Source of the DNA: Gammaproteobacteria bacterium
GTDB lineage: Bacteria; Pseudomonadota; Gammaproteobacteria; JAABTG01
NCBI GenBank assembly: GCA_034522055.1
Contig: JAXHLS010000006.1
Coordinates: forward strand, 1,212,790 to 1,276,789
Reading direction: 5' to 3'
Length of the DNA stretch: 64,000 nt
The notes below the pieces were generated by a model. The model was given only the letters and a program-made list of their open reading frames with translations. It searched no databases and was not told the origin of the DNA. This document shows positions 1-64,000 of the stretch, one piece after another. Every line of letters starts with the position of its first letter. The stretch's first letter is position 1. A program made the position numbers and the translations under genes.

Positions 1-156
1 GATCCGCGCACGGCGGAGGTCCGGGCCGAGGAGCGCCTGCTGGTGGGGCGCAACCGCTACAACTGCACCATGCCCGCGGGCGACGGGGCCTTCCACTGGT
101 ACAGCCACAACTGGTTCCGGCGCCACGCCGACGGTCGCTGGTACGCGGAGCCCTGA
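1..156 (+). CDS. C-terminal end of an unidentified protein (cut by window edge)
   Basis: An open frame runs from base 1 to a TGA at 154-156 and gives the last 51 residues of a protein that starts before the window. The tail is rich in aromatic residues, Arg and His and holds one Cys. I do not recognise a family. A promoter-like sequence follows directly, so this gene probably ends its own transcript. Confidence 0.5.
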   Translation, partial: DPRTAEVRAEERLLVGRNRYNCTMPAGDGAFHWYSHNWFRRHADGRWYAEP

Positions 157-174
157 ACTGCATCGACTAGCCCA

Positions 175-203
175 TTGAAGTGAATGGTCATTAATATTAG
201 AAT
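175..203 (+). promoter_or_regulatory. Candidate sigma-70 promoter of the Bax-like gene
   Basis: TTGAAG at 175-180 and TAGAAT at 198-203 are 17 bp apart and match the -35 and -10 boxes at 4/6 and 5/6 positions. They lie in a short AT-rich island (about 178-235) that stands out in this GC-rich window, 33 bases before the ATG at 236. Confidence 0.45.
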
Positions 204-235
204 ATTCATATATTCTACTTTATTGGTTACAACTC

Positions 236-1312
236 ATGTCGGCACCACGAATCATCGGAACCATCGGGGTCATGGCCCTTCTCGCCACCACCACGGGGGC
301 GACTGCCTACGGGCCCGGCTATTACGCCCCGGCGTCCTACAACCCCCATTACGCCAATCATTACGGCGCCCCCGTGCCCGCCGCCTACTGGCAGGGCCGG
401 CACGTGAATGTCCATCCCGCCAGCCCGTACCGTTACCGTTCGGCACCACGAGCCGACACCCGCACACCGGCCCCGGAGCCGGCAGAGGCGGCATCACCAC
501 CCTCCGATCACTCCCCCCAGGCGCTGCCGGAACAGGCGACCGCCGCGGTGGCCGGCCCCTGGCCCGCGGCCGCCGCAACCGCTACGGATGGCGGTGCTGA
601 AGGCATCGTCGTCGAGCCCATGGTGGTGGAGCGCATCCCAGACGACCTCGATGGGGATGTGCCGGCCGCGGAGCGCAAGCAGCGCTTCCTGGATATCCTC
701 ACGCCCCTGGTGCTGCTGGAGAACGAGCGCCTGGCCGCGCTGCGGCAAGAGGCGGCCGGCCTGGTGAAACGGCTGGAGGACGGCATCCCCCTGACCGCGG
801 CCGATGAACGGCGCCTGACCGACCTCGCGGGACGCTACCGCGTGGACGGCGATCCCCTGGACGACCCGGCGGCCCGCACCGACCTGCTGGCGCGCATCGA
901 CACCATCCCCGTCTCCCTGGCCCTGGCCCAGGCCGCCAACGAGAGCGCCTGGGGCAGCTCCCGCTTCGCCCGCGAGGCCCGCAACCTGTTCGGCATCTGG
1001 ACCTACGACGAATCCAAGGGCATCATCCCCAAGCGCCGCGGCGCCGGCAAGAAGCACCTGGTGCGACGCTTCGACAGCCTGAGCGACTCGGTGGGTTATT
1101 ACATGCACACCCTCAACAGCCACCCCGCCTACGCCGAGTTGCGGGAACGGCGGGCGCGCCTGCGCGCCCAAGGCATGGAGCCCTCGGGCATGGCTCTGAG
1201 CGAGGGGCTGGAGAAGTATTCCGCCAAGGGCCGGGAATACGTGCGCATGATCCAGGACATGATCGAGGACAACCGCCTGAGCGCCCTGGAGGACGCCCGC
1301 CTGGCCGGCTGA
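236..1312 (+). CDS. Bax-like glucosaminidase (GH73-type peptidoglycan hydrolase)
   Basis: The 358-residue protein has an N-terminal hydrophobic signal segment (about 1-24), a long Pro/Ala-rich linker to about residue 110, and a C-terminal glucosaminidase domain (about 215-345). The domain carries the family pattern with the likely catalytic Glu236 (AQAANESAWG) followed by the RNLFGIW block, as in E. coli Bax and FlgJ-type enzymes. It should cut the N-acetylglucosamine linkage of peptidoglycan in the periplasm or at the outer membrane. It stands alone behind its own promoter-like sequence. The N-terminal half before the domain has no motif I recognise. The family call is firm; the physiological role is not. 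Confidence 0.85.
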   Translation: MSAPRIIGTIGVMALLATTTGATAYGPGYYAPASYNPHYANHYGAPVPAAYWQGRHVNVHPASPYRYRSAPRADTRTPAPEPAEAASPPSDHSPQALPEQATAAVAGPWPAAAATATDGGAEGIVVEPMVVERIPDDLDGDVPAAERKQRFLDILTPLVLLENERLAALRQEAAGLVKRLEDGIPLTAADERRLTDLAGRYRVDGDPLDDPAARTDLLARIDTIPVSLALAQAANESAWGSSRFAREARNLFGIWTYDESKGIIPKRRGAGKKHLVRRFDSLSDSVGYYMHTLNSHPAYAELRERRARLRAQGMEPSGMALSEGLEKYSAKGREYVRMIQDMIEDNRLSALEDARLAG

Positions 1313-1344
1313 TGGCCAACGCCGGGGTGCTGCCCCCCTGACGG

Positions 1345-1373
1345 CGGAGCCGCTTCGCTTGTTCCACCCTACG
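1345..1373 (+). repeat. Isolated REP-type unit
   Basis: This stretch (CCGCTTCGCTTGTTCCACCC core) is a diverged single copy of the unit that forms the two arrays around the RAYT gene at 28.4 kb. It lies between the Bax-like gene and the sucrose operon. Confidence 0.55.
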
Positions 1374-1524
1374 CACCGGCCAGCATGGCGGGCGCCTCAA
1401 CTCAACATTCAAAATTCAGAATTCAAAATTGCATGGGCGGGGCAATACCTGACGCGCTTCGTCGACTGCGTTATGATGAACTCCGCCCAAAAACAACTAC
1501 AGGGACGGAGCCCCTCAAGCCCCC

Positions 1525-3699
1525 ATGGCCCCTAAAGAGCCCATCTACATCGCCCTTATCAGCATTCACGGTCTCATCAGAGGCCATGATCTGGAACTGG
1601 GTCGGGATGCCGACACCGGCGGCCAGACCAAATACGTGGTAGAACTCGCCAGCGCCCTGGCGGCGCGGGAAGAGGTGGGCCGGGTGGACCTCTTCACCCG
1701 CCGCGTGGTGGACCCCGGGGTCAGCAGCGACTACGCCGAACCCACCGAGACCCTGGCCCCCAAGGCCCGCATCGTGCGCATCGAGGCGGGTCCGCCGGGC
1801 TATATCCACAAGGAGGCCCTGTGGGGCCATCTCGATGCCTTCGCCGACAACATGCTGGAGTACCTGCGCCACCAGGAAGGCCAGCCCCACATTATCCATA
1901 GCCACTACGCCGACGCCGGTTACGTCGGTATCCGGGTGGCCAACCATCTCGGTATCCCCCTGATCCATACCGGCCACTCCCTGGGCCGGGTGAAACGGCG
2001 CCGCCTCATCGCCAGTGGTCTCAAGGGCTCGGACATCGACCGGCGCTACAGCATGTCCACTCGCATCGAGGCCGAGGAAGAGACCCTGGCCAACGCGGAG
2101 CTGGTGATCGCCAGCACCCGCAACGAGATCGAGGACCAGTACGGCCGCTACGACCACTACCAGCCCGAGCAGATGGTGGTGAACGCCCCGGGCACCGATC
2201 TCACCCGCTTCATGCCACCCTCGGGGCGGGAGTGGGACCACGACGTCTTCGCCAGCATCCGCCCGTTCCTGCGCAGCCCGCGCAAGCCCATCATCCTGGC
2301 CCTGTCCCGCGCCGACGAGCGCAAGAACCTGGCCACCCTGGTGAAGGTCTACGGCGAGACCCGCAAACTGCGGGACAAGGCAAATCTGGTCATCGTGGCC
2401 GGCAACCGCGACGACATCCGGGATATGGAGGCCAGCACCCAGCGGGTGCTCACCGACCTGCTGCTGCTCATCGACTACTACGACCTCTACGGCAAGGTGG
2501 CCTACCCCAAGCACCACAAATCCGATGACGTGCCGGCCTTCTACCGCCTGGCGGCAGCCAGCGGCGGGGTGTTCATCAACCCGGCCCTGACCGAGCCCTT
2601 CGGGCTAACTCTCATCGAGGCGGCGGCCAGCCGCCTGCCCATCGTGGCCACGGAGGATGGCGGCCCCCGGGACATCATCGCCCATTGCCGCAATGGGCTG
2701 CTCATCGATCCCCTCAACATCCGCGCCATCTCCGAGGCCCTGCTGGAGTTGCTCAACGACCGCCAGCGCTGGCAGCGCTTCGCCGAAAACGGGTTGGAAG
2801 GCGCTCACCGCCATTATTCCTGGGAGGCCCACGCCGAGCGTTACCTGAAGGCCATCACACCGATCGTGGACCGCACCGGCATGCGCGTGCGCCCGCGCCT
2901 CACCCGCAAGCGCACCCAGCACCACGACCGCGCCATCTTCACCGATCTCGACCAGAACCTGCTGGGGGATCGCGCCGCCCTCAAGGACTTCCTGGAATTC
3001 GTGCGCCACAACCGCAAGTGCGCGGGCTTCGGCATCGCCACCGGGCGCAGCCTGGAATCGGCCCTGAAGGTCATGCGCCGTTACGGCATCCCCGAACCGG
3101 ACGTCCTCATCACCAGCGTGGGCACCGAGATACATTACGCACCGGAACTCACCGCCGACAGCAGCTGGGCCAAGCACATCGACCACCTGTGGAAGCCCAA
3201 GCGGGTGCGGGAGGTGCTGGACGAGATCCCCGGCGTCTATCCCCAAAAGCAGACCGAGCAGACCCGCTTCAAGGTGAGCTACTTCATCGACCCCGCCAAG
3301 GCGCCGCCCATCGAGGAGATCCAGCGCCTGATCCACCAGGCCGACCTGACGGTGCACGTGTTCCTCTCATTCGGGCAATTCCTCGACGTGATCCCGGTGC
3401 GAGCCTCCAAGGGTTCCGCTCTGCGCTACTTCGCCGACCAGTTCGACATACCCCTGGAGCATATCCTGGCGGCCGGCGGCTCGGGCACCGATGCCGACAT
3501 GATGCGGGGCAACACCCTGGCGGTGGTGGTGGCCAACCGGCACGACGAAGAGCTGTCCCATCTGGTGGACACGGACAACATCTACTTCGCCCATACCAGT
3601 CATGCCCGCGGCATCCTCGAGGCCATCGACCACTACGATTTCTACGGCGAGTGCCGGATACCCGTCGCCGACGAGGCAGGGACCGAAACCTCCCAGTGA
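1525..3699 (+). CDS. sps: Sucrose-phosphate synthase with C-terminal SPP-like HAD domain
   Basis: The 724-residue protein joins a GT4 glycosyltransferase (about 5-450) to a HAD-IIB sucrose-phosphatase-like domain (about 465-710). The GT part has the N-terminal GR-DTGGQTKYV loop and the E-x7-E pair Glu357/Glu365 that binds the nucleotide sugar. It should make sucrose 6-phosphate from UDP- or ADP-glucose and fructose 6-phosphate. The HAD part has the DLDQ motif I (Asp474, Asp476), but motif IV reads GGSGTDADM: Gly652 stands where SPPs have the first Asp of GDSGND, so phosphatase activity is uncertain. No separate spp gene is in the window. It is the first gene of an operon with a PfkB kinase and sucrose synthase, as in some lithotrophs and methanotrophs. 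Confidence 0.92.
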   Translation: MAPKEPIYIALISIHGLIRGHDLELGRDADTGGQTKYVVELASALAAREEVGRVDLFTRRVVDPGVSSDYAEPTETLAPKARIVRIEAGPPGYIHKEALWGHLDAFADNMLEYLRHQEGQPHIIHSHYADAGYVGIRVANHLGIPLIHTGHSLGRVKRRRLIASGLKGSDIDRRYSMSTRIEAEEETLANAELVIASTRNEIEDQYGRYDHYQPEQMVVNAPGTDLTRFMPPSGREWDHDVFASIRPFLRSPRKPIILALSRADERKNLATLVKVYGETRKLRDKANLVIVAGNRDDIRDMEASTQRVLTDLLLLIDYYDLYGKVAYPKHHKSDDVPAFYRLAAASGGVFINPALTEPFGLTLIEAAASRLPIVATEDGGPRDIIAHCRNGLLIDPLNIRAISEALLELLNDRQRWQRFAENGLEGAHRHYSWEAHAERYLKAITPIVDRTGMRVRPRLTRKRTQHHDRAIFTDLDQNLLGDRAALKDFLEFVRHNRKCAGFGIATGRSLESALKVMRRYGIPEPDVLITSVGTEIHYAPELTADSSWAKHIDHLWKPKRVREVLDEIPGVYPQKQTEQTRFKVSYFIDPAKAPPIEEIQRLIHQADLTVHVFLSFGQFLDVIPVRASKGSALRYFADQFDIPLEHILAAGGSGTDADMMRGNTLAVVVANRHDEELSHLVDTDNIYFAHTSHARGILEAIDHYDFYGECRIPVADEAGTETSQ

Positions 3700-3815
3700 C
3701 GGAACCGCCGGTACGCCTGGCCAAACCCCGACGCGCTGGGGATGACTCCTTGCATTCACGGGCCGGCAACTGATACACCTGCCGGCCACCCAATACGGCT
3801 GAAGGACCACGACCC

Positions 3816-4700
3816 ATGACAGGCAAACCCATCGTTTTCGGCGAGGTGTTGTTCGACCATTTCCCCGACGGCAGCCGGGTGCTGGGCGGTGCGCCCTTCA
3901 ATGTGGCCTGGCACCTGCAGGCCCTCGGCCTCGACCCCCTCTTCATCAGCCGCGTGGGCGACGATGCCCTGGGCAACGAGATCCGCGCCGCCATGAAGGG
4001 CTGGGGCATGACCACAGCGGGCCTCCAACAGGACAGCAGCCATCCCACGGGCACCGTGGAGGTGAGCCTGGAAGACGGCGAGCCCGCCTACGACATCGTC
4101 CCCCAACGTGCCTATGATTACATCAGTTCCGGCGCCTTTCCGCCGGCCGCCAGCGCGGCGGGGATCATCTATCATGGCACCCTCGCCACCCGCGATGACG
4201 TCTCACAGTCCGCCCTGGACGACCTGCTCGCCCACGGTGAGGCACCGGTGTTTCTCGATGTGAACCTGCGCGACCCGTGGTGGCAACGGGACCCCGTGCT
4301 GGCCCGCATCCACCGTGCCGACCATCTCAAGCTCAATGAGGACGAGCTGGACGCCCTGCTGCCCGATGCGATGCCTCTGGCGCAGCGCGTCCGCGGAATC
4401 ATGGACGCGTTTGACCTCACCACGGTGGTGGTCACCCGCGGCAGCGCGGGGGCCGAGGGTTTCTCCCGCGACGGCGGCACTGCCATGGCCGCGCCCAAGG
4501 CGGTGGTGGACGTGGTAGACACGGTGGGTGCGGGGGACTCCTTCGCCGCGGTGCTCATCACCGGCCTGCTCCAGGGCTGGCCCCTCCAGGACACCCTGGA
4601 CAGGGCCCAGGACATGGCGTCGGCCATCGTCGGCCGGCGCGGGGCCACCGTCGACGACGACGCCTTCTACCACACCTTGCGCAGGCAATGGAGTCTCTAA
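3816..4700 (+). CDS. PfkB-family sugar kinase, probable fructokinase
   Basis: The 294-residue protein is a ribokinase/PfkB kinase: an N-terminal [11 protein letters not shown] substrate segment near residue 26 and the C-terminal DTVGAGDSF signature with catalytic-base Asp241. It has the family's usual length. An AAGGA Shine-Dalgarno precedes the ATG. It lies between sucrose-phosphate synthase and sucrose synthase and ends four bases before the latter. It most likely phosphorylates the fructose released by sucrose synthase, returning fructose 6-phosphate to SPS or glycolysis. Fructose specificity is inferred from context; the fold itself cannot distinguish related sugars. Confidence 0.88.
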
Positions 4701-4704
4701 GCCG

Positions 4705-7110
4705 ATGAACCGCCAAGCCCCCCTCGTCGCCGCCCTCGGTTTTCTCGAAGACCATCCCTCCCTGGTACATGGTTTCATTCATCACCTGCAGTCCCTGGGG
4801 CGTAATCTGCTGGTCCGCAGCGAACTCCTCGATGCCTTCGACGCGGTATGCGCCGAAGAGGCCTGCGCGCAACTGAAAGAGAGCCCCTTCGCCACCGTCA
4901 TAAGCTGGTGCCAGGAGGCGGCCATGGAGGGGGCCTGGATCTACTTCGCCCTGCGCCCGCGGGTGGCCAAGTGGGAGTACCTGCGTCTGCATATGGACTC
5001 GGTGGAGGGGGCTGTGGTGCCCGTCAGCGAGTTCCTGGAGTTCAAGGAGCGGCTGATAATGGGGCCGCGCGCCGATGGCTGGACCCTGGAAGTGGACCTC
5101 GCTCCCTTCTCGCGGGACTTCCAGAAGCTCCACGAGTCGGACTCCATCGGGCGTGGCGTGGAGTTCCTCAACCGCCGCCTGTCCAGCCGCTTGTTCGAGG
5201 AACTGGGCAAGGGCGATCAACGGCTCCTGGCCTTTCTCCGGGTCCACAAGTACCGCGACCAGCAACTGATGTTGAACGACGCCGTGGAGGACGTGGCCGA
5301 GTTGCGCAGCGCCCTGCGCCAGGCCGACAGGCGGCTGCGTGACGAACCGCCCGACCAATCCTGGAACGCCGTGAGTCATGACCTGCGCCGGCTGGGCTTC
5401 GAGGTGGGCTGGGGCCGCGACGTGGCGCGCATCCGTGACACCATGCGGCTGCTGCTGGATATTCTCGAGGCGCCCTCACCGCGTAATCTGGAGGTCTTCC
5501 TGGGTCGCGTTCCGATGATCTTTTCCATCGCCATCGTCTCGCCCCATGGCTACTTCGGCCAGTCCAATGTACTGGGACGCCCCGACACCGGCGGCCAGGT
5601 AGTCTACATCCTGGACCAGGTACGGGCCCTGGAGAACGAGATGCACGAGCGCCTGCACACCCAGGGTCTCGACTTCGAACCCTCCATCGTGGTGCTGACG
5701 CGGCTCCTGCCCGAGGCCGACGGCACCAGCTGCGACCAGCGCCTCGAACCCATCGCCGGCACCCGCAACGCCCGCATCCTGCGCACCCCGTTCCGGGATG
5801 AACAGGACGAGGTGGTGCCCCACTGGATCTCACGCTTCGAGGTCTGGCCCTACCTCGAGCGTTTCGCCGCGGATGCCGAGCGGGAGCTGCGGGCCGAGCT
5901 GGATGGCCGCCCCGACCTCATCATCGGCAACTACTCCGACGGCAACCTGGTGGCCTCCCTGATGTCGCAACATCTGGGGGTCACCCAGTGCAACATCGCC
6001 CACGCCCTGGAGAAGACCAAGTATCTGTATTCGGACCTCTACTGGCAGGACAACGAACACAACTACCATTTCTCCTGCCAGTTCACCGCCGACCTCATCG
6101 CCATGAACACGGCGGACTTCATCATCACCAGCACCTACCAGGAGATCGCCGGCACCGACGACAGCCTCGGCCAGTACGAGAGCTACATGTCCTTCTCCAT
6201 GCCGGGCCTCTACCGGGTGGTGCAGGGCATCGATGTCTACGATCCCAAGTTCAACATCGTGTCACCGGGCGCCGATCCCCGTATCTATTTCCCGCCCGGC
6301 GAGTCCGAACGCCGCCTCCGGCACCTGTCGGCCGATATCGAGGAACTGTTGCTGGGCACGGAGACCGGGCCCGATCGCCGCGGCGGCCTCGCCGACCCCG
6401 ACAAACCCATCATCTTCACCATGGCCCGCATGGACCGCATCAAGAACATCACCGGCCTGGCGCGCTGGTTCGCCGAGAGCGAGGCCCTGCGGGAGCGGGC
6501 CAACCTGGTGATGGTGGCGGGCCACGTGGATCCCAACCGTTCCCACGACGTGGAGGAGCGGGAGCAGATCCATTTCATGCACGGTCTCATGGACAGCCAC
6601 GGCCTCGACGGCCAGGTGAGATGGCTCGGCGTGCATCTGGAGAAGAGCCTGGCGGGTGAGATCTACCGCTTCATCGCCGAGCGCCGCGGCGTGTTCGTGC
6701 AGCCCGCCCTGTTCGAGGCCTTCGGTCTCACGGTGGTGGAGGCCATGACCACCGGTCTGCCCACCTTCGCCACCCGCTTCGGCGGTCCCCTGGAGATCAT
6801 CGAGGACGGCGTCTCCGGCTTTCACATCGACCCCAACCACGGCGACACGGCCGCCGCGCGGCTGGTGGAGTTCTTCCAACGTTGCGAGGAGGACCCAGGC
6901 TACTGGGACACCCTCTCGCGCGGGGCCCTCGAACGCGTGGCCGCACGCTACACCTGGGCCAACTACGCCGAGCGCATGATGACCCTGTCGCGGGTCTATG
7001 GCTTCTGGAAATATGTCACCGATCTGGAGCGCACCGAGACCCGGCGCTACCTGGAAATGTTCTACGGCCTGCTGCTGCGGCCCCGCGCGCGGGAGATCGC
7101 GGGGGGGTGA
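4705..7110 (+). CDS. Sucrose synthase (SuSy, GT4)
   Basis: The 801-residue product has the length and layout of sucrose synthases: an N-terminal regulatory region (about 1-270), then a GT-B core that starts with [20 protein letters not shown] and continues to the E-x7-E pair Glu671/Glu679. It reversibly converts sucrose plus NDP to NDP-glucose and fructose. I chose the ATG at 4705, four bases after the kinase stop; the frame is open further upstream but overlaps the kinase. Having SPS, a PfkB kinase and SuSy together allows a sucrose cycle that could feed ADP- or UDP-glucose to glycogen or serve osmotic adjustment. Bacterial SuSys outside cyanobacteria are sparse, which hints at lateral transfer. 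Confidence 0.93.
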
Positions 7111-7174
7111 TCGATGTCGGGCTAACACCCCGCAGATACACCACCACCGCGTGTTCCCGGGGCATGGATGTGGA

Positions 7175-7358
7175 CCGGGATTCATCCCGACAGCCGGCGC
7201 TGCTCCAGGCACCAGCGCCGGTCTGGAACCCGCCGAGGGATGTCGGACTGAAGTCCGACCTACAGTCCGACCTACAGTCCGACCTATAGTCAGACCTATA
7301 AGGACATCACTACCTCGCGTTCCCGGAGGCAGAATCGAAGGTCGGGATTCATCCCGAC
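7175..7358 (+). repeat. Hairpins and a 4 x 12-bp tandem repeat after the sucrose operon
   Basis: The 325-base gap 7111-7435 has no gene. It holds two near-copies of a palindrome of the type GTCGGGATTCATCCCGAC (7175-7191 and 7341-7358). It also holds a hairpin GTCGGACT-GA-AGTCCGAC (7242-7259) whose right arm opens a tandem array of four 12-bp units AGTCCGACCTAC/T (7252-7299, the last with one change). The hairpin could end sucrose-operon transcripts, but no T-tract follows. The rest of the gap shows nothing clear. Confidence 0.7.
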
Positions 7359-7435
7359 ATCAGGACGCCCGGACGAAGCCGATTCAGGAGTTCAGGACCA
7401 GGGCTGAGCCGGTCCATTTTCCATAGGAGTGGGGC

Positions 7436-9136
7436 ATGTTCGAAAGCGTTTTTTTCCAGATAGGCGCGCTCCTCGGACTGGCGGCCGTCGGCGGCGCCTT
7501 GGCCCAGTTGTTACGTCAACCCCTCATCGTCGCTTTCATCGCGGTCGGTATCCTGGCCGGGCCCTCGGCCTTCGGCATGGTCTCCCACAGCAGCGAGATC
7601 GAGCTGTTCGCGCGCCTGGGCATCGCGCTGCTGCTGTTCGTGGTGGGCCTGAAGCTGGACCTGCACATCATCCGCACCGTCGGGCCGGTGGCCCTGGCCT
7701 CGGGACTCGGACAGGTGATCTTCACGTCCGTGGTGGGTTACCTCATCGCCCTGCTGCTGGGCATGTCCCACGTCGTCGCCATCTACGTGGCGGTGGCCCT
7801 GACCTTCTCCAGCACCATCATCATCGTCAAGTTGCTGTCGGACAAGCGCGAGGTGGATTCCCTGCACGGGCGCATCGCGGTGGGCTTTCTCATCGTCCAG
7901 GACATCGTGGTGGTGCTGGTGATGATCGGCCTCACGGCCTTCGGCCAGGCCGGTTCCGGGGAGGTTCACATGGGGTGGGAGGCCCTGAAGATCCTGTTGA
8001 AGGGGGCCCTGATGCTGATGACGGTGGCCCTCCTGATGCGCTACGTGCTACCCGGCCTGATGCGACGCCTGGCCCATTCATCGGAACTGCTGATGCTGTT
8101 CGCCATCGCCTGGGCGGTGCTGGGGGCCTCGGCCGGCGACGCCCTCGGCTTCAGCAAGGAGGTGGGGGCCTTCCTCGCCGGCATCTCCATCGCCTCGACG
8201 CCCTACCGCGAGCAGGTGGCGGCGCGACTCGTGAGCCTGCGGGACTTCCTCTTGGTCTTCTTCTTCATCGAACTCGGCGCCAGCCTCGAACTCGGCCTGC
8301 TGGGGGATCAGGTGGGGGCGGCCATCGTCTTCTCCCTGTTCGTGCTCATCGGCAATCCCCTCATCGTCATGGTGATCATGGGCTACATGGGCTATCGCAA
8401 GCGCACCGGCTTCCTGGCCGGACTGACGGTGGCCCAGATCAGCGAGTTCTCCCTCATCCTCGCGGCCCTGGGTCTCAGCCTGGGTCACCTGGACCAGGAG
8501 ACCGTGGGCCTCATCACCCTGGTGGGACTGATCACCATCAGCGCCTCCACCTATATGATCCTCTACTCGCACCCCCTCTACGAACGCCTGGCCCCCTACC
8601 TCTCCGCCTTCGAGCGCAAGGTGGCCCACCGGGAGCTGGACAGCCCGGTGGAAGGCAATGACAACATCGATATCCTCCTCATCGGCCTCGGGCGCTTCGG
8701 CGCCACCATGGCGGAGTGCCTGCGCACCCGTGGCTGCCGCCTGTTGGCGGTGGACTTCGACCCCGAGGCCGTGGCCCGCCATACTCGCGAGGGCTATGCC
8801 GTCCACTACGGCGACGCGGAAGACCCCGAATTCGTCGCCTCCCTGCCCCTGGGCCGCGCCCAATGGGTGGTCAGCACCGTGCGCGACCGGGGCATCAACC
8901 GCATGCTGCTCCATGGCCTGCGCCAGCAGAACTATCAGGGCAAGGTGGCCGTCTCCACCGCCAGCCGCTACGACGCCCAAGCCTTCGAGCAGGAAGGGGT
9001 GGACATGGTGCTGATACCCTACGCCGATGCCGCCAGGGAGGCTGCGGAACGCCTCATGCTCCATTGCCGGTTGCAGGGGGAGCCGGAAAAAGGGTCAGCC
9101 GACACACCAACCATGCCAAGGACATCCTCCGGGTAA
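7436..9136 (+). CDS. CPA2-family monovalent cation:proton antiporter with RCK domain
   Basis: The 566-residue protein begins with about twelve hydrophobic segments (about 5-385) of the Na+/H+-exchanger fold. A cytoplasmic RCK/TrkA-N domain follows (about 405-530), with a dinucleotide-binding start LLIGLGRFGATMAE and an acidic VDFDPE strand end. Proteins of this kind (KefB/YbaL relatives) exchange K+ or Na+ for protons at the inner membrane and are gated by nucleotide or redox ligands. The C-terminal TrkA-C domain is absent or very short. The ATG at 7436 follows a GGAG-like site (TAGGAGTGGGGC). The position after a sucrose operon fits an osmotic theme, but it is a separate unit after a 325-base gap. 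Confidence 0.88.
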   Translation: MFESVFFQIGALLGLAAVGGALAQLLRQPLIVAFIAVGILAGPSAFGMVSHSSEIELFARLGIALLLFVVGLKLDLHIIRTVGPVALASGLGQVIFTSVVGYLIALLLGMSHVVAIYVAVALTFSSTIIIVKLLSDKREVDSLHGRIAVGFLIVQDIVVVLVMIGLTAFGQAGSGEVHMGWEALKILLKGALMLMTVALLMRYVLPGLMRRLAHSSELLMLFAIAWAVLGASAGDALGFSKEVGAFLAGISIASTPYREQVAARLVSLRDFLLVFFFIELGASLELGLLGDQVGAAIVFSLFVLIGNPLIVMVIMGYMGYRKRTGFLAGLTVAQISEFSLILAALGLSLGHLDQETVGLITLVGLITISASTYMILYSHPLYERLAPYLSAFERKVAHRELDSPVEGNDNIDILLIGLGRFGATMAECLRTRGCRLLAVDFDPEAVARHTREGYAVHYGDAEDPEFVASLPLGRAQWVVSTVRDRGINRMLLHGLRQQNYQGKVAVSTASRYDAQAFEQEGVDMVLIPYADAAREAAERLMLHCRLQGEPEKGSADTPTMPRTSSG

Positions 9137-9390
9137 GCGCCCGCGCCTCGGCCGGGACCCCGTCGCCCGAAACATAACGGTATCGGTCAGAGGTCGGGCC
9201 AGATCCCCCGGGGCCGGGAACCCAGGCGCTCGTCGAGGAAGGCTATGAAGCGTGACCAGGACTTGCGATCGGCACTCTCCTGGTAGCGCTCCTAGCCGGT
9301 GCCATTTCTTCGATTTTGATCCGGCGGCCCACGGGTTACTGAAAGGCCATGCTGCGAAGCGGGTCCTGAGATACCGACTCCTGCACACTC

Positions 9391-9690
9391 TCAGGACACC
9401 TTCGTCCGCCAACGTCCTTCACGAAACGCACGCAACAACTCCTTCGCGCGTCCCTGGTCCAGCGCCGTGTAGCTCCTGCCTGCGGAGAAGAAATCATTGA
9501 GACCCTCTATGCCACGAAGAGCATCGCGACTCACTTTGGCGTATCCCATGCTCCACTCACCGAAGTTCCGTTTCTCAATAGGCTCCTCGATGATTTTCAC
9601 CGTGTTGCCATGGCGGGGATCCGCGGCGATCCGGTCGAACAGCTTAGCCACCACTTCGTGCTCGCCCTCGAGGACCTGGAAGAAGTCCCC
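9391..9690 (-). pseudogene. BLUF-domain remnant (N-terminal part missing)
   Basis: The frame encodes the last roughly 100 residues of a BLUF blue-light-sensing protein: FFQVLEGE, a RIAADPRHGN segment and the R-x-F-x-x-WSMGY block typical of the second half of the domain. The first 40 or so residues, including the flavin-contacting Tyr and Gln strands, are missing. Instead the frame runs into the end of the GFA gene, whose stop codon sits three bases away at 9693. It looks like a deletion that joined the two genes. It cannot bind flavin normally. Confidence 0.7.
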
Positions 9691-9692
9691 GT

Positions 9693-10175
9693 TTACCGAC
9701 CCAGGCGCCGGTGCCACTCCGCCAGGGACTCGTCGGGATAGGCGTCGAAGGTGCTGTCGCCCGTCGCACTGCATACCTCCACCCATGGGGCCTTCGAGCC
9801 CAGCATCATGTGGACATGCTGCGGCGGCACCGGTAGGGCCGTATCCACCGCCGAGGCATGGGGATGGACCAGTTCGGGCCAGCGCGGATCCCATGCCCAC
9901 AGGGCGCTGCCGCAGTGGCGACAGAAGGCACGCTTGCCCGGCGCCGGCGCCCGCTCGCCGCTGTCGGGATCGGTCATCAGGGGATGGTACTCACTGACAT
10001 GCTCGCTGCCCGTCACTTGCAAGGTGCCGTTATCGGCGCCCAGGTTGATGGCGTAGCCCCCACCGCCCGCCGTCTTGCGGCAGATGGAACAATAGCACCG
10101 CAGATAGGGATGGGGATGGGGACAATCCACCGAGAACCGTACCCGCCCGCAGTGACAGGAACCCTCTATGCGCAT
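9693..10175 (-). CDS. GFA-family zinc protein (glutathione-dependent formaldehyde-activating-like)
   Basis: The 160-residue protein has the CENP-V/GFA fold cysteine pattern: CHCGRVRF near residue 7, CYCSICRK near 28 and FCRHCGSALW near 83, which hold two zinc ions in this family. Members are related to the protein that speeds formation of S-hydroxymethylglutathione, though most have no proven function. The ATG at 10175 has no strong Shine-Dalgarno. It lies just upstream of the BLUF remnant, and the last codons form the deletion joint. Confidence 0.85.
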   Translation of the reverse strand: MRIEGSCHCGRVRFSVDCPHPHPYLRCYCSICRKTAGGGGYAINLGADNGTLQVTGSEHVSEYHPLMTDPDSGERAPAPGKRAFCRHCGSALWAWDPRWPELVHPHASAVDTALPVPPQHVHMMLGSKAPWVEVCSATGDSTFDAYPDESLAEWHRRLGR

Positions 10176-10280
10176 GGTCGCTCTCTCTGGTTGGGTCGGG
10201 CTCGAGCCCGACGTCTGAAGAAACCCTGGCTCGTACCGGTTGCAGGCCGGCCCTGTTCCATACGGCGCCTCCGTGCGCCG

Positions 10281-10727
10281 CTATGAATTTCTGGCGAGAA
10301 ACCGGTCGAGGCTGTTGGCGAAGGCCTGGCGATCGGCCTGCCCCAGCGCCGGCGGGCCGCCGGTGTCCACGCCGCTGGAGCGCAGGGCATCCATGAAGTC
10401 CCGCATGCTGAGACGCGCCTTGATGTTGTCGGTGGTGTAGAGCTCGCCCCGGGGATTGAGGGCGTGGCCGCCCTGGGCGATGACCTCCGCCGCCAGGGGG
10501 ATGTCGGCGGTGATCACCAGATCACCCTTCTCCAGTCGTTTGACGATCTCGTTGTCCGCCACGTCGAAGCCGGACCCCACCTGGAGGGCATCCACGAACG
10601 GCGACGGCGGCACCCGCAACGGCTGGTTGGCCACCAAGGTCACCTGCACGCCGGTACGGTCCGCGGCGCGGAACAGGATCTCCTTGACCACGCCCGGGCA
10701 GGCGTCGGCATCCACCCAGATCCTCAT
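10281..10727 (-). CDS. UPF0178 / DUF188 protein (YaiI-YqxD family)
   Basis: The 148-residue protein starts [11 protein letters not shown] and has the internal VITADIPLA and [10 protein letters not shown] segments that define the YaiI/YqxD family, a PIN-like fold of unknown biochemical role. Length is typical. It follows mltF on the same strand with 24 bases between them. Its start lies inside a 14-bp triplicated repeat (10717-10758). Confidence 0.9.
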
Positions 10728-10758
10728 GGCCAGATCCTCATGGCCGGATCCTCATGGT
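10717..10758. repeat. Three tandem 14-bp units over the DUF188 start
   Basis: Three tandem units of the form CAGATCCTCATGGC lie at 10717-10730, 10731-10744 and 10745-10758 (the last with two changes). They span the gap between the mltF stop and the DUF188 ATG. Each carries a reversed ATG, so two decoy start codons precede the real one in other frames. Confidence 0.75.
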
Positions 10759-12263
10759 TTGGCCCCGCCGTCACCCGACCCCGCCGCCAGGGCTCCGTCC
10801 TTCACCTCGCGCACCCGCCGGGCCAACTGGTAGGCGACGTAGTACTTCTGGATGTTGGCCACGTAGTCCACCGTCTCCCGTCCCACGATGCGCCCGGCCG
10901 CCACCTCCACGTTACCGAACCACACATCCGGGTCGAGCCCCAACTCCGCGGTGAGTTCCCGCATGCGCCGCACCTTGGCCGGACCGGCGTTGTAGGCCGC
11001 CCAGGTGAGGGCGCGGCGATCGGCCTCGCCGATGCCCGGATCGGAGAAATAGCGGTCCCGCAGGAAAGCCAGATATTTGGCGCCGGCGTGGATGTTGTCC
11101 TCCACGTCAGTGATATCCGGGATCCCCACGTTGGGGTCGGCCGCCGTACTGGGCAGGAGCTGCATGATGCCCACGGCGCCGCGGTGGCTCCTGCGGTCGT
11201 GGCGCAGGCCCGATTCCTGGAAGGCCAGGGCCGCCAGGACCAGCTCGTCGAAGCCATAGCGCTGCCCATACTTGCGAAACAGGGCGAAATAGCGGTCCAC
11301 CCGCCGACCCTCGCCCTCGGTGGGGTCTTCGATCCATTCCGTGCTCTCGAAGTACTTGCGGAACAGGATGTTGCCGATGAGGCTGCCCTTACCCTTGGCG
11401 GCGATGAAGCTGTCCAGCTCCGCCTTGAGGCGCGGGTTCGTCTGGCGCACCGCCCAACCCACGGGGTTTTCCTCGGCGATGCGCAGGTCATGGTGCAACA
11501 CCAGGTCTGGCAGCACCCGCGCCCACAGTTCGGCGCGGTAGCTGTCCACCACCGTGATGTCCACGATGCCGGCGTTCACCATCTCGAGGATATCCTCGCT
11601 GAGGAGGTGGGGGTCAGCCTCCATCACCGTGACCGGCGCCAGGCCGCGCTCCCGGAAATCCTCATTGAGGCCTCGCAGGTGTTCCGCGTAGCTGCTGTCA
11701 CGCAGCACGTAGACCTCGTGGCCCGCCAGATCCTCGAGCCCCTCCGGCGCCGCTACCGCCCCATGGGTGACCACGATCTCGTCCACTACCATGCGCCGGC
11801 TGGCGGCGAAATCCACCATCTCGAGGCGCTCGGGCGTTACGGTCAGGAAGGCTGCCGCCACATCCCCCAGGCCGGCGTTAAGGGCCGGGATGAGCCGGTC
11901 GAAGGCCACGGGCAGGAAGTGGACCCGGATGCGCCGGGTGGGGTCTTCGATGCCGGCATTCAGCTGTTTTTCGAACTCCCTCAGGAATTCCGCCTGGATA
12001 CCGCGGATACGGCCACGGTCCAGGAAGAAATCGGTGCGGCTGTAGGTCACCAGGGCCCGCAGCACGCCCCGTTCGCGCATGGCATCGAGGTCGCCGAAAC
12101 GGGCCTCGCCGACGGACTCGATGAGGTCGAGCAGCTCGTCCTCCGCCGCCGCCGACGCCGGCGCCGCCACGTCCTCCTCCCCCGACCCGCAACTGCCGAG
12201 GAGGACCAGAGGCAGGAGGAACAGCAGGGTCAGGAAAAGCGGGGCTTGCCGTCGATAACGCAT
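10752..12263 (-). CDS. mltF: Membrane-bound lytic murein transglycosylase F (MltF)
   Basis: The 503-residue lipoprotein starts MRYRRQAP, with a hydrophobic stretch ending in a lipobox-like LLGSC (about residues 20-24). A solute-binding-type domain follows (about 65-300), then a soluble lytic transglycosylase domain (about 335-480) with AFQESGLRHD (catalytic Glu350), GAVGIMQLLPSTA and the AYNAG motif. This two-domain order is that of MltF, which cleaves peptidoglycan to 1,6-anhydro products at the inner face of the outer membrane. I prefer the ATG at 12263 over an upstream in-frame start because only this one places the signal peptide correctly. Confidence 0.92.
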   Translation of the reverse strand: MRYRRQAPLFLTLLFLLPLVLLGSCGSGEEDVAAPASAAAEDELLDLIESVGEARFGDLDAMRERGVLRALVTYSRTDFFLDRGRIRGIQAEFLREFEKQLNAGIEDPTRRIRVHFLPVAFDRLIPALNAGLGDVAAAFLTVTPERLEMVDFAASRRMVVDEIVVTHGAVAAPEGLEDLAGHEVYVLRDSSYAEHLRGLNEDFRERGLAPVTVMEADPHLLSEDILEMVNAGIVDITVVDSYRAELWARVLPDLVLHHDLRIAEENPVGWAVRQTNPRLKAELDSFIAAKGKGSLIGNILFRKYFESTEWIEDPTEGEGRRVDRYFALFRKYGQRYGFDELVLAALAFQESGLRHDRRSHRGAVGIMQLLPSTAADPNVGIPDITDVEDNIHAGAKYLAFLRDRYFSDPGIGEADRRALTWAAYNAGPAKVRRMRELTAELGLDPDVWFGNVEVAAGRIVGRETVDYVANIQKYYVAYQLARRVREVKDGALAAGSGDGGAKP

Positions 12264-12323
12264 GGGCTTCGTCACGATGCCGGAATTACAGGGATCAGGC
12301 AAGATGACCCCGCCGCTGTCAAG

Positions 12324-13070
12324 TCAACCGGGAGCCATGGCCCGCAGTCGGTCCGCCATGCCGCATACATCGAAGGTCTCCACCAGATCCACGCCCCGAT
12401 CCATGAGTGTCGTGGCGCGCCCGGCGTCCACCGTTTCATAGACCACCAGACGCCTGTCGGGCAGGGCCAGGGGGCCATCCTCAGGCAGCAGCTCGGCGTT
12501 GCAGAAGTAGTACTCGGGCTCCAGGGCTGCTACTTCGGCGCTGTGATGATGGTCCCAGCGGTCATGCACCAGACCCACGGGCCCGTAAACATGGGCCTGC
12601 TCCAGCACCGCCCCATCGAAGGAGATGAACACCACGCGCTCCCGGAAGGCCGCCACCTCCCGGAGCACGGCGTCCAACACGGCCCGGCGCCCGTGGTGGG
12701 CCAGGCTCTGGGGCTTCAACTCCACGAACAGCAGAGCCGCGGACGCCTCCTGGAACACAGGCGCCAGATCCGCCAGCAAGGGTACCGGATGGGACGGCGT
12801 CCCGGCGTCCGGCTTTGTAGCATGGCGCCGGCACAGGGCCGCCAGATCCTCATGGTCCGTGTCGAAGATGGCGCGGGGCGAATCACACAGGCGCCGCAGA
12901 TCGGCATCGTGGAGCAGCACCGGCACGCCATTCCGGGTGAGCTGGATATCCACCTCTACGAAGCGGGCGCCACAGGCCAGCGCCGCCGCGACGCCCGCCA
13001 CGCTGTTCTCCGGAAACCGGGCGGGAAAGCCACGATGGGCCACCAGCCGATGTTCCAAGGGTTCCTTCAT
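12324..13070 (-). CDS. Glycerophosphodiester phosphodiesterase (GDPD) family enzyme
   Basis: The 248-residue protein shows the GDPD TIM-barrel signatures: AHRGFPARFPENS near residue 12, EVDIQLTRNGVPVLLHD near 40 and FVELKPQ near 110, which supply the metal- and substrate-binding His, Glu and Asp residues. It would hydrolyse glycerophosphodiesters to glycerol 3-phosphate and an alcohol. No signal peptide is visible, so it is probably cytoplasmic. The ATG at 13070 directly precedes the conserved region; a longer frame exists upstream but lacks family similarity. Confidence 0.88.
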   Translation of the reverse strand: MKEPLEHRLVAHRGFPARFPENSVAGVAAALACGARFVEVDIQLTRNGVPVLLHDADLRRLCDSPRAIFDTDHEDLAALCRRHATKPDAGTPSHPVPLLADLAPVFQEASAALLFVELKPQSLAHHGRRAVLDAVLREVAAFRERVVFISFDGAVLEQAHVYGPVGLVHDRWDHHHSAEVAALEPEYYFCNAELLPEDGPLALPDRRLVVYETVDAGRATTLMDRGVDLVETFDVCGMADRLRAMAPG

Positions 13071-13139
13071 GCCTACATCTCCCCGCCGTCTCCACGCGGT
13101 CCCCAAAGGGGGCCCTCTGGAGGGGCCAGCACCCATTCA

Positions 13140-13217
13140 AAGTACTCGATGCCGCTGGGTGGTTCCTCGGCTTCTCTCTCGTCTCGTTCGCGTCTTTCGC
13201 GTGTTTCGCGGTTTAGT
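13140..13217 (+). repeat. 78-bp direct repeat, copy 1, beside the PIN toxin-antitoxin unit
   Basis: The stretch from AAGTACTCGAT to CGCGGTTTAGT recurs at 13957-14034 in the same orientation with three mismatches. Weaker similarity continues about 25 bases to the left of each copy. The two copies enclose the toxin-antitoxin genes. The right half belongs to the TTTCGCGTCTTTCGCGGTTA family scattered through the window. Confidence 0.9.
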
Positions 13218-13241
13218 AGGTCGGGCGATCACGCCTTACAG

Positions 13242-13463
13242 TCAACCTTCAAAGGCCTTGTCGAGCCGGTCGAGAACATCCAGTCCTCTGGCAATATCAC
13301 CGTTGGCAGCCATCGCACGAAATCGAGTTTCCGCATCGAACTCTGCAATGGCCTGGGTCGAAAGTTCTTCCATCAGCTTATTCACGCTAATGTGTTTACG
13401 TTTGGCCAATGCTTTTAAGCGCATGTGTTTGTCATCGGGAAGCCGAACAGTCAAAGTCGCCAT
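13242..13463 (-). CDS. Ribbon-helix-helix antitoxin
   Basis: The 73-residue protein opens with a beta-strand and helix pattern (ATLTVRLPDDKHMRLKALA, then HISVNKLMEELS) typical of Arc/CopG-like DNA-binding antitoxins. The C-terminal tail would wrap the toxin. It starts one base after the stop of the upstream PIN toxin gene, so the order is toxin then antitoxin, the reverse of most VapBC pairs. It would neutralise the PIN protein and repress the pair. Confidence 0.8.
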   Translation of the reverse strand: MATLTVRLPDDKHMRLKALAKRKHISVNKLMEELSTQAIAEFDAETRFRAMAANGDIARGLDVLDRLDKAFEG

Positions 13464-13464
13464 C

Positions 13465-13890
13465 TCAATCCTCCGTCAAAATCTGCTCGGGTGTCAGTAT
13501 CTGAATGTCCGGAAACCGAAGCTCAGCTTTGGCAAAATCGCGAATATTGTTTGTTGCGATCCACCGTGCGTTGCCGGCGGTCGCGACTTCGAGCACGTGG
13601 TTATCACCCTCGTCGACCAGGTTCGGGCGCCAGAGGTAGAAGATCTGTACCCACTCCGCGACCGAACAAAAAGCCTCAAGGAGGTTTCGAATATCCTCCC
13701 GGCTCACTGGACAGAGTTCGATAATCGATTCCCTTGCGCTCACATCTTCGTATTCGGAAAACAATGCATTGCTTAACAGGGGCTTATACCTGCCGAGCAG
13801 ACATCGCCGCAGGATTTCACGATTTGGCCCCTGCGGACCGATTAGGGCCGCTGTCAATACGCTTGTGTCCACCACAATGCGAGGCTTCAT
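13465..13890 (-). CDS. PIN-domain toxin (PIN_3 / COG1569 type)
   Basis: The 141-residue protein begins MKPRIVVDTSVLTAALIGP, with the first acidic residue of the PIN active site in VDTSV. The conserved downstream acids lie in NLVDEGDNHVLEVA and the Asn/Asp pair in IATNNIRDF. PIN toxins are Mg2+-dependent RNases, often acting on tRNA or rRNA. It forms a two-gene unit with the RHH antitoxin. The whole unit sits between 78-bp direct repeats. Confidence 0.85.
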   Translation of the reverse strand: MKPRIVVDTSVLTAALIGPQGPNREILRRCLLGRYKPLLSNALFSEYEDVSARESIIELCPVSREDIRNLLEAFCSVAEWVQIFYLWRPNLVDEGDNHVLEVATAGNARWIATNNIRDFAKAELRFPDIQILTPEQILTED

Positions 13891-13956
13891 GCCAGAATGA
13901 TGGCGTATGTGCTATCAAAATGAAAGGGCAACCCTCTACAGGGGCCATGCCCTTTT

Positions 13957-14034
13957 AAGTACTCGATACCGCCGGGTGGTTCCTCGGCTTCTCTCTCGTC
14001 TCGTTCGCGTCTTTCGCGTATTTCGCGGTTTAGT
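13957..14034 (+). repeat. 78-bp direct repeat, copy 2
   Basis: This is the partner of 13140-13217, 817 bp away in the same orientation. The gap from the toxin gene to the helicase ATG (13891-14219) holds this repeat and then about 185 bases with no clear feature, presumably the helicase leader and promoter. Confidence 0.9.
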
Positions 14035-14219
14035 GTTCTTGGCACGAAGGCCCCGGGGGCGGATGTGTTACCCTAACCCGCGTTCTTGGGGTCCCAACTG
14101 ACGGCCCCCCCGAACCCGCGGCCCCCTCCCCGCGGCGTGCGATCGGCGGCGGCCACCCTGCCGGTGGTCCGTACCGAGTGCACCGGCACTGCCGTACCCC
14201 CAGCCCATCCAGGTGAACC

Positions 14220-16052
14220 ATGAATAGCGACACGGTGTCCCCGTTCGGCCAGCTTAACCTCAAGGAAGCCCTCCTCGAGGCCCTGGACGACGTGGGTTAC
14301 GAAACCCCCTCCCCCATCCAGGCCAGCACCATCCCGCTGCTGCTGGAGGGCCGGGACCTCCTCGGTCAGGCCCAGACCGGCACCGGCAAGACCGCGGCCT
14401 TCGCCCTGCCCCTGCTGTCCAACCTCGACCTGGCCGCCGCCGGGCCCCAGGTGCTGGTGCTGGCGCCCACCCGGGAACTCGCCCTGCAGGTGGCGGAGGC
14501 CTTCCAGAAGTATGCCTCCCACATGAAGGGCTTCCACGTTCTGCCCGTCTACGGTGGCCAGGACTACCGCGCCCAGATCCGCGCCCTGGAGCGCGGCGTC
14601 CATGTAGTGGTGGGTACCCCGGGCCGGGTCACGGACCACATGCGCCGCGGCACCCTCAAGCTGGACCACCTGCGCACCCTGGTGCTGGACGAGGCCGACG
14701 AGATGCTGCGCATGGGCTTCATCGACGAGGTGGAGTGGATCCTGGAGCAGACCCCGCCCCAGCGCCAGACCGCCCTCTTCTCGGCCACCCTGCCGGCGCG
14801 CATCCGGGGGATCGCCGCCAAACACCTGCGCGAGCCCGCCGAGGTCACCATCAAGGTCAACACGGGCTCGGCCGAGACCATCCGCCAGCGCTACTGGCCG
14901 GTGAGCGGCCTGCACAAGCTCGACGCCCTGACCCGGATCCTCGAGGCCGAGCCCTTCGATGCCACGCTGATCTTCGTGCGCACCAAGATCGCCACCGCCG
15001 AGCTGTCGGAGAAACTGGAGGCCCGGGGCTATGCCTCGGCGCCCTTGAACGGCGACATCCCCCAGAACCTGCGAGAACGCACCGTGGCCCAGCTCAAGAA
15101 CGGTCAACTGGACATCATTGTGGCCACCGACGTGGCGGCCCGGGGCCTGGACGTGGAACGCATCAGCCACGTCATCAACTACGATATCCCTTACGACACC
15201 GAGGCCTACATCCACCGCATCGGCCGCACCGGCCGCGCCGGCCGTCAGGGCGATGCCATCCTGTTCGTGGCGCCGCGGGAGAAACGCCTGCTGTACGCCA
15301 TCGAGAAGGCCACCAAGCGCAAGATCGAGCTCATGGAGCTGCCCTCCACGGAACTCATCAACGACAAACGCATCGCCCGCTTCAAACAACGCATCACAGA
15401 TACCCTGGGCACCGACGACCTGGAGCTGTTCCACGAGTTGATCGCCCAGTACGAACAGGAGCACAACGTCCCCGCCCAGGAGATCGCCGCCGCTCTCGCC
15501 TACCTGTTACAGGGCGAGACCCCCCTGCTCATAACCCACCGCGAAGACGCCCGGAGCCCGGCGCCGCGCAGCCCCGCCCCCGCTGCGGAGAGCCGCGAGA
15601 GACGCCCGGCCAGGGGACCCGGCAAGGACTCGGAGAAGAGGCCCCACAAGGGCGCGGACAAGCCCGGGGAACGGCAACGCCCCCTGCGTGAGGGCCTGGT
15701 GCGCTATCGCGTGGAGGTGGGCCACCAGCACAAGGTCAAGCCCGCCAACATCGTCGGCGCCATCGCCAACGAGGCCGGCATGGAGGGCCGCTACATCGGC
15801 AACATCGACATCCGCGACGACCACAGCCTCGTGGACCTGCCCGAAGGCATGCCCAAGGAGATCTTCAATGACCTGAAAAAGGTATGGGTGGCGGGCCAGC
15901 GCCTGAACATCTCCCGGGTGACCGAGGATGGCAGCCCCATCAAGACGGCCGAGCGCCCCGCCTCAAGGCCCAAGCGCCCGGCCAAGGTGGAAAAGCCCGC
16001 CAGGAAACCCAAGAAGAAACTCACCCTGGCACGCAAGAAGCCATCGAAGTAG
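14220..16052 (+). CDS. deaD: DEAD-box ATP-dependent RNA helicase, DeaD/CsdA type
   Basis: The 610-residue protein has the full DEAD-box set: Q motif (PSPIQASTIP), AQTGTGKT, PTRELA, DEAD in VLDEADEML, SAT, and HRIGRTGRAG near residue 335. A DbpA-type RNA-binding domain follows at about 485-555 (VRYRVEVGHQHKVKPANIVG), then a Lys/Arg-rich tail. DeaD helps ribosome assembly and mRNA turnover, chiefly in the cold. It stands alone with a roughly 185-base leader, in keeping with the long 5' untranslated regions of cold-shock helicases, though I see no cold box I can name. Confidence 0.93.
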   Translation: MNSDTVSPFGQLNLKEALLEALDDVGYETPSPIQASTIPLLLEGRDLLGQAQTGTGKTAAFALPLLSNLDLAAAGPQVLVLAPTRELALQVAEAFQKYASHMKGFHVLPVYGGQDYRAQIRALERGVHVVVGTPGRVTDHMRRGTLKLDHLRTLVLDEADEMLRMGFIDEVEWILEQTPPQRQTALFSATLPARIRGIAAKHLREPAEVTIKVNTGSAETIRQRYWPVSGLHKLDALTRILEAEPFDATLIFVRTKIATAELSEKLEARGYASAPLNGDIPQNLRERTVAQLKNGQLDIIVATDVAARGLDVERISHVINYDIPYDTEAYIHRIGRTGRAGRQGDAILFVAPREKRLLYAIEKATKRKIELMELPSTELINDKRIARFKQRITDTLGTDDLELFHELIAQYEQEHNVPAQEIAAALAYLLQGETPLLITHREDARSPAPRSPAPAAESRERRPARGPGKDSEKRPHKGADKPGERQRPLREGLVRYRVEVGHQHKVKPANIVGAIANEAGMEGRYIGNIDIRDDHSLVDLPEGMPKEIFNDLKKVWVAGQRLNISRVTEDGSPIKTAERPASRPKRPAKVEKPARKPKKKLTLARKKPSK

Positions 16053-16113
16053 GGGCCGTTCCCATCAAGCATCCCATAGGAGGGGGCGTTCAAGGGTAAG
16101 AGACACCCCACCT

Positions 16114-16224
16114 CGTCATGCCGGGCTTGACCCGGTATCCAGGGCGGCGAGTACCATGGCCGGGATGGCGCCTCTGGCCCACGTGCCTGTGGCGGCCCTG
16201 GATTACGGCTTTCGCCGCAATGAC
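16114..16224 (+). repeat. Dispersed CGTCATGCCGGG...CCGCAATGAC repeat
   Basis: The gap 16053-16283 has no gene. It holds an element that starts CGTCATGCCGGGCTTGACCC and ends with GGCTTTCGCCGCAATGAC. Elements with these ends are scattered in many proteobacterial genomes as non-coding repeats. I see only one copy in this window. Confidence 0.5.
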
Positions 16225-16283
16225 AAAATGGGCGGCTTCATGCCGGGGAAAAGGGGACGGAGGGATTAACCTCTTAATAAATC

Positions 16284-16964
16284 ATGCCGCGATCGAAACT
16301 GCTGGCGACGGCACGTATTCCCGATACCGACACCGAACTCAAGCTGCACGCGCACGCTGACCGGTTCGCGATTTCGATTCCGGGCCGCGGCGAGTTGATG
16401 AACAGCCGTGTGCATCGCTCCGAGATCGCGCTGGCCGAAATGACCTGCACGCGCGTGGCCGGCCGGGCCGGCCTGCGCGTGCTGGTCGGCGGGCTGGGCA
16501 TGGGCTTCACGCTGGCCGCCACGCTTGACGCGGTCGGGCCGGATGCCCGGATCGTGGTCGCGGAACTAGTGCCGGAGGTCGTTGACTGGAACCGCGAGAT
16601 CATCGGTGCCCCGGCCGGCCATCCGCTCGACGACCCGAGAGCGGAGGTTTTCGTCGGCGACGTCGCGCAACTGGTGCGTGAACAGCGCGGAGGTCTCGAT
16701 GCCATCATGATGGACGTCGACAACGGTCCGGAGGCGCTGATCCGGCCTGAAAACGACTGGTTGTATTCTCCGGCCGGCCTGGCGGCCACGCGCCGGGCGC
16801 TGAAGCTGAACGGGGTGTTGGCGGTCTGGTCGGCATCTTCCGATCGCCGGTTCACCAAGCGGCTGGAACAAGCCGGCTTCGACGTCGAGCTTGAGATAGT
16901 GCGTCCGCACCGGGCCGGCAAGGGCGCGCGCCATGTCATATGGTTTGCTTCGCGCAGGGATTGA
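16284..16964 (+). CDS. Spermidine-synthase-like SAM-fold protein
   Basis: The 226-residue protein has a Rossmann methyltransferase core with the glycine loop VLVGGLGMGFTL near residue 72, an acidic strand end VVAELVPEVVDWN and a DAIMMDVDNGPE segment like the PAPT-binding loop of spermidine synthases. It is shorter than true SpeE and lacks a clear N-terminal beta domain. Such SpeE-like proteins are common, with unproven substrates. The ATG at 16284 has no close Shine-Dalgarno. No neighbouring polyamine genes are seen. Confidence 0.75.
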   Translation: MPRSKLLATARIPDTDTELKLHAHADRFAISIPGRGELMNSRVHRSEIALAEMTCTRVAGRAGLRVLVGGLGMGFTLAATLDAVGPDARIVVAELVPEVVDWNREIIGAPAGHPLDDPRAEVFVGDVAQLVREQRGGLDAIMMDVDNGPEALIRPENDWLYSPAGLAATRRALKLNGVLAVWSASSDRRFTKRLEQAGFDVELEIVRPHRAGKGARHVIWFASRRD

Positions 16965-17047
16965 CCGGTGGCGCATCAATTGTCGGCCTAAAATCCGGCG
17001 GATCACAGGCCCTGCGCTCGGCACCCTCTCAAGTTGACAGTGCCTGA

Positions 17048-17059
17048 GTATGGCCATAC
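17048..17059. promoter_or_regulatory. Palindrome, candidate RHH antitoxin operator
   Basis: The perfect 12-bp palindrome GTATGGCCATAC ends nine bases before the ATG of the RHH protein at 17069. RHH antitoxins bind short palindromes at their own promoter, so this is a plausible autoregulatory site. Confidence 0.45.
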
Positions 17060-17068
17060 CTTTCTCGT

Positions 17069-17347
17069 ATGACAGCATCGACCATCAAATCTACCTATTC
17101 ACTTGACCCGCAGACGGTTCGAGACCTCGAGCGGCTGGCGCGCCGGTTCGGAACGTCGAAATCTGAAGTCTTGCGCCGGGCGGTGCAATCGTTGGCGAAC
17201 CGGGAGACGCAACTGGAATCAAACGGCCTGCAGGCGTTGGATGAACTGCAGAAAAGCGTCTCTTTGACCACAGGCCGCGCCGAAGATTGGGCAGCGCAAG
17301 TCCGGCGCGAGCGCGCTACGATCGGGCGCAGCGAGATGGATGGCTGA
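17069..17347 (+). CDS. Ribbon-helix-helix antitoxin, partner lost
   Basis: The 92-residue protein has an RHH N-terminus (STYSLDPQTVRDLERLAR, then FGTSKSEVLRRAVQSL) and a charged tail. Its end overlaps the start codon of a truncated PIN toxin at 17340, the usual coupling of antitoxin-first VapBC pairs. With the toxin reduced to 29 codons, this is now an orphan antitoxin. Confidence 0.8.
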   Translation: MTASTIKSTYSLDPQTVRDLERLARRFGTSKSEVLRRAVQSLANRETQLESNGLQALDELQKSVSLTTGRAEDWAAQVRRERATIGRSEMDG

Positions 17348-17429
17348 AACTTCCATTCATGTGGACACCTGCCTCCTGATCCGAGCGCTGGTTCCGGGTA
17401 CGGAAGCGGACAGTCGCTTGCGGGAATAG
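17340..17429 (+). pseudogene. PIN toxin, truncated after 29 codons
   Basis: The frame opens with a PIN-like start (SIHVDTCLLIRALVPG), including the first active-site Asp, and stops at TAG 17427-17429. PIN toxins need about 130 residues, and no continuation in another frame is apparent in the following 200 bases. The sequence after the stop (AATAGGGGACAG) looks like unrelated inserted DNA. Confidence 0.75.
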
Positions 17430-17625
17430 AATAATAGGGGACAGCAGCGGCTTGGCAATGCCGCACATTCGCAATGTCAGGCTCGACACGGCCTCGGACC
17501 CCGGAGAGTGCCCGTCATGCTTTTGCCAAGGCGCATGACGGCTGTTGCCTGCTGGTGGGGCAAACCCATCGGCACTCACCAACGAATTTTTCGGAGCTCT
17601 ACACCTTCAAGGTCGGCTTCACCCA

Positions 17626-17749
17626 TTACCGCGGCCCCGCCGGCTGCGGCTGGGTATGGAACTGACCATCGATGATCTCCCCGGTCCACACCCTCCGGCA
17701 GGGCTTCCAGGGCGCCATAGATGTCGTGCTGCAGGGCCGAATGGGGCAT
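17626..17749 (-). pseudogene. Uma2-family (DUF820) N-terminal remnant
   Basis: Read on the minus strand, MPHSALQHDIYGALEALPEG continues after a one-base frame change as TGEIIDGQFHTQPQPAGP and stops at once. This matches the start of Uma2-type nuclease-fold proteins, which are common in sulfur bacteria and cyanobacteria. Only about 40 residues remain. It is a non-functional relic in the gap between the broken PIN gene and the intron. Confidence 0.5.
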
Positions 17750-17825
17750 CGTAGGTTCCTTCCGCGTCACGTTTACCATGTTTCGGATACTACACGACAC
17801 GAAAGGCCCTCCGCGATTCATCCAG

Positions 17826-18010
17826 GTAGGCGCCGAGCCCCTTCGGCAATTCATCTTCGACGATGGCACCCCCACCGCCCAATCGGCCAGAGGGCTGGCC
17901 TCCTACACCTACATCGCAAATCGCCCCTCGGTAGGAGCCGAACCCCCTCGGCGATTCATCTTCGACGATGGCACCCCCACCGCCCAATCGGCCAGAGGGC
18001 TGGCCTCCTA
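17826..18010 (+). repeat. Two 80-bp direct repeats, each ending in a hairpin
   Basis: Copies at 17826-17905 and 17931-18010 differ at a few positions and are 25 bases apart. Each ends with the hairpin GGCCAG-AGGG-CTGGCC plus TCCTA (hairpins at 17885-17900 and 17990-18005). The group II intron begins directly after the second copy, so the first copy shows the same upstream site without an intron. Confidence 0.9.
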
Positions 18011-19928
18011 GTGCGTCCGTGGAGGCGCATTTTCTGCACGGTGAGAGTCCGTGTCGGGGTAAGCCAAGGCCCCGTAGTCGAAGGTAACTGCGTCGTCGCG
18101 AGGCGGGGTGGAGAGCAACCGGAGGCGAACTGGCGGTCCGTAGGATGACGAACTCGATTCGGCGGTACGGGACGGCGAGCCCGCTAGGAGAAGGTGAAGC
18201 CTGAAAATCATCGGATGCGCTGGGATTGGCGTGGAAAGCGACATTCGGGTCCCCTCCGTGGTTGGAGACGGAACGCTGGGAAGGAAATGCGAGAGAAGCG
18301 GGGAGACCTGACCGCCGTGGTGACGGTGGGCAGGAGTCAGAGCCTTCGTAGTACTGAACGGTTCTGCTGCGGTCATGGCGAGGTGCTGCGGAAACGCGGA
18401 CCCAAGAGTTGGAGGGCGTCCTCCGCCTAAAACCGTGGGTGGTGCCGGGAAAGCGCGAAGAACAGAAATCGCGCCGAGGGAAGGGAGGCAGGAAGGTGGA
18501 TGGGTGAAGTCTGGAGGAGGTGAGCGCGTATGCAAAGGGTCGAGAGTGTCTCGCAAGAGGCTAAGCCAGACTCGTCCAACCCGGTGGAATGGCCGTGGGT
18601 GGACCGCACGATCTGGACGGAGCGCATGTTGGCGGCGCTGGGTAACGGCGTCCAAGGGACGAAGTGGTTCAGTCTGATCGACAAGGTGCATCGCCCCCAG
18701 ACCCTGGAACGGGCGTGGCAGGATGTGCGGGCCAACCGGGGTTCAGCGGGGGTGGATGGCCAGAGTGTGCAGCGTTTTGAGGCCCATGCCGAGCGGTATC
18801 TGGCGGAGTTGGGAGAGGCGCTGGGAATTGGACGGTACCGACCGGATGCGGTGCGTCGGGTGGAGATTCCGAAGGGGACAGGGACGCGTCCCCTGGGCAT
18901 TCCGACGGTGAAGGACCGGATTGTGCAGGCGGCGATGAAGCGGGTGCTCGAGCCGATTTTCGAGCACCAGTTTTTGCCGATGAGTTACGGGTTTCGCCCG
19001 GGTCGCGGGTGCAAGGATGCGCTGCGGGAAGTGGATGGGCTGGTTCGGGAGGGCTACACCCATGTGGTGGATGCCGACCTGGCCCAGTACTTCGACACCA
19101 TCCCGCACGAAGCGTTGATGGCCCGGGTCGAGGACCGGATCAGCGATGGTCGGATCCTCGACCTGCTGCGCGCCTGGTTGCGCCAGGACGTGGTGGCGGA
19201 GATAGCGCGCTGGACGCCGACCCGGGCTCGCCCCAAGGGGCGGTGATCAGTCCGTTACTCGCGAATCTGTACCTGCACGGGCTGGATGTACACATGACCC
19301 AGCGCGGCTATCGGATGGTTCGGTATGCTGACGACCTCGTGATCCCGTGTGCCAGTCCGGACGAAGCCCAGGAGGCGCTGCAGGAGTTGCGGCACTGGGT
19401 GGAGGCCAATGGTCTGCAACTGCACCCGGCGAAGACCCGTGTGGGGGATTGCCGGCAGCCCGGGGAAGGCTTTGAGTTTCTCGGGTACCGGTTTGAAGCG
19501 GGACGGCGGTGGGTACGCAAGAAGAGCCGCAAGGCCCTTTACGACCGGGTCCGGGCCAAAACCCGGCGCAGTCGTGGGGATTCGCTGGCGCGGATTGTGG
19601 CCGACCTGAACCCGATGCTTCGTGGCTGGTTCGTGTATTTCCAGCACGCGCACCCGTGGACCTTTCCTCGCGTGGACGGTTTTGTCCGACGTCGATTACG
19701 GGCGCTGTTGCGCAAGCAGCAGAAGCGCCCGGGAGCGGGTCATTGTCAGTCCGACCATCTCCGCTGGCCGAACGCGTTCTTCGCTGCGGCTGGGCTTTTC
19801 ACCATGACCGAAGCCCGGACGTTGGCGAGCCAATCCCGATGAGGTAACCACCGACTGGAGAGCCGTGTGCGGGAGAACCGCATGCACGGTTCGGAGGGCG
19901 GGGAGGGTCACTCCTTCCCGACCCCTAT
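18011..19928 (+). mobile_element. Group II intron with reverse transcriptase
   Basis: The 5' end GTGCGTCCGTGGAG fits the GUGYG rule and is followed by the conserved leader with GTGAGAGTCCGTG. The 3' part holds domain V (GAGCCGTGTGCGGGAGAACC to GCATGCACGGTTCGGAGG, about 19860-19897) and a domain VI-like hairpin, ending ...CCCCTAT near 19928. The intron sits five bases after a stem-loop in the upstream exon and its protein shows no endonuclease domain. Both points resemble bacterial class C introns, which insert behind terminator-like hairpins; the class is inference. The encoded RT is frameshifted, so the copy may need help from another. Confidence 0.85.
18530..19842 (+). pseudogene. ltrA: Group II intron reverse transcriptase/maturase, frameshifted
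   Basis: The first frame (18530 to about 19225) encodes RT blocks 0-4, including GTRPLGIPTVKDRIVQAAM and the catalytic VVDADLAQYFDTI. It then derails to a stop at 19246. The next frame resumes with GSPQGAVISPLLANLYLHGL and the VRYADDLV catalytic box, then the X/maturase region to 19842. One base missing near 19223-19230 explains the break: TPTR should continue as GSPQG. No HNH endonuclease motif is present. An AGGAGG-like site precedes the ATG. Confidence 0.88.
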
Positions 19929-20017
19929 CGGGTGGGATCTAGTCGCCCTCGCAATCAATCCTTCGCCAGATATGCGCGGGGTTGGACCGCCATCGATACG
20001 GAAATTGAGGCCGGGAA

Positions 20018-20092
20018 ATCACGACGAGGGCGTCGCTCCACAAGAGTAATCGAAGCCCCCGGCCTTATCCCTTTTCGCGCCTTTCGTAGTTA
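20018..20092 (+). repeat. Dispersed 75-bp repeat, copy 1 (end point of the IS insertion)
   Basis: The pattern CACGACGAGGGCGTCGCT - GTAATCGAAGC - CCGGCCTT - TTCGCGCCTTTCGTAGTTA matches 22846-22920 in the same orientation and 35118-35209 inverted. The ISNCY element starts at its right end. The rest of the gap 19929-20092 holds nothing else I can name. Confidence 0.8.
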
Positions 20093-21998
20093 GTGCCTGC
20101 ACGAGAAACTCAAAAGAGTTTATTGATCAACGGCATAAGCTAATAATCGCGACGCGAAGAATGCGACGGTTCCGTTTGCTGGATTGCAAGATAAATCTGT
20201 AACGCATTGATCTGCATTGATATAATGGCGGTGTAACCGGTGAGGGCCGGACGGTACAGGCGCACAAGGCCCTTGAGAGACGCAATCTTCGCCAGGATGA
20301 AATTCGTATGCGCAAGGTGATCGAGCCGCAAATGCAGATCGGCGAGCAGGACATCGGCGCGATTTGGCTCGATCCCAAATCGCGCGATGACATCCCGCAG
20401 CTCCTGCGGGGACTGCAGCACATCTACACCACGCCCGCGTTGCGCGAGCGGGTTTTCGCGATCCTTGAAGAGGTGCGCCCGGTACGTGATAGCGAGGCAG
20501 AAAATGTCCTGGTGGCCCCTGACGCCGGTCGGCCGGGGATGTCGCAGTGGAAGATCCTGGTGCTTGGCGTACTGCGCCTGGGGCTCAGTGCCGACTACGA
20601 CAGGGTCCGGGAACTGGCCAACGAGCACAACACGATCCGCCAGTTCCTCGGGCACGGCGACTGGACCGACACCTATCTCTACCCGATGCAGACGCTACGG
20701 GATAATCTGCGCCTGTTCACCCCGGAGCTCCTGGACCGGATCAATCAAGAGGTGGTGCGTGCGGGGCACAAGGCGCTAAAAAAACCTAGAAGAAGGGCTC
20801 GTCGGGCGCTGTGACTCGTTCGTGGTGGAGACCGATGTGCATTTCCCCACCGACATCAACTTGCTGCTCGACGCCATCCGTAAGGTCATCGATTTGAGCA
20901 CCGAACTGGCCGAACTCCACGCGCTGCCCGGTTGGCGTCAGCATGCCCACCATCAGCGCCAGTTTAAGCGCCAGTACCGAATCGTCCAGCGGCTCAAACA
21001 CTCCACCTCCAAGGACGAAGACAAGCGTCAAGCCAAACTGCAGGATATCGCCGAGGCCCACGGCACCTACCTGGAACTGGCCGAGGACCACCTGACCCGT
21101 GCCGAGCAGATCCGCCAGAAAGTGCCGGCCTCCTGTGCGCTGAGCGAGGGGCTGCTGCGCGAGCTTGATGAATTCATGACCCACGCCAATCGGCAGATCG
21201 ATCAGATCCGCCGCCGCGTGCTCCAGGGCGAGCGCATCCCCCACAATGAGAAGGTCTTCTCGTTGTTCGAGCCCCACACCGAGTGGATCAGCAAGGGCAA
21301 GGCCGGGGTGCCGGTGGAGTTGGGGTTGCGGGTGTGCGTGATGGAGGACAGCGACCGTTTCATCCTGCACCACCAGGTGATGCAGATGTGCACCGATGAT
21401 CAGGTGGCCGTACCGATGGTTGAGGAGACGAAGGAGCGATTTGCGCCACTGCGCGCTGTTAGCATGGACAAGGGCTTCCACAGTCCAGCCAACCAGGCGG
21501 CCTTGGCTGAGCGTCTGGAGCGGGTGGTCCTGCCGAAGAAGGGTCGTCTCTCTCAGGCCGACAAGGTGCGCGAGAGTGATGAGGAATTTCTGCGCCTGCG
21601 CCATCGCCATTCGGCGGTGGAGTCGGCCATCAATGCCCTGGAGGTTCATGGTCTGGACAAGTGTCCGGACCACGGCATCGAGGGCTTCAAGCGCTATGTG
21701 GCGCTGGCCGTGCTCGCACGCAACATTCACCGCCTTGGCGCGCTGCTGCGTCAGCAAGAACAAGAGCGGGAGCGGCGAAGGCGCGGCCCCTACCGAAAGG
21801 CTGCCTGAGCAGCGCTCCGAAGCCGATACCGCGCCACGCGGACAGGAGAGGAGCGTCTGCACATCACCATCAATGCGAAGCATTCGCATTGGATGACGCC
21901 ACGCATCTCAAAACAGTCGCCAAGGTGGAACACCGGCCATCAGTACCTGAGTGTCACGCTGGGAATTTGCCGGGAAATACGGGTTTTCGTACAGGCAC
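20093..21998 (+). mobile_element. ISNCY-family insertion sequence with terminal inverted repeats
   Basis: The left end GTGCCTGCACGAGAAAC and the right end, read inverted as GTGCCTGTACGAAAAC, form terminal inverted repeats. The hexamer TAGTTA flanks both ends (20087-20092 and 21999-22004) as a target duplication. The 1,906-bp element carries one transposase gene in two frames. The transposase resembles the ISDol1-like group of ISNCY. Ends and duplication are read directly; the family is from protein resemblance. Confidence 0.85.
20308..21808 (+). CDS. ISNCY transposase in two frames
   Basis: The first frame (20308-20814) gives MRKVIEPQMQIGEQDIGAI and the GRPGMSQWKILVLGVLRLGL region. The second (open from 20780 to 21808) gives LEEGLVGRCDSF, VVETDVHFPTDINLL and the rest of the catalytic core with VSMDKGFHSP. 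The joint is a run of seven A at 20778-20784. Removing one A makes a continuous protein of about 500 residues. A +1 change is needed, so the common -1 ribosomal slip does not serve; an indel in the run or transcriptional slippage would. The element is therefore probably inactive unless slippage occurs. Confidence 0.85.
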
Positions 21999-22130
21999 TA
22001 GTTAACAGGTTTTTCGCTGTAGACCTCCAGCACCCGCTCCCGCCACGCCATAGGCGCATGGCATGGAGACCACTGCGGGCAGGAATCTGGCGCTCGTCGG
22101 TCAGGGATGACTGGTTAAAGGGGTCTGGTT

Positions 22131-22430
22131 ATGGCACGCTTCCCTGTGATGTGGCATGAGATGGGAAAGATGGCAGAAAACCACAATGAGATTCAGGTAG
22201 GCGCCCAGGGGCGACTGGTGATTCCCGCTGCCCTGCGTAAGGCCCTGCACTTGAAGCCGGGGGACCGGCTGGTGGCGCGGCAGGTGGGGGATGCCCTTGT
22301 CCTGGAGCGGCGCGAGGCCGTGGTCAAGCGGCTGCGCGGTGCCTTCGCCCATATTCCTCCGAACAGAAGCCTGGTAGACGAACTTATCGCCGAGCGCCGG
22401 GCGGAGGCCGCCAGGGAAGTGGAAGAGTAG
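22131..22430 (+). CDS. AbrB/MazE-type antitoxin (VapB-like)
   Basis: The 99-residue protein contains the swapped-hairpin AbrB motif (EIQVGAQGRLVIPAALRKAL, then LKPGDRLVARQ), followed by a helical tail that would bind the toxin. Two starts are possible: ATG 22131 with an AAGGGG site, or ATG 22170, which begins directly before the domain. It overlaps the following PIN gene by one base. Role: neutralise and autoregulate the pair. Confidence 0.82.
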   Translation: MARFPVMWHEMGKMAENHNEIQVGAQGRLVIPAALRKALHLKPGDRLVARQVGDALVLERREAVVKRLRGAFAHIPPNRSLVDELIAERRAEAAREVEE

Positions 22431-22810
22431 TGGCCATGGTCCTGGATGCATCGGCGCTGCTGACGCTGATGCACGATGAGCCTGGCGCCGATAGGGTAGA
22501 GGCTGCGTTGGTCGGGGCACGGGTCTCTGCCGTCAACTGGGCGGAGGTAGTGCAGAAGGCATTATGGCTGGAAGTGGATTCGACGTGGTTGCGTGAAGGA
22601 ATCATTGATGTTGGCGTGGTGGTCGAGCCGTTCACCGTGGATCAGGCGGAAGCGGCGGCTCACCTGTGGCGGCGCACGCGTTCCCACGGACTGTCACTGG
22701 CGGACCGCGCTTGTCTGGCGCTGGCCCAGGATTACCAGTGCCCCGTCCTGACCGCCGATCGGGCCTGGCATGCGCTTGATGTGGGATTGGAAATCGAACT
22801 GCTGCGCTGA
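22430..22810 (+). CDS. PIN-domain toxin (VapC-like)
   Basis: The 126-residue protein (GTG 22430; an ATG at 22436 is also possible) starts VLDASALLTLMHDEPGA. It has the central Glu in SAVNWAEV and the C-terminal acids in LSLADRACLALA and LTADRAW, the full set for the metal site of a PIN RNase. It is translationally coupled to the AbrB-type antitoxin. Intact by inspection. Confidence 0.87.
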   Translation: MAMVLDASALLTLMHDEPGADRVEAALVGARVSAVNWAEVVQKALWLEVDSTWLREGIIDVGVVVEPFTVDQAEAAAHLWRRTRSHGLSLADRACLALAQDYQCPVLTADRAWHALDVGLEIELLR

Positions 22811-22845
22811 TGTAGGTGTGGCGCCCCGCCGCGATGAGGGCAGGC

Positions 22846-22920
22846 GAATCGCGACGAGGGCGTCGCTTCTGGGGTAATCGAAGCACCGGCCTTCTCCCTT
22901 GTCGCGTCTTTCGTGGTTAA
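22846..22920 (+). repeat. Dispersed 75-bp repeat, copy 2
   Basis: This uninterrupted copy of the repeat at 20018-20092 lies between the VapC-like gene and the end of the flagellar block. It is followed by a pyrimidine-rich tract of TTTTC/CCC runs (22921-22970), which may be a transcript end for both sides. Confidence 0.8.
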
Positions 22921-23010
22921 GCTCTTTTCTTTTTTCTTTTCCCTTTTCCCATTTCCCTTGTCCCCACTCTCCAGGCTCATAGCCCGCAACACCTAAGTAT
23001 CGGACCGGCG

Positions 23011-23343
23011 CTACGGGTTGGAACGGCCGGTGTAGGCGGCGTGCATCTTGCGGCCGTGTTTCATGCGGCTTAGGGACGACAGGAGATTGCCGCGGGCGGC
23101 AAGGGTCTGCCGTTCGAGTTCGGCATTGAGGCCCTGCAGGCGTTCGAGGCGGGGGCGATGGGCGGGGTCAAGGGGCGCCAGGTCGGCGAGCATCTCGGCC
23201 AGCACGCGGCGGCGCGGCGCGGTGGCCATAAGGGCGTCCCAGGACTGTGCCTCGGCCTGCTGCAGCATGGTCCGGTAGACGGTGGTCAGCTCGTCGAGCA
23301 CGGCCGCCGTCGGGTCGCCGGGGTGTGGGTGAGTGGGATTCAT
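23011..23343 (-). CDS. fliT: FliT-like flagellar export chaperone
   Basis: The 110-residue, mostly helical protein lies directly after fliS, where fliT is expected. It has the charged helix pattern and size of FliT (FliD chaperone, and FlhDC inhibitor in enterics). Sequence conservation in this family is low, so the call rests largely on position and size. It is the last gene of the flagellar run on this side. Confidence 0.7.
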   Translation of the reverse strand: MNPTHPHPGDPTAAVLDELTTVYRTMLQQAEAQSWDALMATAPRRRVLAEMLADLAPLDPAHRPRLERLQGLNAELERQTLAARGNLLSSLSRMKHGRKMHAAYTGRSNP

Positions 23344-23350
23344 CAGGGGC

Positions 23351-23785
23351 TCAGGGGCTCACAGCCTTATCGGCGCCGGCGACGCGTCCGTTCTCGCTGC
23401 CGAGCTTACCCGGGATCTGGTCCCAGGCGCCCTTGATCTCGGCCAGCAGGCCGCGGACCTCCTGGAGCTTGGCGGCGTCGTTCTCGATGTTGGCCTCGGT
23501 GAGACGGCGGGTCATGTAGTCGTACAGGCGGTCGAGGTTGGTGGCGATGTCGCCGCCCTTTTCCAGGTCCAGGCTACCCTGGAGGCCGCCGATGATGGAG
23601 ATGGCCTGGCCGATGGCGGCGCCCTTGAGGGCCACCTCCCGGCGCTCGATGTGGCCGGCGGCGGCGGCGATGCGTGACAGGGCACCGTCCATCAGCATCT
23701 GCACCAGGCGATGGGGAGTGGCCTCCTCCACGGCGGACTTCGCGCCCACGTTCTGATACTGCTTGAGCGCCTTCTGGTTGAGCAT
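23351..23785 (-). CDS. fliS: Flagellin export chaperone FliS
   Basis: The 144-residue protein begins MLNQKALKQYQNVGAKSAV and holds EEATPHRLVQMLMDGALSRI, the FliS core that binds the C-terminal helix of flagellin and stops it assembling in the cytoplasm. It lies between fliD and fliT in the usual order, seven bases before fliT. Confidence 0.92.
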   Translation of the reverse strand: MLNQKALKQYQNVGAKSAVEEATPHRLVQMLMDGALSRIAAAAGHIERREVALKGAAIGQAISIIGGLQGSLDLEKGGDIATNLDRLYDYMTRRLTEANIENDAAKLQEVRGLLAEIKGAWDQIPGKLGSENGRVAGADKAVSP

Positions 23786-23844
23786 GCTCTTATCCTCTTT
23801 GGTTGGATGGCGCCGCCGGGCGGGGCTCCTGGGGCGGGCACGGG

Positions 23845-25260
23845 TTAGCGGTTTGTCCTGCCGGGCACCGGTATGTTCTCGAGCTGCTGGGTCAGGAAGT
23901 TGCCGGTATTTTGCAATTGCGATACCAGCTGGTCCATGGCCGTGAACTGGGCCAGCAGGCGCGACTCCAGGGCGTCGATGCGCCGATCCAGGTTCAGGCG
24001 CCGGTCGCCGATGTCCTCGATGCGGCCGTTGAGGCCATCGATGCGGTTGTCCAACAGACCGTTATTCTGCAGGAAGCCGTCCAGCATGCCGCCGGCGCGG
24101 GCCACCAGCCCGGTCTCGCCACCGAACAGGGCCGCCACCGCCGCGGGATTGTCGTCGAGGGCCGCGGTGAGGGTCGCATTATTCACCGTGAGGCGGCCGT
24201 CGTCGCCGGTGGTGATGCCCAGGGCGGCGAGGCTGTTGACCTCCCCCGCGGCCCCGACCCGATCGAACAGGGTGCTACGCAGCCTCGAATCGAGAATGCG
24301 CAGGGTGGAATCGCCCAGCAACGGCCCCCCGCGGCGGGTGTCGGGGTCGAAGCCAGTGAGGCTGTCCCGCAGCTCCGCGAAACCATTGAATGCCGTCACG
24401 AAGGCGTTTACGGCCGTGCCGGCCGCACCGGTGTCCTCGCCGATGGTGAGGGTGGCGGGGTTACCCGGATCGGCGCTCAAGAGTTCCAGGGTGACGCCGT
24501 CGATGAGGTCGTCCACAGTATTGGCCGAGCGGGTGGCCGCCTGGCCGTCTATGCGGATGAGGGCATCTTCGGCGGGGTCCAGCTCGATGAGCTGGGTGGC
24601 CCCCGAGCCCTGGGGGTCATACACCAGGCGGGACAGGCCGGTGGCGTCGGTACTGTCGCCGTCGCCGTCGCTGGTGGTCACGGTGAGGGCGTTGGCGCTG
24701 CCCGGCTCGCGGGCGGTAAGCACCAAGCGGCTCTCGGTACCGCCCGTGCCGTCGTCCACGTTGACGATACCGGCACTGACCAGGGTGTTGTCGGCGGCCT
24801 CGTTGATGGCGTCGCGTATCGCCCCCAGGCTGCCGTCACCGGCATCCACGGTGAAGCTGCTGTCGCCGCCGGCGATGGTCAGGGTGCCGGTGCCGACGAT
24901 GGCGTCGGGCCCACTGAAGCCCGTGGAGCGCAGCTTCTGGGCGCTGGCCAGGCGTTCAACCTCGATGGCGAAACTGCCGGTGGCGGCACCGCCTTGGGCC
25001 GTCGCCGTGAATTGCTCGGGTGCTGCGGAAGTGACGCTGCGGCCCTGGAACAGCCCGTCCCCACCCAGGCCGTCCAGGGCACTTTGGAGGTCGGCGAGGG
25101 CCGATTTCAGCAGGCTGAAGCCGGACAGCTCGGCCTGAAGCCCGGCCTCGCGGCGGTCCAGGCGCTGCACCGTGGGCTGGCGCTCGGAAGCCACCAGTTG
25201 GTTCACCAGGCTGTTGATATCGATGCCCGAACCCACTCCGCTGACGGAAATACCTGCCAT
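23845..25260 (-). CDS. fliD: Flagellar filament cap protein FliD (HAP2)
   Basis: The 471-residue protein starts MAGISVSGVGSGIDINSLVN, the conserved FliD N-terminus, and ends with a heptad-type helical region (about 420-465). It caps the growing filament and folds exported flagellin. Length is typical. It lies between flaG and fliS. Confidence 0.94.
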   Translation of the reverse strand: MAGISVSGVGSGIDINSLVNQLVASERQPTVQRLDRREAGLQAELSGFSLLKSALADLQSALDGLGGDGLFQGRSVTSAAPEQFTATAQGGAATGSFAIEVERLASAQKLRSTGFSGPDAIVGTGTLTIAGGDSSFTVDAGDGSLGAIRDAINEAADNTLVSAGIVNVDDGTGGTESRLVLTAREPGSANALTVTTSDGDGDSTDATGLSRLVYDPQGSGATQLIELDPAEDALIRIDGQAATRSANTVDDLIDGVTLELLSADPGNPATLTIGEDTGAAGTAVNAFVTAFNGFAELRDSLTGFDPDTRRGGPLLGDSTLRILDSRLRSTLFDRVGAAGEVNSLAALGITTGDDGRLTVNNATLTAALDDNPAAVAALFGGETGLVARAGGMLDGFLQNNGLLDNRIDGLNGRIEDIGDRRLNLDRRIDALESRLLAQFTAMDQLVSQLQNTGNFLTQQLENIPVPGRTNR

Positions 25261-25316
25261 AACCTCGACTCCTCAGAAAACCGTTGCGGGGAAATATGCA
25301 AGAAAAGATGCAAACC

Positions 25317-25751
25317 CTATGCCTTTTCCTGCAGCAGCCCGCTGTCAAACTCCTTGAGTTGGCGGAGCACGTTCAGCACCTGCTCCGGGGGGATCTGGCG
25401 GATGAGTTCCTCGGTGTTGGCGTCGTAGACCTCGATGACGGGCCGACCGCTGGCATCGTCGACGCTGAACTTGAGTTCCCTGCGAATGCTCTGGGCCAGG
25501 TCGTTGAGTTCGCCCACCGCCGCGTCGATTTCCTGCGGGCTCAGGTTGCCCGTCGCCTGCTCGCGGCCGGCTGCGGCGGCGGGACCGGCGCGTGCCTGCT
25601 GGGCCGCGGCGCTCTCGCCGGCGGCACCCGACCGGGGCACTCCCTCACTCAGGGCCCGCTGACCCTGGGAGGCAGGGTCCGGAGCGGGCCGCGCGCTACT
25701 TTGCGCCAGCCCAACCTGCCGAAGCAGACCGACATTCAAATCGATAGTCAT
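25317..25751 (-). CDS. flaG: FlaG family protein
   Basis: The 144-residue protein has an Ala/Gly/Gln-rich N-terminal half and the FlaG C-terminal domain (LKFSVDDASGRPVIEVYDA, then LIRQIPPEQVL). FlaG affects filament length in pseudomonads and vibrios. The ATG at 25751 is chosen because the upstream in-frame extension lies in the fliC-flaG spacer. It sits between fliC and fliD, as expected. Confidence 0.9.
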   Translation of the reverse strand: MTIDLNVGLLRQVGLAQSSARPAPDPASQGQRALSEGVPRSGAAGESAAAQQARAGPAAAAGREQATGNLSPQEIDAAVGELNDLAQSIRRELKFSVDDASGRPVIEVYDANTEELIRQIPPEQVLNVLRQLKEFDSGLLQEKA

Positions 25752-25804
25752 GTCGTTACCCTCCGGGGACGGGACCCGTTGCGGGCCCCGCCCCACCGGC
25801 TAGG

Positions 25805-27664
25805 TTACTGGAGCAGCGCCAGCACGTTCTGCGGCTGGACGTTGGCCTGGGACAGCACCGAGATGCCGGCCTGCTGCAGGATCTGGGCGCGGGTCAGGGC
25901 CGCCGTCTCGGCGGCGAAGTCCGCGTCCAGGATCCGCGAGCGGGCGGCCGACAGGTTCTCCGTCGCACTGGCCAGGTTGGCGATGGTGGACTCGAAGCGG
26001 TTCTGGATGGCACCGAAGGTGCTGCGCAGATCCGACACCGAGGTCAGGGCCGCGTCGACCGAAAAGATGGCCGCGTTGGAACCGTCCACCGTCGCCACGC
26101 TGGCCTCGGCGAGGGTACCCGTGGGGGCGAAGGCCGTGTCCGTGAACACTGTGCCGGCCTGGGTACCACCGATGGTGATGGCCTCACCCGAGGTGATGCT
26201 CAGCACGTTGTCGCTGTCCAGGGTGGCCGAGCCGTTGCTGCCGAGGGCCTCGTTCACCGCGTCCGCAAAGGCCTGGACCGTGGAGAACATCCCGTCCTCC
26301 ACTGCCAGCGCGGCGTTGTCGCCGAACTGGATGGTCAGGTTGTCTGTTTCGTCGAGGGTCAGGGTGGAGGCCGGAACGGCGGCCTCGTCGGCGACGCCGG
26401 CCGTGCTGGTTCCGGTGACGGCAGTGCCATCCAGGGTGACCGAGAAGCTGCCGGCGATGTTGGCATCATCCGTAATGGTTATGGTGCCGCTATCCTCAGT
26501 AGCGGTTGCTGCGGTACCGAGTTCGCTATTGATGGCATTAAGCAGCGTCGTGATGTCGGCTGCATCCCCGTTCGAAAGATCCTGGGTGAGCGGGACGGTG
26601 AAGTCTGTTGTTCCATCAGTGTCGGTGATGACCAGATTGGCGTTGGCGTTTTCTTCATCCAGACCATCGGCAGAAGTCACCCCGGTAATCCCAGTCAAGG
26701 AGGAGTCAGTGCCATTGCCATCCGCGTTAGCGTTGAAGCTGTCTATGGATACCGTTGTTCCTGTCCCCGTTGTCTGGTTGGTGATAACGATATCCGTGCC
26801 GTCTACGGAAGCGACGAAGTGGCCATCAAATCCCAGACCATCAGTATTATCGTTTAGTGCAGTTGCAACATCAGCGAGCGATGCTCCACTTAAATCTGTA
26901 TTCAAAGTAACCGTCGACGTCTCTGTACCATCGGTAACATCAAAACTCACAGTATCAGTAGTGAAATTCACTTGAAGCTGAGCAGCCGCGAAGGTCGCGG
27001 TTCCACCAGTCGCTGCCTGCGTAACCTCGCTATAATCCGTTCCAACGACCTCTGTCGCGTCGAACGCGAAGGTGGCCGCAGAGCCGGGGACGGCATCGCT
27101 GCCCTCGGCGATGAGGTCGGACAGATCCACAGAGGTGGCGGTGGCCACGGCGCCCACGTCGGCGGTGCGGGTGCTGGTGCCGAGGTCGAGGCCGATGGTC
27201 TGGCCCACGTTGGCGCCCACCTGGAACTGGGCGGTGCCGAAGGTGCCGTCCAGCACGTTGCGGCCGTTGAAGGAGGTCTGGCTGGCGATGCGGTCGATCT
27301 CCGACAGGCGCTGCTGCACTTCCTGGTTGAGGGTGGCGCGGTCGCTGTCGGAGTTGGTGGCATTGACCGACTGCACCGCCAGTTCGCGGATGCGCTGCAG
27401 ATTCTGAGTCACCTCGCCCAGCGCCGCCTCCGCCGTCTGGGCCAGGGAAATGCCGTCATTGGCGTTGCGGCTGGCCTGGTTGAGGCCGTTGATCTGGGTG
27501 GTGAAGCGCTCGGAGATGGCCAACCCCGCCGCGTCGTCGGCGGCGTTGTTGATGCGCAGGCCCGAGGACAGGCGCTCCAAAGAAGTGGCCAGGGCGTTCT
27601 GGGAGGTATTCAGATTGCGCTGGGCGTTGAGGGACAGGATATTGGTGTTGATGACTTGTGCCAT
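25805..27664 (-). CDS. fliC: Flagellin (filament subunit)
   Basis: The 619-residue protein has the conserved flagellin ends: [19 protein letters not shown] to about residue 165, and the C-terminal D0/D1 segment ending [11 protein letters not shown]. Between them lies a 350-residue variable region (about 170-520) rich in Thr, Ser, Asp and Ala. Part of it (about 26460-27050) is clearly more AT-rich than its surroundings, which suggests exchange of the surface domain. A sigma-28 promoter stands upstream. It is exported by the flagellar type III system with FliS. Confidence 0.95.
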
Positions 27665-27775
27665 TGTCGGTCTCCTTTGGCCCCGGGGCTGCGGCAAGGC
27701 CGCGCCGGCACGGGGCTGCAGGTTGATATTTGACGGATGTTCCCATCGAGTGGGCTCTTACCGCCTCCGGTAATG

Positions 27776-27802
27776 ACAGCGGCCTCCCGCAGGGAAACTT
27801 TA
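27776..27802 (-). promoter_or_regulatory. Sigma-28 (FliA) promoter of fliC
   Basis: On the minus strand TAAAGTTT (27802-27795) is followed after 11 bases by GCCGCTGT (27783-27776). The FliA consensus is TAAAGTTT-N11-GCCGATAA, so the -35 box is perfect and the -10 box matches in its GCCG part. It lies about 110 bases upstream of the fliC start. Confidence 0.8.
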
Positions 27803-27951
27803 TGCCCGCCGGCCAAAAAAATTCCCCGCGTGACGCCCGTCACAAACCGGCGTTGTGCCCCGATTTTTCAACCGCTTGCATAACAAGGAGTTAACGCCGA
27901 AGGTTAATGCCCATCATCAAGGTTGCTCAACCGTCGCGCCCACCCCAATTG

Positions 27952-28322
27952 CGGGCCCGCCCCCGGCTCCCGCCGGTGGGTCCGCTGCGCTTGACCCACC
28001 CTACGGCGCTACGACTCCGGCAAATGGTGGGTCCGCTGCGCTTGACCCACCCTACGCTGCTACGACCCCGGCAAATGGTGGGTCCGCTGCGCTTGACCCA
28101 CCCTACCCTGCCACGACCCCGCAAAACGTAGGGTGGAACAAGCGCAGCGGTTCCACCGTTCCAAGCCCCGCACATCGCCCCACCGCCCGCCGTGGGTCCG
28201 CTGCGCTTGACCCACCCTACGATGCTACGACTCCGGCAAATGGTGGGTCCGCTGCGCTTGACCCACCCTACCCTGCCACGCCCCCGCAAAACGTAGGGTG
28301 GAACAAGCGCAGCGGTTCCACC
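27952..28322. repeat. REP array A upstream of the RAYT gene
   Basis: There are seven units of a roughly 30-bp element (GTGGGTCCGCTGCGCTTGAC - CCACCCTACG): five direct (starting near 27976, 28027, 28078, 28192, 28243) and two inverted with GGAAC/GTTCC variation (near 28124 and 28291). Each can form an imperfect hairpin. The part 28026-28270 recurs almost unchanged at 28969-29213 on the other side of the transposase gene. The rest of the gap 27665-28359 is fliC leader and promoter. Confidence 0.9.
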
Positions 28323-28359
28323 ATAATCTCCACTCTCAACTTCCACGGACGGAAACGCC

Positions 28360-28878
28360 ATGAGCCGCTATCGACGCGCCCACATTCCGGGCGGCTGTTT
28401 CTTCTTTACGGTGGTCACCCACGACCGCGTGCCCCTGTTCCGCGATGAGTCGGCGGTGGCACGGCTACGCAATGCCCTGCGTCGGGTAACGGCAAAACGC
28501 CCATTCACCATAGATGCCATCGTGGTCCTGCCGGATCATATCCATGCACTGTGGCACCTGCCGGAGGGGGACGGGGATTTCTCCGAGCGCTGGCGGCTCA
28601 TAAAACATTACTTCACGGCCAATATCAGAGCCGCAAACCCTGCCTTGTGCGCCACCCCCATCTGGCAACGTCGATTCTGGGAGCACGCCATCCGCGACGA
28701 GTCAGACTGGAGGAACCATCTGGATTACATCCATTACAACCCGGTTCACCATGGCTATGTGCGAAGCCCCGCCGATTGGCCGTATGGGTCATTTCATCGA
28801 GCCGTGGAGGCCGGCTGGTACGCGCCGGATTGGGGGGAGACGCGGCCCCACGATATTGCCGGCATGGCGCCGGAGTGA
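28360..28878 (+). CDS. REP-associated tyrosine transposase (RAYT, Y1_Tnp)
   Basis: The 172-residue protein has the HUH/Y1 transposase layout: an N-terminal GCFFFTVVTHDR strand, the metal-binding VVLPDHIHALWHLP (His-x-His) and the catalytic-Tyr helix HLDYIHYNPVHHGY. RAYTs are domesticated IS200-like enzymes that spread or maintain REP hairpins. REP arrays on both sides support this. It interrupts the flagellar cluster in the opposite orientation. Confidence 0.93.
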   Translation: MSRYRRAHIPGGCFFFTVVTHDRVPLFRDESAVARLRNALRRVTAKRPFTIDAIVVLPDHIHALWHLPEGDGDFSERWRLIKHYFTANIRAANPALCATPIWQRRFWEHAIRDESDWRNHLDYIHYNPVHHGYVRSPADWPYGSFHRAVEAGWYAPDWGETRPHDIAGMAPE

Positions 28879-28903
28879 TTCGTATGGTCAACACGGGACA
28901 TTG

Positions 28904-29216
28904 CCCCCGCCCCCGCCGGTGGGTCCGCTGCGCTTGACCCATCCTACGGCGCCACGACCTTGGCAAGTGGTGGGTCCGCTGCGCTTGACCCACCCTACGC
29001 TGCTACGACCCCGGCAAATGGTGGGTCCGCTGCGCTTGACCCACCCTACCCTGCCACGACCCCGCAAAACGTAGGGTGGAACAAGCGCAGCGGTTCCACC
29101 GTTCCAAGCCCCGCACATCGCCCCACCGCCCGCCGTGGGTCCGCTGCGCTTGACCCACCCTACGGCGCTACGACTCCGGCAAATGGTGGGTCCGCTGCGC
29201 TTGACCCACCCTACGG
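28904..29216. repeat. REP array B downstream of the RAYT gene
   Basis: There are six units (starting near 28919, 28970, 29021, an inverted one near 29069, then 29135 and 29186). The array has the same order and spacers as array A, including a shared stretch of about 245 bp. The gap to flgL (29217-29320) holds another TTTCGCGTCTTTCGCGGTTA dispersed motif at 29227-29268. Confidence 0.9.
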
Positions 29217-29320
29217 CGGGGATCTTTTCCCTTTTCGCGCAATTTCGCGTCTTTCGCGGTTACGCTTTTCGCTTTTCGCCGTTCAGGCTCGGCTCGCCAG
29301 TCGGTCAGGCGGGTCAGGCG

Positions 29321-30520
29321 CTACAGGAAATTGAACAGGGACAGGCCCTGGATGCGGGTGAAGGCCTGCTGGGCGGCCTGAAGGGCGGTGAGTTGAAGGT
29401 TGAAGTCGCTGGCGGCCTTGGCGAAATCCAGGTCTTCGAGTTCGGACAGGGTGGTCTCGGTGAACAGGTTCACGTCCTGGCGGATATTGTCCTCGTCCTC
29501 GATGGTGGCGAGGCGTGCCCCCACCTGGGCGCGGATGTCGAGGATGTTCTCCAGGGCCTGGTCCAGGTCCGCCAGGCTGCGGCCGATGGCGTTGTTGAAA
29601 CCGCCGTCCGGGTTGGCGGTGGCGACGTTGCCGCGCAGGGCGTCGATGGTATTCTGGACGGTGGTGAACAGGTCCTGGCTGGTGCTGGCGGTCACAGCGA
29701 AGGCGTCGCCGGCGGCGGGCCGGCCCTGGATGCGTACCTGGATGCCCTGAAAGGCGATGGTGTCGCCGGGCTGGAAGGTGCCGCCGGCCACCACGACTTC
29801 GGTGGCGTCGTTCACCACCTGGAAGACGTCGGACGCGGTGAAGTCGATGGTGTAGTCGGCGGCGTCGAAGGCCCCGGGATCCACCACCGAGCCACCGCCG
29901 GCCACCCCGCTGCCGGTGTTGCCGGGGGCATCGGTGATGCGGAAGGTGCCGTTGCCGTTGGGGATGCGCTGGAACACCTCGACGCCGTCATCACCCACGG
30001 GCATGCGCCGGCCGGGGCCGATGAGGAGTTCGCGCTGATCCTGGTCGCCGTTGTAGGTGACCGCATTGCCCGGGCCGCGGGCGAAGGGTTCGGTGAGGGT
30101 GCGGTTGCCGGCGAATATGTACTCGCCGTTGGCGTCCCGGGTATTGGAAAGGGCGAGCAAGGCGTCCAGGGACTGCTCCACGTCCGCGGCCACGAAGCGC
30201 CGATCGGCGGCACTCAGGGAGGCATTGGCGCCCTGCACGGCACGGTCGCGGATCCCCTGCAGGATATCGGTGACGTTGGCGAGCACGGTCTCTTCCAACT
30301 GCAGGCGGTTCGTGGCCCGGTTGGCGTTGCGGGCAAACTGGGCGTTGCCGTTGAGCTGTTCCTTGAGGGTCAGGATACGCTCGGCCGCGGCGGGGTCATC
30401 GGCCGGGGTCAGCACGCGGCGACCGCTGGCGAGCCTGGACTGGGTGGTGGCCAGCTCTACCTGGCGGTCGTTGATGGCGGCGACGGCCTGGCGCTGGATC
30501 TCCAGGGTGGATATTCTCAT
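29321..30520 (-). CDS. flgL: Flagellar hook-filament junction protein FlgL (HAP3)
   Basis: The 399-residue protein starts MRISTLEIQRQAVAAINDRQ, has SGRRVLTPADDPAAAERI and a C-terminal helical segment ending FTRIQGLSLFNFL, the paired ends of the flagellin/FlgL fold. Its ATG lies two bases after the flgK stop, so the two are coupled. It joins the hook to the filament. A TTG two codons upstream is an alternative start, but the ATG fits the family N-terminus. Confidence 0.93.
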   Translation of the reverse strand: MRISTLEIQRQAVAAINDRQVELATTQSRLASGRRVLTPADDPAAAERILTLKEQLNGNAQFARNANRATNRLQLEETVLANVTDILQGIRDRAVQGANASLSAADRRFVAADVEQSLDALLALSNTRDANGEYIFAGNRTLTEPFARGPGNAVTYNGDQDQRELLIGPGRRMPVGDDGVEVFQRIPNGNGTFRITDAPGNTGSGVAGGGSVVDPGAFDAADYTIDFTASDVFQVVNDATEVVVAGGTFQPGDTIAFQGIQVRIQGRPAAGDAFAVTASTSQDLFTTVQNTIDALRGNVATANPDGGFNNAIGRSLADLDQALENILDIRAQVGARLATIEDEDNIRQDVNLFTETTLSELEDLDFAKAASDFNLQLTALQAAQQAFTRIQGLSLFNFL

Positions 30521-30522
30521 GG

Positions 30523-32814
30523 TCAACCCCTCGTGACGGAAAGCAGTTCCTGGAAGATAGTATCGGCCGTGGAGATGATTCGTGCAGCGGCCTGGTAGGA
30601 CTGCTGGAACAGCAGCAGGTCGGCGGCCTCCTCGTCCAGGTTGACGCCCGACACCGCGGAGCGCGCCGCCTGGGTATTGTCCAGCAGGGTGCGCTGGGCC
30701 GACAGGTTGATGCCCGCCTCACGGGTGGTGCCGCCGATCTGCACCACCAGCTCGCCGTAGGCATCCTGGAAGTTGGCGGTGCCGCCGTTGAGTACGGTGG
30801 CGATCTGGAGATCCGCCAGGGCCAGGGCGTTGCGGTTGTCGCCCACGCCGAAGGTGTTGGGCGTGACGGTGAAGACGTCGCCGTTGACGGGTTCCCCCTC
30901 GACGGCGACGCGAATGCCACTGAACTCGATGGGCGCCCCGGAGCTATAGGCATCGCTGGCGATGGCGTTGGCGCCGCCGTCCAGGACCACGTAGCTGTCG
31001 GCGGCGGCGGAGAAGGTGAGCTCACTGGTATCGGCCGCACCGCTCAGGGCACCGCCGAAATAGCCGGTGATGGTGTCGCCGGCATCCGACGCCCCCGTGA
31101 GCGTCTCCCTCACCACGATGTCGCCGGTGGTGGCCGGGTCCCGGGTGAGGAACAGGCTGCCCCCCTCCACCAGGGCCCGCACCCCGGTGGTAACCGTGTC
31201 GTCGTTGATCTCCGCGGCGATGGCCGCGGCGTCGGCCAAGGGGATATCCGCTACATTCTGGCGGTAGACGATGACCCCGTCGATGCTGAGGTCGTAACCC
31301 AGAGTCAGGGTGTCGTCGATCCCGGTATCGCTGAAGGTACCCCGGCCGCCCCCCGCCGCGCCCGTGGCATCCGCCAGGACGATCTCATAATCGTCCGGCG
31401 CATAGGCCACCGGGTCCACGACCGCCGCCGGCGACACCGCCCCGAGGCCGGCGTTGTCCACCGCGGCGGCGCTGGCCGCGGGCGATCCGGCTGCGATGTT
31501 GAGGGGGTTTGATATCTCCGTGGCCAGGTCTCGGGCGGCGAAGCGCGTGGGCCGGATGAGAAAACCATCACCCTCGTCCACCGTGCCCGTCACCGTCAGC
31601 TCGATGCCATCCACCGTGGTGGTGGCGGCCGCCGGCAGGCCTGTGAAGTCAGCGGATACGTTGGTTACCACGCCATCGGACAGGCGCGTGAGGCTGAAGG
31701 TGGAGCCGTTGCGCTCCAAGCGGTAATCGCTGGTGGTGAGTTGGCCGATGTCGGTGATGACCGCCTCTACGGCGGCGGTACCGGTGTTGCGGCTGCTGGC
31801 GGATACCGCCGCGCTGGTATCCGCCAAGTCATTGAAGAAGGCCCCACCCAGATTGCCCTGCAGATCGAGGCCCTGGCGGTGCTGCGCGTTCACCGTGTCG
31901 GCGAGGCCCACCGCGATGCGCCCGAAGATGTTGCGAGCCGGGTCGATGAGTGTCTCCCTGACTTCCAGCAGCCCCCCCAACTCGCCACCCCTGATGAACT
32001 GGGAAATCACGGGATTGCCGGGCACGTTGGCCAGAGCCACCTCGCTCCGGGTGGGGTCGAATTCGTTGCCGGTCACCGCCAGCCGGTTGGCGAAGGTATC
32101 CACCACGATAGGCTGGCCACTGCCGATAGATACGTTCACCGTCCGATCCGCCTGTTCCAACACAGCCACATCCACCAGCTCCGACAGCTGGCGCAGCAAC
32201 TCGTCGCGCTGGTCCAGCAGATCGTTGGGCTGGGAGTTGGTGGAGACCGACACGGCGCGGCGGATATCGCCATTCAGGGTGGCAAGGTTCTCGGCGAAAC
32301 CATTGATGAGGCTTACCGCTTGGCCGACGCGGCTGTTGATGGAGGACTCGATGCTGGCGAACTGGCCGTCGAGGCCGGCGAAGCGCTCCACGAGGGCATC
32401 CGCCTGGGACAGCAGCACGCTGCGGGGGGCCGTGGACACCGGGTCGTTGGCCACGTCCTGCACGGCGGAGAAGAAGGCGTCGATGGCCGGCGACAGGCCG
32501 GCATCCGGAGAGGCCACCAGGTTGTCCAGCCGAGACGCCAGGTCGTTCACGGTATTGAGACGCTCGAGGTTTGCCGTGCCGGAGCGGATGTCCGCGACCA
32601 GGAACTGGTTCACCGAGCGGCGGATATCGCTGACCTGAACACCGGTGCCCTTGAAGCCGCCGTCGATGAACTGGGGCGCCCTGGCGGTGATGTCGTTGCG
32701 CTGGCGGCTGAAGGCGGGGTTGTTCACGTTGGCGATGTTGTGGCTCACCGTGCTCAGGGCCCGCTGGGAAGTCTGCAGTGCGGATACGCCGATGCCGAAG
32801 AGGGAATTGCCCAT
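30523..32814 (-). CDS. flgK: Flagellar hook-associated protein FlgK (HAP1)
   Basis: The 763-residue protein opens MGNSLFGIGVSALQTSQRAL with the AFSRQRNDI box and ends with a helical NLDEEAADLLLFQQSYQAAA segment, as in all FlgKs. It is longer than the enteric protein (about 550 residues); the excess lies in the central Ala/Asp/Thr-rich region. It is the first junction protein at the hook tip and lies three bases after flgJ. Confidence 0.94.
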   Translation of the reverse strand: MGNSLFGIGVSALQTSQRALSTVSHNIANVNNPAFSRQRNDITARAPQFIDGGFKGTGVQVSDIRRSVNQFLVADIRSGTANLERLNTVNDLASRLDNLVASPDAGLSPAIDAFFSAVQDVANDPVSTAPRSVLLSQADALVERFAGLDGQFASIESSINSRVGQAVSLINGFAENLATLNGDIRRAVSVSTNSQPNDLLDQRDELLRQLSELVDVAVLEQADRTVNVSIGSGQPIVVDTFANRLAVTGNEFDPTRSEVALANVPGNPVISQFIRGGELGGLLEVRETLIDPARNIFGRIAVGLADTVNAQHRQGLDLQGNLGGAFFNDLADTSAAVSASSRNTGTAAVEAVITDIGQLTTSDYRLERNGSTFSLTRLSDGVVTNVSADFTGLPAAATTTVDGIELTVTGTVDEGDGFLIRPTRFAARDLATEISNPLNIAAGSPAASAAAVDNAGLGAVSPAAVVDPVAYAPDDYEIVLADATGAAGGGRGTFSDTGIDDTLTLGYDLSIDGVIVYRQNVADIPLADAAAIAAEINDDTVTTGVRALVEGGSLFLTRDPATTGDIVVRETLTGASDAGDTITGYFGGALSGAADTSELTFSAAADSYVVLDGGANAIASDAYSSGAPIEFSGIRVAVEGEPVNGDVFTVTPNTFGVGDNRNALALADLQIATVLNGGTANFQDAYGELVVQIGGTTREAGINLSAQRTLLDNTQAARSAVSGVNLDEEAADLLLFQQSYQAAARIISTADTIFQELLSVTRG

Positions 32815-32817
32815 GGC

Positions 32818-33735
32818 TCATATGCTCCAGTTCAGGTCGCGCTGCCAGATGGCCAGCACTTTGTCGGCATAGCGGGGATCGGTGGCGTAGCCGGCCTCGT
32901 GGAGGCCTCGCATGAAGCCGGAGGCATCGGGCGCGCGCTCCAGGGCTTCGGTATAACGGGCGCCCGACTGCAGGAAAGCCACGTAGTCCTGGAAACTGGC
33001 GGCGTAGGAATCATAGGCACGGAACGCCGCCTGCTCGCGTTGGGCCACGCCGTCCCGGAACTCCACCGTGGACAGGCTCACCCGCGGGCCGTCCCAGCGC
33101 CCGTCCGCCTTGATGCCGAAGAGGTTGTGGGAGCTGGAGCCGTCGGGGTGGCGCGGTACCGCCCGACCCCAGCCCGTCTCCAGGGCCACCTGGGCCAGCA
33201 GCAGGCCGGCGGGCACCCCCAGGCGGCGGGCCGCCTCCTCGGCTGCCGGCCGCAACGCGTCGATGAAGGCCTGGCGGTCCGGGAAGTCCGCGCCATGCAC
33301 CGCGGCCGGCGCCACCGCCGCCGGCGGCCTGCGTGAGGCGAAGGTGCGCAGCGGTGGCGCCAGTTCGCCCGCGGTCCCGCGGGTCCCGTCTGCACCCTCC
33401 CCGGCTCCCGGGCCGTTCACCAGGGGTGTGAGCTGGCGCTTGAGCATGTCGGCGATACCGAGGCTGCCGTTGCGGGACAGCTCCACGCTCAACTGGTCAT
33501 CCAGCATGCCCTGGTAGAACTCCACCTCGCGACTGCCGGTGAGGGGATCGCCGAAACCGGCCTCGCGCATGGACTTCAGCATCATCTGCATGAACATGGA
33601 TTCGAACTGCCGGGCCACCTCGTCGAGGGTGGCGCCGGCATCCCGGCGCGCGTCGGTACGCAGGCGCGCGAGGGCGGCAAAATCGGTGTAGCTCCCGGCT
33701 GCAGGACTCTGGACGCTATGGCTGGCGGGTAGCAT
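32818..33735 (-). CDS. flgJ: FlgJ, rod cap and peptidoglycan hydrolase
   Basis: The 305-residue protein has an N-terminal rod-binding domain (about 25-115, with ARQFESMFMQMMLKSMREAG) and a C-terminal glucosaminidase domain (about 150-300, with ALETGWGRAVPRH and the catalytic Glu, then HNLFGIKAD). This two-domain form is the gammaproteobacterial FlgJ, which bores through peptidoglycan for the rod. It lies between flgI and flgK. Confidence 0.94.
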   Translation of the reverse strand: MLPASHSVQSPAAGSYTDFAALARLRTDARRDAGATLDEVARQFESMFMQMMLKSMREAGFGDPLTGSREVEFYQGMLDDQLSVELSRNGSLGIADMLKRQLTPLVNGPGAGEGADGTRGTAGELAPPLRTFASRRPPAAVAPAAVHGADFPDRQAFIDALRPAAEEAARRLGVPAGLLLAQVALETGWGRAVPRHPDGSSSHNLFGIKADGRWDGPRVSLSTVEFRDGVAQREQAAFRAYDSYAASFQDYVAFLQSGARYTEALERAPDASGFMRGLHEAGYATDPRYADKVLAIWQRDLNWSI

Positions 33736-33744
33736 GGTCGGGCC

Positions 33745-34875
33745 TCAGATGATGATAAGGTCGGCATGCAGGGCGCCGGCCTCCTTCAGGGCCTCGAGGA
33801 TGGCCACGAGGTCGCTGGGGGCCGCGCCCACCTGGTTGATGGCCCGCACCAGTTCGTCCAGGGACACCCCGGGCTCGAACACGAAGGCGCGGTTGTTTTC
33901 CTCGGTCACCTGGATCTGGGTCTGTTGGGTGACCACCGTCTCGCCCGCCGCGAGGGGCGCCGGCTGACTCACCCGGGGTGCCGTGCTGATGCTCACCGAC
34001 AGGCGCCCGTGGGCCACCGCGGCGGCGCTCACTCGCACGTGACGGCCGATGACCACGGTGCCGGTGCGGGAGTTGACGATGACCTTGGCGGGACCGTCGG
34101 CCGGGGTGATCTCGATGTTCTCGATGACCGAAATGAAGCCCACGCGCTGGGCGGCATCCAGGGGCGCCGCCACCCGCACCGAGGTGTGGTCCATGGGGTG
34201 CGCCGTACCCTCCCCCACCAGGTCGTTGATGCTGTCGGCCACTCGCTGAGCGGTGGTGAAATCGCTGCGCTGGAGGTTGAGCACGATGGAGGCCTCCTCA
34301 CCCATGGAGGTGGGGGCCGCGCGCTCCACCGTGGCGCCATTGGGGATGCGCCCGGCGGTGGGTACGTTGACGCTGATGCTGTTGCCGTCCTCGGTGGCGG
34401 CGCCAAAACCGCCCACCACCATGTTGCCCTGGGCGAGGGCATAGATCTGGCCGTCGGCCCCCTGCAGCGGCGTCATGAGCAAAGTGCCACCGCGGATGCT
34501 CTTGGCATTGCCGATGGTGGACACCGTGACGTCCAGGTTCTGGCCGGTCTTGGCGAAGGGCGGCAGGGTGGCATTCACCGTCACCGCCGCCACGTTCTTG
34601 AGCTGGGGATTGACGTCGGGGGGCACGCGGATGCCGAAGCGGTTCAACATCGCCTTGAGGCTCTGCACCGTGAACGGCGTCTGCCCCGTCTGGTCGCCGG
34701 TGCCGTCCAGCCCCACCACCAGGCCGTAGCCGATGAGCTGGTTGTCCCGCACCCCCGCCACCTCGGCCAGGTCCTTGATGCGTTCCGCCAGCGCCGCCGG
34801 CGCTGCAAGCAGCGCGCAGACCGCCACGGCGACGATTGTCCTGAATACCCTGGTCATAGCGACTGTTCTTCTCAT
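33745..34875 (-). CDS. flgI: Flagellar P-ring protein FlgI
   Basis: The 376-residue protein has a Sec signal peptide ([20 protein letters not shown]) and the FlgI body with [33 protein letters not shown] and a C-terminal [20 protein letters not shown]. It forms the P ring in the peptidoglycan layer. I chose ATG 34875 because GAGGGA stands ten bases upstream; ATG 34857 is possible. It is the first flagellar gene here: flgH and the rod genes are not upstream, so the cluster is broken at repeats near 35.1 kb. Confidence 0.93.
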
Positions 34876-35117
34876 GGATGCTTTCCCTCTGCCGTGTTCC
34901 TGCACAGCCCATGCCAGAACCATCCGGCATGGAGAAAAACCCATGAATGGTCGATAAGTTATTGTTTTAAATGGACGCCTTTACGGGCCCTGGAAGCCGC
35001 CCGGCATCTCGCCAGGACAGCCGGCCGCGGCAATGGCTTGCCGCCCGGGGGAAACCTTGCCGCCGCCGGGCGCCGAAGAGAGAAAAGAGAAAAGAGAAAA
35101 GAGAAAAGAGAAAAAAG

Positions 35118-35209
35118 CTTAACCGCGAAAGACGCGAAAGGACGCGAAATGGGGAATGCCGGGGGGCTTCGATTACCCCAGGCAGGAGCGACACCCTCGT
35201 CGCAATTTC
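35118..35209 (-). repeat. Dispersed 75-bp repeat, copy 3 (inverted)
   Basis: Read on the minus strand this matches copies 1 and 2 (GCGACGAGGGTGTCGCTCC - GTAATCGAAGCCC - TTTCGCGTCTTTCGCGGTTA). A purine run of AAAAGAG units lies directly before it (35085-35115), mirroring the pyrimidine run after copy 2. Another partial unit is at 35270-35306. The gap 34876-35298 holds no gene. Confidence 0.8.
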
Positions 35210-35298
35210 CGACGCCAATCGCGGCGAGGCACCGCTCCTACAGGTGGCGCTTCCACCGTCATCTCTTTGTTCTTTCGCGTATTTCGTGTCTTTCGTCG

Positions 35299-36048
35299 TT
35301 ATTCCCTATTCACCATTCTCCCCTTCAGCGTCGACGACGCTCCGCTTTCCGAATCCTTGCGAAAACGCAGAAAATACTGAGTCTCCATGAAGCCCCTCTC
35401 CTCCTCCAGCACGAAACCGGCGGACTCGATCTCCCGGATGAAGACCTCTTTGCCGGCCCGCACGTGGCCCAGCACCCAGGGGTTGCTGACCCCGGGGATG
35501 CGCTTGAAGTCGATGACCACCACCTCGCTCCCAGGCTTGAGGGCGCGGTGCAGGGATCTCATGGTGCTGATGGGGTACTCGAAATGATGGTAGGTATCGG
35601 AGATGAAGGCGAGATCCACGGCGGCCTCCGGCAGCAGCACGTCCCGCGGCGTGTTGATGATACCCGTGACATTGTCGTGCCCCTGCTCTTGCGCCCGGCG
35701 CACCACGTTGTCCACGAAAGTAGGGGTGATATCCACCGCATACACCCGCCCCTCCGGGCCCACCTCGCGGGCGAACAGACGGGTGAAGAAGCCCGTGCCG
35801 GCGCCGATGTCCGCCACCGTGGAGCCCCGCTCGATGGCGAGGGCCTCGAGGATGTCGTGGCGACGGTCATAGACCTCCCGCCCATCCCGCTCGAAGATGT
35901 CCACCCAGCGCTGCCACTGGGAATCGGCATAGGACGCATTGATGCCCGGATTGACACTGCGCTCCTGTTCGGCCCACGAAGATCCGAAGGCCCCCAGGAG
36001 GACCAGGGCGAGGAGTAAGGTGAGGGTTCGCGACGGTGTTGGGCTCAT
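35299..36048 (-). CDS. Class I SAM-dependent methyltransferase with a signal peptide
   Basis: The 249-residue protein has an N-terminal hydrophobic segment (TLTLLLALVLLGAFGSSWAE) with a good signal-peptidase site. A Rossmann methyltransferase follows: VADIGAGTGFFTRLFA (SAM loop), YAVDIT (acidic strand end) and DLAFISDTYHHFEYP. An exported methyltransferase is odd because SAM is cytoplasmic, yet proteins of this form recur in proteobacteria. I chose ATG 36048 for the signal peptide; the open frame extends further upstream through a repeat. Substrate unknown. Confidence 0.8.
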   Translation of the reverse strand: MSPTPSRTLTLLLALVLLGAFGSSWAEQERSVNPGINASYADSQWQRWVDIFERDGREVYDRRHDILEALAIERGSTVADIGAGTGFFTRLFAREVGPEGRVYAVDITPTFVDNVVRRAQEQGHDNVTGIINTPRDVLLPEAAVDLAFISDTYHHFEYPISTMRSLHRALKPGSEVVVIDFKRIPGVSNPWVLGHVRAGKEVFIREIESAGFVLEEERGFMETQYFLRFRKDSESGASSTLKGRMVNRE

Positions 36049-36337
36049 GGCGTCTCGGGAAGGTGGAATCGTGCTGGGCCAGACAGGATCGAACCATATA
36101 CGGAACAAGGGCAGGGGTTCCACCGTCTCGGCTGGTGGACCGAAGCCAAACAGCGAAACGCGTAACCGCGAAAGACGCAAAATTGCGCGAACAGAGAGAA
36201 CGACGGGGGGCGTGCAGGAACGAGCCGGGCGGTTCTACCGTTCCAGGGCCGGAGGATTGCCCCGGCGTGGGGCCGGTGTATTTGAACTTTGGGGTGCAGG
36301 GCGTTACTAATAGGGCATCAACATCTCGCCACCACGG

Positions 36338-36730
36338 ATGCCCATGGGCCTGCGCACTTCAAAGACCACCCGACTCATGGTCCTCTGGATCGCCCTCGCG
36401 GTGCTGGTGGTACCCATGCGCGTGGTGGCCGGCGAGCTGATGCACCATGGCGTGGACGACAGCGACTCGGCCGTGAACGGAACCACACACGGGACCATGA
36501 ACGAGGCCATGCACGCCGCCATGGACACCAGCGGCATGGACTGCCCGGGCCACCAGGACGACAGTTGCTGCGAGGACGCCTCCTGTGGATGCCTCGCCCA
36601 TGTCACCGCCCTCACCCCGCCGGCCGGACTTCCCACGGCCGTCACCTTCGGCATCCCCCCCGGTCGGGCCTTGGCCCTGCCGGAACTGCCCTCCTTCACC
36701 GCCGCCATCTACCGGCCACCCCGGGCCTAA
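36338..36730 (+). CDS. CopL-like metal-binding protein
   Basis: The 130-residue protein has a hydrophobic N-terminus (about 13-31), a His/Met/Asp-rich segment with repeated MHAAM and HGTM elements, and a CCEDASCGC cluster before a C-terminal IYRPPRA. This resembles CopL, the copper-binding protein at the head of copLAB operons in xanthomonads. Position directly upstream of copA and copB supports it. The gap 36049-36337 before it holds a dispersed repeat (about 36163-36192) and presumably a promoter. Confidence 0.65.
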   Translation: MPMGLRTSKTTRLMVLWIALAVLVVPMRVVAGELMHHGVDDSDSAVNGTTHGTMNEAMHAAMDTSGMDCPGHQDDSCCEDASCGCLAHVTALTPPAGLPTAVTFGIPPGRALALPELPSFTAAIYRPPRA

Positions 36731-36867
36731 GCCTTCCTGAGGTCCGCCCCGCGCGGGAAAGCCCTCTCATCCGGGGCTTCCCGGGGGCGCCATCCGACGT
36801 CATTCGTTCGTCCCGCGCCGCCCGCCGTGGCCGCGGGGAACCGTCCGGAACACCAGAGGAAATCACC

Positions 36868-38689
36868 ATGTCCCGTATCTCCATGCCCCATCCCGGGGCC
36901 TTCTCGCCCTCCCGGCGCCGCTTCGTCACCGGGCTCGCCGCCGGCGGCGCCCTGCTCGGCCTCGGCATCAACCCGGCCACCGGCCGTGCCGCCGCCACCC
37001 CGCCCGGCCGCCAGCAGGCGCTCTCGGGCACCCGTTTCGACCTCACCTACAGCCCCACCCCCATCAACCTCACGGGCGCTGAGCGCCAGGCCACCGCCAT
37101 CAACGGCACGGTGCCCGCCCCCGTGCTGCGCTGGCGCGAGGGCGACACGGTGACGCTGAAGGTCACCAACCACCTCGCCGAGGACACCTCCATCCACTGG
37201 CACGGCCTCATCCTGCCGAGCGCCCAGGACGGGGTGCCCCACATCAGCGACGGCTTCAAGGGCATTCCCCCGGGGGAGTCCTTCACCTACCGATTCCCGG
37301 TGAAGCAATCGGGCACCTACTGGTATCACAGCCACTCCGGCTTCCAGGAGCAGACCGGGGCCTACGGCGCCATCATCATCGACCCCGCGGGCCCCGAACC
37401 CTTCGCCTACGACCGCGACTACGCCCTGGTGCTGTCGGACTGGAGCGACGAGGATCCCAACCACATCTACGCCACCCTCAAGAAGCTCTCCCACTACTAC
37501 AACTTCCGCGAGCGCACCATCTTCGATGCCCTGGCGGAGATCCGTGACAAGGGCTGGGCCGGTTACCGCGCCGAGCGCGACATGTGGGACACCATGCGCA
37601 TGTCCGACCGCGACATCTCCGATGTCACCGGCTACACCTATACCTTCCTCATGAACGGCGTCACCCCCGCCGAGGGCTGGAAGGGCCTGTTCCGCCGGGG
37701 CGAACGGGTGCGCCTGCGCATCATCAATGCCGCCGCCATGACCTTCTTCGACCTGCGGATCCCGGGCCTCGACATGACGGTGGTGGCGGCCGACGGCCAG
37801 AACATCGAGCCCGTGACGGTGGACGAGCTGCGCCTCGGCGTGGCCGAGACCTATGACGTCATCGTCAGACCGCAGGACGACCGGCCCTATACCGTGTTCG
37901 CCCAGGCCATCGACCGCTCGGGCTACGCCCGCGGCACCCTCACGCCGGACCTGGCCCTGGCGGGCGAGGTGCCGGAGATGGACCCGGCACCCATCCTCAC
38001 CCATGGCGACATGGGCATGGACATGGCGGCCATGGGCCATGCCGGCCACGATATGGGTGGGATGGACCACTCGGGCCATGACATGGGCGGCATGGACCAC
38101 TCGGGCCATGACATGGGCGGCATGGAAGCCAGGCCCACCATCGGCTCGGGCACGGCCGGCTACGGCAGCAGCCGCCCCGTGGTCCACGCCGATACCGAGC
38201 ACGGCCCCCACATCGACATGCGCGCCGACGCCCCCCAATACCGGCTGGACGACCCCGGCGTAGGCCTGCGGGACAACGGCCGCCGGGTGCTCACCTACGC
38301 CGACCTGTTCAATATCGGCGCCACCCCCGACCCCCGGGGGCCGGGGCGGGAGATCGACCTCCACCTCACGGGCAACATGAGCCGCTACATGTGGTCCATG
38401 AACGGCATCAAGTTCGCCGATGCCGAACCCCTGGGGCTCAAATTCGGCGAGCGGGTGCGCATCAACCTCATCAACGACACCATGATGAACCATCCCATGC
38501 ATCTGCACGGCATGTGGAGCGACCTGGAGACGGGGCCCCGGGCGCATCCCCCGCAAGCACACCGTCATCGTCCAGCCCGGCGCGCGCATCAGCTACCTCG
38601 TCACCGCCGACGCCATGGGCGGCTGGGCCTATCACTGCCACCTGCTCTACCACATGCCGGGGATGTTCCGGAAAGTGGTGGTGAGCTGA
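36868..38689 (+). pseudogene. copA: Copper-resistance multicopper oxidase CopA, frameshifted near its end
   Basis: The protein starts with a Tat signal (SRRRFVTGLAAGG) and has cupredoxin copper ligands HWHGLI, YWYHSHSGFQEQ, Met/His-rich repeats (HDMGGMDHSG, about residues 390-420) and NHPMHLHGM. After MWSDLETG the frame derails: a surplus base in the G/C run 38531-38542 sends it into a frame without the final copper site. The lost end (RIPRKHT ... AYHCHLLYHMPGMF) is intact in the next frame and stops at 38687-38689. The shifted frame has no stop and runs in phase into copB. Either a recent mutation or a base error in the sequence. Confidence 0.85.
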
Positions 38690-38694
38690 GGAGA

Positions 38695-39399
38695 ATGGAT
38701 ATGAAAAGAACCCTGATTGCCCTTGGCACCCTCGTCCTGGCCACCAACGTCTCCGCCGCCGGCGGCGACGACCCCGTGCTGGCCAAGGTCATGATCGACC
38801 GCTTCGAGAAGCAGTACACCGGCGGCGACGACCCCCTGATGCTCGAGGCCGATGTGTGGATCGGTCGCGACCTCCACAAGCTGTGGTTCAAGACCGAGGT
38901 GGAACGGGTGGGCGGCGAGACCGAGGAGGCCGAGATCCAAGCCCTCTACAGCCGCGCCATCGCCCCCTACTGGGACCTCCAGGTGGGCTGGCGCCACGAC
39001 GCCATGCCCAAGCCCGAGCGGGACTGGCTGGCCATAGGCTTCAACGGCCTGGCCCCCTACTGGTTCGAGGTCGACGCCGCCGCCTTCATCGGTGGGAATG
39101 GCCAGGTGGCGGCCCGCCTGGAAGCGGAATACGAGTGGCTGTTCACCCAGAAGCTGGTGCTGTCGCCGGAGCTGGAGGTGAACCTCCACGGTAAGGACGA
39201 CCGCGCCACGGGCGTCGGCTCAGGTCTTTCCGATCTGGAACTCGGCCTGCGCCTGCGCTACGAGATCGTGCGGGAATTCGCCCCCTACATCGGCGTCAAC
39301 TGGACCAAGAAGTTCGGCGACACCGCCGACTTCGCCCGCAACCACGGCGAAGACACCAGCGACGCCCAGGTGGTGGTGGGCTTCCGGGCCTGGTTCTGA
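38695..39399 (+). CDS. copB: Copper-resistance outer-membrane protein CopB
   Basis: The 234-residue protein (ATG 38695 or 38701) has a signal peptide (MKRTLIALGTLVLATNVSA) and the CopB beta-barrel pattern: WIGRDLHKLWFKTEVER, APYWDLQVGWRHD and a C-terminal aromatic end VVVGFRAWF, typical of outer-membrane insertion. The N-terminal His/Met repeats of the longest CopBs are missing. It follows copA with a GAGGAG site. Confidence 0.88.
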   Translation: MDMKRTLIALGTLVLATNVSAAGGDDPVLAKVMIDRFEKQYTGGDDPLMLEADVWIGRDLHKLWFKTEVERVGGETEEAEIQALYSRAIAPYWDLQVGWRHDAMPKPERDWLAIGFNGLAPYWFEVDAAAFIGGNGQVAARLEAEYEWLFTQKLVLSPELEVNLHGKDDRATGVGSGLSDLELGLRLRYEIVREFAPYIGVNWTKKFGDTADFARNHGEDTSDAQVVVGFRAWF

Positions 39400-39410
39400 G
39401 GAGGCATGTC

Positions 39411-39617
39411 GTGAGACCCATAACACCCCTGGCACTGGCCGCCATATCCGCCGGCCTCGCCCTAACCTTGCGCCACACCACGGCCGCCGAGGTGGTGGTC
39501 TACAAGAACTCCACCTGCGGCGGCTGCAGCAAGTGAGCGGAGCAGCTTGGGGCCAACGGCTTTTCCGTCGACATCCTGGGCCGGAATGGCGGACTTAAGG
39601 TATACGCGCGGCGCTGA
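39411..39617 (+). pseudogene. DUF411 (CopG-like) copper protein, nonsense-mutated and truncated
   Basis: A GTG at 39411 with GAGGAG upstream opens a signal peptide, then VVVYKNSTCGGCSK, the DUF411 metal-site start. The next codon is TGA where the family has Trp. Beyond it AEQLGANGFSVDIL continues in the same frame, then similarity ends. So one stop and a lost C-terminal half make it dead. It is the fourth gene of the copper operon. Confidence 0.75.
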
Positions 39618-39692
39618 AGACGTACCCGCACTGGGCTAGTGCCATAAGGCCGCGCAGCGGATTGGCGGTCACCCGACGCGGCTTGTCAGGCT

Positions 39693-40013
39693 TTACTTTT
39701 TCGGGAGCTTGCCACGAGCAGCAAGAACAGAACGGCAAAGCAACTGTTCGCCGCGCATGACATAAAGCATATAGACGCGCGAATCCTCTTCCCGATAAAA
39801 GATGCGGCATGGCGGCTCGACGATTTGTCTGTAACGCCATCCCTTGAGTTCCTGGGGCTTGGAGCCGCTCTTGGGATGATCGGCAAGCTGATCCACATGG
39901 CGAAAGACGCTTTGAACCAAAGTTCTTGCTGCGTCTGGGTTATCCAGAGCAATATAGTCCGCAATGGCATCCAGATCGCTAAGTGCGGGCTCGGTCCAAA
40001 TTATTTCAGCCAT
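39693..40013 (-). CDS. RelE/ParE-type toxin
   Basis: The 106-residue protein has the RelE/ParE fold pattern: IIWTEPALSDLDAIADYIA at the start, a middle GWRYRQIVEPPCRIFYRE and VYMLYVMRGEQLL near the end. It overlaps the upstream antitoxin gene by 13 bases. Toxins of this fold cleave mRNA on ribosomes or poison gyrase; the sequence does not settle which. Confidence 0.87.
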   Translation of the reverse strand: MAEIIWTEPALSDLDAIADYIALDNPDAARTLVQSVFRHVDQLADHPKSGSKPQELKGWRYRQIVEPPCRIFYREEDSRVYMLYVMRGEQLLCRSVLAARGKLPKK

Positions 40014-40258
40014 CGATTCATGCGCTTCCTTGCCTGCGCATGAGTGAGGGTTCGTCCATCCTCGATGGCTTTCTCCCCTCGTGCTATCCCCTCAAGCAGT
40101 CTCATCCTGTGTTGCAAAGCTTCGTATGTTTCGACATCCACCAGGTAGGCGCTCGGAACGCCATGCTGCGTGATAAGAATGGGCTCCCTGCTCCTTTCGA
40201 GCTCGGAAAGCAGTTCGGTGGCCTGACGCTTTAGAGTTGTGACGAGTTCAGTTCTCAT
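40001..40258 (-). CDS. Phd/YefM-family antitoxin
   Basis: The 85-residue protein starts MRTELVTTLKRQATELLSEL with EPILITQHGVPSAYLVDVE, the Phd/YefM DNA-binding fold, then a charged tail. I chose ATG 40258 because it begins the conserved domain; the frame is open upstream through the intergenic region. It forms an antitoxin-first pair with the RelE/ParE-type gene. Confidence 0.87.
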   Translation of the reverse strand: MRTELVTTLKRQATELLSELERSREPILITQHGVPSAYLVDVETYEALQHRMRLLEGIARGEKAIEDGRTLTHAQARKRMNRWLK

Positions 40259-40443
40259 GAAAGTGATACTATAGTGGCACTTTCTGTTCGGCAAGCCCTG
40301 ATTCAGCTTTGCGCGGGGACGGCGGCTACCCGGCGCCCTCCGGTGAATACAAAGACCGGGCGGGACCTCCAGGTTCTGCGCCACCTTCCGTCTTGGCGAG
40401 AGACTATTGTTTCTTGGTTTGTGCTTGTCTCGACTATAACCCC

Positions 40444-40467
40444 GGTATACTCCTACTGAGTATTACC
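40444..40467. promoter_or_regulatory. Imperfect palindrome upstream of the second AbrB/PIN pair
   Basis: The arms GGTATACTC (40444-40452) and GAGTATTACC (40458-40467) flank CTACT, 14 bases before the ATG at 40482. TATACT inside the left arm resembles a -10 box, so binding here would block transcription. A likely autoregulatory operator of the VapB-like protein. Confidence 0.45.
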
Positions 40468-40481
40468 TTGAGGGTCATATT

Positions 40482-40730
40482 ATGGAAACCACCTCGGTCA
40501 CCAGCAAGGGCCAGGTAACGATTCCCCAGGCGATCAGGCGAAAGTTGGGCATCCGCAAGGGCAGTAAGGTGGAATTCACTATTGTGGGAGACCACGTGCG
40601 GTTGCACTTGGTGAGCACCCCTGCGGAGGTCGAGGAAAGCGGCTTCGGTATGCTCAAGAGTAAGAAGGCTGCCGTCGCTGCCGATCTCGATCCGGCCACA
40701 CTGCTGAAAAGGGGATCGTCCGGTCCGTGA
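40482..40730 (+). CDS. AbrB/MazE-type antitoxin (VapB-like)
   Basis: The 82-residue protein begins METTSVTSKGQVTIPQAIRR, a textbook AbrB swapped-hairpin start (KGQVTIP), with IRKGSKVEF and a toxin-binding tail. Its TGA overlaps the GTG of the PIN gene. It would repress the pair at the upstream palindrome. Confidence 0.88.
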   Translation: METTSVTSKGQVTIPQAIRRKLGIRKGSKVEFTIVGDHVRLHLVSTPAEVEESGFGMLKSKKAAVAADLDPATLLKRGSSGP

Positions 40731-41143
40731 ATGGATTGGACACCAACATCCTGGCTCGCTACTACATCCAAGACCGCGCCGATACCGAGGCATCGAAGCA
40801 GCACCAGGCGGCGCGCGGGCTCATCGAGGCGGGTGATCCGCTCATGGTCTGCAAGACCGTGCTGCTCGAGTTCGAGTGGGTGATGCGCGGGTACTACGGC
40901 TTCGAAAGGGAAGAGATCCTCCCCGTATTCCGGCACCTTCTCTCCCTCGCTCACATAAGAATCGAAGATCGGTCGGAGGTCGAACAAGCGGTGGACAACT
41001 ATGCCATCGGCTTCGACCTGGCGGATGCACTGCACCATGCGAGCTATGGGTCCTGCGCGAAGATGGCCAGCTTCGATGACAGAAAGTTTGCCAAAAGGGC
41101 ACAACGCAACGGATTGACACCACCCGTTTTTATTCCCAGGTGA
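40727..41143 (+). CDS. PIN-domain toxin (VapC-like)
   Basis: The 138-residue protein (GTG start, four-base GTGA overlap with the antitoxin) has MNGLDTNILARYYIQD, the mid-chain Glu region in VLLEFEWVM, and DLADALHH with ASFDDRKFAKRA, the PIN acidic set. Apparently intact. Its last codons overlap a fragment of a thioredoxin-like gene, which suggests that this block inserted there. Confidence 0.87.
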   Translation: MNGLDTNILARYYIQDRADTEASKQHQAARGLIEAGDPLMVCKTVLLEFEWVMRGYYGFEREEILPVFRHLLSLAHIRIEDRSEVEQAVDNYAIGFDLADALHHASYGSCAKMASFDDRKFAKRAQRNGLTPPVFIPR

Positions 41144-41361
41144 CACGGTACTGCAAACCCATCCACACCCTCATCGAGGAGGCCGCCAGGGCCGGCAATA
41201 TCGATATCGAGAAGGTGGAGGACATCGCCGCCATCATGGGCTACGGCGTCATGTCCACCCCCGGCGTCGTCATCGATGGCACCGTGGTCCATGCCGGTGG
41301 TGTGCCGAATCGCAAGGCCGTGGAAGGCTGGCTCGCCGGCCACAGCGGCGGTCACAACTGA
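41140..41361 (+). pseudogene. Thioredoxin-like (MTH895 type) C-terminal fragment
   Basis: The 73-residue frame reads YCKPIHTLIEEAARAGNID, VEDIAAIMGYGVMSTPGVVI and DGTVVHAGGVPNRKAV, the body of small glutaredoxin-like thioredoxins. The N-terminal strand and the first Cys of the CxxC site are missing; only the second Cys is left. The frame before it belongs to the VapC gene, so the 5' part was lost when the toxin-antitoxin block arrived. Probably not functional. Confidence 0.7.
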
Positions 41362-41399
41362 CCGTCGCAGCAAACAACGAGGGGCGGTATCCTGCTCCC

Positions 41400-41777
41400 A
41401 TGACAAGAGCCACAGGCAAGACGGCGCCCCGCCTGCGCATCCTGTTGGGTGAGGCCATCGCCATCGGACCCGGCAAGGCGCAGTTGCTGGAGGCCATCGC
41501 CGAGACCGGCTCCATCTCGGCGGCGGCACGGCGTATGGGGATGTCCTACCGCCGTGCCTGGCTGCTGGTGGACACCATGAACCAGTGTTTTCATGCGCCG
41601 CTGGTGGCAACCACCCAGGGGGGCAAAGGCGGTGGCGGGGCGCAGATCACCGAGCTGGGACAGGAGGTACTGCGTCGTTACCGGGCCATGGAGCACACCG
41701 CCACCGAGGCGGTCGCCGTCCAGATGGCGGAACTGAGCCAACTGCTCGCCCCGCACCCGCCTGATGATCCCCATTGA
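41400..41777 (+). CDS. ModE N-terminal-type molybdate regulator
   Basis: The 125-residue winged-helix protein has the ModE DNA-binding pattern: GPGKAQLLEAIAETGSISAA, ARRMGMSYRRAWLLVDTMN and GGAQITELGQEVL. The C-terminal Mop/TOBE pair that senses molybdate in E. coli ModE is absent, so this is a one-domain form. It lies directly upstream of modABC and two ModE-like boxes, which it presumably binds. Confidence 0.87.
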   Translation: MTRATGKTAPRLRILLGEAIAIGPGKAQLLEAIAETGSISAAARRMGMSYRRAWLLVDTMNQCFHAPLVATTQGGKGGGGAQITELGQEVLRRYRAMEHTATEAVAVQMAELSQLLAPHPPDDPH

Positions 41778-41809
41778 CGCGCAATCACTTCCCGCGTTAG
41801 TCTGCCGTA

Positions 41810-41835
41810 CGCTATATCGAGTCGGATATATCGAT
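41810..41835. promoter_or_regulatory. ModE-like box 1
   Basis: The arms CGCTATAT (41810-41817) and ATATATCG (41826-41833) are eight bases apart and nearly palindromic. The E. coli ModE site has the same arms and spacing (CGCTATAT-N8-ATATAACG). It lies about 145 bases before the modA start. Confidence 0.75.
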
Positions 41836-41942
41836 CTTGTCGGTATGGCGACAATCGCGGCTGTTCACGCTTGGGCCGACGTGCGGGAACACGGGGCCGC
41901 CAGAGCGACCCCGATCGCTGGTGCACGCCCTACTTTAGCCCT

Positions 41943-41966
41943 CGTTATATCGAGCGACGCATATCG
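41943..41966. promoter_or_regulatory. ModE-like box 2
   Basis: CGTTATAT (41943-41950) and GCATATCG (41959-41966), with the same eight-base spacer, form a weaker second site. It ends at the AAGGAG Shine-Dalgarno of modA, a position suited to repression. The gap 41778-41978 holds nothing else clear. Confidence 0.65.
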
Positions 41967-41978
41967 AAGGAGTTACCA

Positions 41979-42758
41979 TTGAAGCCACTTGTCCGTCTGT
42001 TCCCCCTGGCCCTGCTGCCCCTGCTGGCACTGCTGCTGGCACGTCCGGCCTTGGCCGAGATCCTCACCGTGGCCGCGGCCTCCGATCTCAAGTTCGCCAT
42101 GGCCGAGGTGGTGGAGCAGTTTCGCACCGACCGGCCGAAAGATAGGATCGACGTGATCTATGGCTCAAGCGGCAAGTTCTTTACCCAGATCGCCAACGGT
42201 GCCCCCTTCGACATGTACTTCTCGGCGGACATCGCCTACCCGCGCCAGCTGGAGAAGCAGGGGCTGACATCAGGCACGGTCCGTCCCTATGCCTTCGGCC
42301 GCATCGTACTGTGGAGCCTCGACCCCGAGTTGGCCGCAACGCCCATGAAGGAGCTGCCGTGGGCGCCGCTGCGCCGCTTCGCCATCGCCAATCCGCGCCA
42401 CGCCCCTTACGGCATGCGCGCCCAGGAGGCGCTGGAAGATCAAGGCGTTTGGGCCGCCCTGCAGCCGCGACTGGTACTGGGCGAGAATATCGCCCATACC
42501 GCGCAGTTCATCGACTCCGGCGCGGCCGAGGCCGGTATCGTCGCCCTGGCGCTGGTGCTCTCGCCAACCCTCAAGGACAAGGGGGCGTGGACCCTGATCC
42601 CCGCCGGGTGGCACGCACCGCTGGAACAGGGTTTCGTGATCACCGCCCGCGCCGCCGACAATGCCCTGGCCGCGGCCTTCGCCGACTACATGACCAGTGA
42701 AGCGGCACGGGTCATCATGCGCCGCTATGGCTTCGTGCTGCCTGGCGAAGAGAAGTAG
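41979..42758 (+). CDS. modA: Molybdate ABC transporter substrate-binding protein ModA
   Basis: The 259-residue protein has a signal peptide (LFPLALLPLLALLLARPALA) and a ModA body: ILTVAAASDLKFAMAEVVEQ, YGSSGKFFTQIANGAPFDMY and FSADIAYPRQLEKQGL, which form the oxyanion pocket. I chose a TTG start at 41979 because AAGGAG lies six bases before it and the signal peptide begins there; an in-frame ATG at 41871 would run through box 2. It binds molybdate or tungstate in the periplasm. Confidence 0.92.
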   Translation: MKPLVRLFPLALLPLLALLLARPALAEILTVAAASDLKFAMAEVVEQFRTDRPKDRIDVIYGSSGKFFTQIANGAPFDMYFSADIAYPRQLEKQGLTSGTVRPYAFGRIVLWSLDPELAATPMKELPWAPLRRFAIANPRHAPYGMRAQEALEDQGVWAALQPRLVLGENIAHTAQFIDSGAAEAGIVALALVLSPTLKDKGAWTLIPAGWHAPLEQGFVITARAADNALAAAFADYMTSEAARVIMRRYGFVLPGEEK

Positions 42759-42764
42759 CGGGCG

Positions 42765-43438
42765 ATGTCCGGCGCTGACTGGCTCGCGCTGATCACCACC
42801 CTCCAGCTCTCGGCGGTAACCACCGTGGTGTTGCTGCTCCTCGGCACCCCACTGGCCTGGTGGCTGGCGCGCACCCGCCGACGCCTGGCGGTGGCGGTGG
42901 AGGCGGTGGTGGCGCTGCCCCTGGTGCTGCCGCCCACGGTACTGGGCTTCTATATGCTGGTCGCCCTGGGGCCGCACGGCCCCATAGGCGGCGTGCTGCA
43001 GGCCCTGGGACTGCATCATCTTGCCTTCACCTTCACCGGTCTGGTGTTGGCCTCCACCCTCTACTCGCTACCCTTCATGGTGCAGCCGCTCAAAGACGCC
43101 TTCGCCGCCGTCGGCCCGCGCATGCTCGACGCCGCCGCCACCCTGCGCGCCGGTCCCTGGGACCGCTTTTTCCACGTCGTGGTGCCGCTCGCACGGCGCG
43201 GTTTTCTCACCGCCATCACCCTCACCTTCGCCCACACCGTCGGCGAGTTCGGCGTGGTGCTGATGGTGGGCGGCAATATCCCGGGCGAGACCCGCGTGCT
43301 GTCGATCGCCATCTATGACCACGCCGAGGCGATGGACTACGCCAGCGCCCACCTGTTGGCCGGCGGCCTTTTGGTCGCCTCCTTCCTGATGCTATTCACC
43401 GTCTATTTGCTGAACCGACGCTACGCGCTGGTGCATGT

Positions 43439-43442
<4 letters not shown>
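42765..43442 (+). CDS. modB: Molybdate ABC transporter permease ModB
   Basis: The 225-residue membrane protein has about five hydrophobic segments and the permease EAA loop (DAAATLRAGPWDRFFHVVVP). Typical features include LPLVLPPTVLGFYML and HTVGEFGVVLMVGGNIPG. It lies six bases after modA and overlaps modC by four bases. It forms the channel of the molybdate importer. Confidence 0.94.
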
Positions 43443-44518
<1,076 letters not shown>

Positions 44519-44530
44519 AGGTGATGGCCA

Positions 44531-44580
44531 CGGGGCGCAAACGCCCCGCTCACCACCCGCCGCTCTGGTGACAGCGGCGG
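44531..44580. terminator. Two hairpins between convergent modC and the sigma-54 regulator
   Basis: CGGGGCG-CAAA-CGCCCCG (44531-44548) and CCGCCGCT-N8-AGCGGCGG (44557-44580) form strong GC stems in the gap between convergent genes. They probably end transcription from both sides, though T-tracts are weak. Confidence 0.6.
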
Positions 44581-44626
44581 CATGAGGCCGCATAAACACC
44601 ATGAGTGTGGCGTCGATGCGCGGGTC

Positions 44627-45988
44627 TCATGCTTCGCCCAGCATGGATTCGCCGCGTTCGATACCCAGCCGGTTCATGCGCTCCCACAGGTTCTTGCGCG
44701 AGATGCCCAGCATGCGCGCCGCCTCGGCCACCCTGCCGCCACAGTGCCCCAAGGCCAGGCGCAGATACCACTGCTCGCACTCCGACAAGTGGTCCCGCAG
44801 GCACTTGGCGCCGTCTTCGGCCGGAGGTTCCAGCCCGGCCGCGCCGATGCCTTCGAAGCTCTCCGCCTCGAGTATTCCGGTCTCGTTGAAGATGGCGGCG
44901 CGTTCCACTGTCTGGCGTAACTCCCTCACGTTGCCCGGCCAGGATTGGGCCTCGAGATAGCTGACGGCACTCGGTGCCAGGAGGCAACGGTGGCCGCTGT
45001 CCCGGGCGAAGGCGTCGAGAAACTGCCGGGCGAACCAGGCGATATCACCAGAACGCCGGCGCAGCGGCGGGATCTCGAGCCTGACGGTGCTGATGCGAAA
45101 ATACAGGTCCTCGCGGAAGGCGCCCTCCGCCACCAGTGCGGACAGATCCTTGTTGGTGGCCCACACCAGGTTCGCCGCCGCCGGGATATCCCGCGTACCC
45201 CCCACCCGGCGCACCGTCTTCTCCTGGGTGGCCCGCAACAACTTGGCCTGCATGGACAGCGGCATGTCTCCCACCTCGTCGAGGAACAGGGTGCCGTTAC
45301 CGGCCTGCTCGAAATAACCGGGACGATCACCGATTGCCCCGGTATAGGCCCCTCGATCCACGCCGAAGAGTTCCGCCTCCATGAGGTCCCGCGGTATCGC
45401 GGCACAGTTGAGGGCCACGAAGGGCAACCGGCCCTCGGGGTCCCGCAGGCGGTGGAGTTCGCGGGCGGCATACTCCTTGCCCACCCCCGACTCGCCGGTA
45501 ATCAGCACGGGCACGTCGTGGCCGGCGATCCGTCTCAAGACACGCTCGACCTCACCCATGGCCATGGATACACCCAACCGTCTGCCGCCCGCACCTTGCC
45601 CCCCCGGCTGAAACAGGCCGGGACAGCTCCGTCTCAACTTGGAAACCAGCTCCTCGGGCTCGAAGGGCTTGGTGATGTAATCCCGTGCACCCGCCTTCAG
45701 CAGATCCACGGCCTGGTCGATGGTCCCGTAGCCGGTGATGAAAACGGTGGGCGGCAACGGGCTATCGCCCTCGAGCAACTCACGATACAAGTCGCCGCCA
45801 TCGCCGTCGGGCAGCCGAATGTCGCTGACCAGGGCGCAGTAGTCCCGCTCCTGCAGCGCCGCACGCGCCTCGGCGGCCGTGCGATACCAGTCACAGGGAA
45901 GCTGCTCCAGCTCGAAATACTGGGCCAGGGATTCGCCCATGAAGACATCATCTTCGACCAGGCAGATCCCACTCGTTTGTGTTTGCAC
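44627..45988 (-). CDS. Sigma-54-dependent response regulator (NtrC family)
   Basis: The 453-residue protein has a receiver domain (about 5-120, phospho-Asp in LVSDIRLPDGDG), an AAA+ domain (about 140-370) with ITGESGVGKE (Walker A), the sigma-54 contact loop GAYTGA and LFLDEVGDMP, and a C-terminal Fis-type helix-turn-helix (about 410-445, AEAARMLGISRKNLWERM). It activates sigma-54 promoters from upstream sites. Gene order HK then RR after a PhnD-like gene, all divergent from the molybdoenzyme operon, makes that operon its likely target. Confidence 0.94.
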   Translation of the reverse strand: MQTQTSGICLVEDDVFMGESLAQYFELEQLPCDWYRTAAEARAALQERDYCALVSDIRLPDGDGGDLYRELLEGDSPLPPTVFITGYGTIDQAVDLLKAGARDYITKPFEPEELVSKLRRSCPGLFQPGGQGAGGRRLGVSMAMGEVERVLRRIAGHDVPVLITGESGVGKEYAARELHRLRDPEGRLPFVALNCAAIPRDLMEAELFGVDRGAYTGAIGDRPGYFEQAGNGTLFLDEVGDMPLSMQAKLLRATQEKTVRRVGGTRDIPAAANLVWATNKDLSALVAEGAFREDLYFRISTVRLEIPPLRRRSGDIAWFARQFLDAFARDSGHRCLLAPSAVSYLEAQSWPGNVRELRQTVERAAIFNETGILEAESFEGIGAAGLEPPAEDGAKCLRDHLSECEQWYLRLALGHCGGRVAEAARMLGISRKNLWERMNRLGIERGESMLGEA

Positions 45989-46051
45989 TCATCTCCTCCT
46001 TATGGTTATTGATTGCGTACAGCAGACACCCGCAACCCCTGGCCCATCTCT

Positions 46052-47533
46052 TCAGGGGGCCATCGCTGCCTGCGCTCCCGGCTCATCGGGCACCTCCATA
46101 CCGACGGGGATCCAGACCTGAAAGACGGTCTCTACCGGACCGCTCTCCACCTGGATGCGACCGTGGAGTCGGGTGACTATGCCGTGGGTAATCCACAGGC
46201 CGAGTCCGTTACCGTCCCATTGACTCTCCGTGAACGGCTCGAACAGGCGTTCGAGCCGATATTCCGGGATCGGCGGGCCCGTGTTGGCCACCTGCAGCCT
46301 CAGGCCATCCCCACTGCCGGTCACAGACACGCGCACGGCGCCGCCTGTCGGCGTCGCCTGGATGGCGTTGATGAGCAGATTCAACATCACCTGACGGATC
46401 GGTCCGCCGGGAACCGGCACCGTGGCACCGAGGGTATTTTCCCACGCCAGTTCCAGTTCCTTGTCCCGCGCCCGCGGGGCCACCAGATCGCGAACATCCT
46501 CCATGTCCCGGGGCGTGAGATGGCGGGTTTCGGAGCGCACCTCCACCAGTAATGCCGCCACGATATGGCGGATCTGCTCCAGACCGCGTTCCAGGAGATC
46601 CACGGTGCGACGCGCCACCGCGGGGTCATCGCCGTGGCGCTTGAGGGTGGCCAGGGCAGTTAACATGCCACCCAGTGGATTGTTGATCTCGTGGGCGACG
46701 CCGGCCGCCAGACGGCCAAGCGCGGCCTGGCGCTCGTTGCGGACCACCTGGCGTTCCAGGCTGCGCTTCTCTGCCAGGGCGATTGCCACCGACTCGATTC
46801 GGGCGCGCAGGCGTCCTATCTCACCGTCACCATGGCACCGCTCGACCGGGCAGGCCGGCGGGGTCTCGTCCGCGTCGCCGAGACGGGCCACGCAGTCCTC
46901 GAGCTCCCGCAGGGGACGGGCGATGCGCCACCCCAGCCACCACCCCAGGGGCACGATGAAGACGAGGCTCGCCACCGTAGCCACCAGCACCTGGAGGGAG
47001 GACTGATAGAAACGCGGCATCAGCCGGCCTTCGGAAGCCCCCAATACCAGGGTGCCCAGGCGCCGGTCACCGTCGAGGACCGGCACCAGCCGGTACCATT
47101 GTTCGCCGTCACGATGGGTGATGCCGCCCACGGGCAGGGTGGGCGCCAGGCGGCGCACGGTGGCCAGGGCGCCACCCAGGGACACCGCCGGGCGGGCAAG
47201 GGGAAAGCGTTGCGCATCCGATGCAATGAGCGTGGTGCCCGCGGCATCCACCACCACCGCAAAGGCGGGCATCAGCCAGCTTTCCCGATCCACCGCAAAG
47301 GCCGAGCGCAGGGTCCGGTAGGCCTGCCAGGTATCCTCCACGGCGAGTTCATGGGCCACCGCGCGAGCCAGCAGATGCCCCATCTGGGTCCCGGTGTGGG
47401 CGGCGTCGGCGCGCAGCACGCGGTAGTCGTGCCACATCACCGTGGCGGCGATGGCGACTCCCAGCCCCAGGGCGATGGCGGCCACCTGGATCGGGACCCG
47501 GTGGCTGAAACTGAGCCCATGCATCCCTTTCAT
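46052..47533 (-). CDS. Sensor histidine kinase
   Basis: The 493-residue protein has a first membrane segment (about 14-35), a periplasmic domain of about 140 residues, a second membrane segment (about 185-205), a HAMP-like stretch, the H-box LAAGVAHEINNPLGGML (phospho-His) and ATPase motifs (LINAIQATPTGG, then GNGLGLWITHGIV). It overlaps the PhnD-like gene by four bases. It probably reads the state of that periplasmic protein and phosphorylates the sigma-54 regulator. Confidence 0.93.
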   Translation of the reverse strand: MKGMHGLSFSHRVPIQVAAIALGLGVAIAATVMWHDYRVLRADAAHTGTQMGHLLARAVAHELAVEDTWQAYRTLRSAFAVDRESWLMPAFAVVVDAAGTTLIASDAQRFPLARPAVSLGGALATVRRLAPTLPVGGITHRDGEQWYRLVPVLDGDRRLGTLVLGASEGRLMPRFYQSSLQVLVATVASLVFIVPLGWWLGWRIARPLRELEDCVARLGDADETPPACPVERCHGDGEIGRLRARIESVAIALAEKRSLERQVVRNERQAALGRLAAGVAHEINNPLGGMLTALATLKRHGDDPAVARRTVDLLERGLEQIRHIVAALLVEVRSETRHLTPRDMEDVRDLVAPRARDKELELAWENTLGATVPVPGGPIRQVMLNLLINAIQATPTGGAVRVSVTGSGDGLRLQVANTGPPIPEYRLERLFEPFTESQWDGNGLGLWITHGIVTRLHGRIQVESGPVETVFQVWIPVGMEVPDEPGAQAAMAP

Positions 47534-48450
47534 TTGCTGATCTGGAGCACCCGTTCCATCATCGCCGGGATGTTGTCGTAGATATCCTCTCTTGGTTCGA
47601 CGAAGCGATCCAGATACAACACGTCCAGCAGGGCCTGGCCTGCCGGGTCCCGATGCATGTTCATGAGGATGGATCGCAGGTCCAGCATGACATCGTCATC
47701 CAGGAAAACCCCCGCCACCACGGGTGGAAACCCGAACTGTATCGACCGCTCCACCACGCGGGTGCGGGCCGTCAGTTGCGGATCGCGCCGCGCCATCACC
47801 TCCCAGATGTAACCATCCACCGCCCCGGCATCGGCGACGCCCTCCGCCACCGCCGTGACCACCTCCGGATGGGACCATGTGAAAAAGGTCTGGCGAAAGA
47901 ACTCCTGGGGCTCCCGTCCCAGACCCGTGATCACGAAGCGCGGATAGAGATAGCCGGTATTCGAGCGGGGCTCCACGTAGGCGAACACCGCCCCTTCGAG
48001 ATCCCCGTAGCCGCGGCTCGTCTGGTCGCGTGCCGGCACGATGAGATAGGAACGGTAATAGGGTTCACCCTGAAACTCGGGGATGGCCACCAGTCGCAGG
48101 CTGGCGCGGTTGAACACGTAGGGGAAGGTACACAGCCACGCCGCATCCAGCTGCCCTGACAGCAACATGTCGGAGATCTCGGCGTAACTCTTGCGCCGCA
48201 CGAAGCGCACGGGGCGGTCAAGGCGGGCGGACAGATACTCTTTCCAGCCTTCCAGGAAGGCCGCCTGATCCACCAGGAACACCGGCGTGATCCCGAAGTT
48301 GAACACCGCCGGATCGCCGCCGTCGTCCGCGGCCAGGGACAGGGGTGAGAACAGCATCAGGGCCAGCACCATCCACGCGGCCCACCGGACGACGATGGGT
48401 GAGCCACCGCCCTTCCCGTCTCGATCCCACGATCCCTGCATGCCAGCCAT
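47530..48450 (-). CDS. PhnD-like periplasmic solute-binding protein (sensor component)
   Basis: The protein of about 306 residues has a signal segment (AAWMVLALMLFSPLSLAADD) and a PhnD/TtrS-type binding fold: FNFGITPVFLVDQAAFLEGW, then YAEISDMLLSGQLDAAWLC and a VVTAVAEGVADAGAVDGYIW hinge. No transporter genes are adjacent, so it most likely feeds a signal to the histidine kinase. Separate binding protein, kinase and regulator genes divergent from a molybdoenzyme operon recall arxXSR beside arsenite oxidase arx genes, and TtrS fuses such a domain to a kinase. Starts at 48483, 48450 and 48441 are possible; none has a strong Shine-Dalgarno. Confidence 0.85.
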   Translation of the reverse strand: MAGMQGSWDRDGKGGGSPIVVRWAAWMVLALMLFSPLSLAADDGGDPAVFNFGITPVFLVDQAAFLEGWKEYLSARLDRPVRFVRRKSYAEISDMLLSGQLDAAWLCTFPYVFNRASLRLVAIPEFQGEPYYRSYLIVPARDQTSRGYGDLEGAVFAYVEPRSNTGYLYPRFVITGLGREPQEFFRQTFFTWSHPEVVTAVAEGVADAGAVDGYIWEVMARRDPQLTARTRVVERSIQFGFPPVVAGVFLDDDVMLDLRSILMNMHRDPAGQALLDVLYLDRFVEPREDIYDNIPAMMERVLQISK

Positions 48451-48451
48451 G

Positions 48452-48509
48452 GTTACCAATCGGTTACCTCCTGCCCGCCGCAATTCGCCGCCATATTACC
48501 CAACGGTAA
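48452..48509. promoter_or_regulatory. Candidate upstream activator sites for the sigma-54 regulator
   Basis: Two related palindromic sites stand 27 bases apart: GTTACCAATCGGTTACC (48452-48468) and TTACC-CAAC-GGTAA (48496-48509, perfect arms). They lie about 110-170 bases before the sigma-54-like promoter, the usual distance for NtrC-type enhancer sites. The same sites could control the divergent sensor operon. Confidence 0.6.
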
Positions 48510-48620
48510 CTCCTTCCTGACCTTGTGTTCGTGTCTGCATGTCCCGCGGGCGGGTCTGGAACCGTTCTCCGCCCACGCATCCGCTGCGTTGGGGCCCATC
48601 CCGGGCGCCCTTCGAGGCAT

Positions 48621-48637
48621 TAGGCACGATAGTTGTA
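48621..48637 (+). promoter_or_regulatory. Sigma-54-type promoter of the molybdoenzyme operon
   Basis: TAGGCACGATAGTTGTA matches the -24/-12 consensus TGGCACG-N4-TTGCA: GG and the -12 dinucleotide have the right ten-base gap, but the latter is GT where GC is usual. It lies about 125 bases before the ATG at 48760. The rest of the leader (48638-48759) has a good AAGGAGGAG Shine-Dalgarno and nothing else clear. Confidence 0.6.
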
Positions 48638-48759
48638 AGTGAATGGCCGAGCCCCGGAAACGACCCTTGTCTCGGCGTCTCCGAAGATGAAGTGATGTCG
48701 CTTTTACACACGTTAAATCGCGCCGTCCATTACTCAGATTAAGGAGGAGTGATCCCGCC

Positions 48760-51342
48760 ATGTATATATCCCGACGAAGCTTTCTGAAAGGCAGCGGTGC
48801 TTTGCTGGGTGTAGCCGGCGCCAGTGTGCAGCTTCCGGCCATCGCCAATGCCGCGGCCAAGGCGGCCTCGACCGGCGACGGCGCAGGCGGTATCAAGTAC
48901 GTCAACACCATCTGCGTGCATTGCGTTAACTTCTGCGGCCAGCGCATCAAGATGGAAGATGGCGTGATGCGGGTGGTCTATCCAAACCCCGACATCGCCG
49001 AATACTACAACAAGGGCATCTGCCCCAAGGGTGGCGCGGGCCCGTTCAACACCTATAACCCCTACCGCATCAAGGCCCCCCTCAAGCGCACCAATCCGAA
49101 GAAAGGCCCCCACGAGGACCCGGGCTGGGTGGAGATCTCCTGGCAGGAGGCACTGAATGAGATCGCCGGGCGTCTGGAAAAGATCAGGGCCGACGACCCG
49201 CGCAAACTCGTATGGCACCACGGCCACGGCAAGTATCTCATGCAGGACAAGTTTCCCAAGGCGTGGGCCAAGGCCTTCGGCACCCCGAACGTCGTGCATC
49301 GCACCACCACCTGTGAGGCCGCCCGCCACGTGGCCGACGAACTCACCTGGGGCTACCACAACTTCCTGCCGGACGTGGAACACACCAAGCTGCTGCTGAA
49401 CTTCGGTGCCAACTACTTCGAGGCCGAGCAGTGGGCCCGCTGGCTGGACCACGCGGTGACCGACGCCAAGGAACGGGGCCTCGAACTGGTCTCCATCGAG
49501 CCGCGGTTCTCCAACACCAGCGCCAAGGCGGACCGCTGGCTACCCATTCGCCCCGGTACCGACGTGGCGATGCTGCTCGCCATGGCCGGAGTACTCATCG
49601 ACAACGGCTACGTCGACGAGGAGTTCCTGGTCACCACCACCAACGCGCCCCAACTGGTGGGAGAGGATGGCCTCATCCTGCAGAGCGCCGAGGGTGAACC
49701 GCTGGTCTGGGACGAGGCCTCCGGCAGCGCCAGGCCCTACACCGAGGGTGTCAAACCCGCCCTCGCGGGCACCTACGAGGTCGCCGGCAAGCCGGCCCGC
49801 ACCGCCTTCCAGGTGCTGGCCGACAGCCTCAAGGAGGTCACTCCAGAGCACGCGGAGGCCATCACCGGCGTCCCCGCGGAGACCATCAGGGAACTCGCCC
49901 TGCACTTCGGCAAGACGGCCATGATCGGCGCCACCGTGCTGGTGGACGGCCACCGGGTGCGTTACCGGCCGGTGGCGGTGCACTCCTTCCGCGGCTTGGC
50001 CGCCAAGGAGTTCGGCACCCAGAACTGGCGCGCCGCCCAGATCGTGATGATGCTGGTGGGCGCCCAGGATGCGGTGGGTGGCCTGCATCTGCACGGGGTC
50101 TACAAGGAACCCAAGTACTTTGAGGCCTCCAAGTGCGAGTACCCGCCGACTCGGGTCGACCTCCAGGAGAGCGTCTACTTCCCCCACGCCACCCATAACG
50201 TGTGCCAGCAGGTGGCCCACACCCTTCTGGACCCCAAGGCCTACGGCCTGCCCTACGTGCCGGAGATGCAGATCTTCTATGCCACCAACCGGGTCATGTC
50301 CACCGCGGATGCCCTCAAGCAGTTCGAGGGTTATGCCAAGACCTGGAACGTGGTCATCGACCTGGTACTCACCGAGACCGCCAGCCTCGCGGACATCGTC
50401 CTGCCGGACCTGTCCTACCTGGAATCATGGCACTTCGCCCCCACCCGCTGGACCCCCGACAGCAAGCACACGGCCATTCGCCAGCCCCTGGTGAACGCCT
50501 ACAACATCCCGCTGGATACCTGGGGGATCATGTGGGAACTGGCCAAGCGCCTGAAATTCACCGATGCCTACGTAGAGAACATCAACGACAACTTCAAGCT
50601 CAAGAAGAACCCCATGCAGAAGGGACGCGACTATACCCCCAAGGAGGCGGTGGCCCTGTTGTGGAAGGAGGCCACGGGCAAGCCCTTCGACTATGCCATC
50701 GAGCATGGCTTCACGGGCAAGCACGTCGACGCCCGACATCGTTATCTGGACGGTGTCGAGAAACAGTTCAAGGGGCCGGGCAGACCCAAGATGAAGCTCT
50801 ATGCCGACCAACTGGTGAGCTCGTACGCCAAGGTCAAGGACACCGTCAATGACGAAAAGATCAAGAACCTCGACCTCGACAAGTACCGCATTGCCCTGTC
50901 TCCGATTCCCCTCAAGGCCCACGCCGCCCCCACGCCCCACCGGGAGGCGGACGACTATCCCATCTACCTCATGACCTTCAAGCGCATGTATCGCAACCAG
51001 ATGGGCAACACCGCCCTCAACCCCATCCTCAACGCCCTCGGGGATAGCGACGAGAACGCCATCCTCATGAACCCGGTGCTGGCGACGGAGCTGGGCCTGA
51101 TGGATGGCGAGCAGGCGCGCATCGAGACCCGGGTGGGCAGCGCCTCCGGCAAGGTACGGATCACCCAGGGTATCCGTCCCGATGTGGTGGGCGTGTCCTA
51201 CCACTATGGCCATATCAGCCCGAACTTCCCCGACCATGCCAAGAAGGGCACGTGGATCAACCAGGCCCTGGAACTCCACCCCGACGTGGTCAGCGGCATG
51301 AATTCCTTCAACGACACCAAGTGCAAGGTCGTCAAGGCCTGA
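48760..51342 (+). CDS. Tat-exported molybdopterin oxidoreductase (DMSO reductase family, Cys-ligand type)
   Basis: The 860-residue protein has a Tat signal (SRRSFLK), a [4Fe-4S] site Cys52-x2-Cys55-x3-Cys59-x28-Cys88, and TTTCEAARHVADEL with Cys185 as probable Mo ligand. It continues through the usual four-domain fold to a C-terminal molybdopterin-binding domain (about 720-855). LKRTNPKKG and a Cys ligand place it near thiosulfate/polysulfide reductases and arsenate/arsenite enzymes (PhsA, PsrA, ArrA, ArxA). No NrfD/PsrC-type membrane anchor follows; instead cytochromes and FccAB do. So a soluble periplasmic enzyme that delivers electrons to cytochrome c is likely. Substrate is unknown: sulfur compounds by context, arsenite by regulator layout. 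Confidence 0.85.
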   Translation: MYISRRSFLKGSGALLGVAGASVQLPAIANAAAKAASTGDGAGGIKYVNTICVHCVNFCGQRIKMEDGVMRVVYPNPDIAEYYNKGICPKGGAGPFNTYNPYRIKAPLKRTNPKKGPHEDPGWVEISWQEALNEIAGRLEKIRADDPRKLVWHHGHGKYLMQDKFPKAWAKAFGTPNVVHRTTTCEAARHVADELTWGYHNFLPDVEHTKLLLNFGANYFEAEQWARWLDHAVTDAKERGLELVSIEPRFSNTSAKADRWLPIRPGTDVAMLLAMAGVLIDNGYVDEEFLVTTTNAPQLVGEDGLILQSAEGEPLVWDEASGSARPYTEGVKPALAGTYEVAGKPARTAFQVLADSLKEVTPEHAEAITGVPAETIRELALHFGKTAMIGATVLVDGHRVRYRPVAVHSFRGLAAKEFGTQNWRAAQIVMMLVGAQDAVGGLHLHGVYKEPKYFEASKCEYPPTRVDLQESVYFPHATHNVCQQVAHTLLDPKAYGLPYVPEMQIFYATNRVMSTADALKQFEGYAKTWNVVIDLVLTETASLADIVLPDLSYLESWHFAPTRWTPDSKHTAIRQPLVNAYNIPLDTWGIMWELAKRLKFTDAYVENINDNFKLKKNPMQKGRDYTPKEAVALLWKEATGKPFDYAIEHGFTGKHVDARHRYLDGVEKQFKGPGRPKMKLYADQLVSSYAKVKDTVNDEKIKNLDLDKYRIALSPIPLKAHAAPTPHREADDYPIYLMTFKRMYRNQMGNTALNPILNALGDSDENAILMNPVLATELGLMDGEQARIETRVGSASGKVRITQGIRPDVVGVSYHYGHISPNFPDHAKKGTWINQALELHPDVVSGMNSFNDTKCKVVKA

Positions 51343-51360
51343 GGTTAGGAGAAAGACACC

Positions 51361-52050
51361 ATGGCGAAATTCGTAAGAGTCATCGATACCCAACGCTGCA
51401 TGGGCTGCCGTTCCTGCCTGGTGGCCTGTCATATGGAGAACTACCTTACGCCGGACTCCCCCTGGAACGTGATGATGGAATGGGAGACGGGAGCCTATCC
51501 CAACGTGGGACGCAGCTTCGTCACCATGAACTGCATGCACTGCGAAGACCCACCCTGTCAGGCCGCCTGCGACAGCGTGGGTGCCCGCGCCATCACCAAG
51601 AACGAGTACGGCGTCGTACTCATCGACTATGACCGCTGCATCGGCTGCCAGTACTGCAAGGTCGTCTGCCCCTACGGGGTGCCCCAGTTCAACGAGGAGG
51701 TGGCCACCCTCTACCCCGAAGGCGGCAAGACACCACCCGAGGCCCGCGCCGATGCCGACCGTCATCCATTGCATCGCAAGCAGGCAAACGTGATGGAGAA
51801 ATGCACCTTCTGCTGGCACAAGCTCGAGGAGGCCATCGCCAACGACGAGGCCCATCTCATCGGCAAACTGCCCCAATACACCCCGAGCTGCGATCTGGTG
51901 TGCCCGGTGGAGGCCAGGGTCTTCGGCGACATCGAGGACCCGACCAGCAAACCGGCCCAGTGGGTGGGCAGAAAAAAAGCGGCCCAGCTCAAGAAGGAGT
52001 TCGGGACCCGGCCGCAGGTCTATTACGTACTCGAAGGGGGAGACTACTGA
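51361..52050 (+). CDS. Four-cluster ferredoxin subunit (NrfC/PsrB-like)
   Basis: The 229-residue protein has cysteine groups for four [4Fe-4S] clusters: CMGCRSCLVAC, CMHCEDPPCQAAC, CIGCQYCKVVCPYG and CTFCW with CDLVCP. It is the electron-transfer partner of DMSO-reductase-type enzymes. It has no signal peptide and is probably carried out with the Tat-bearing catalytic subunit. It lies 18 bases after that gene and overlaps the following cytochrome gene by one base. Confidence 0.92.
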   Translation: MAKFVRVIDTQRCMGCRSCLVACHMENYLTPDSPWNVMMEWETGAYPNVGRSFVTMNCMHCEDPPCQAACDSVGARAITKNEYGVVLIDYDRCIGCQYCKVVCPYGVPQFNEEVATLYPEGGKTPPEARADADRHPLHRKQANVMEKCTFCWHKLEEAIANDEAHLIGKLPQYTPSCDLVCPVEARVFGDIEDPTSKPAQWVGRKKAAQLKKEFGTRPQVYYVLEGGDY

Positions 52051-52466
52051 TGCGCCGTATAGCAACGACTATGACAGGGGTGATGGTCCTGGGGCTGCTC
52101 ACGGCAACCGCCATGGCCGCAGACTCGCGCCAGGCCGCCATCGACGCCTACCCGGGCCTGACCGAACACGCCAAGATGATTCGCCGCGGCAAGCTCGAAA
52201 CCGGCAAGCGCTATTCCATGCACGATGAAGAGGGCCGCTTCCACGTCATTCACGTGGACGAGATCGACATGGAGTGTTCGAGTTGTCACGTGGGCGCCCG
52301 CTATGCCAAGGACTACCTGCTACTCGGCAGGGACCAGGCCGAGCGCAAGGCCGCCGGCACAGGAAAGGGCGAAACCGCCGAGGTAACCGACCGGGCGGTG
52401 TGCCTGGGCTGTCACAAGCAGGGCGGCATCGCCCAGCCCTGGTACCGCACGGCCAGCGAGCGATGA
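52050..52466 (+). CDS. Small diheme cytochrome c
   Basis: The 138-residue protein has a signal peptide (about 1-24) and two heme sites, CSSCH (about residue 75) and CLGCH (about 117). It starts in a TGATG overlap with the ferredoxin and ends in an ATGA overlap with torD, so it is a tightly coupled part of the complex. It takes the place usually held by a membrane quinone-interacting subunit, and is probably the electron exit from the ferredoxin to soluble cytochromes. I do not recognise a named family. Confidence 0.85.
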   Translation: MRRIATTMTGVMVLGLLTATAMAADSRQAAIDAYPGLTEHAKMIRRGKLETGKRYSMHDEEGRFHVIHVDEIDMECSSCHVGARYAKDYLLLGRDQAERKAAGTGKGETAEVTDRAVCLGCHKQGGIAQPWYRTASER

Positions 52467-53122
52467 GCACGGTATCCCGACATAACCCGGACGCCGCCGA
52501 GCGGGCCAAGGGGTGGTGGTTTCTGGCCCGCTTCTACGACACCCGGCCGGACAATGCCTTTATCGCGGAGCTGCGCTCCGCCTTCGTGGGCGCCGGCGAG
52601 GCGCTAGGTGCGGACGAACTCGCGTTGTGGCGCTGCATCGACGCCGGTAACCCGGCGCCCGAGGACGACCTGCTGCCGGAATACACGCGGCTGTTCCGCG
52701 GCATCGCCGAACACTACGGCCCCCCGCCGCCCTACGAGTCCCTCTACCGGGGCGCCACCGCCATGGGCGATGTGGCCATGGCGGTGGCCAAGTCCTACGC
52801 CGCATCGGGTCTCGACGGCCTCGCCGGCGACAACGGGCCGCCCGACCACCTGGCCACGGAATTGCGTTTTCTGTCCCTGCTGAGCCATCGCGAAATGGCG
52901 GCCTGGGATGCCGGCGATGACGATGGCGCACGGCAGGCGCTGCGGCAACAGCGGGCATTCCTCGACCATCACCTCCTCACCTGGCTGCCCGACTATGCAG
53001 ACACCATCGCCGGTGCCGCCCGCAGCCCGTTCTACCCGGCCGTCGTGCGTCTCACCGCAGGCTTGGCCACGGACATGCGCGAGACCATGAACACTGGTGC
53101 CGCGCCCATGGAGGCAACCTGA
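52463..53122 (+). CDS. TorD/DmsD-family molybdoenzyme chaperone
   Basis: The 219-residue, all-helical protein has the family's ELRSAF start region and the conserved EYTRLFRGIAEHYGPPPPYE segment, near the E-YxxLF-GP...P..S pattern of TorD/DmsD proteins. It should bind the Tat signal of the molybdoenzyme until the cofactor is inserted. It stays in the cytoplasm and overlaps the cytochrome gene by four bases. Confidence 0.88.
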   Translation: MSTVSRHNPDAAERAKGWWFLARFYDTRPDNAFIAELRSAFVGAGEALGADELALWRCIDAGNPAPEDDLLPEYTRLFRGIAEHYGPPPPYESLYRGATAMGDVAMAVAKSYAASGLDGLAGDNGPPDHLATELRFLSLLSHREMAAWDAGDDDGARQALRQQRAFLDHHLLTWLPDYADTIAGAARSPFYPAVVRLTAGLATDMRETMNTGAAPMEAT

Positions 53123-53123
53123 C

Positions 53124-54698
53124 ATGCACGCGGTGGCTCATGCCGAGGATTGGACGGATGAGGGCGACGGGGCGACGGTGGAATACCGGTGCCGGGGCAG
53201 CCTGCTGCTGTGCGGCCCCCCCGAGGCGGTCAGGCCGCTGCTGTCACGGCTGCCGGCGGGGCTGCGCACGGTGGCCGTGGCACCGGGGTTGGGTGGCCTC
53301 GGCAGGCCGCCCGCTCTCAAGACCCTCGGGGCGCGGGTGAGCCGCATCGAAGGGCATCTGGGGCGGTTTCGTGCCTATGGGCAGGGCTCCGACGGCGAAC
53401 TCGACCTGGGTCCCTTGAGCACCAACAGGGACGGTCTGTTCGATCTGGTGATGGATCTCGGCGACCCACCCCTGGATCCTCGCGAGGTGCCCCCCCTGGG
53501 CTATGTCCGATCCGCGGGCTCGCTGGCCGAGGCGGTAGAACGACTGGAGCAGCTGGCCCGCCTCGAGGGCACGGTGCACAAGCCACGCTATTTCGATTTC
53601 GACGCCGGGCTGTGTGCCCACACCCGCCAGGGCCGCACGGGCTGCCGGCGCTGTCTCGATGCCTGTGCCGCCGGCGCCATTGACTCTCCTGGGGGACGAA
53701 TCACCATCGACCCCTACCTGTGCCAGGGCTGCGGCGGCTGTGCCCTGGTGTGTCCCACCGGCGCCGTCAGCCACCGGCGTAGCGCCGCCGCCCCCACCCT
53801 GGCGGCCATCGCGCGGGCCCTCGACACGGCCCCGGTTCATCCCACCCTGGTGATCCATGCCGACGCTCACCCGCCTACCGCGGCCGCGGGCGACATGGTC
53901 TCCCTGCCCACCGCCGCCGTCGCGGCTATCGGCGCCGACACGTGGCTGGGTAGTCTCGCCCTCGGTGCCGCCCGCGTGGTGGTGATGACACCGGCCGATC
54001 TGCCCCTGTCCAGCCGCCAGGCCCTCGCCACCGAAGTGGCAGCGGCACGCTGCCTGCTGGAGGGCATCGGCTGCGACCCGAACACTATTCATCTCCAGAA
54101 TAAAGATGACGACACCCCGCCGGTGAGCGCGGGTGCAACCGTGACGCCGCGGCCGTCCCTGGATGTGAGCACCCTGAGCTCGGCCGGCGGCAAACGTGAC
54201 CGCCTGCTGGTCGCCCTCGGTCATCTCGCCCACCATGCCCCAACACCCGCCCGCAGCGTCGGGCTGCCGGCTGGCGCGCCCTACGGCCGCCTGGGGATGG
54301 CGGTGGAGCGCTGCACCCTGTGCCTTGCCTGTACGGTCCTCTGCCCCACCCGCGCCCTCGGCGCCGAGCAGGGCGCGCTGGTTCTGGACGATGGCGCCTG
54401 TATCCAGTGCGGCCTGTGTAGCGATGCATGTCCGGAGCAGGCCTTGTCCCTGCTGGCCGATTTCGACGGTCGCTGCCTGGCGAGCGGTGCGGCGGGCCGC
54501 CGCACCCTTAAGGCGGCCTCCGAGCCCTATCCCTGTGCCGCGTGCGGGCGGCCGTTCGCCTCCCGGGCCCTGGTCATGCGCGGCATGGAGCACGTCCGGG
54601 ACCACCCCATGTTCCAGGGCAAAGGACGACAGCTGCTGGAGATGTGCCCGGAATGCCGCCAGGCGGCGGCCACCGGCCTCGCCGGCAGTCCCAGATGA
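53124..54698 (+). CDS. Polyferredoxin-type 4Fe-4S protein
   Basis: The 524-residue protein has two cluster pairs: CRRCLDACAAGAI with CQGCGGCALVCPTGAV (about 178-220), and CTLCLACTVLCPTRAL with CIQCGLCSDACPEQAL (about 393-445). A C-terminal CAACGRPF...CPEC zinc-type site follows. Related proteins stand next to TorD genes in formate dehydrogenase and DMSO reductase-family clusters, with unproven roles in maturation or electron supply. No signal peptide. I chose ATG 53124, two bases after torD. Confidence 0.8.
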   Translation: MHAVAHAEDWTDEGDGATVEYRCRGSLLLCGPPEAVRPLLSRLPAGLRTVAVAPGLGGLGRPPALKTLGARVSRIEGHLGRFRAYGQGSDGELDLGPLSTNRDGLFDLVMDLGDPPLDPREVPPLGYVRSAGSLAEAVERLEQLARLEGTVHKPRYFDFDAGLCAHTRQGRTGCRRCLDACAAGAIDSPGGRITIDPYLCQGCGGCALVCPTGAVSHRRSAAAPTLAAIARALDTAPVHPTLVIHADAHPPTAAAGDMVSLPTAAVAAIGADTWLGSLALGAARVVVMTPADLPLSSRQALATEVAAARCLLEGIGCDPNTIHLQNKDDDTPPVSAGATVTPRPSLDVSTLSSAGGKRDRLLVALGHLAHHAPTPARSVGLPAGAPYGRLGMAVERCTLCLACTVLCPTRALGAEQGALVLDDGACIQCGLCSDACPEQALSLLADFDGRCLASGAAGRRTLKAASEPYPCAACGRPFASRALVMRGMEHVRDHPMFQGKGRQLLEMCPECRQAAATGLAGSPR

Positions 54699-54803
54699 AC
54701 GGGCTCGACCCGCTCCGGAATTGAAGTGAAATCCAAAGGATGACCCATGAACGACTGCACCACATGGGCTAAACCACCAGCGAAAGACAGGAGGGTATCC
54801 GTC

Positions 54804-55406
54804 ATGAGAAACACCACCCTATGGGCGGCGGCGATGCTGCTGGCGACCACGTCTCTGCCGGCCGGCGCGGCCGACGCAACCAAGCCTGACATCAGCAGAG
54901 CCAGCATGACCGCCCATAGCTGCGCCGGTTGTCATGGCGTCGACGGCTCCAGCGTGGGGCCCTCCATCCCGAGCATCGCGGCGATGGAGGAGGACCGGTT
55001 CATCGATGCTATGCTCGACTATCGCAGGGGAATACGCCATTCCACCATCATGACCCGCATCGCCAAGGGCTACAGCGATGCCGAGATCCGGGGCATGGCC
55101 CGCTTTTTCGCCGACCAGGAACTGGTCCGCCGGTCCCAGAAACACGATCCCATCGAGGCCAAGCTCGGCGCCCGCATCCACATGGAAAGCTGCAATCAGT
55201 GCCATCAGCGGGGCGGACAATCACCGGGACGGGGCGGCTACCTCGCCGGACAGTGGATGCCCTATCTCGCCTTCACCCTCGAGGATTACCTGTCAGGCCA
55301 ACGGCCGGTGCGCAAGAAGATGATGCGCAAGCTGCATTCCGTGATCGCCGAGTATGGCGAGGACGGCGTCGAGGCCCTGATTCACTTCTATGGCAGCCAG
55401 AACTGA
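54804..55406 (+). CDS. fccA: Diheme cytochrome c, probable FccA-type subunit
   Basis: The 200-residue protein has a signal peptide (TTLWAAAMLLATTSLPAGA), and two c4-like halves with CAGCH (about residue 37) and CNQCH (about 132). It lies 17 bases before the flavoprotein gene, the usual fccAB order. It should accept electrons from the FAD subunit. The ATG at 54804 follows GGAGGG. The 105-base gap after the polyferredoxin shows no clear terminator, so it may share the same transcript. Confidence 0.88.
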   Translation: MRNTTLWAAAMLLATTSLPAGAADATKPDISRASMTAHSCAGCHGVDGSSVGPSIPSIAAMEEDRFIDAMLDYRRGIRHSTIMTRIAKGYSDAEIRGMARFFADQELVRRSQKHDPIEAKLGARIHMESCNQCHQRGGQSPGRGGYLAGQWMPYLAFTLEDYLSGQRPVRKKMMRKLHSVIAEYGEDGVEALIHFYGSQN

Positions 55407-55423
55407 AGGAAAAGGAGCAACCC

Positions 55424-56722
55424 ATGAGCAACATCAAGCGCCGAGATTTCATTCGCATCACCGGTACGGCGGCCCTCGCGGGCGTCGCGGCGGGTTTTCC
55501 CTCCCTGGTGCTGGGGGCCGGTCGTCAGGTCGTCGTGGTGGGCGGCGGCGTGGGTGGCTGTACCGCAGCCAAATACCTGCGCAAGCTGGACCCGAGCATC
55601 AAGGTCATCCTGGTGGAGGCCGAGCCCAAATACCACTCCTGTTTCCTCAGCAACGAGTATGTCAGCGGTGAGCGCACCATGGAGTCCCTCACCTTCGGTT
55701 ACGACGGCCTGGCGAAACACGGGGTGACCGTGGTGAATGACCGGGTGACCGCCATCGAGCCGGACAAAAAACAGGTGCGCACGGCAGGAGGGCACCGTTT
55801 CTCCTACGATGCCTGCATCGTCTCCCCCGGGGTGGACTTCAAGTGGGAGGCCATCGACGGCTATTCCGAGAAGGTGGCCGACACCATTCCCCACGCCTGG
55901 TACGGCGGCCCCCAGACTGAGATCCTGCGCAGGCAGGTACGCGCCATGCCCGATGGCGGCGTGGTCGCCATCGTGGCCCCACCCAACCCCTTCAAGTGCC
56001 CTCCCGGCCCCTACGAGCGGGCATCCCAGATCGCCATGTACTGCAAGCGCGAGAAGCCGCGCTCCAAGATCATGATCCTCGACTACAAGGATGCCTTCAC
56101 CAAGCAGGACCTGTTCATCCAGGGCTGGAGCCGCCTCTATGGCTACGGCACCAACTACAGCATGATCGAGTGGGTATCCGCCGCCGCCGGCGGCAAGGTC
56201 GAAGCCGTAGACCCCAAGGCCGGCACCCTCATAGGGCTGGTGGATGAATTCAAGGCCGACGTCATCAACATCATCCCGCCCCAGAAGGCGGGCCAGATCG
56301 CCTTCCAGGCCGATCTCGTCGACGGCGACTGGTGCCCGGTGGACAAGAAGACCTTCGAGTCCACGCGCCATGCAGACATCTACGTGCTCGGTGATGCCAG
56401 CGATGCCGCCCACATGCCCAAGTCGGCCTATGCCGCCAATTCCCAGGCCAAGGTCTGCATCGCGGCCATCATCGCCAGGCTCAACGGCATGACCATCCCT
56501 GCCGACCCGTCCTACGTCAACACCTGCTACAGCATTCTAGGCGAGGATTACGGCATCTCCGTGGCCGGCGTCTACCGTCTCGACGAGGAACGCAACATGA
56601 TCGTGGGGATCGAGGGCGCGGGCGGCCTCACGCCCATGGACACCGCGCCCCAGTTCCTGGCCCGGGAGGTCACCTACGCCCACAGCTGGTTCGAGAATCT
56701 CATCCACGACATGATGGGCTAA
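55424..56722 (+). CDS. fccB: Flavocytochrome c sulfide dehydrogenase flavoprotein subunit (FccB/SoxF type)
   Basis: The 432-residue protein has a Tat signal (RRDFIR), a Rossmann start VVVVGGGVGGCTAAKYL and three cysteines in fitting places: Cys73 in YHSCFLSNEY (covalent FAD), Cys192 in FKCPPGP and Cys368 in NTCYS (active-site disulfide). Each is 31 residues above the Allochromatium mature numbers 42, 161 and 337, which fits a roughly 31-residue signal. It oxidises sulfide to sulfur or polysulfide in the periplasm and passes electrons to FccA. Last gene of the run. Confidence 0.94.
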   Translation: MSNIKRRDFIRITGTAALAGVAAGFPSLVLGAGRQVVVVGGGVGGCTAAKYLRKLDPSIKVILVEAEPKYHSCFLSNEYVSGERTMESLTFGYDGLAKHGVTVVNDRVTAIEPDKKQVRTAGGHRFSYDACIVSPGVDFKWEAIDGYSEKVADTIPHAWYGGPQTEILRRQVRAMPDGGVVAIVAPPNPFKCPPGPYERASQIAMYCKREKPRSKIMILDYKDAFTKQDLFIQGWSRLYGYGTNYSMIEWVSAAAGGKVEAVDPKAGTLIGLVDEFKADVINIIPPQKAGQIAFQADLVDGDWCPVDKKTFESTRHADIYVLGDASDAAHMPKSAYAANSQAKVCIAAIIARLNGMTIPADPSYVNTCYSILGEDYGISVAGVYRLDEERNMIVGIEGAGGLTPMDTAPQFLAREVTYAHSWFENLIHDMMG

Positions 56723-56735
56723 CGGGCCGCCAGCG

Positions 56736-56772
56736 CCCGGGGGAAGGGCCGATGCATCAGTGCTTCCCCGGG
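56736..56772 (+). terminator. Hairpin after fccB
   Basis: CCCGGGGGAAG and CTTCCCCGGG form a strong stem-loop 14 bases after the fccB stop. It is also the first part of the segment duplicated at 61783, so it may belong to the higA module and not to the operon. Confidence 0.55.
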
Positions 56773-57102
56773 CACCGGCGGCGCTGTTTGCACGCACTTG
56801 ATCACGACTTGAAGCTACGCCGCCGCATCTCGCTGCCGCGCCTGCCACAGGTCGTATTTCATCTGCTGGCCGAGCCACACCTCGGCGCGCCCGCCGTGCT
56901 CAGGTCCCAACCATTTTTCCAGCCGCAATGCCATCTCCGGGGAGACCGCGGCTCGGCCATTCAATACCCGCGACAAGGTCACCCGGCTGACCCCAAGCAG
57001 CTCGGCGGCCTCCTTCACGGTCAGGCCGAATGCCGGCAGAACATCCTCGCGCAGCGTCTCGCCGGGATGTGGTGGGCTGAACATACGCATCATCTTATCC
57101 TC
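56737..57102. repeat. 366-bp duplicated segment, copy 1 (carries higA)
   Basis: This segment recurs at 61783-62148 in the same orientation and at equal length, with few substitutions outside the hairpin loop. It contains a hairpin, about 40 bases of spacer and the whole higA-like gene with its start. Confidence 0.92.
56815..57090 (-). CDS. HigA-type antitoxin, orphan copy 1
   Basis: The 91-residue protein starts MRMFSPPHPGETLREDVLPA with a helix-turn-helix VKEAAELLGVSRVTLSRVLN, the HigA/VapI antitoxin pattern. HigB toxin genes normally stand just upstream; none is seen in 57091-57260. It ends RQRDAAA, longer than copy 2. An ATG one codon upstream (57093) is also possible. Confidence 0.87.
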   Translation of the reverse strand: MRMFSPPHPGETLREDVLPAFGLTVKEAAELLGVSRVTLSRVLNGRAAVSPEMALRLEKWLGPEHGGRAEVWLGQQMKYDLWQARQRDAAA

Positions 57103-57261
57103 AGTGAGGGAAATGGGGTCAAACACGAATGGCGCTGATTTAAGAAACCTCTGATTAACCTGACAGTTGCATAAAAATTCACCACATACACGTGAAGGCC
57201 TGTATTTTCCGGCCAATCTGTATGTCAGCCCCATGGCTGGAATTCACCCAAAGAGCAGTCC

Positions 57262-57537
57262 AACCGGGAATGCAATCCGCTGTTCGGCCTGGGTCCCGAC
57301 GAGTTTCACGAGCCCGATCATGAATTCGAATGGGATCGCGCCCGGTTTCGCCGCTGATCGCAGGGCGTGGCCCGACGCAATGGCTACCGCGTCGTGCTGG
57401 GCGGGATCGGCGAGGAAGATCCGGAATTCGGCCCCCCGACCCAGACCGCGTATTTCACCCGCCTCGATTGCCCGGCGTCGCTCAGCAGCGCCAGCGAATT
57501 CCTCCACCAGCCCACGCCGGCCTCGATCGCCGCATAG
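57262..57537 (+). pseudogene. Possible Hen1 (RNA 3'-terminal methyltransferase) C-terminal remnant
   Basis: The frame reads LFGLGPDEFHEPDHEFEWDR, then ARFRR, a TGA (57355-57357) where Trp is expected, SQGVARRNGYRVVLGGIGEE and DPEFGPPTQTAYFTRL. This resembles the end of bacterial Hen1 (DHRFEW..., GYRV, GP.DPE.G.PTQ). The rest of the gene and its usual partner pnkp are absent. A relic in the gap 57094-57606, which otherwise shows nothing. Confidence 0.45.
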
Positions 57538-57606
57538 GCCAGGGTGATGCCCACGGCTAATACAGGCGACGGCTGCCGGGCGGTGCGTGATCATGCCCGC
57601 CGTGCG

Positions 57607-58020
57607 TCACGCGCGCCCCCCTGCGCGGCGCAGTGTGCCGCTGAGTTCCGTGCCCGGCGCCACCGTGTTATAGACCGTTCCGTATTTGCGGATGTTCTCG
57701 TGCATCAGCTCCAGCCTGCGGTCATTCTCGTCGGTGTCGATTTCGATTATATAGTCGATGTGGCTCATCTTCGGCGGCGTGTCCTGGCGCACGCCATGTA
57801 TCCTGACACTAACGCCACGGTAATCGAAATGAATCATGGGTGCGATGCGCTCCATGTTTTTCAAAATGCAGGCGGCGACGGCCGCCAGCAGCAATTCGGC
57901 GGGGTTCAAGGCATCCGCCCTGCCCTTCAGATCGGTATCGATGACCAGCTCTGCGTCCTTACAGTGCACCATGCTGCCGTGGGCATCGGTACGTGTGGCG
58001 GTGATTTCGTATTCCAGCAT
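57607..58020 (-). CDS. OsmC-family protein
   Basis: The 137-residue protein has the OsmC/Ohr fold pattern: ALNPAELLLAAVAACILKNM in the middle, holding the usual active-site Cys, and IDYIIEIDTDEND after it. The second peroxidase Cys is not obvious at its usual place, so peroxide reduction is uncertain. It lies alone on the minus strand. The following gap 58021-58201 has no feature I can name. Confidence 0.85.
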   Translation of the reverse strand: MLEYEITATRTDAHGSMVHCKDAELVIDTDLKGRADALNPAELLLAAVAACILKNMERIAPMIHFDYRGVSVRIHGVRQDTPPKMSHIDYIIEIDTDENDRRLELMHENIRKYGTVYNTVAPGTELSGTLRRAGGRA

Positions 58021-58201
58021 AAGCCCCTCATATTCGTTGATTAAGTAATCGTACGCGCCGACTCACGTCGTCACAGCCCATGATCATTGCTCACCGTCCG
58101 GGCCAGGGGCGGCGTACCCCGCAGATCGGGAATGCTGGAGCACTGCCTGGTGTTGTGGCGCTCCGGCTAATTCACTAACGGACAAGCGATACCGGCCAGG
58201 C

Positions 58202-58384
58202 TCATCCCGTCGCCCCGAACAGCAGCCCCACCCCGGCCGTGATCGCCATCGCCAGTACGCCCCAGAACGTCACGCGCCAAATACCTTTGAGCACGTCGGC
58301 ACCACCGGTATAGGCGGCCAGACCGCCAAGCAGCATCAGAAACAGCAGCGATGTGGCGCCGACCACCAGCGCCACACGAGTCAT
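58202..58384 (-). CDS. Short membrane protein, probable VIT1/CCC1-type C-terminal fragment
   Basis: The 60-residue frame (ATG 58384) encodes two hydrophobic helices, VALVVGATSLLFLMLLGGLA and WGVLAMAITAGVGLLFG, joined by a segment like the last loop of VIT1/CCC1-type iron/manganese transporters. Such transporters have about 230 residues, so this is a tail only. AGGGAG stands just upstream, so translation is possible. It follows the SOR-like gene by 82 bases. Confidence 0.5.
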   Translation of the reverse strand: MTRVALVVGATSLLFLMLLGGLAAYTGGADVLKGIWRVTFWGVLAMAITAGVGLLFGATG

Positions 58385-58466
58385 GGCTCCCTGTATGCCA
58401 GCACGACAGGCATCGTGAGCGCTGGTGAAGCACGGTGTCCTGTCCGCCCAGTGGTTGTCCGGCCGC

Positions 58467-59441
58467 TCAAGCCTGCTTGACCAGCCGGCGCGTGATATAG
58501 AACGGCTCGACCGGGCCAACCACCACGGCCGCTCCGACCGGCGCGGCAGCCGCCTTGAAGCGCGGGTCGAGATGGGAATTCTCATGATCCCACACCGATT
58601 CCCACACGCCATGCATGAGATAGGCACGCAGGTCGCCGTCGGCGTGTACATTGCGCAGTATCTCGGTGCTCAAGGCCTTGCGATAATGCCGGTTGTCACG
58701 GGCACCGGGCCGGCCGTTGCCATCGACCGCGTCGGCCGGCTGATAGGTCTCCTGCGCCACCTTGAGCAACGCCATGACCTGGGACTCGAGGGTCAGATGG
58801 CCGGCGTCTGCGACCATGACGTGATTCTCGACGGACACCGTCTCGCGCTCAGGGGCATCCACCGGACGGCGCAGAAAGGTGCGGATCGCCTCCGGAGTCG
58901 TGTAAACCCCTTGGCGGTCACCGGCAGCGACCGTGGTGAACAAGCCGCGATAGATCGCCATCGGCCGGGTCGCCGAAGACGCGCCCTGCATGGTCAGGTG
59001 CGGCAGCACCCGGGCGTCGAAGGCCTGCGCCGTCCCGGAAGCCTGCAGCGTAGCGGCGTCGTTGAAGCGGATGAACAGAGCATAGAAATACGGCTGGGTG
59101 TGGGCTTGCACGCCGTCCAGATACGCCGTCGCCAGGACACCCTTGTAGCGCTCGGGATAATTCTTGACCATCGTCGAGTCACCGCTCATCTGCTTGAGCG
59201 CCAGGCCGAGAAAACCCGGCCTGGCACGCAGCTCGTCGGCCAGCGCATCGATCGCGGACAGCGCCTGTGCATTCTGCGGCGGCATCACGCGGAATTCGGT
59301 ATACAACGTCAATGCGCCCTCGACCGCGACAGGTTCGCGCAGTCCCTGGGCGGAAAAGGCACCGGGGGCAAAGCCGCTGGCCGCCAGCGCACCGCTCGTG
59401 GCCAAGCTGGATTGCAGAAACGCGCGACGGTTCATGTTCAT
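58467..59441 (-). CDS. Tat-exported protein with tandem ABM/SOR-like domains
   Basis: The 324-residue protein has a Tat-like signal ([20 protein letters not shown]) and two alpha-beta (dimeric barrel) halves: [10 protein letters not shown] with [14 protein letters not shown] (about 40-160), and [13 protein letters not shown] to the end. Near the C-terminus DHENSH (His286, His290) and GPVEPFY (Glu312) resemble the iron site of sulfur oxygenase reductase (His86-x3-His90, Glu114 in GPWEP), although in SOR this lies in the first half. AGGAGG precedes the start. It lies in an operon with a TauE/SafE exporter. A sulfur-metabolic iron enzyme is an inference; a heme- or metal-free ABM protein is the alternative. 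Confidence 0.6.
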
Positions 59442-59598
59442 ATAGACCTCCTTGAGTAAAGGTTGAGTAAAGAGAATGATTGATGAGCGTTCCGCACTCG
59501 GATTACGCGACGGTTGCCCCGTTGTTTCCGCTCACCCTTGCGCCATTCCGCCGAAGCACGCCGCCACCGCAGCGGGTCGGTGGATTGTGCGCCAGCCC

Positions 59599-60363
59599 TC
59601 AGCGCAGCAGGTCGAAACCCAGCTTCACGGCAACCCCAAGCAGCACGACACCGTAGGCTGCGCGCACCCATTGGGGTTTGCTGCGGCACGCCATGTACCA
59701 GGCACCCAGTTGGGAGCCCGCCACCACGGCCAGCACGACCAGCAGCAGCAGTTGTCCGCCCGGCAGACCGACGAAGGCGTGGCCCAGAAAACCGGAGAAG
59801 GAGGAGAAGGTCACCACGTAGGCCGTGGTGGCCGCCGCCGCCTTCGGCTCATAGCCCAGTTCCATCATGACCGGCGCGATAATGAAACCGCCCCCGAGTC
59901 CCAGCATGCCGCCGACAAATCCGGCGAGGCCGCCGCTCGCCAGACCGACCAGCATTCGGCTGCGGGCTGACAAATTGCGCCGGGGGCCGGCAGCGGGACC
60001 GGTGAGGCTGCGCAGCGCCGCCACCAGGACACCAACGGCGAACAAACCTAGCAGCACGCGAGTCGGCAGCAGATGGGCGCTCCAGGCCCCCAGCGGCGCT
60101 AGCACCAGCGCGGCGGCCGCGGCGGGCGTGCCGCCGCGGAAATCCACCAGCCCCTCCCGCCAGTAGCGCAGAAAAGCCAGCAGGGTATTGAGTCCGTTCA
60201 GCAACAGGCCCAGCGGGATGGCGGCGGTCTTCAACGGCAGGCCCAGCCAGGTGAGGACCGGAACGTAGAGCATGCCGCCGCCGAGGCCGAGCGCGGCAAA
60301 GACGGCCGAAATACCGAAGATCAGCAGCGCCGCTGCCAACGCCAGCGTCAGTGTGGGTTCCAT
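59599..60363 (-). CDS. TauE/SafE (TSUP) family anion exporter
   Basis: The 254-residue membrane protein has about eight hydrophobic segments in two related halves, each with the TSUP glycine pattern (LGLGGGMLYVPVLTWLGLPL and GLGGGFIIAPVMMELG). Family members export sulfite, sulfoacetate or similar. It stands between FmdE (12 bases upstream) and the SOR-like gene (157 bases downstream). Removing sulfite made by sulfur oxidation is a reasonable inference. Confidence 0.9.
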   Translation of the reverse strand: MEPTLTLALAAALLIFGISAVFAALGLGGGMLYVPVLTWLGLPLKTAAIPLGLLLNGLNTLLAFLRYWREGLVDFRGGTPAAAAALVLAPLGAWSAHLLPTRVLLGLFAVGVLVAALRSLTGPAAGPRRNLSARSRMLVGLASGGLAGFVGGMLGLGGGFIIAPVMMELGYEPKAAAATTAYVVTFSSFSGFLGHAFVGLPGGQLLLLVVLAVVAGSQLGAWYMACRSKPQWVRAAYGVVLLGVAVKLGFDLLR

Positions 60364-60375
60364 GCGGGATGCGGC

Positions 60376-61017
60376 TCAGGCCTGCCGCCCCAGCGCCTTC
60401 TGCTGACAGGGGATGCAGACCTTCTCGTTGCCCAGGATGCGGCCGTAGGACTGCACCGTCATCTCACCGCAGTGGTCACAGACGAAGGAGTCGAAGTCGT
60501 GCGGATGGTCCTGCCAGATCTGGTCGCGGGGGCCTTCGATCTGGAACAGTTGCTCCGTCGGCGTCTCGAGCACCCGGGCCATCAGCGGCTCCACCACCTC
60601 GGCCGGAACCGCCGAGGCCGGGACGCCTTGCATGCGGTATTCGGTAAAAAAAGCGGTCTGCTTATTGGCCGCCATGACCTCGGCACGGGGCGTGACCCGC
60701 ACCGCACGGGCGTTCTTCTTGTCGATGAGCGTAAGTCCGAACTTACCATAGCCGAGCTTGCGGATGTTGCCCTTGCCGAAGGTGCAGCCGGTGGCCATCT
60801 GCACCCCGTCGGCGAAACAGGTGGCGCAGTGCTCGTCGCCGAGGTCCACCAGGGCCATGAGCTGGCCATCATGGGCCCGTTCGGCGCCCAGCGCCTCCAG
60901 CGCCGCGAGCCCGGCGCGCAATCCCATGGGCATGGCGGGGCATTTGTGGCCATGCAGCATGAGCCCGGCATCGAGCAGGTCGGCGGGAACGGGGGAGTTG
61001 GCGGTCAGATCATTCAT
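60376..61017 (-). CDS. FmdE-family protein with C-terminal zinc finger
   Basis: The 213-residue protein has the FmdE N-terminal motif LHGHKCPAMPMGLRAG with further Cys in DEHCATCFADG and ATGCTFGKGNI (about 30-130), and a C-terminal FVCDHCGEMTV...CIPCQQKA zinc ribbon. FmdE proteins lie near molybdenum enzymes in many genomes, but their role is unsettled. The ATG at 61017 follows AAGGAGAACC. Second gene of the ECF operon. Confidence 0.85.
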   Translation of the reverse strand: MNDLTANSPVPADLLDAGLMLHGHKCPAMPMGLRAGLAALEALGAERAHDGQLMALVDLGDEHCATCFADGVQMATGCTFGKGNIRKLGYGKFGLTLIDKKNARAVRVTPRAEVMAANKQTAFFTEYRMQGVPASAVPAEVVEPLMARVLETPTEQLFQIEGPRDQIWQDHPHDFDSFVCDHCGEMTVQSYGRILGNEKVCIPCQQKALGRQA

Positions 61018-61127
61018 CAGGGTTCTCCTTACGAGTGTGGGATCGCCGTTGCGCAGGCGCGACTCGGCGATCCATGGATTTCTAGTAGGGAGACGAACAT
61101 CCCTGCAAAAGGATGCAACCAAACCAA

Positions 61128-61718
61128 CTATAGGGCAGAGCCCGTCGGTTTGCGCGGCACATAGCAACACACCTTGCCGGTCTCGTCGAGGCGCACTTGG
61201 CAGGCCTCAGTGAGGTGCGCGCGCAGGCGCTTACGCGCCCGCTGCACGCGGGACTTGGCGCCGGGCAGGCTGAGCCCCTTGCGCCGGGCATAGGCTTCCT
61301 GAGTCAATCCCTCCAAGTCACATAGGGTGAGCGTCTCGCGATCCTCCGCGGAGAGTTCCGCCATTACCCGCGGCAGGCATGCGGCGAGGGTCTCCACCGG
61401 CTCTGGTCTGTTACTGTCGGCGACCAGGTTAGCAGGCAGTTCCACCTGTGTTTTCTTCAGACGCAGGCGATCGGCCAGGGCGTTGCGTGCCACCTGGAAC
61501 AGCCAGGCGCGGGCATTGTCGATGGCGCAGAAGCGCCGATTCTGGCGCATGGCCTTGAGGAACAGCTCCTGCAACAGGTCATCCGCGTCGTGGGGGTCGG
61601 CCAACCGCCCGCGCAACCAGGCGCGCAGCTCGCGCTCGTGTTGCTGCCAGGCCCTCATGAGACAGCTTACCGCCGCGCCATCCCTTGGGCCTTCCCGGTT
61701 ATTAGAAATGTCAACCAT
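61128..61718 (-). CDS. ECF-type RNA polymerase sigma factor
   Basis: The 196-residue protein has sigma region 2 (ADPHDADDLLQELFLKAM, then DNARAWLFQVARNALADRLR) and region 4 (LSAEDRETLTLCDLEGLTQE, then YARRKGLSLPGAKSRVQRAR). The C-terminal CQVRLDETGKVCCYVPRK tail resembles SigZ-like factors and carries Cys residues that could bind metal or respond to redox. No anti-sigma gene is next to it. It leads FmdE, TauE/SafE and SOR-like genes on the same strand. ATG 61718 (GTGGAG upstream) or 61658. Confidence 0.88.
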   Translation of the reverse strand: MVDISNNREGPRDGAAVSCLMRAWQQHERELRAWLRGRLADPHDADDLLQELFLKAMRQNRRFCAIDNARAWLFQVARNALADRLRLKKTQVELPANLVADSNRPEPVETLAACLPRVMAELSAEDRETLTLCDLEGLTQEAYARRKGLSLPGAKSRVQRARKRLRAHLTEACQVRLDETGKVCCYVPRKPTGSAL

Positions 61719-61782
61719 GCTCCACGGGAAATGGGGTCAGACACGATTACATTCGACATGGTGGACTGACAGACCGCCGGCG

Positions 61783-62148
61783 CCGGGGGAAGGGCCAACC
61801 GCCTCGCGCTTCCCCGGGCACCGGCGGTGCTGTTTGCACGCACTTGATCACGACATGAACCTACGCCGCCGCATCTCACTGCCGCGCCTGCCACAGGTCG
61901 TATTTCATCTGCTGGCCGAGCCACACCTCGGCGCGCCCACCGTGCTCAGGTCCCAACCATTTTTCCAGCCGTAATGCCATCTCCGGGGAGACCGCGGCAC
62001 GGCCATTCAATACCCGCGACAAGGTCACCCGGCTGACCCCAAGCAGCTCGGCGGCCTCCTTCACGGTCAGGCCGAATGCCGGCAGAACATCCTCGCGCAG
62101 CGTCTCGCCGGGATGTGGTGGGCTGAACATACGCATTATCTTATCCTC
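61783..62148. repeat. 366-bp duplicated segment, copy 2 (carries higA)
   Basis: Second copy of 56737-57102, same orientation, 5,046 bp away. A short GAAATGGGGTCA(A/G)ACACGA motif lies upstream of higA in copy 1 (about 57110) and downstream of it in copy 2 (about 61729), so the outer boundaries differ. Confidence 0.92.
61876..62136 (-). CDS. HigA-type antitoxin, orphan copy 2
   Basis: The 86-residue protein is identical in sequence to copy 1 through WQARQ. One base change then makes a stop in place of Arg and removes five residues. It starts MRMFSPPHPGETL and has no toxin gene upstream: the sigma-54 regulator ends 27 bases away at 62164. Confidence 0.87.
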   Translation of the reverse strand: MRMFSPPHPGETLREDVLPAFGLTVKEAAELLGVSRVTLSRVLNGRAAVSPEMALRLEKWLGPEHGGRAEVWLGQQMKYDLWQARQ

Positions 62149-62163
62149 CCTTCACAAGGGATC

Positions 62164-63451
<1,288 letters not shown>

Positions 63452-63462
<11 letters not shown>

Positions 63463-64000
63463 CGGCCGCCTCCAGCCGCTCCCGCCGCGGCAGGGTCACC
63501 CGGAACAGGGTTTCGTCATCGTTGCTGGTGACGTGGATCTCCCCGCCGAGACGCTGGATGATCTGGTAGCTCACCCACAGCCCCAGGCCGCTGCCGTCGG
63601 CCCGGGTGGAGAAGAAGGGCTCGAAGAGGTGCTCCAGTTGCTCCCTGGGGATGGCACGCCCGCTGTTGCGCACCTCCATCACCAGGACGTCGCCGGCGTA
63701 CGCCAGCCGGCAGCGCACCCAGCCCCCGGGTGCCGCCGCTTCGGCGCCGTTGAGCAGCAGGTTGAGCAGCACCTGGCGTACCGGCGCCGAGGGCAGGCCG
63801 AGGATCTCCGTGGCCCCCGCCTCCAACTCGTTGTGGCAATCCAGCCGTACCTTTTCCTTTCTGCAGCGGCTCGCCGCCAGCATGCGGACATCCTCGATGT
63901 CACCGTGGCCGAGGGGACGGCTCGATTGCGCGGCCTCCACCAGCAATGCCGATACGGTCTCGTGGATATGGTGCAGACCGCGCTCGATGAGGTCGAGGGT
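63452..64000 (-). CDS. Sensor histidine kinase, C-terminal part (cut by window edge)
   Basis: From 64000 the frame reads TLDLIERGLHHIHETVSALL, then the ATPase domain with VRQVLLNLLLNGAEAAAPGG (N box) and DGSGLGLWVSYQIIQRLGG (G box), to a stop at 63452. The section matches the kinase at 46052-47533 (TVDLLERGLEQIRHIVAALL and onward). Its sensor part and phospho-His lie outside the window. Confidence 0.92.

Follow-up and report, generated by a model that had tools for sequence, protein, structure and literature searches.

A CT0912-family protein with a twin-arginine leader and a candidate iron site resembling that of sulfur oxygenase reductase, encoded in a SigZ-linked gene block

The gene block and its CT0912-family member

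The window, i.e. the whole stretch of 64,000 nucleotides that was analysed, contains a block of same-strand genes in which a SigZ-type ECF sigma factor is followed by an FmdE-like protein, a TauE/SafE-family permease, a 324-aa protein of the CT0912 family, a 60-aa VIT1-like protein and an OsmC-like protein (Table 1). The block is flanked by 300-nt direct repeats which are 98% identical, suggesting an acquired or duplicated cassette. A genome of the same genus has neither CT0912 nor a close SigZ (best other matches about 30% identity), and the SigZ-FmdE-TauE-CT0912-OsmC block was probably gained as one piece. The literature searched contained nothing on SigZ together with FmdE.

Table 1. Features of the gene block and of its CT0912-family protein (window coordinates)
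Feature	Position	Strand	Basis
CT0912-family gene, 324 aa	58467..59441	-	ORF check, Pfam, PDB sequence match
Twin-arginine leader, residues 1-31, RRAFL ... AFSA	59349..59441	-	Sequence; sub-threshold TAT profile; twin Arg in most homologues
N-terminal ABM-like domain PF21931, residues 43-129	59055..59315	-	Pfam
C-terminal CT0912-like domain PF22087, residues 171-318	58488..58931	-	Pfam
HENSH ... GPVEP segment, H286/E287/H290/E312, candidate iron site	58503..58586	-	Homologue invariance; match to SOR His86/His90/Glu114 segment
SigZ-type ECF sigma factor, first gene of block	61128..61718	-	TIGR02959, 178.7 bits, above cut-off
FmdE-like protein, zinc-ribbon-like end, start may be internal	60376..61170	-	PF02663
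TauE/SafE-family permease	59599..60363	-	PF01925
60-aa membrane protein resembling end of VIT1	58202..58384	-	PF01988, 28.1 bits, at cut-off
OsmC-like protein, last gene of block	57607..58020	-	PF02566
Direct repeat copy 1, with HTH_3 ORF	56762..57061	.	98% identical to copy 2
Direct repeat copy 2, with HTH_3-type ORF	61808..62107	.	Repeat comparison

Adjoining the block, at 44627-56722, lie a two-component system with a PhnD-like binding protein, a Tat-exported Phs/Ttr-like molybdopterin enzyme with its FeS subunit, a cytochrome c and flavocytochrome c sulfide dehydrogenase (FCSD), a cluster likely to serve respiration of sulfur compounds. The FCSD and molybdoenzyme genes (44-57 kb) were considered as partners of the CT0912 protein and rejected, since they lie on the opposite strand and FCSD is conserved at no other locus.

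The open reading frame, strand and residue numbers given for the 324-aa protein in the initial annotation were re-derived from the sequence and are correct (minus-strand codons: H286, 58584-58586; H290, 58572-58574; E312, 58506-58508). What that annotation overlooked is that the protein belongs to an already known family with a solved structure. PF22087 and PF21931 match it at 211.2 and 129.9 bits respectively, compared to a curated cut-off of 27, which places it in the CT0912 family. A sequence search of the PDB returned a sole match, 3GN6 of Chlorobium/Chlorobaculum tepidum (E 4.8e-115, residues 40-321, 63% identity), and Foldseek matched the predicted model to the same entry (E 1.5e-40). 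This entry is a full-length homologue with the same two-domain fold and the same HENSH...GPVEP residues, displaying no essential difference from our protein; the 2009 deposition classes it as an ORFan having a repeated ferredoxin-like domain, and its title gives no metal. The two dimeric-alpha/beta halves recognised previously correspond to the two ABM-like Pfam domains, and the same fold is seen in 3GN6 and in the model. Neither CT0912 nor 3GN6 was mentioned in the literature searched.

The Tat signal proposed earlier is also borne out at the sequence level, the leader being of the RRxFL twin-arginine type. The Pfam TAT profile scores 13.8 bits on this protein, below its cut-off, and matches nine of 35 homologues (best E 1.5e-4), while an RR pair occurs within the first 30 residues of 24 of the 35 homologue gene models and in three more after extension of a trimmed start. 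Four mycobacterial members and about four others have no leader, and a periplasmic location is therefore not universal in the family. In three loci from Campylobacterales and Thiotrichales (L031, L028, L030) the twin-arginine leader is combined with a lipobox-like one (LSAC/LSSC), which suggests that these versions may be lipid-anchored.

We searched genome contigs for the family and collected 40 loci, from hosts that include Acidithiobacillus, Thiomonas, Halothiobacillus, Thiocapsa, Thiotrichales, Campylobacterales, Leptolyngbya, Acidocella, Methylocella and Mycobacterium; the 35 homologues that were aligned are 41-64% identical to the query. The family is rare: in the phylum sample of 398 genomes the source genome was the sole positive, as it was among 56 relatives, one of the same genus included. 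No homologue was found in the viral contigs and plasmids searched. One genome that already holds a CT0912 protein (L036) encodes a second (L048, 1498-2517, minus strand), with a lipobox-like leader.

The HENSH...GPVEP segment and its relation to sulfur oxygenase reductase

The initial annotation had likened His286-x3-His290 and Glu312 in GPVEP to the iron site of sulfur oxygenase reductase (SOR), and made its claim depend on their conservation. All three are invariant in the 35 aligned homologues, as are E287, N288, S289, P310 and P313, together with the basic residues R51, K83, K93, K100, R125, R176 and R294, which are invariant in the family. The motif is also beyond a chance match. When the window and every locus retrieved were translated from stop to stop, 5,856 ORFs resulted. 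HExxH-x(17-24)-GPxEP occurs in 38, every one from a CT0912 locus; 37 of these also have Trp six residues ahead of the first His, and the full pattern, W-x5-HExxH-x(17-24)-GPxEP, is present in seven of seven SORs tested. In the predicted model (pLDDT 83.6, pTM 0.85) the two histidines sit where the helix following strand 3 begins, with E312 placed on strand 4, an arrangement that we take to be the SOR layout. On sequence grounds, the candidate site formed by these residues is likely to bind a metal. The HExxH motif with a downstream Glu is also what a gluzincin-like zinc metallopeptidase would display, but the fold is dimeric alpha/beta, of the ABM/SOR type, both in 3GN6 and in the model, and no credible peptidase family match was found (a single homologue matched Peptidase_C2, at E 0.094). 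A zincin protease was ruled out on fold, and we regard this explanation as hardly credible.

Profile comparisons point to a remote relationship with SOR. When a SOR HMM was run against the 5,856 ORFs, CT0912 members ranked top, always at model positions of about 77-121, the best being the L048 protein (E 0.0011). The Pfam SOR model likewise gave its best match in the family to this protein (residues 293-333, E 0.0056, 16 bits), which reads GPWEP, exactly the SOR form, and looks from its sequence like an intermediate toward SOR. In the reverse direction, a CT0912 profile searched against the PDB had SOR 6QPA as its second match (E 1.4, same motif segment), and the one other Pfam match of the source genome's own SOR is CT0912-like_C, again over this segment and sub-threshold (11.9 bits, E 0.19). 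Alignment of the CT0912 C-half with the SOR N-half by hhalign scored 35.5, compared to 10.9 for a reversed-profile control and a mean of 13.4 for shuffles (sd 2.9, maximum 25.0), none of 150 being as good. Taken one by one the HMM scores are weak; they become convincing only through the reciprocity and through the shuffle test, which is the firm result. A shared origin of the candidate site and the SOR iron site is likely.

SOR (PF07682; 2CB2, 6M35, 6QPA) has two dimeric-alpha/beta halves and the same Trp-containing iron segment, but carries it in the N-terminal half, whereas in CT0912 it lies in the other half (residues 286-313 of 324); sequence similarity is confined to about 43 residues. 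The domain order had been described as swapped. The part of this claim that stands is the placing of the site in the opposite half; the complementary pairing, CT0912 N-half with SOR C-half, was matched by 31 of 150 shuffles, and the N-N (8/150) and C-C (12/150) pairings were not significant either. As the N-half has no above-shuffle match to the SOR C-half, reciprocal loss after duplication, starting from an ancestor in which each half had a site, is as possible as a domain swap, and the same outcome would be expected from both.

Structural comparison is less specific. In the Foldseek search the model did match SORs (E 4e-9, TM 0.56, rmsd about 8 A), after 3GN6 and double-ABM monooxygenases. 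The overall fold is shared with two-domain ABM monooxygenases (5F9P, 3MCS, PenE 9KDP) at E 1e-8 to 1e-10, and we know of no two-domain fused ABM monooxygenase that has the HExxH...GPxEP segment. The C-half folded alone resembles ABM proteins and SOR about equally and does not discriminate between them. The likeness of this modelled half to many cofactor-free ABM proteins counts against reading it as a SOR-like iron enzyme. The protein could instead be of the ABM type and either cofactor-free or structural, its motif serving to stabilise the fold or to bind zinc rather than as an O2-activating iron site, which would agree with its fold and with the deposited title of 3GN6, which names no metal. 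We consider this improbable, as the residues matching all three SOR iron ligands, along with the Glu beside them, are invariant and we know of no reason for this other than a metal site.

The source genome also encodes a 149-aa single-domain protein (L043, G000:C6:71935-72150) with an HExxH motif (FEDHEASHR) and no GPxEP. Its best Pfam match is SOR (17 bits, E 0.0028, SOR positions 4-104), and it is possibly a half-SOR-like protein.

SOR forms a 24-subunit hollow sphere with S0 oxygenase and reductase activity, and is cytoplasmic, whereas the CT0912 protein carries a predicted twin-arginine leader. In addition to His86, His90 and Glu114, SOR requires Cys31, the C31A variant being inactive (PMC7398979). 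The 324-aa protein contains no cysteine at all, none is conserved across the 35 homologues (leaderless mycobacterial members included), and equivalents of SOR Cys31/101/104 are thus missing. PF07682 (cut-off 25 bits) does not match the protein, while a bona fide SOR is encoded elsewhere in the source genome (470 bits); only three of the 40 CT0912 host genomes have a SOR. By these sequence features the CT0912 protein is not a SOR.

Neighbours of CT0912 genes at other loci

Neighbours were mapped by tblastn in the 38 other non-redundant CT0912 loci, with 17 stretches (196 kb) of host genomes as controls. An ArsP_1 permease is present in 16 loci and Trx_3 in the same 16, while SigZ is found in 11 as well as in the window. 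Other neighbours are an ArsI-like VOC protein (10 loci), OsmC (nine), a carboxymuconolactone-decarboxylase-like protein (nine), CDF (eight), ACR3 (four) and ArsH (three). None of the mapped neighbour genes occurs in the control stretches, giving Fisher p values of 0.001 for ArsP and 0.012 for SigZ when loci are treated as independent, though related species are not. CT0912 genes thus usually lie among stress, efflux and arsenic-resistance genes, and the context differs between lineages.

These neighbours raise the possibility that CT0912 is an iron protein belonging to ars-type operons, with methylated or thiolated arsenicals as substrates and a function parallel to that of ArsI or ArsH. The clearest case is Mycobacterium europaeum (L007, 1046-8487), where a leaderless CT0912 gene lies inside a run of ACR3, ArsC, an ArsC-ArsD fusion, ArsA, [CT0912], VOC and ArsR; in two further loci (L013, L016) an aquaporin gene is immediately downstream, and the ACR3, ArsH and ArsP_1 counts favour the same role. 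However, canonical ars genes (ACR3 or ArsH) occur in just six of the 38 loci, and acid-mine organisms are ars-rich anyway. The permease tested scored 132 compared to a SaoE cut-off of 325, with no ArsP-specific NCBIfam match, and the VOC protein tested scored 52.8 compared to an ArsI/CadI cut-off of 116. We judge this explanation unlikely. Literature on DUF318, ArsP/Thiomonas and Thioalkalivibrio arsenite had no bearing on the family.

Oxidation, perhaps disproportionation, of elemental or sulfane sulfur by a periplasmic oxygenase acting like SOR without its cysteine would account for the SOR-type motif, for the sulfur genes, FCSD among them, that adjoin the block in the window, and for the many hosts that are sulfur oxidisers. 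CT0912 host genomes carry SoxY in 25 of 40 cases, compared to 79 of 200 genomes of the window's phylum, a modest excess that is confounded by phylogeny. A periplasmic sulfur dioxygenase has moreover been postulated for Acidithiobacillus, in which a triple sor-sdo1-sdo2 mutant led to the inference of undetermined S0-oxidising enzymes (PMC6335251). Against this, the cysteine that SOR needs is missing, FCSD adjoins CT0912 in the window alone among the loci mapped, mycobacteria, cyanobacteria and methanotroph-type bacteria are among the hosts, SoxY being absent from 15 of the 40, and the true SOR of the source genome is located elsewhere. We judge this explanation quite unlikely. The view that the protein is a periplasmic SOR is not supported: besides the cysteine, its conserved neighbours differ from those of SOR, being SigZ, ArsP/TauE permeases, Trx_3, OsmC and ars genes rather than sulfur-oxidation genes.

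A possible role for exported CT0912 proteins

Together, the motif in the opposite half, the missing cysteine and the stress, efflux and arsenic context make it probable that CT0912 is an iron enzyme still to be characterised and not a periplasmic SOR. We propose that a single non-heme iron would be held by His286, His290 and Glu312 in the C-terminal dimeric-alpha/beta domain, with Glu287 as the putative counterpart of SOR Glu87 and a local scaffold like that of the SOR N-half site. The iron would activate O2 with the substrate bound directly to the metal, which is most likely since there is no cysteine to hold a sulfur chain. Persulfide dioxygenases of the ETHE1 type may offer a parallel, as they too have mononuclear iron held by two His and one carboxylate, and cysteines that are not generally conserved (PMC6060420); their metallo-beta-lactamase fold is unrelated to CT0912, and the analogy is of chemistry only. 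Any sulfur chemistry of CT0912 would, by this analogy, need its substrate to be taken at the metal.

The substrate is probably a small soft anion, which the invariant R51, K83, K93, K100, R125 and R176 would grip. It may be an inorganic sulfur or arsenic-sulfur species, although we place a sulfur or arsenic substrate somewhat below an even chance. Located in the envelope, the enzyme would carry out one step of a detoxification pathway linked to SigZ, regulation by SigZ being suggested by gene linkage. Its product or partner would be moved by TauE here and by an ArsP-type permease elsewhere, in a direction that we infer, and would be kept reduced by the thioredoxin-like and OsmC proteins. We regard this reading as a whole, a Tat-exported 2-His-1-Glu iron enzyme with a soft-anion substrate in a SigZ-linked detoxification cassette, as evenly balanced between right and wrong. 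The more far-reaching version, in which CT0912 proteins are exported mononuclear iron oxygenases of a new, cysteine-free class, remotely related to SOR with the site in the opposite half, and oxidise periplasmic sulfur or thio-arsenic species under SigZ, is rather doubtful.

The CT0912 family and its structure are already known. The literature searched gave no description of a connection with the SOR iron site, of the missing cysteine or of the SigZ/ArsP context. If the proposal is true, a family known structurally since 2009 yet lacking a function would gain a testable active site and a testable context, and the SOR iron scaffold would exist outside SOR, without cysteine chemistry and outside the cell. 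To our knowledge, the enzymes that act on thioarsenicals are largely unknown. On the more far-reaching version, the family would be a candidate for the periplasmic sulfur dioxygenase that has long been postulated, or for an unknown enzyme of thioarsenic detoxification.
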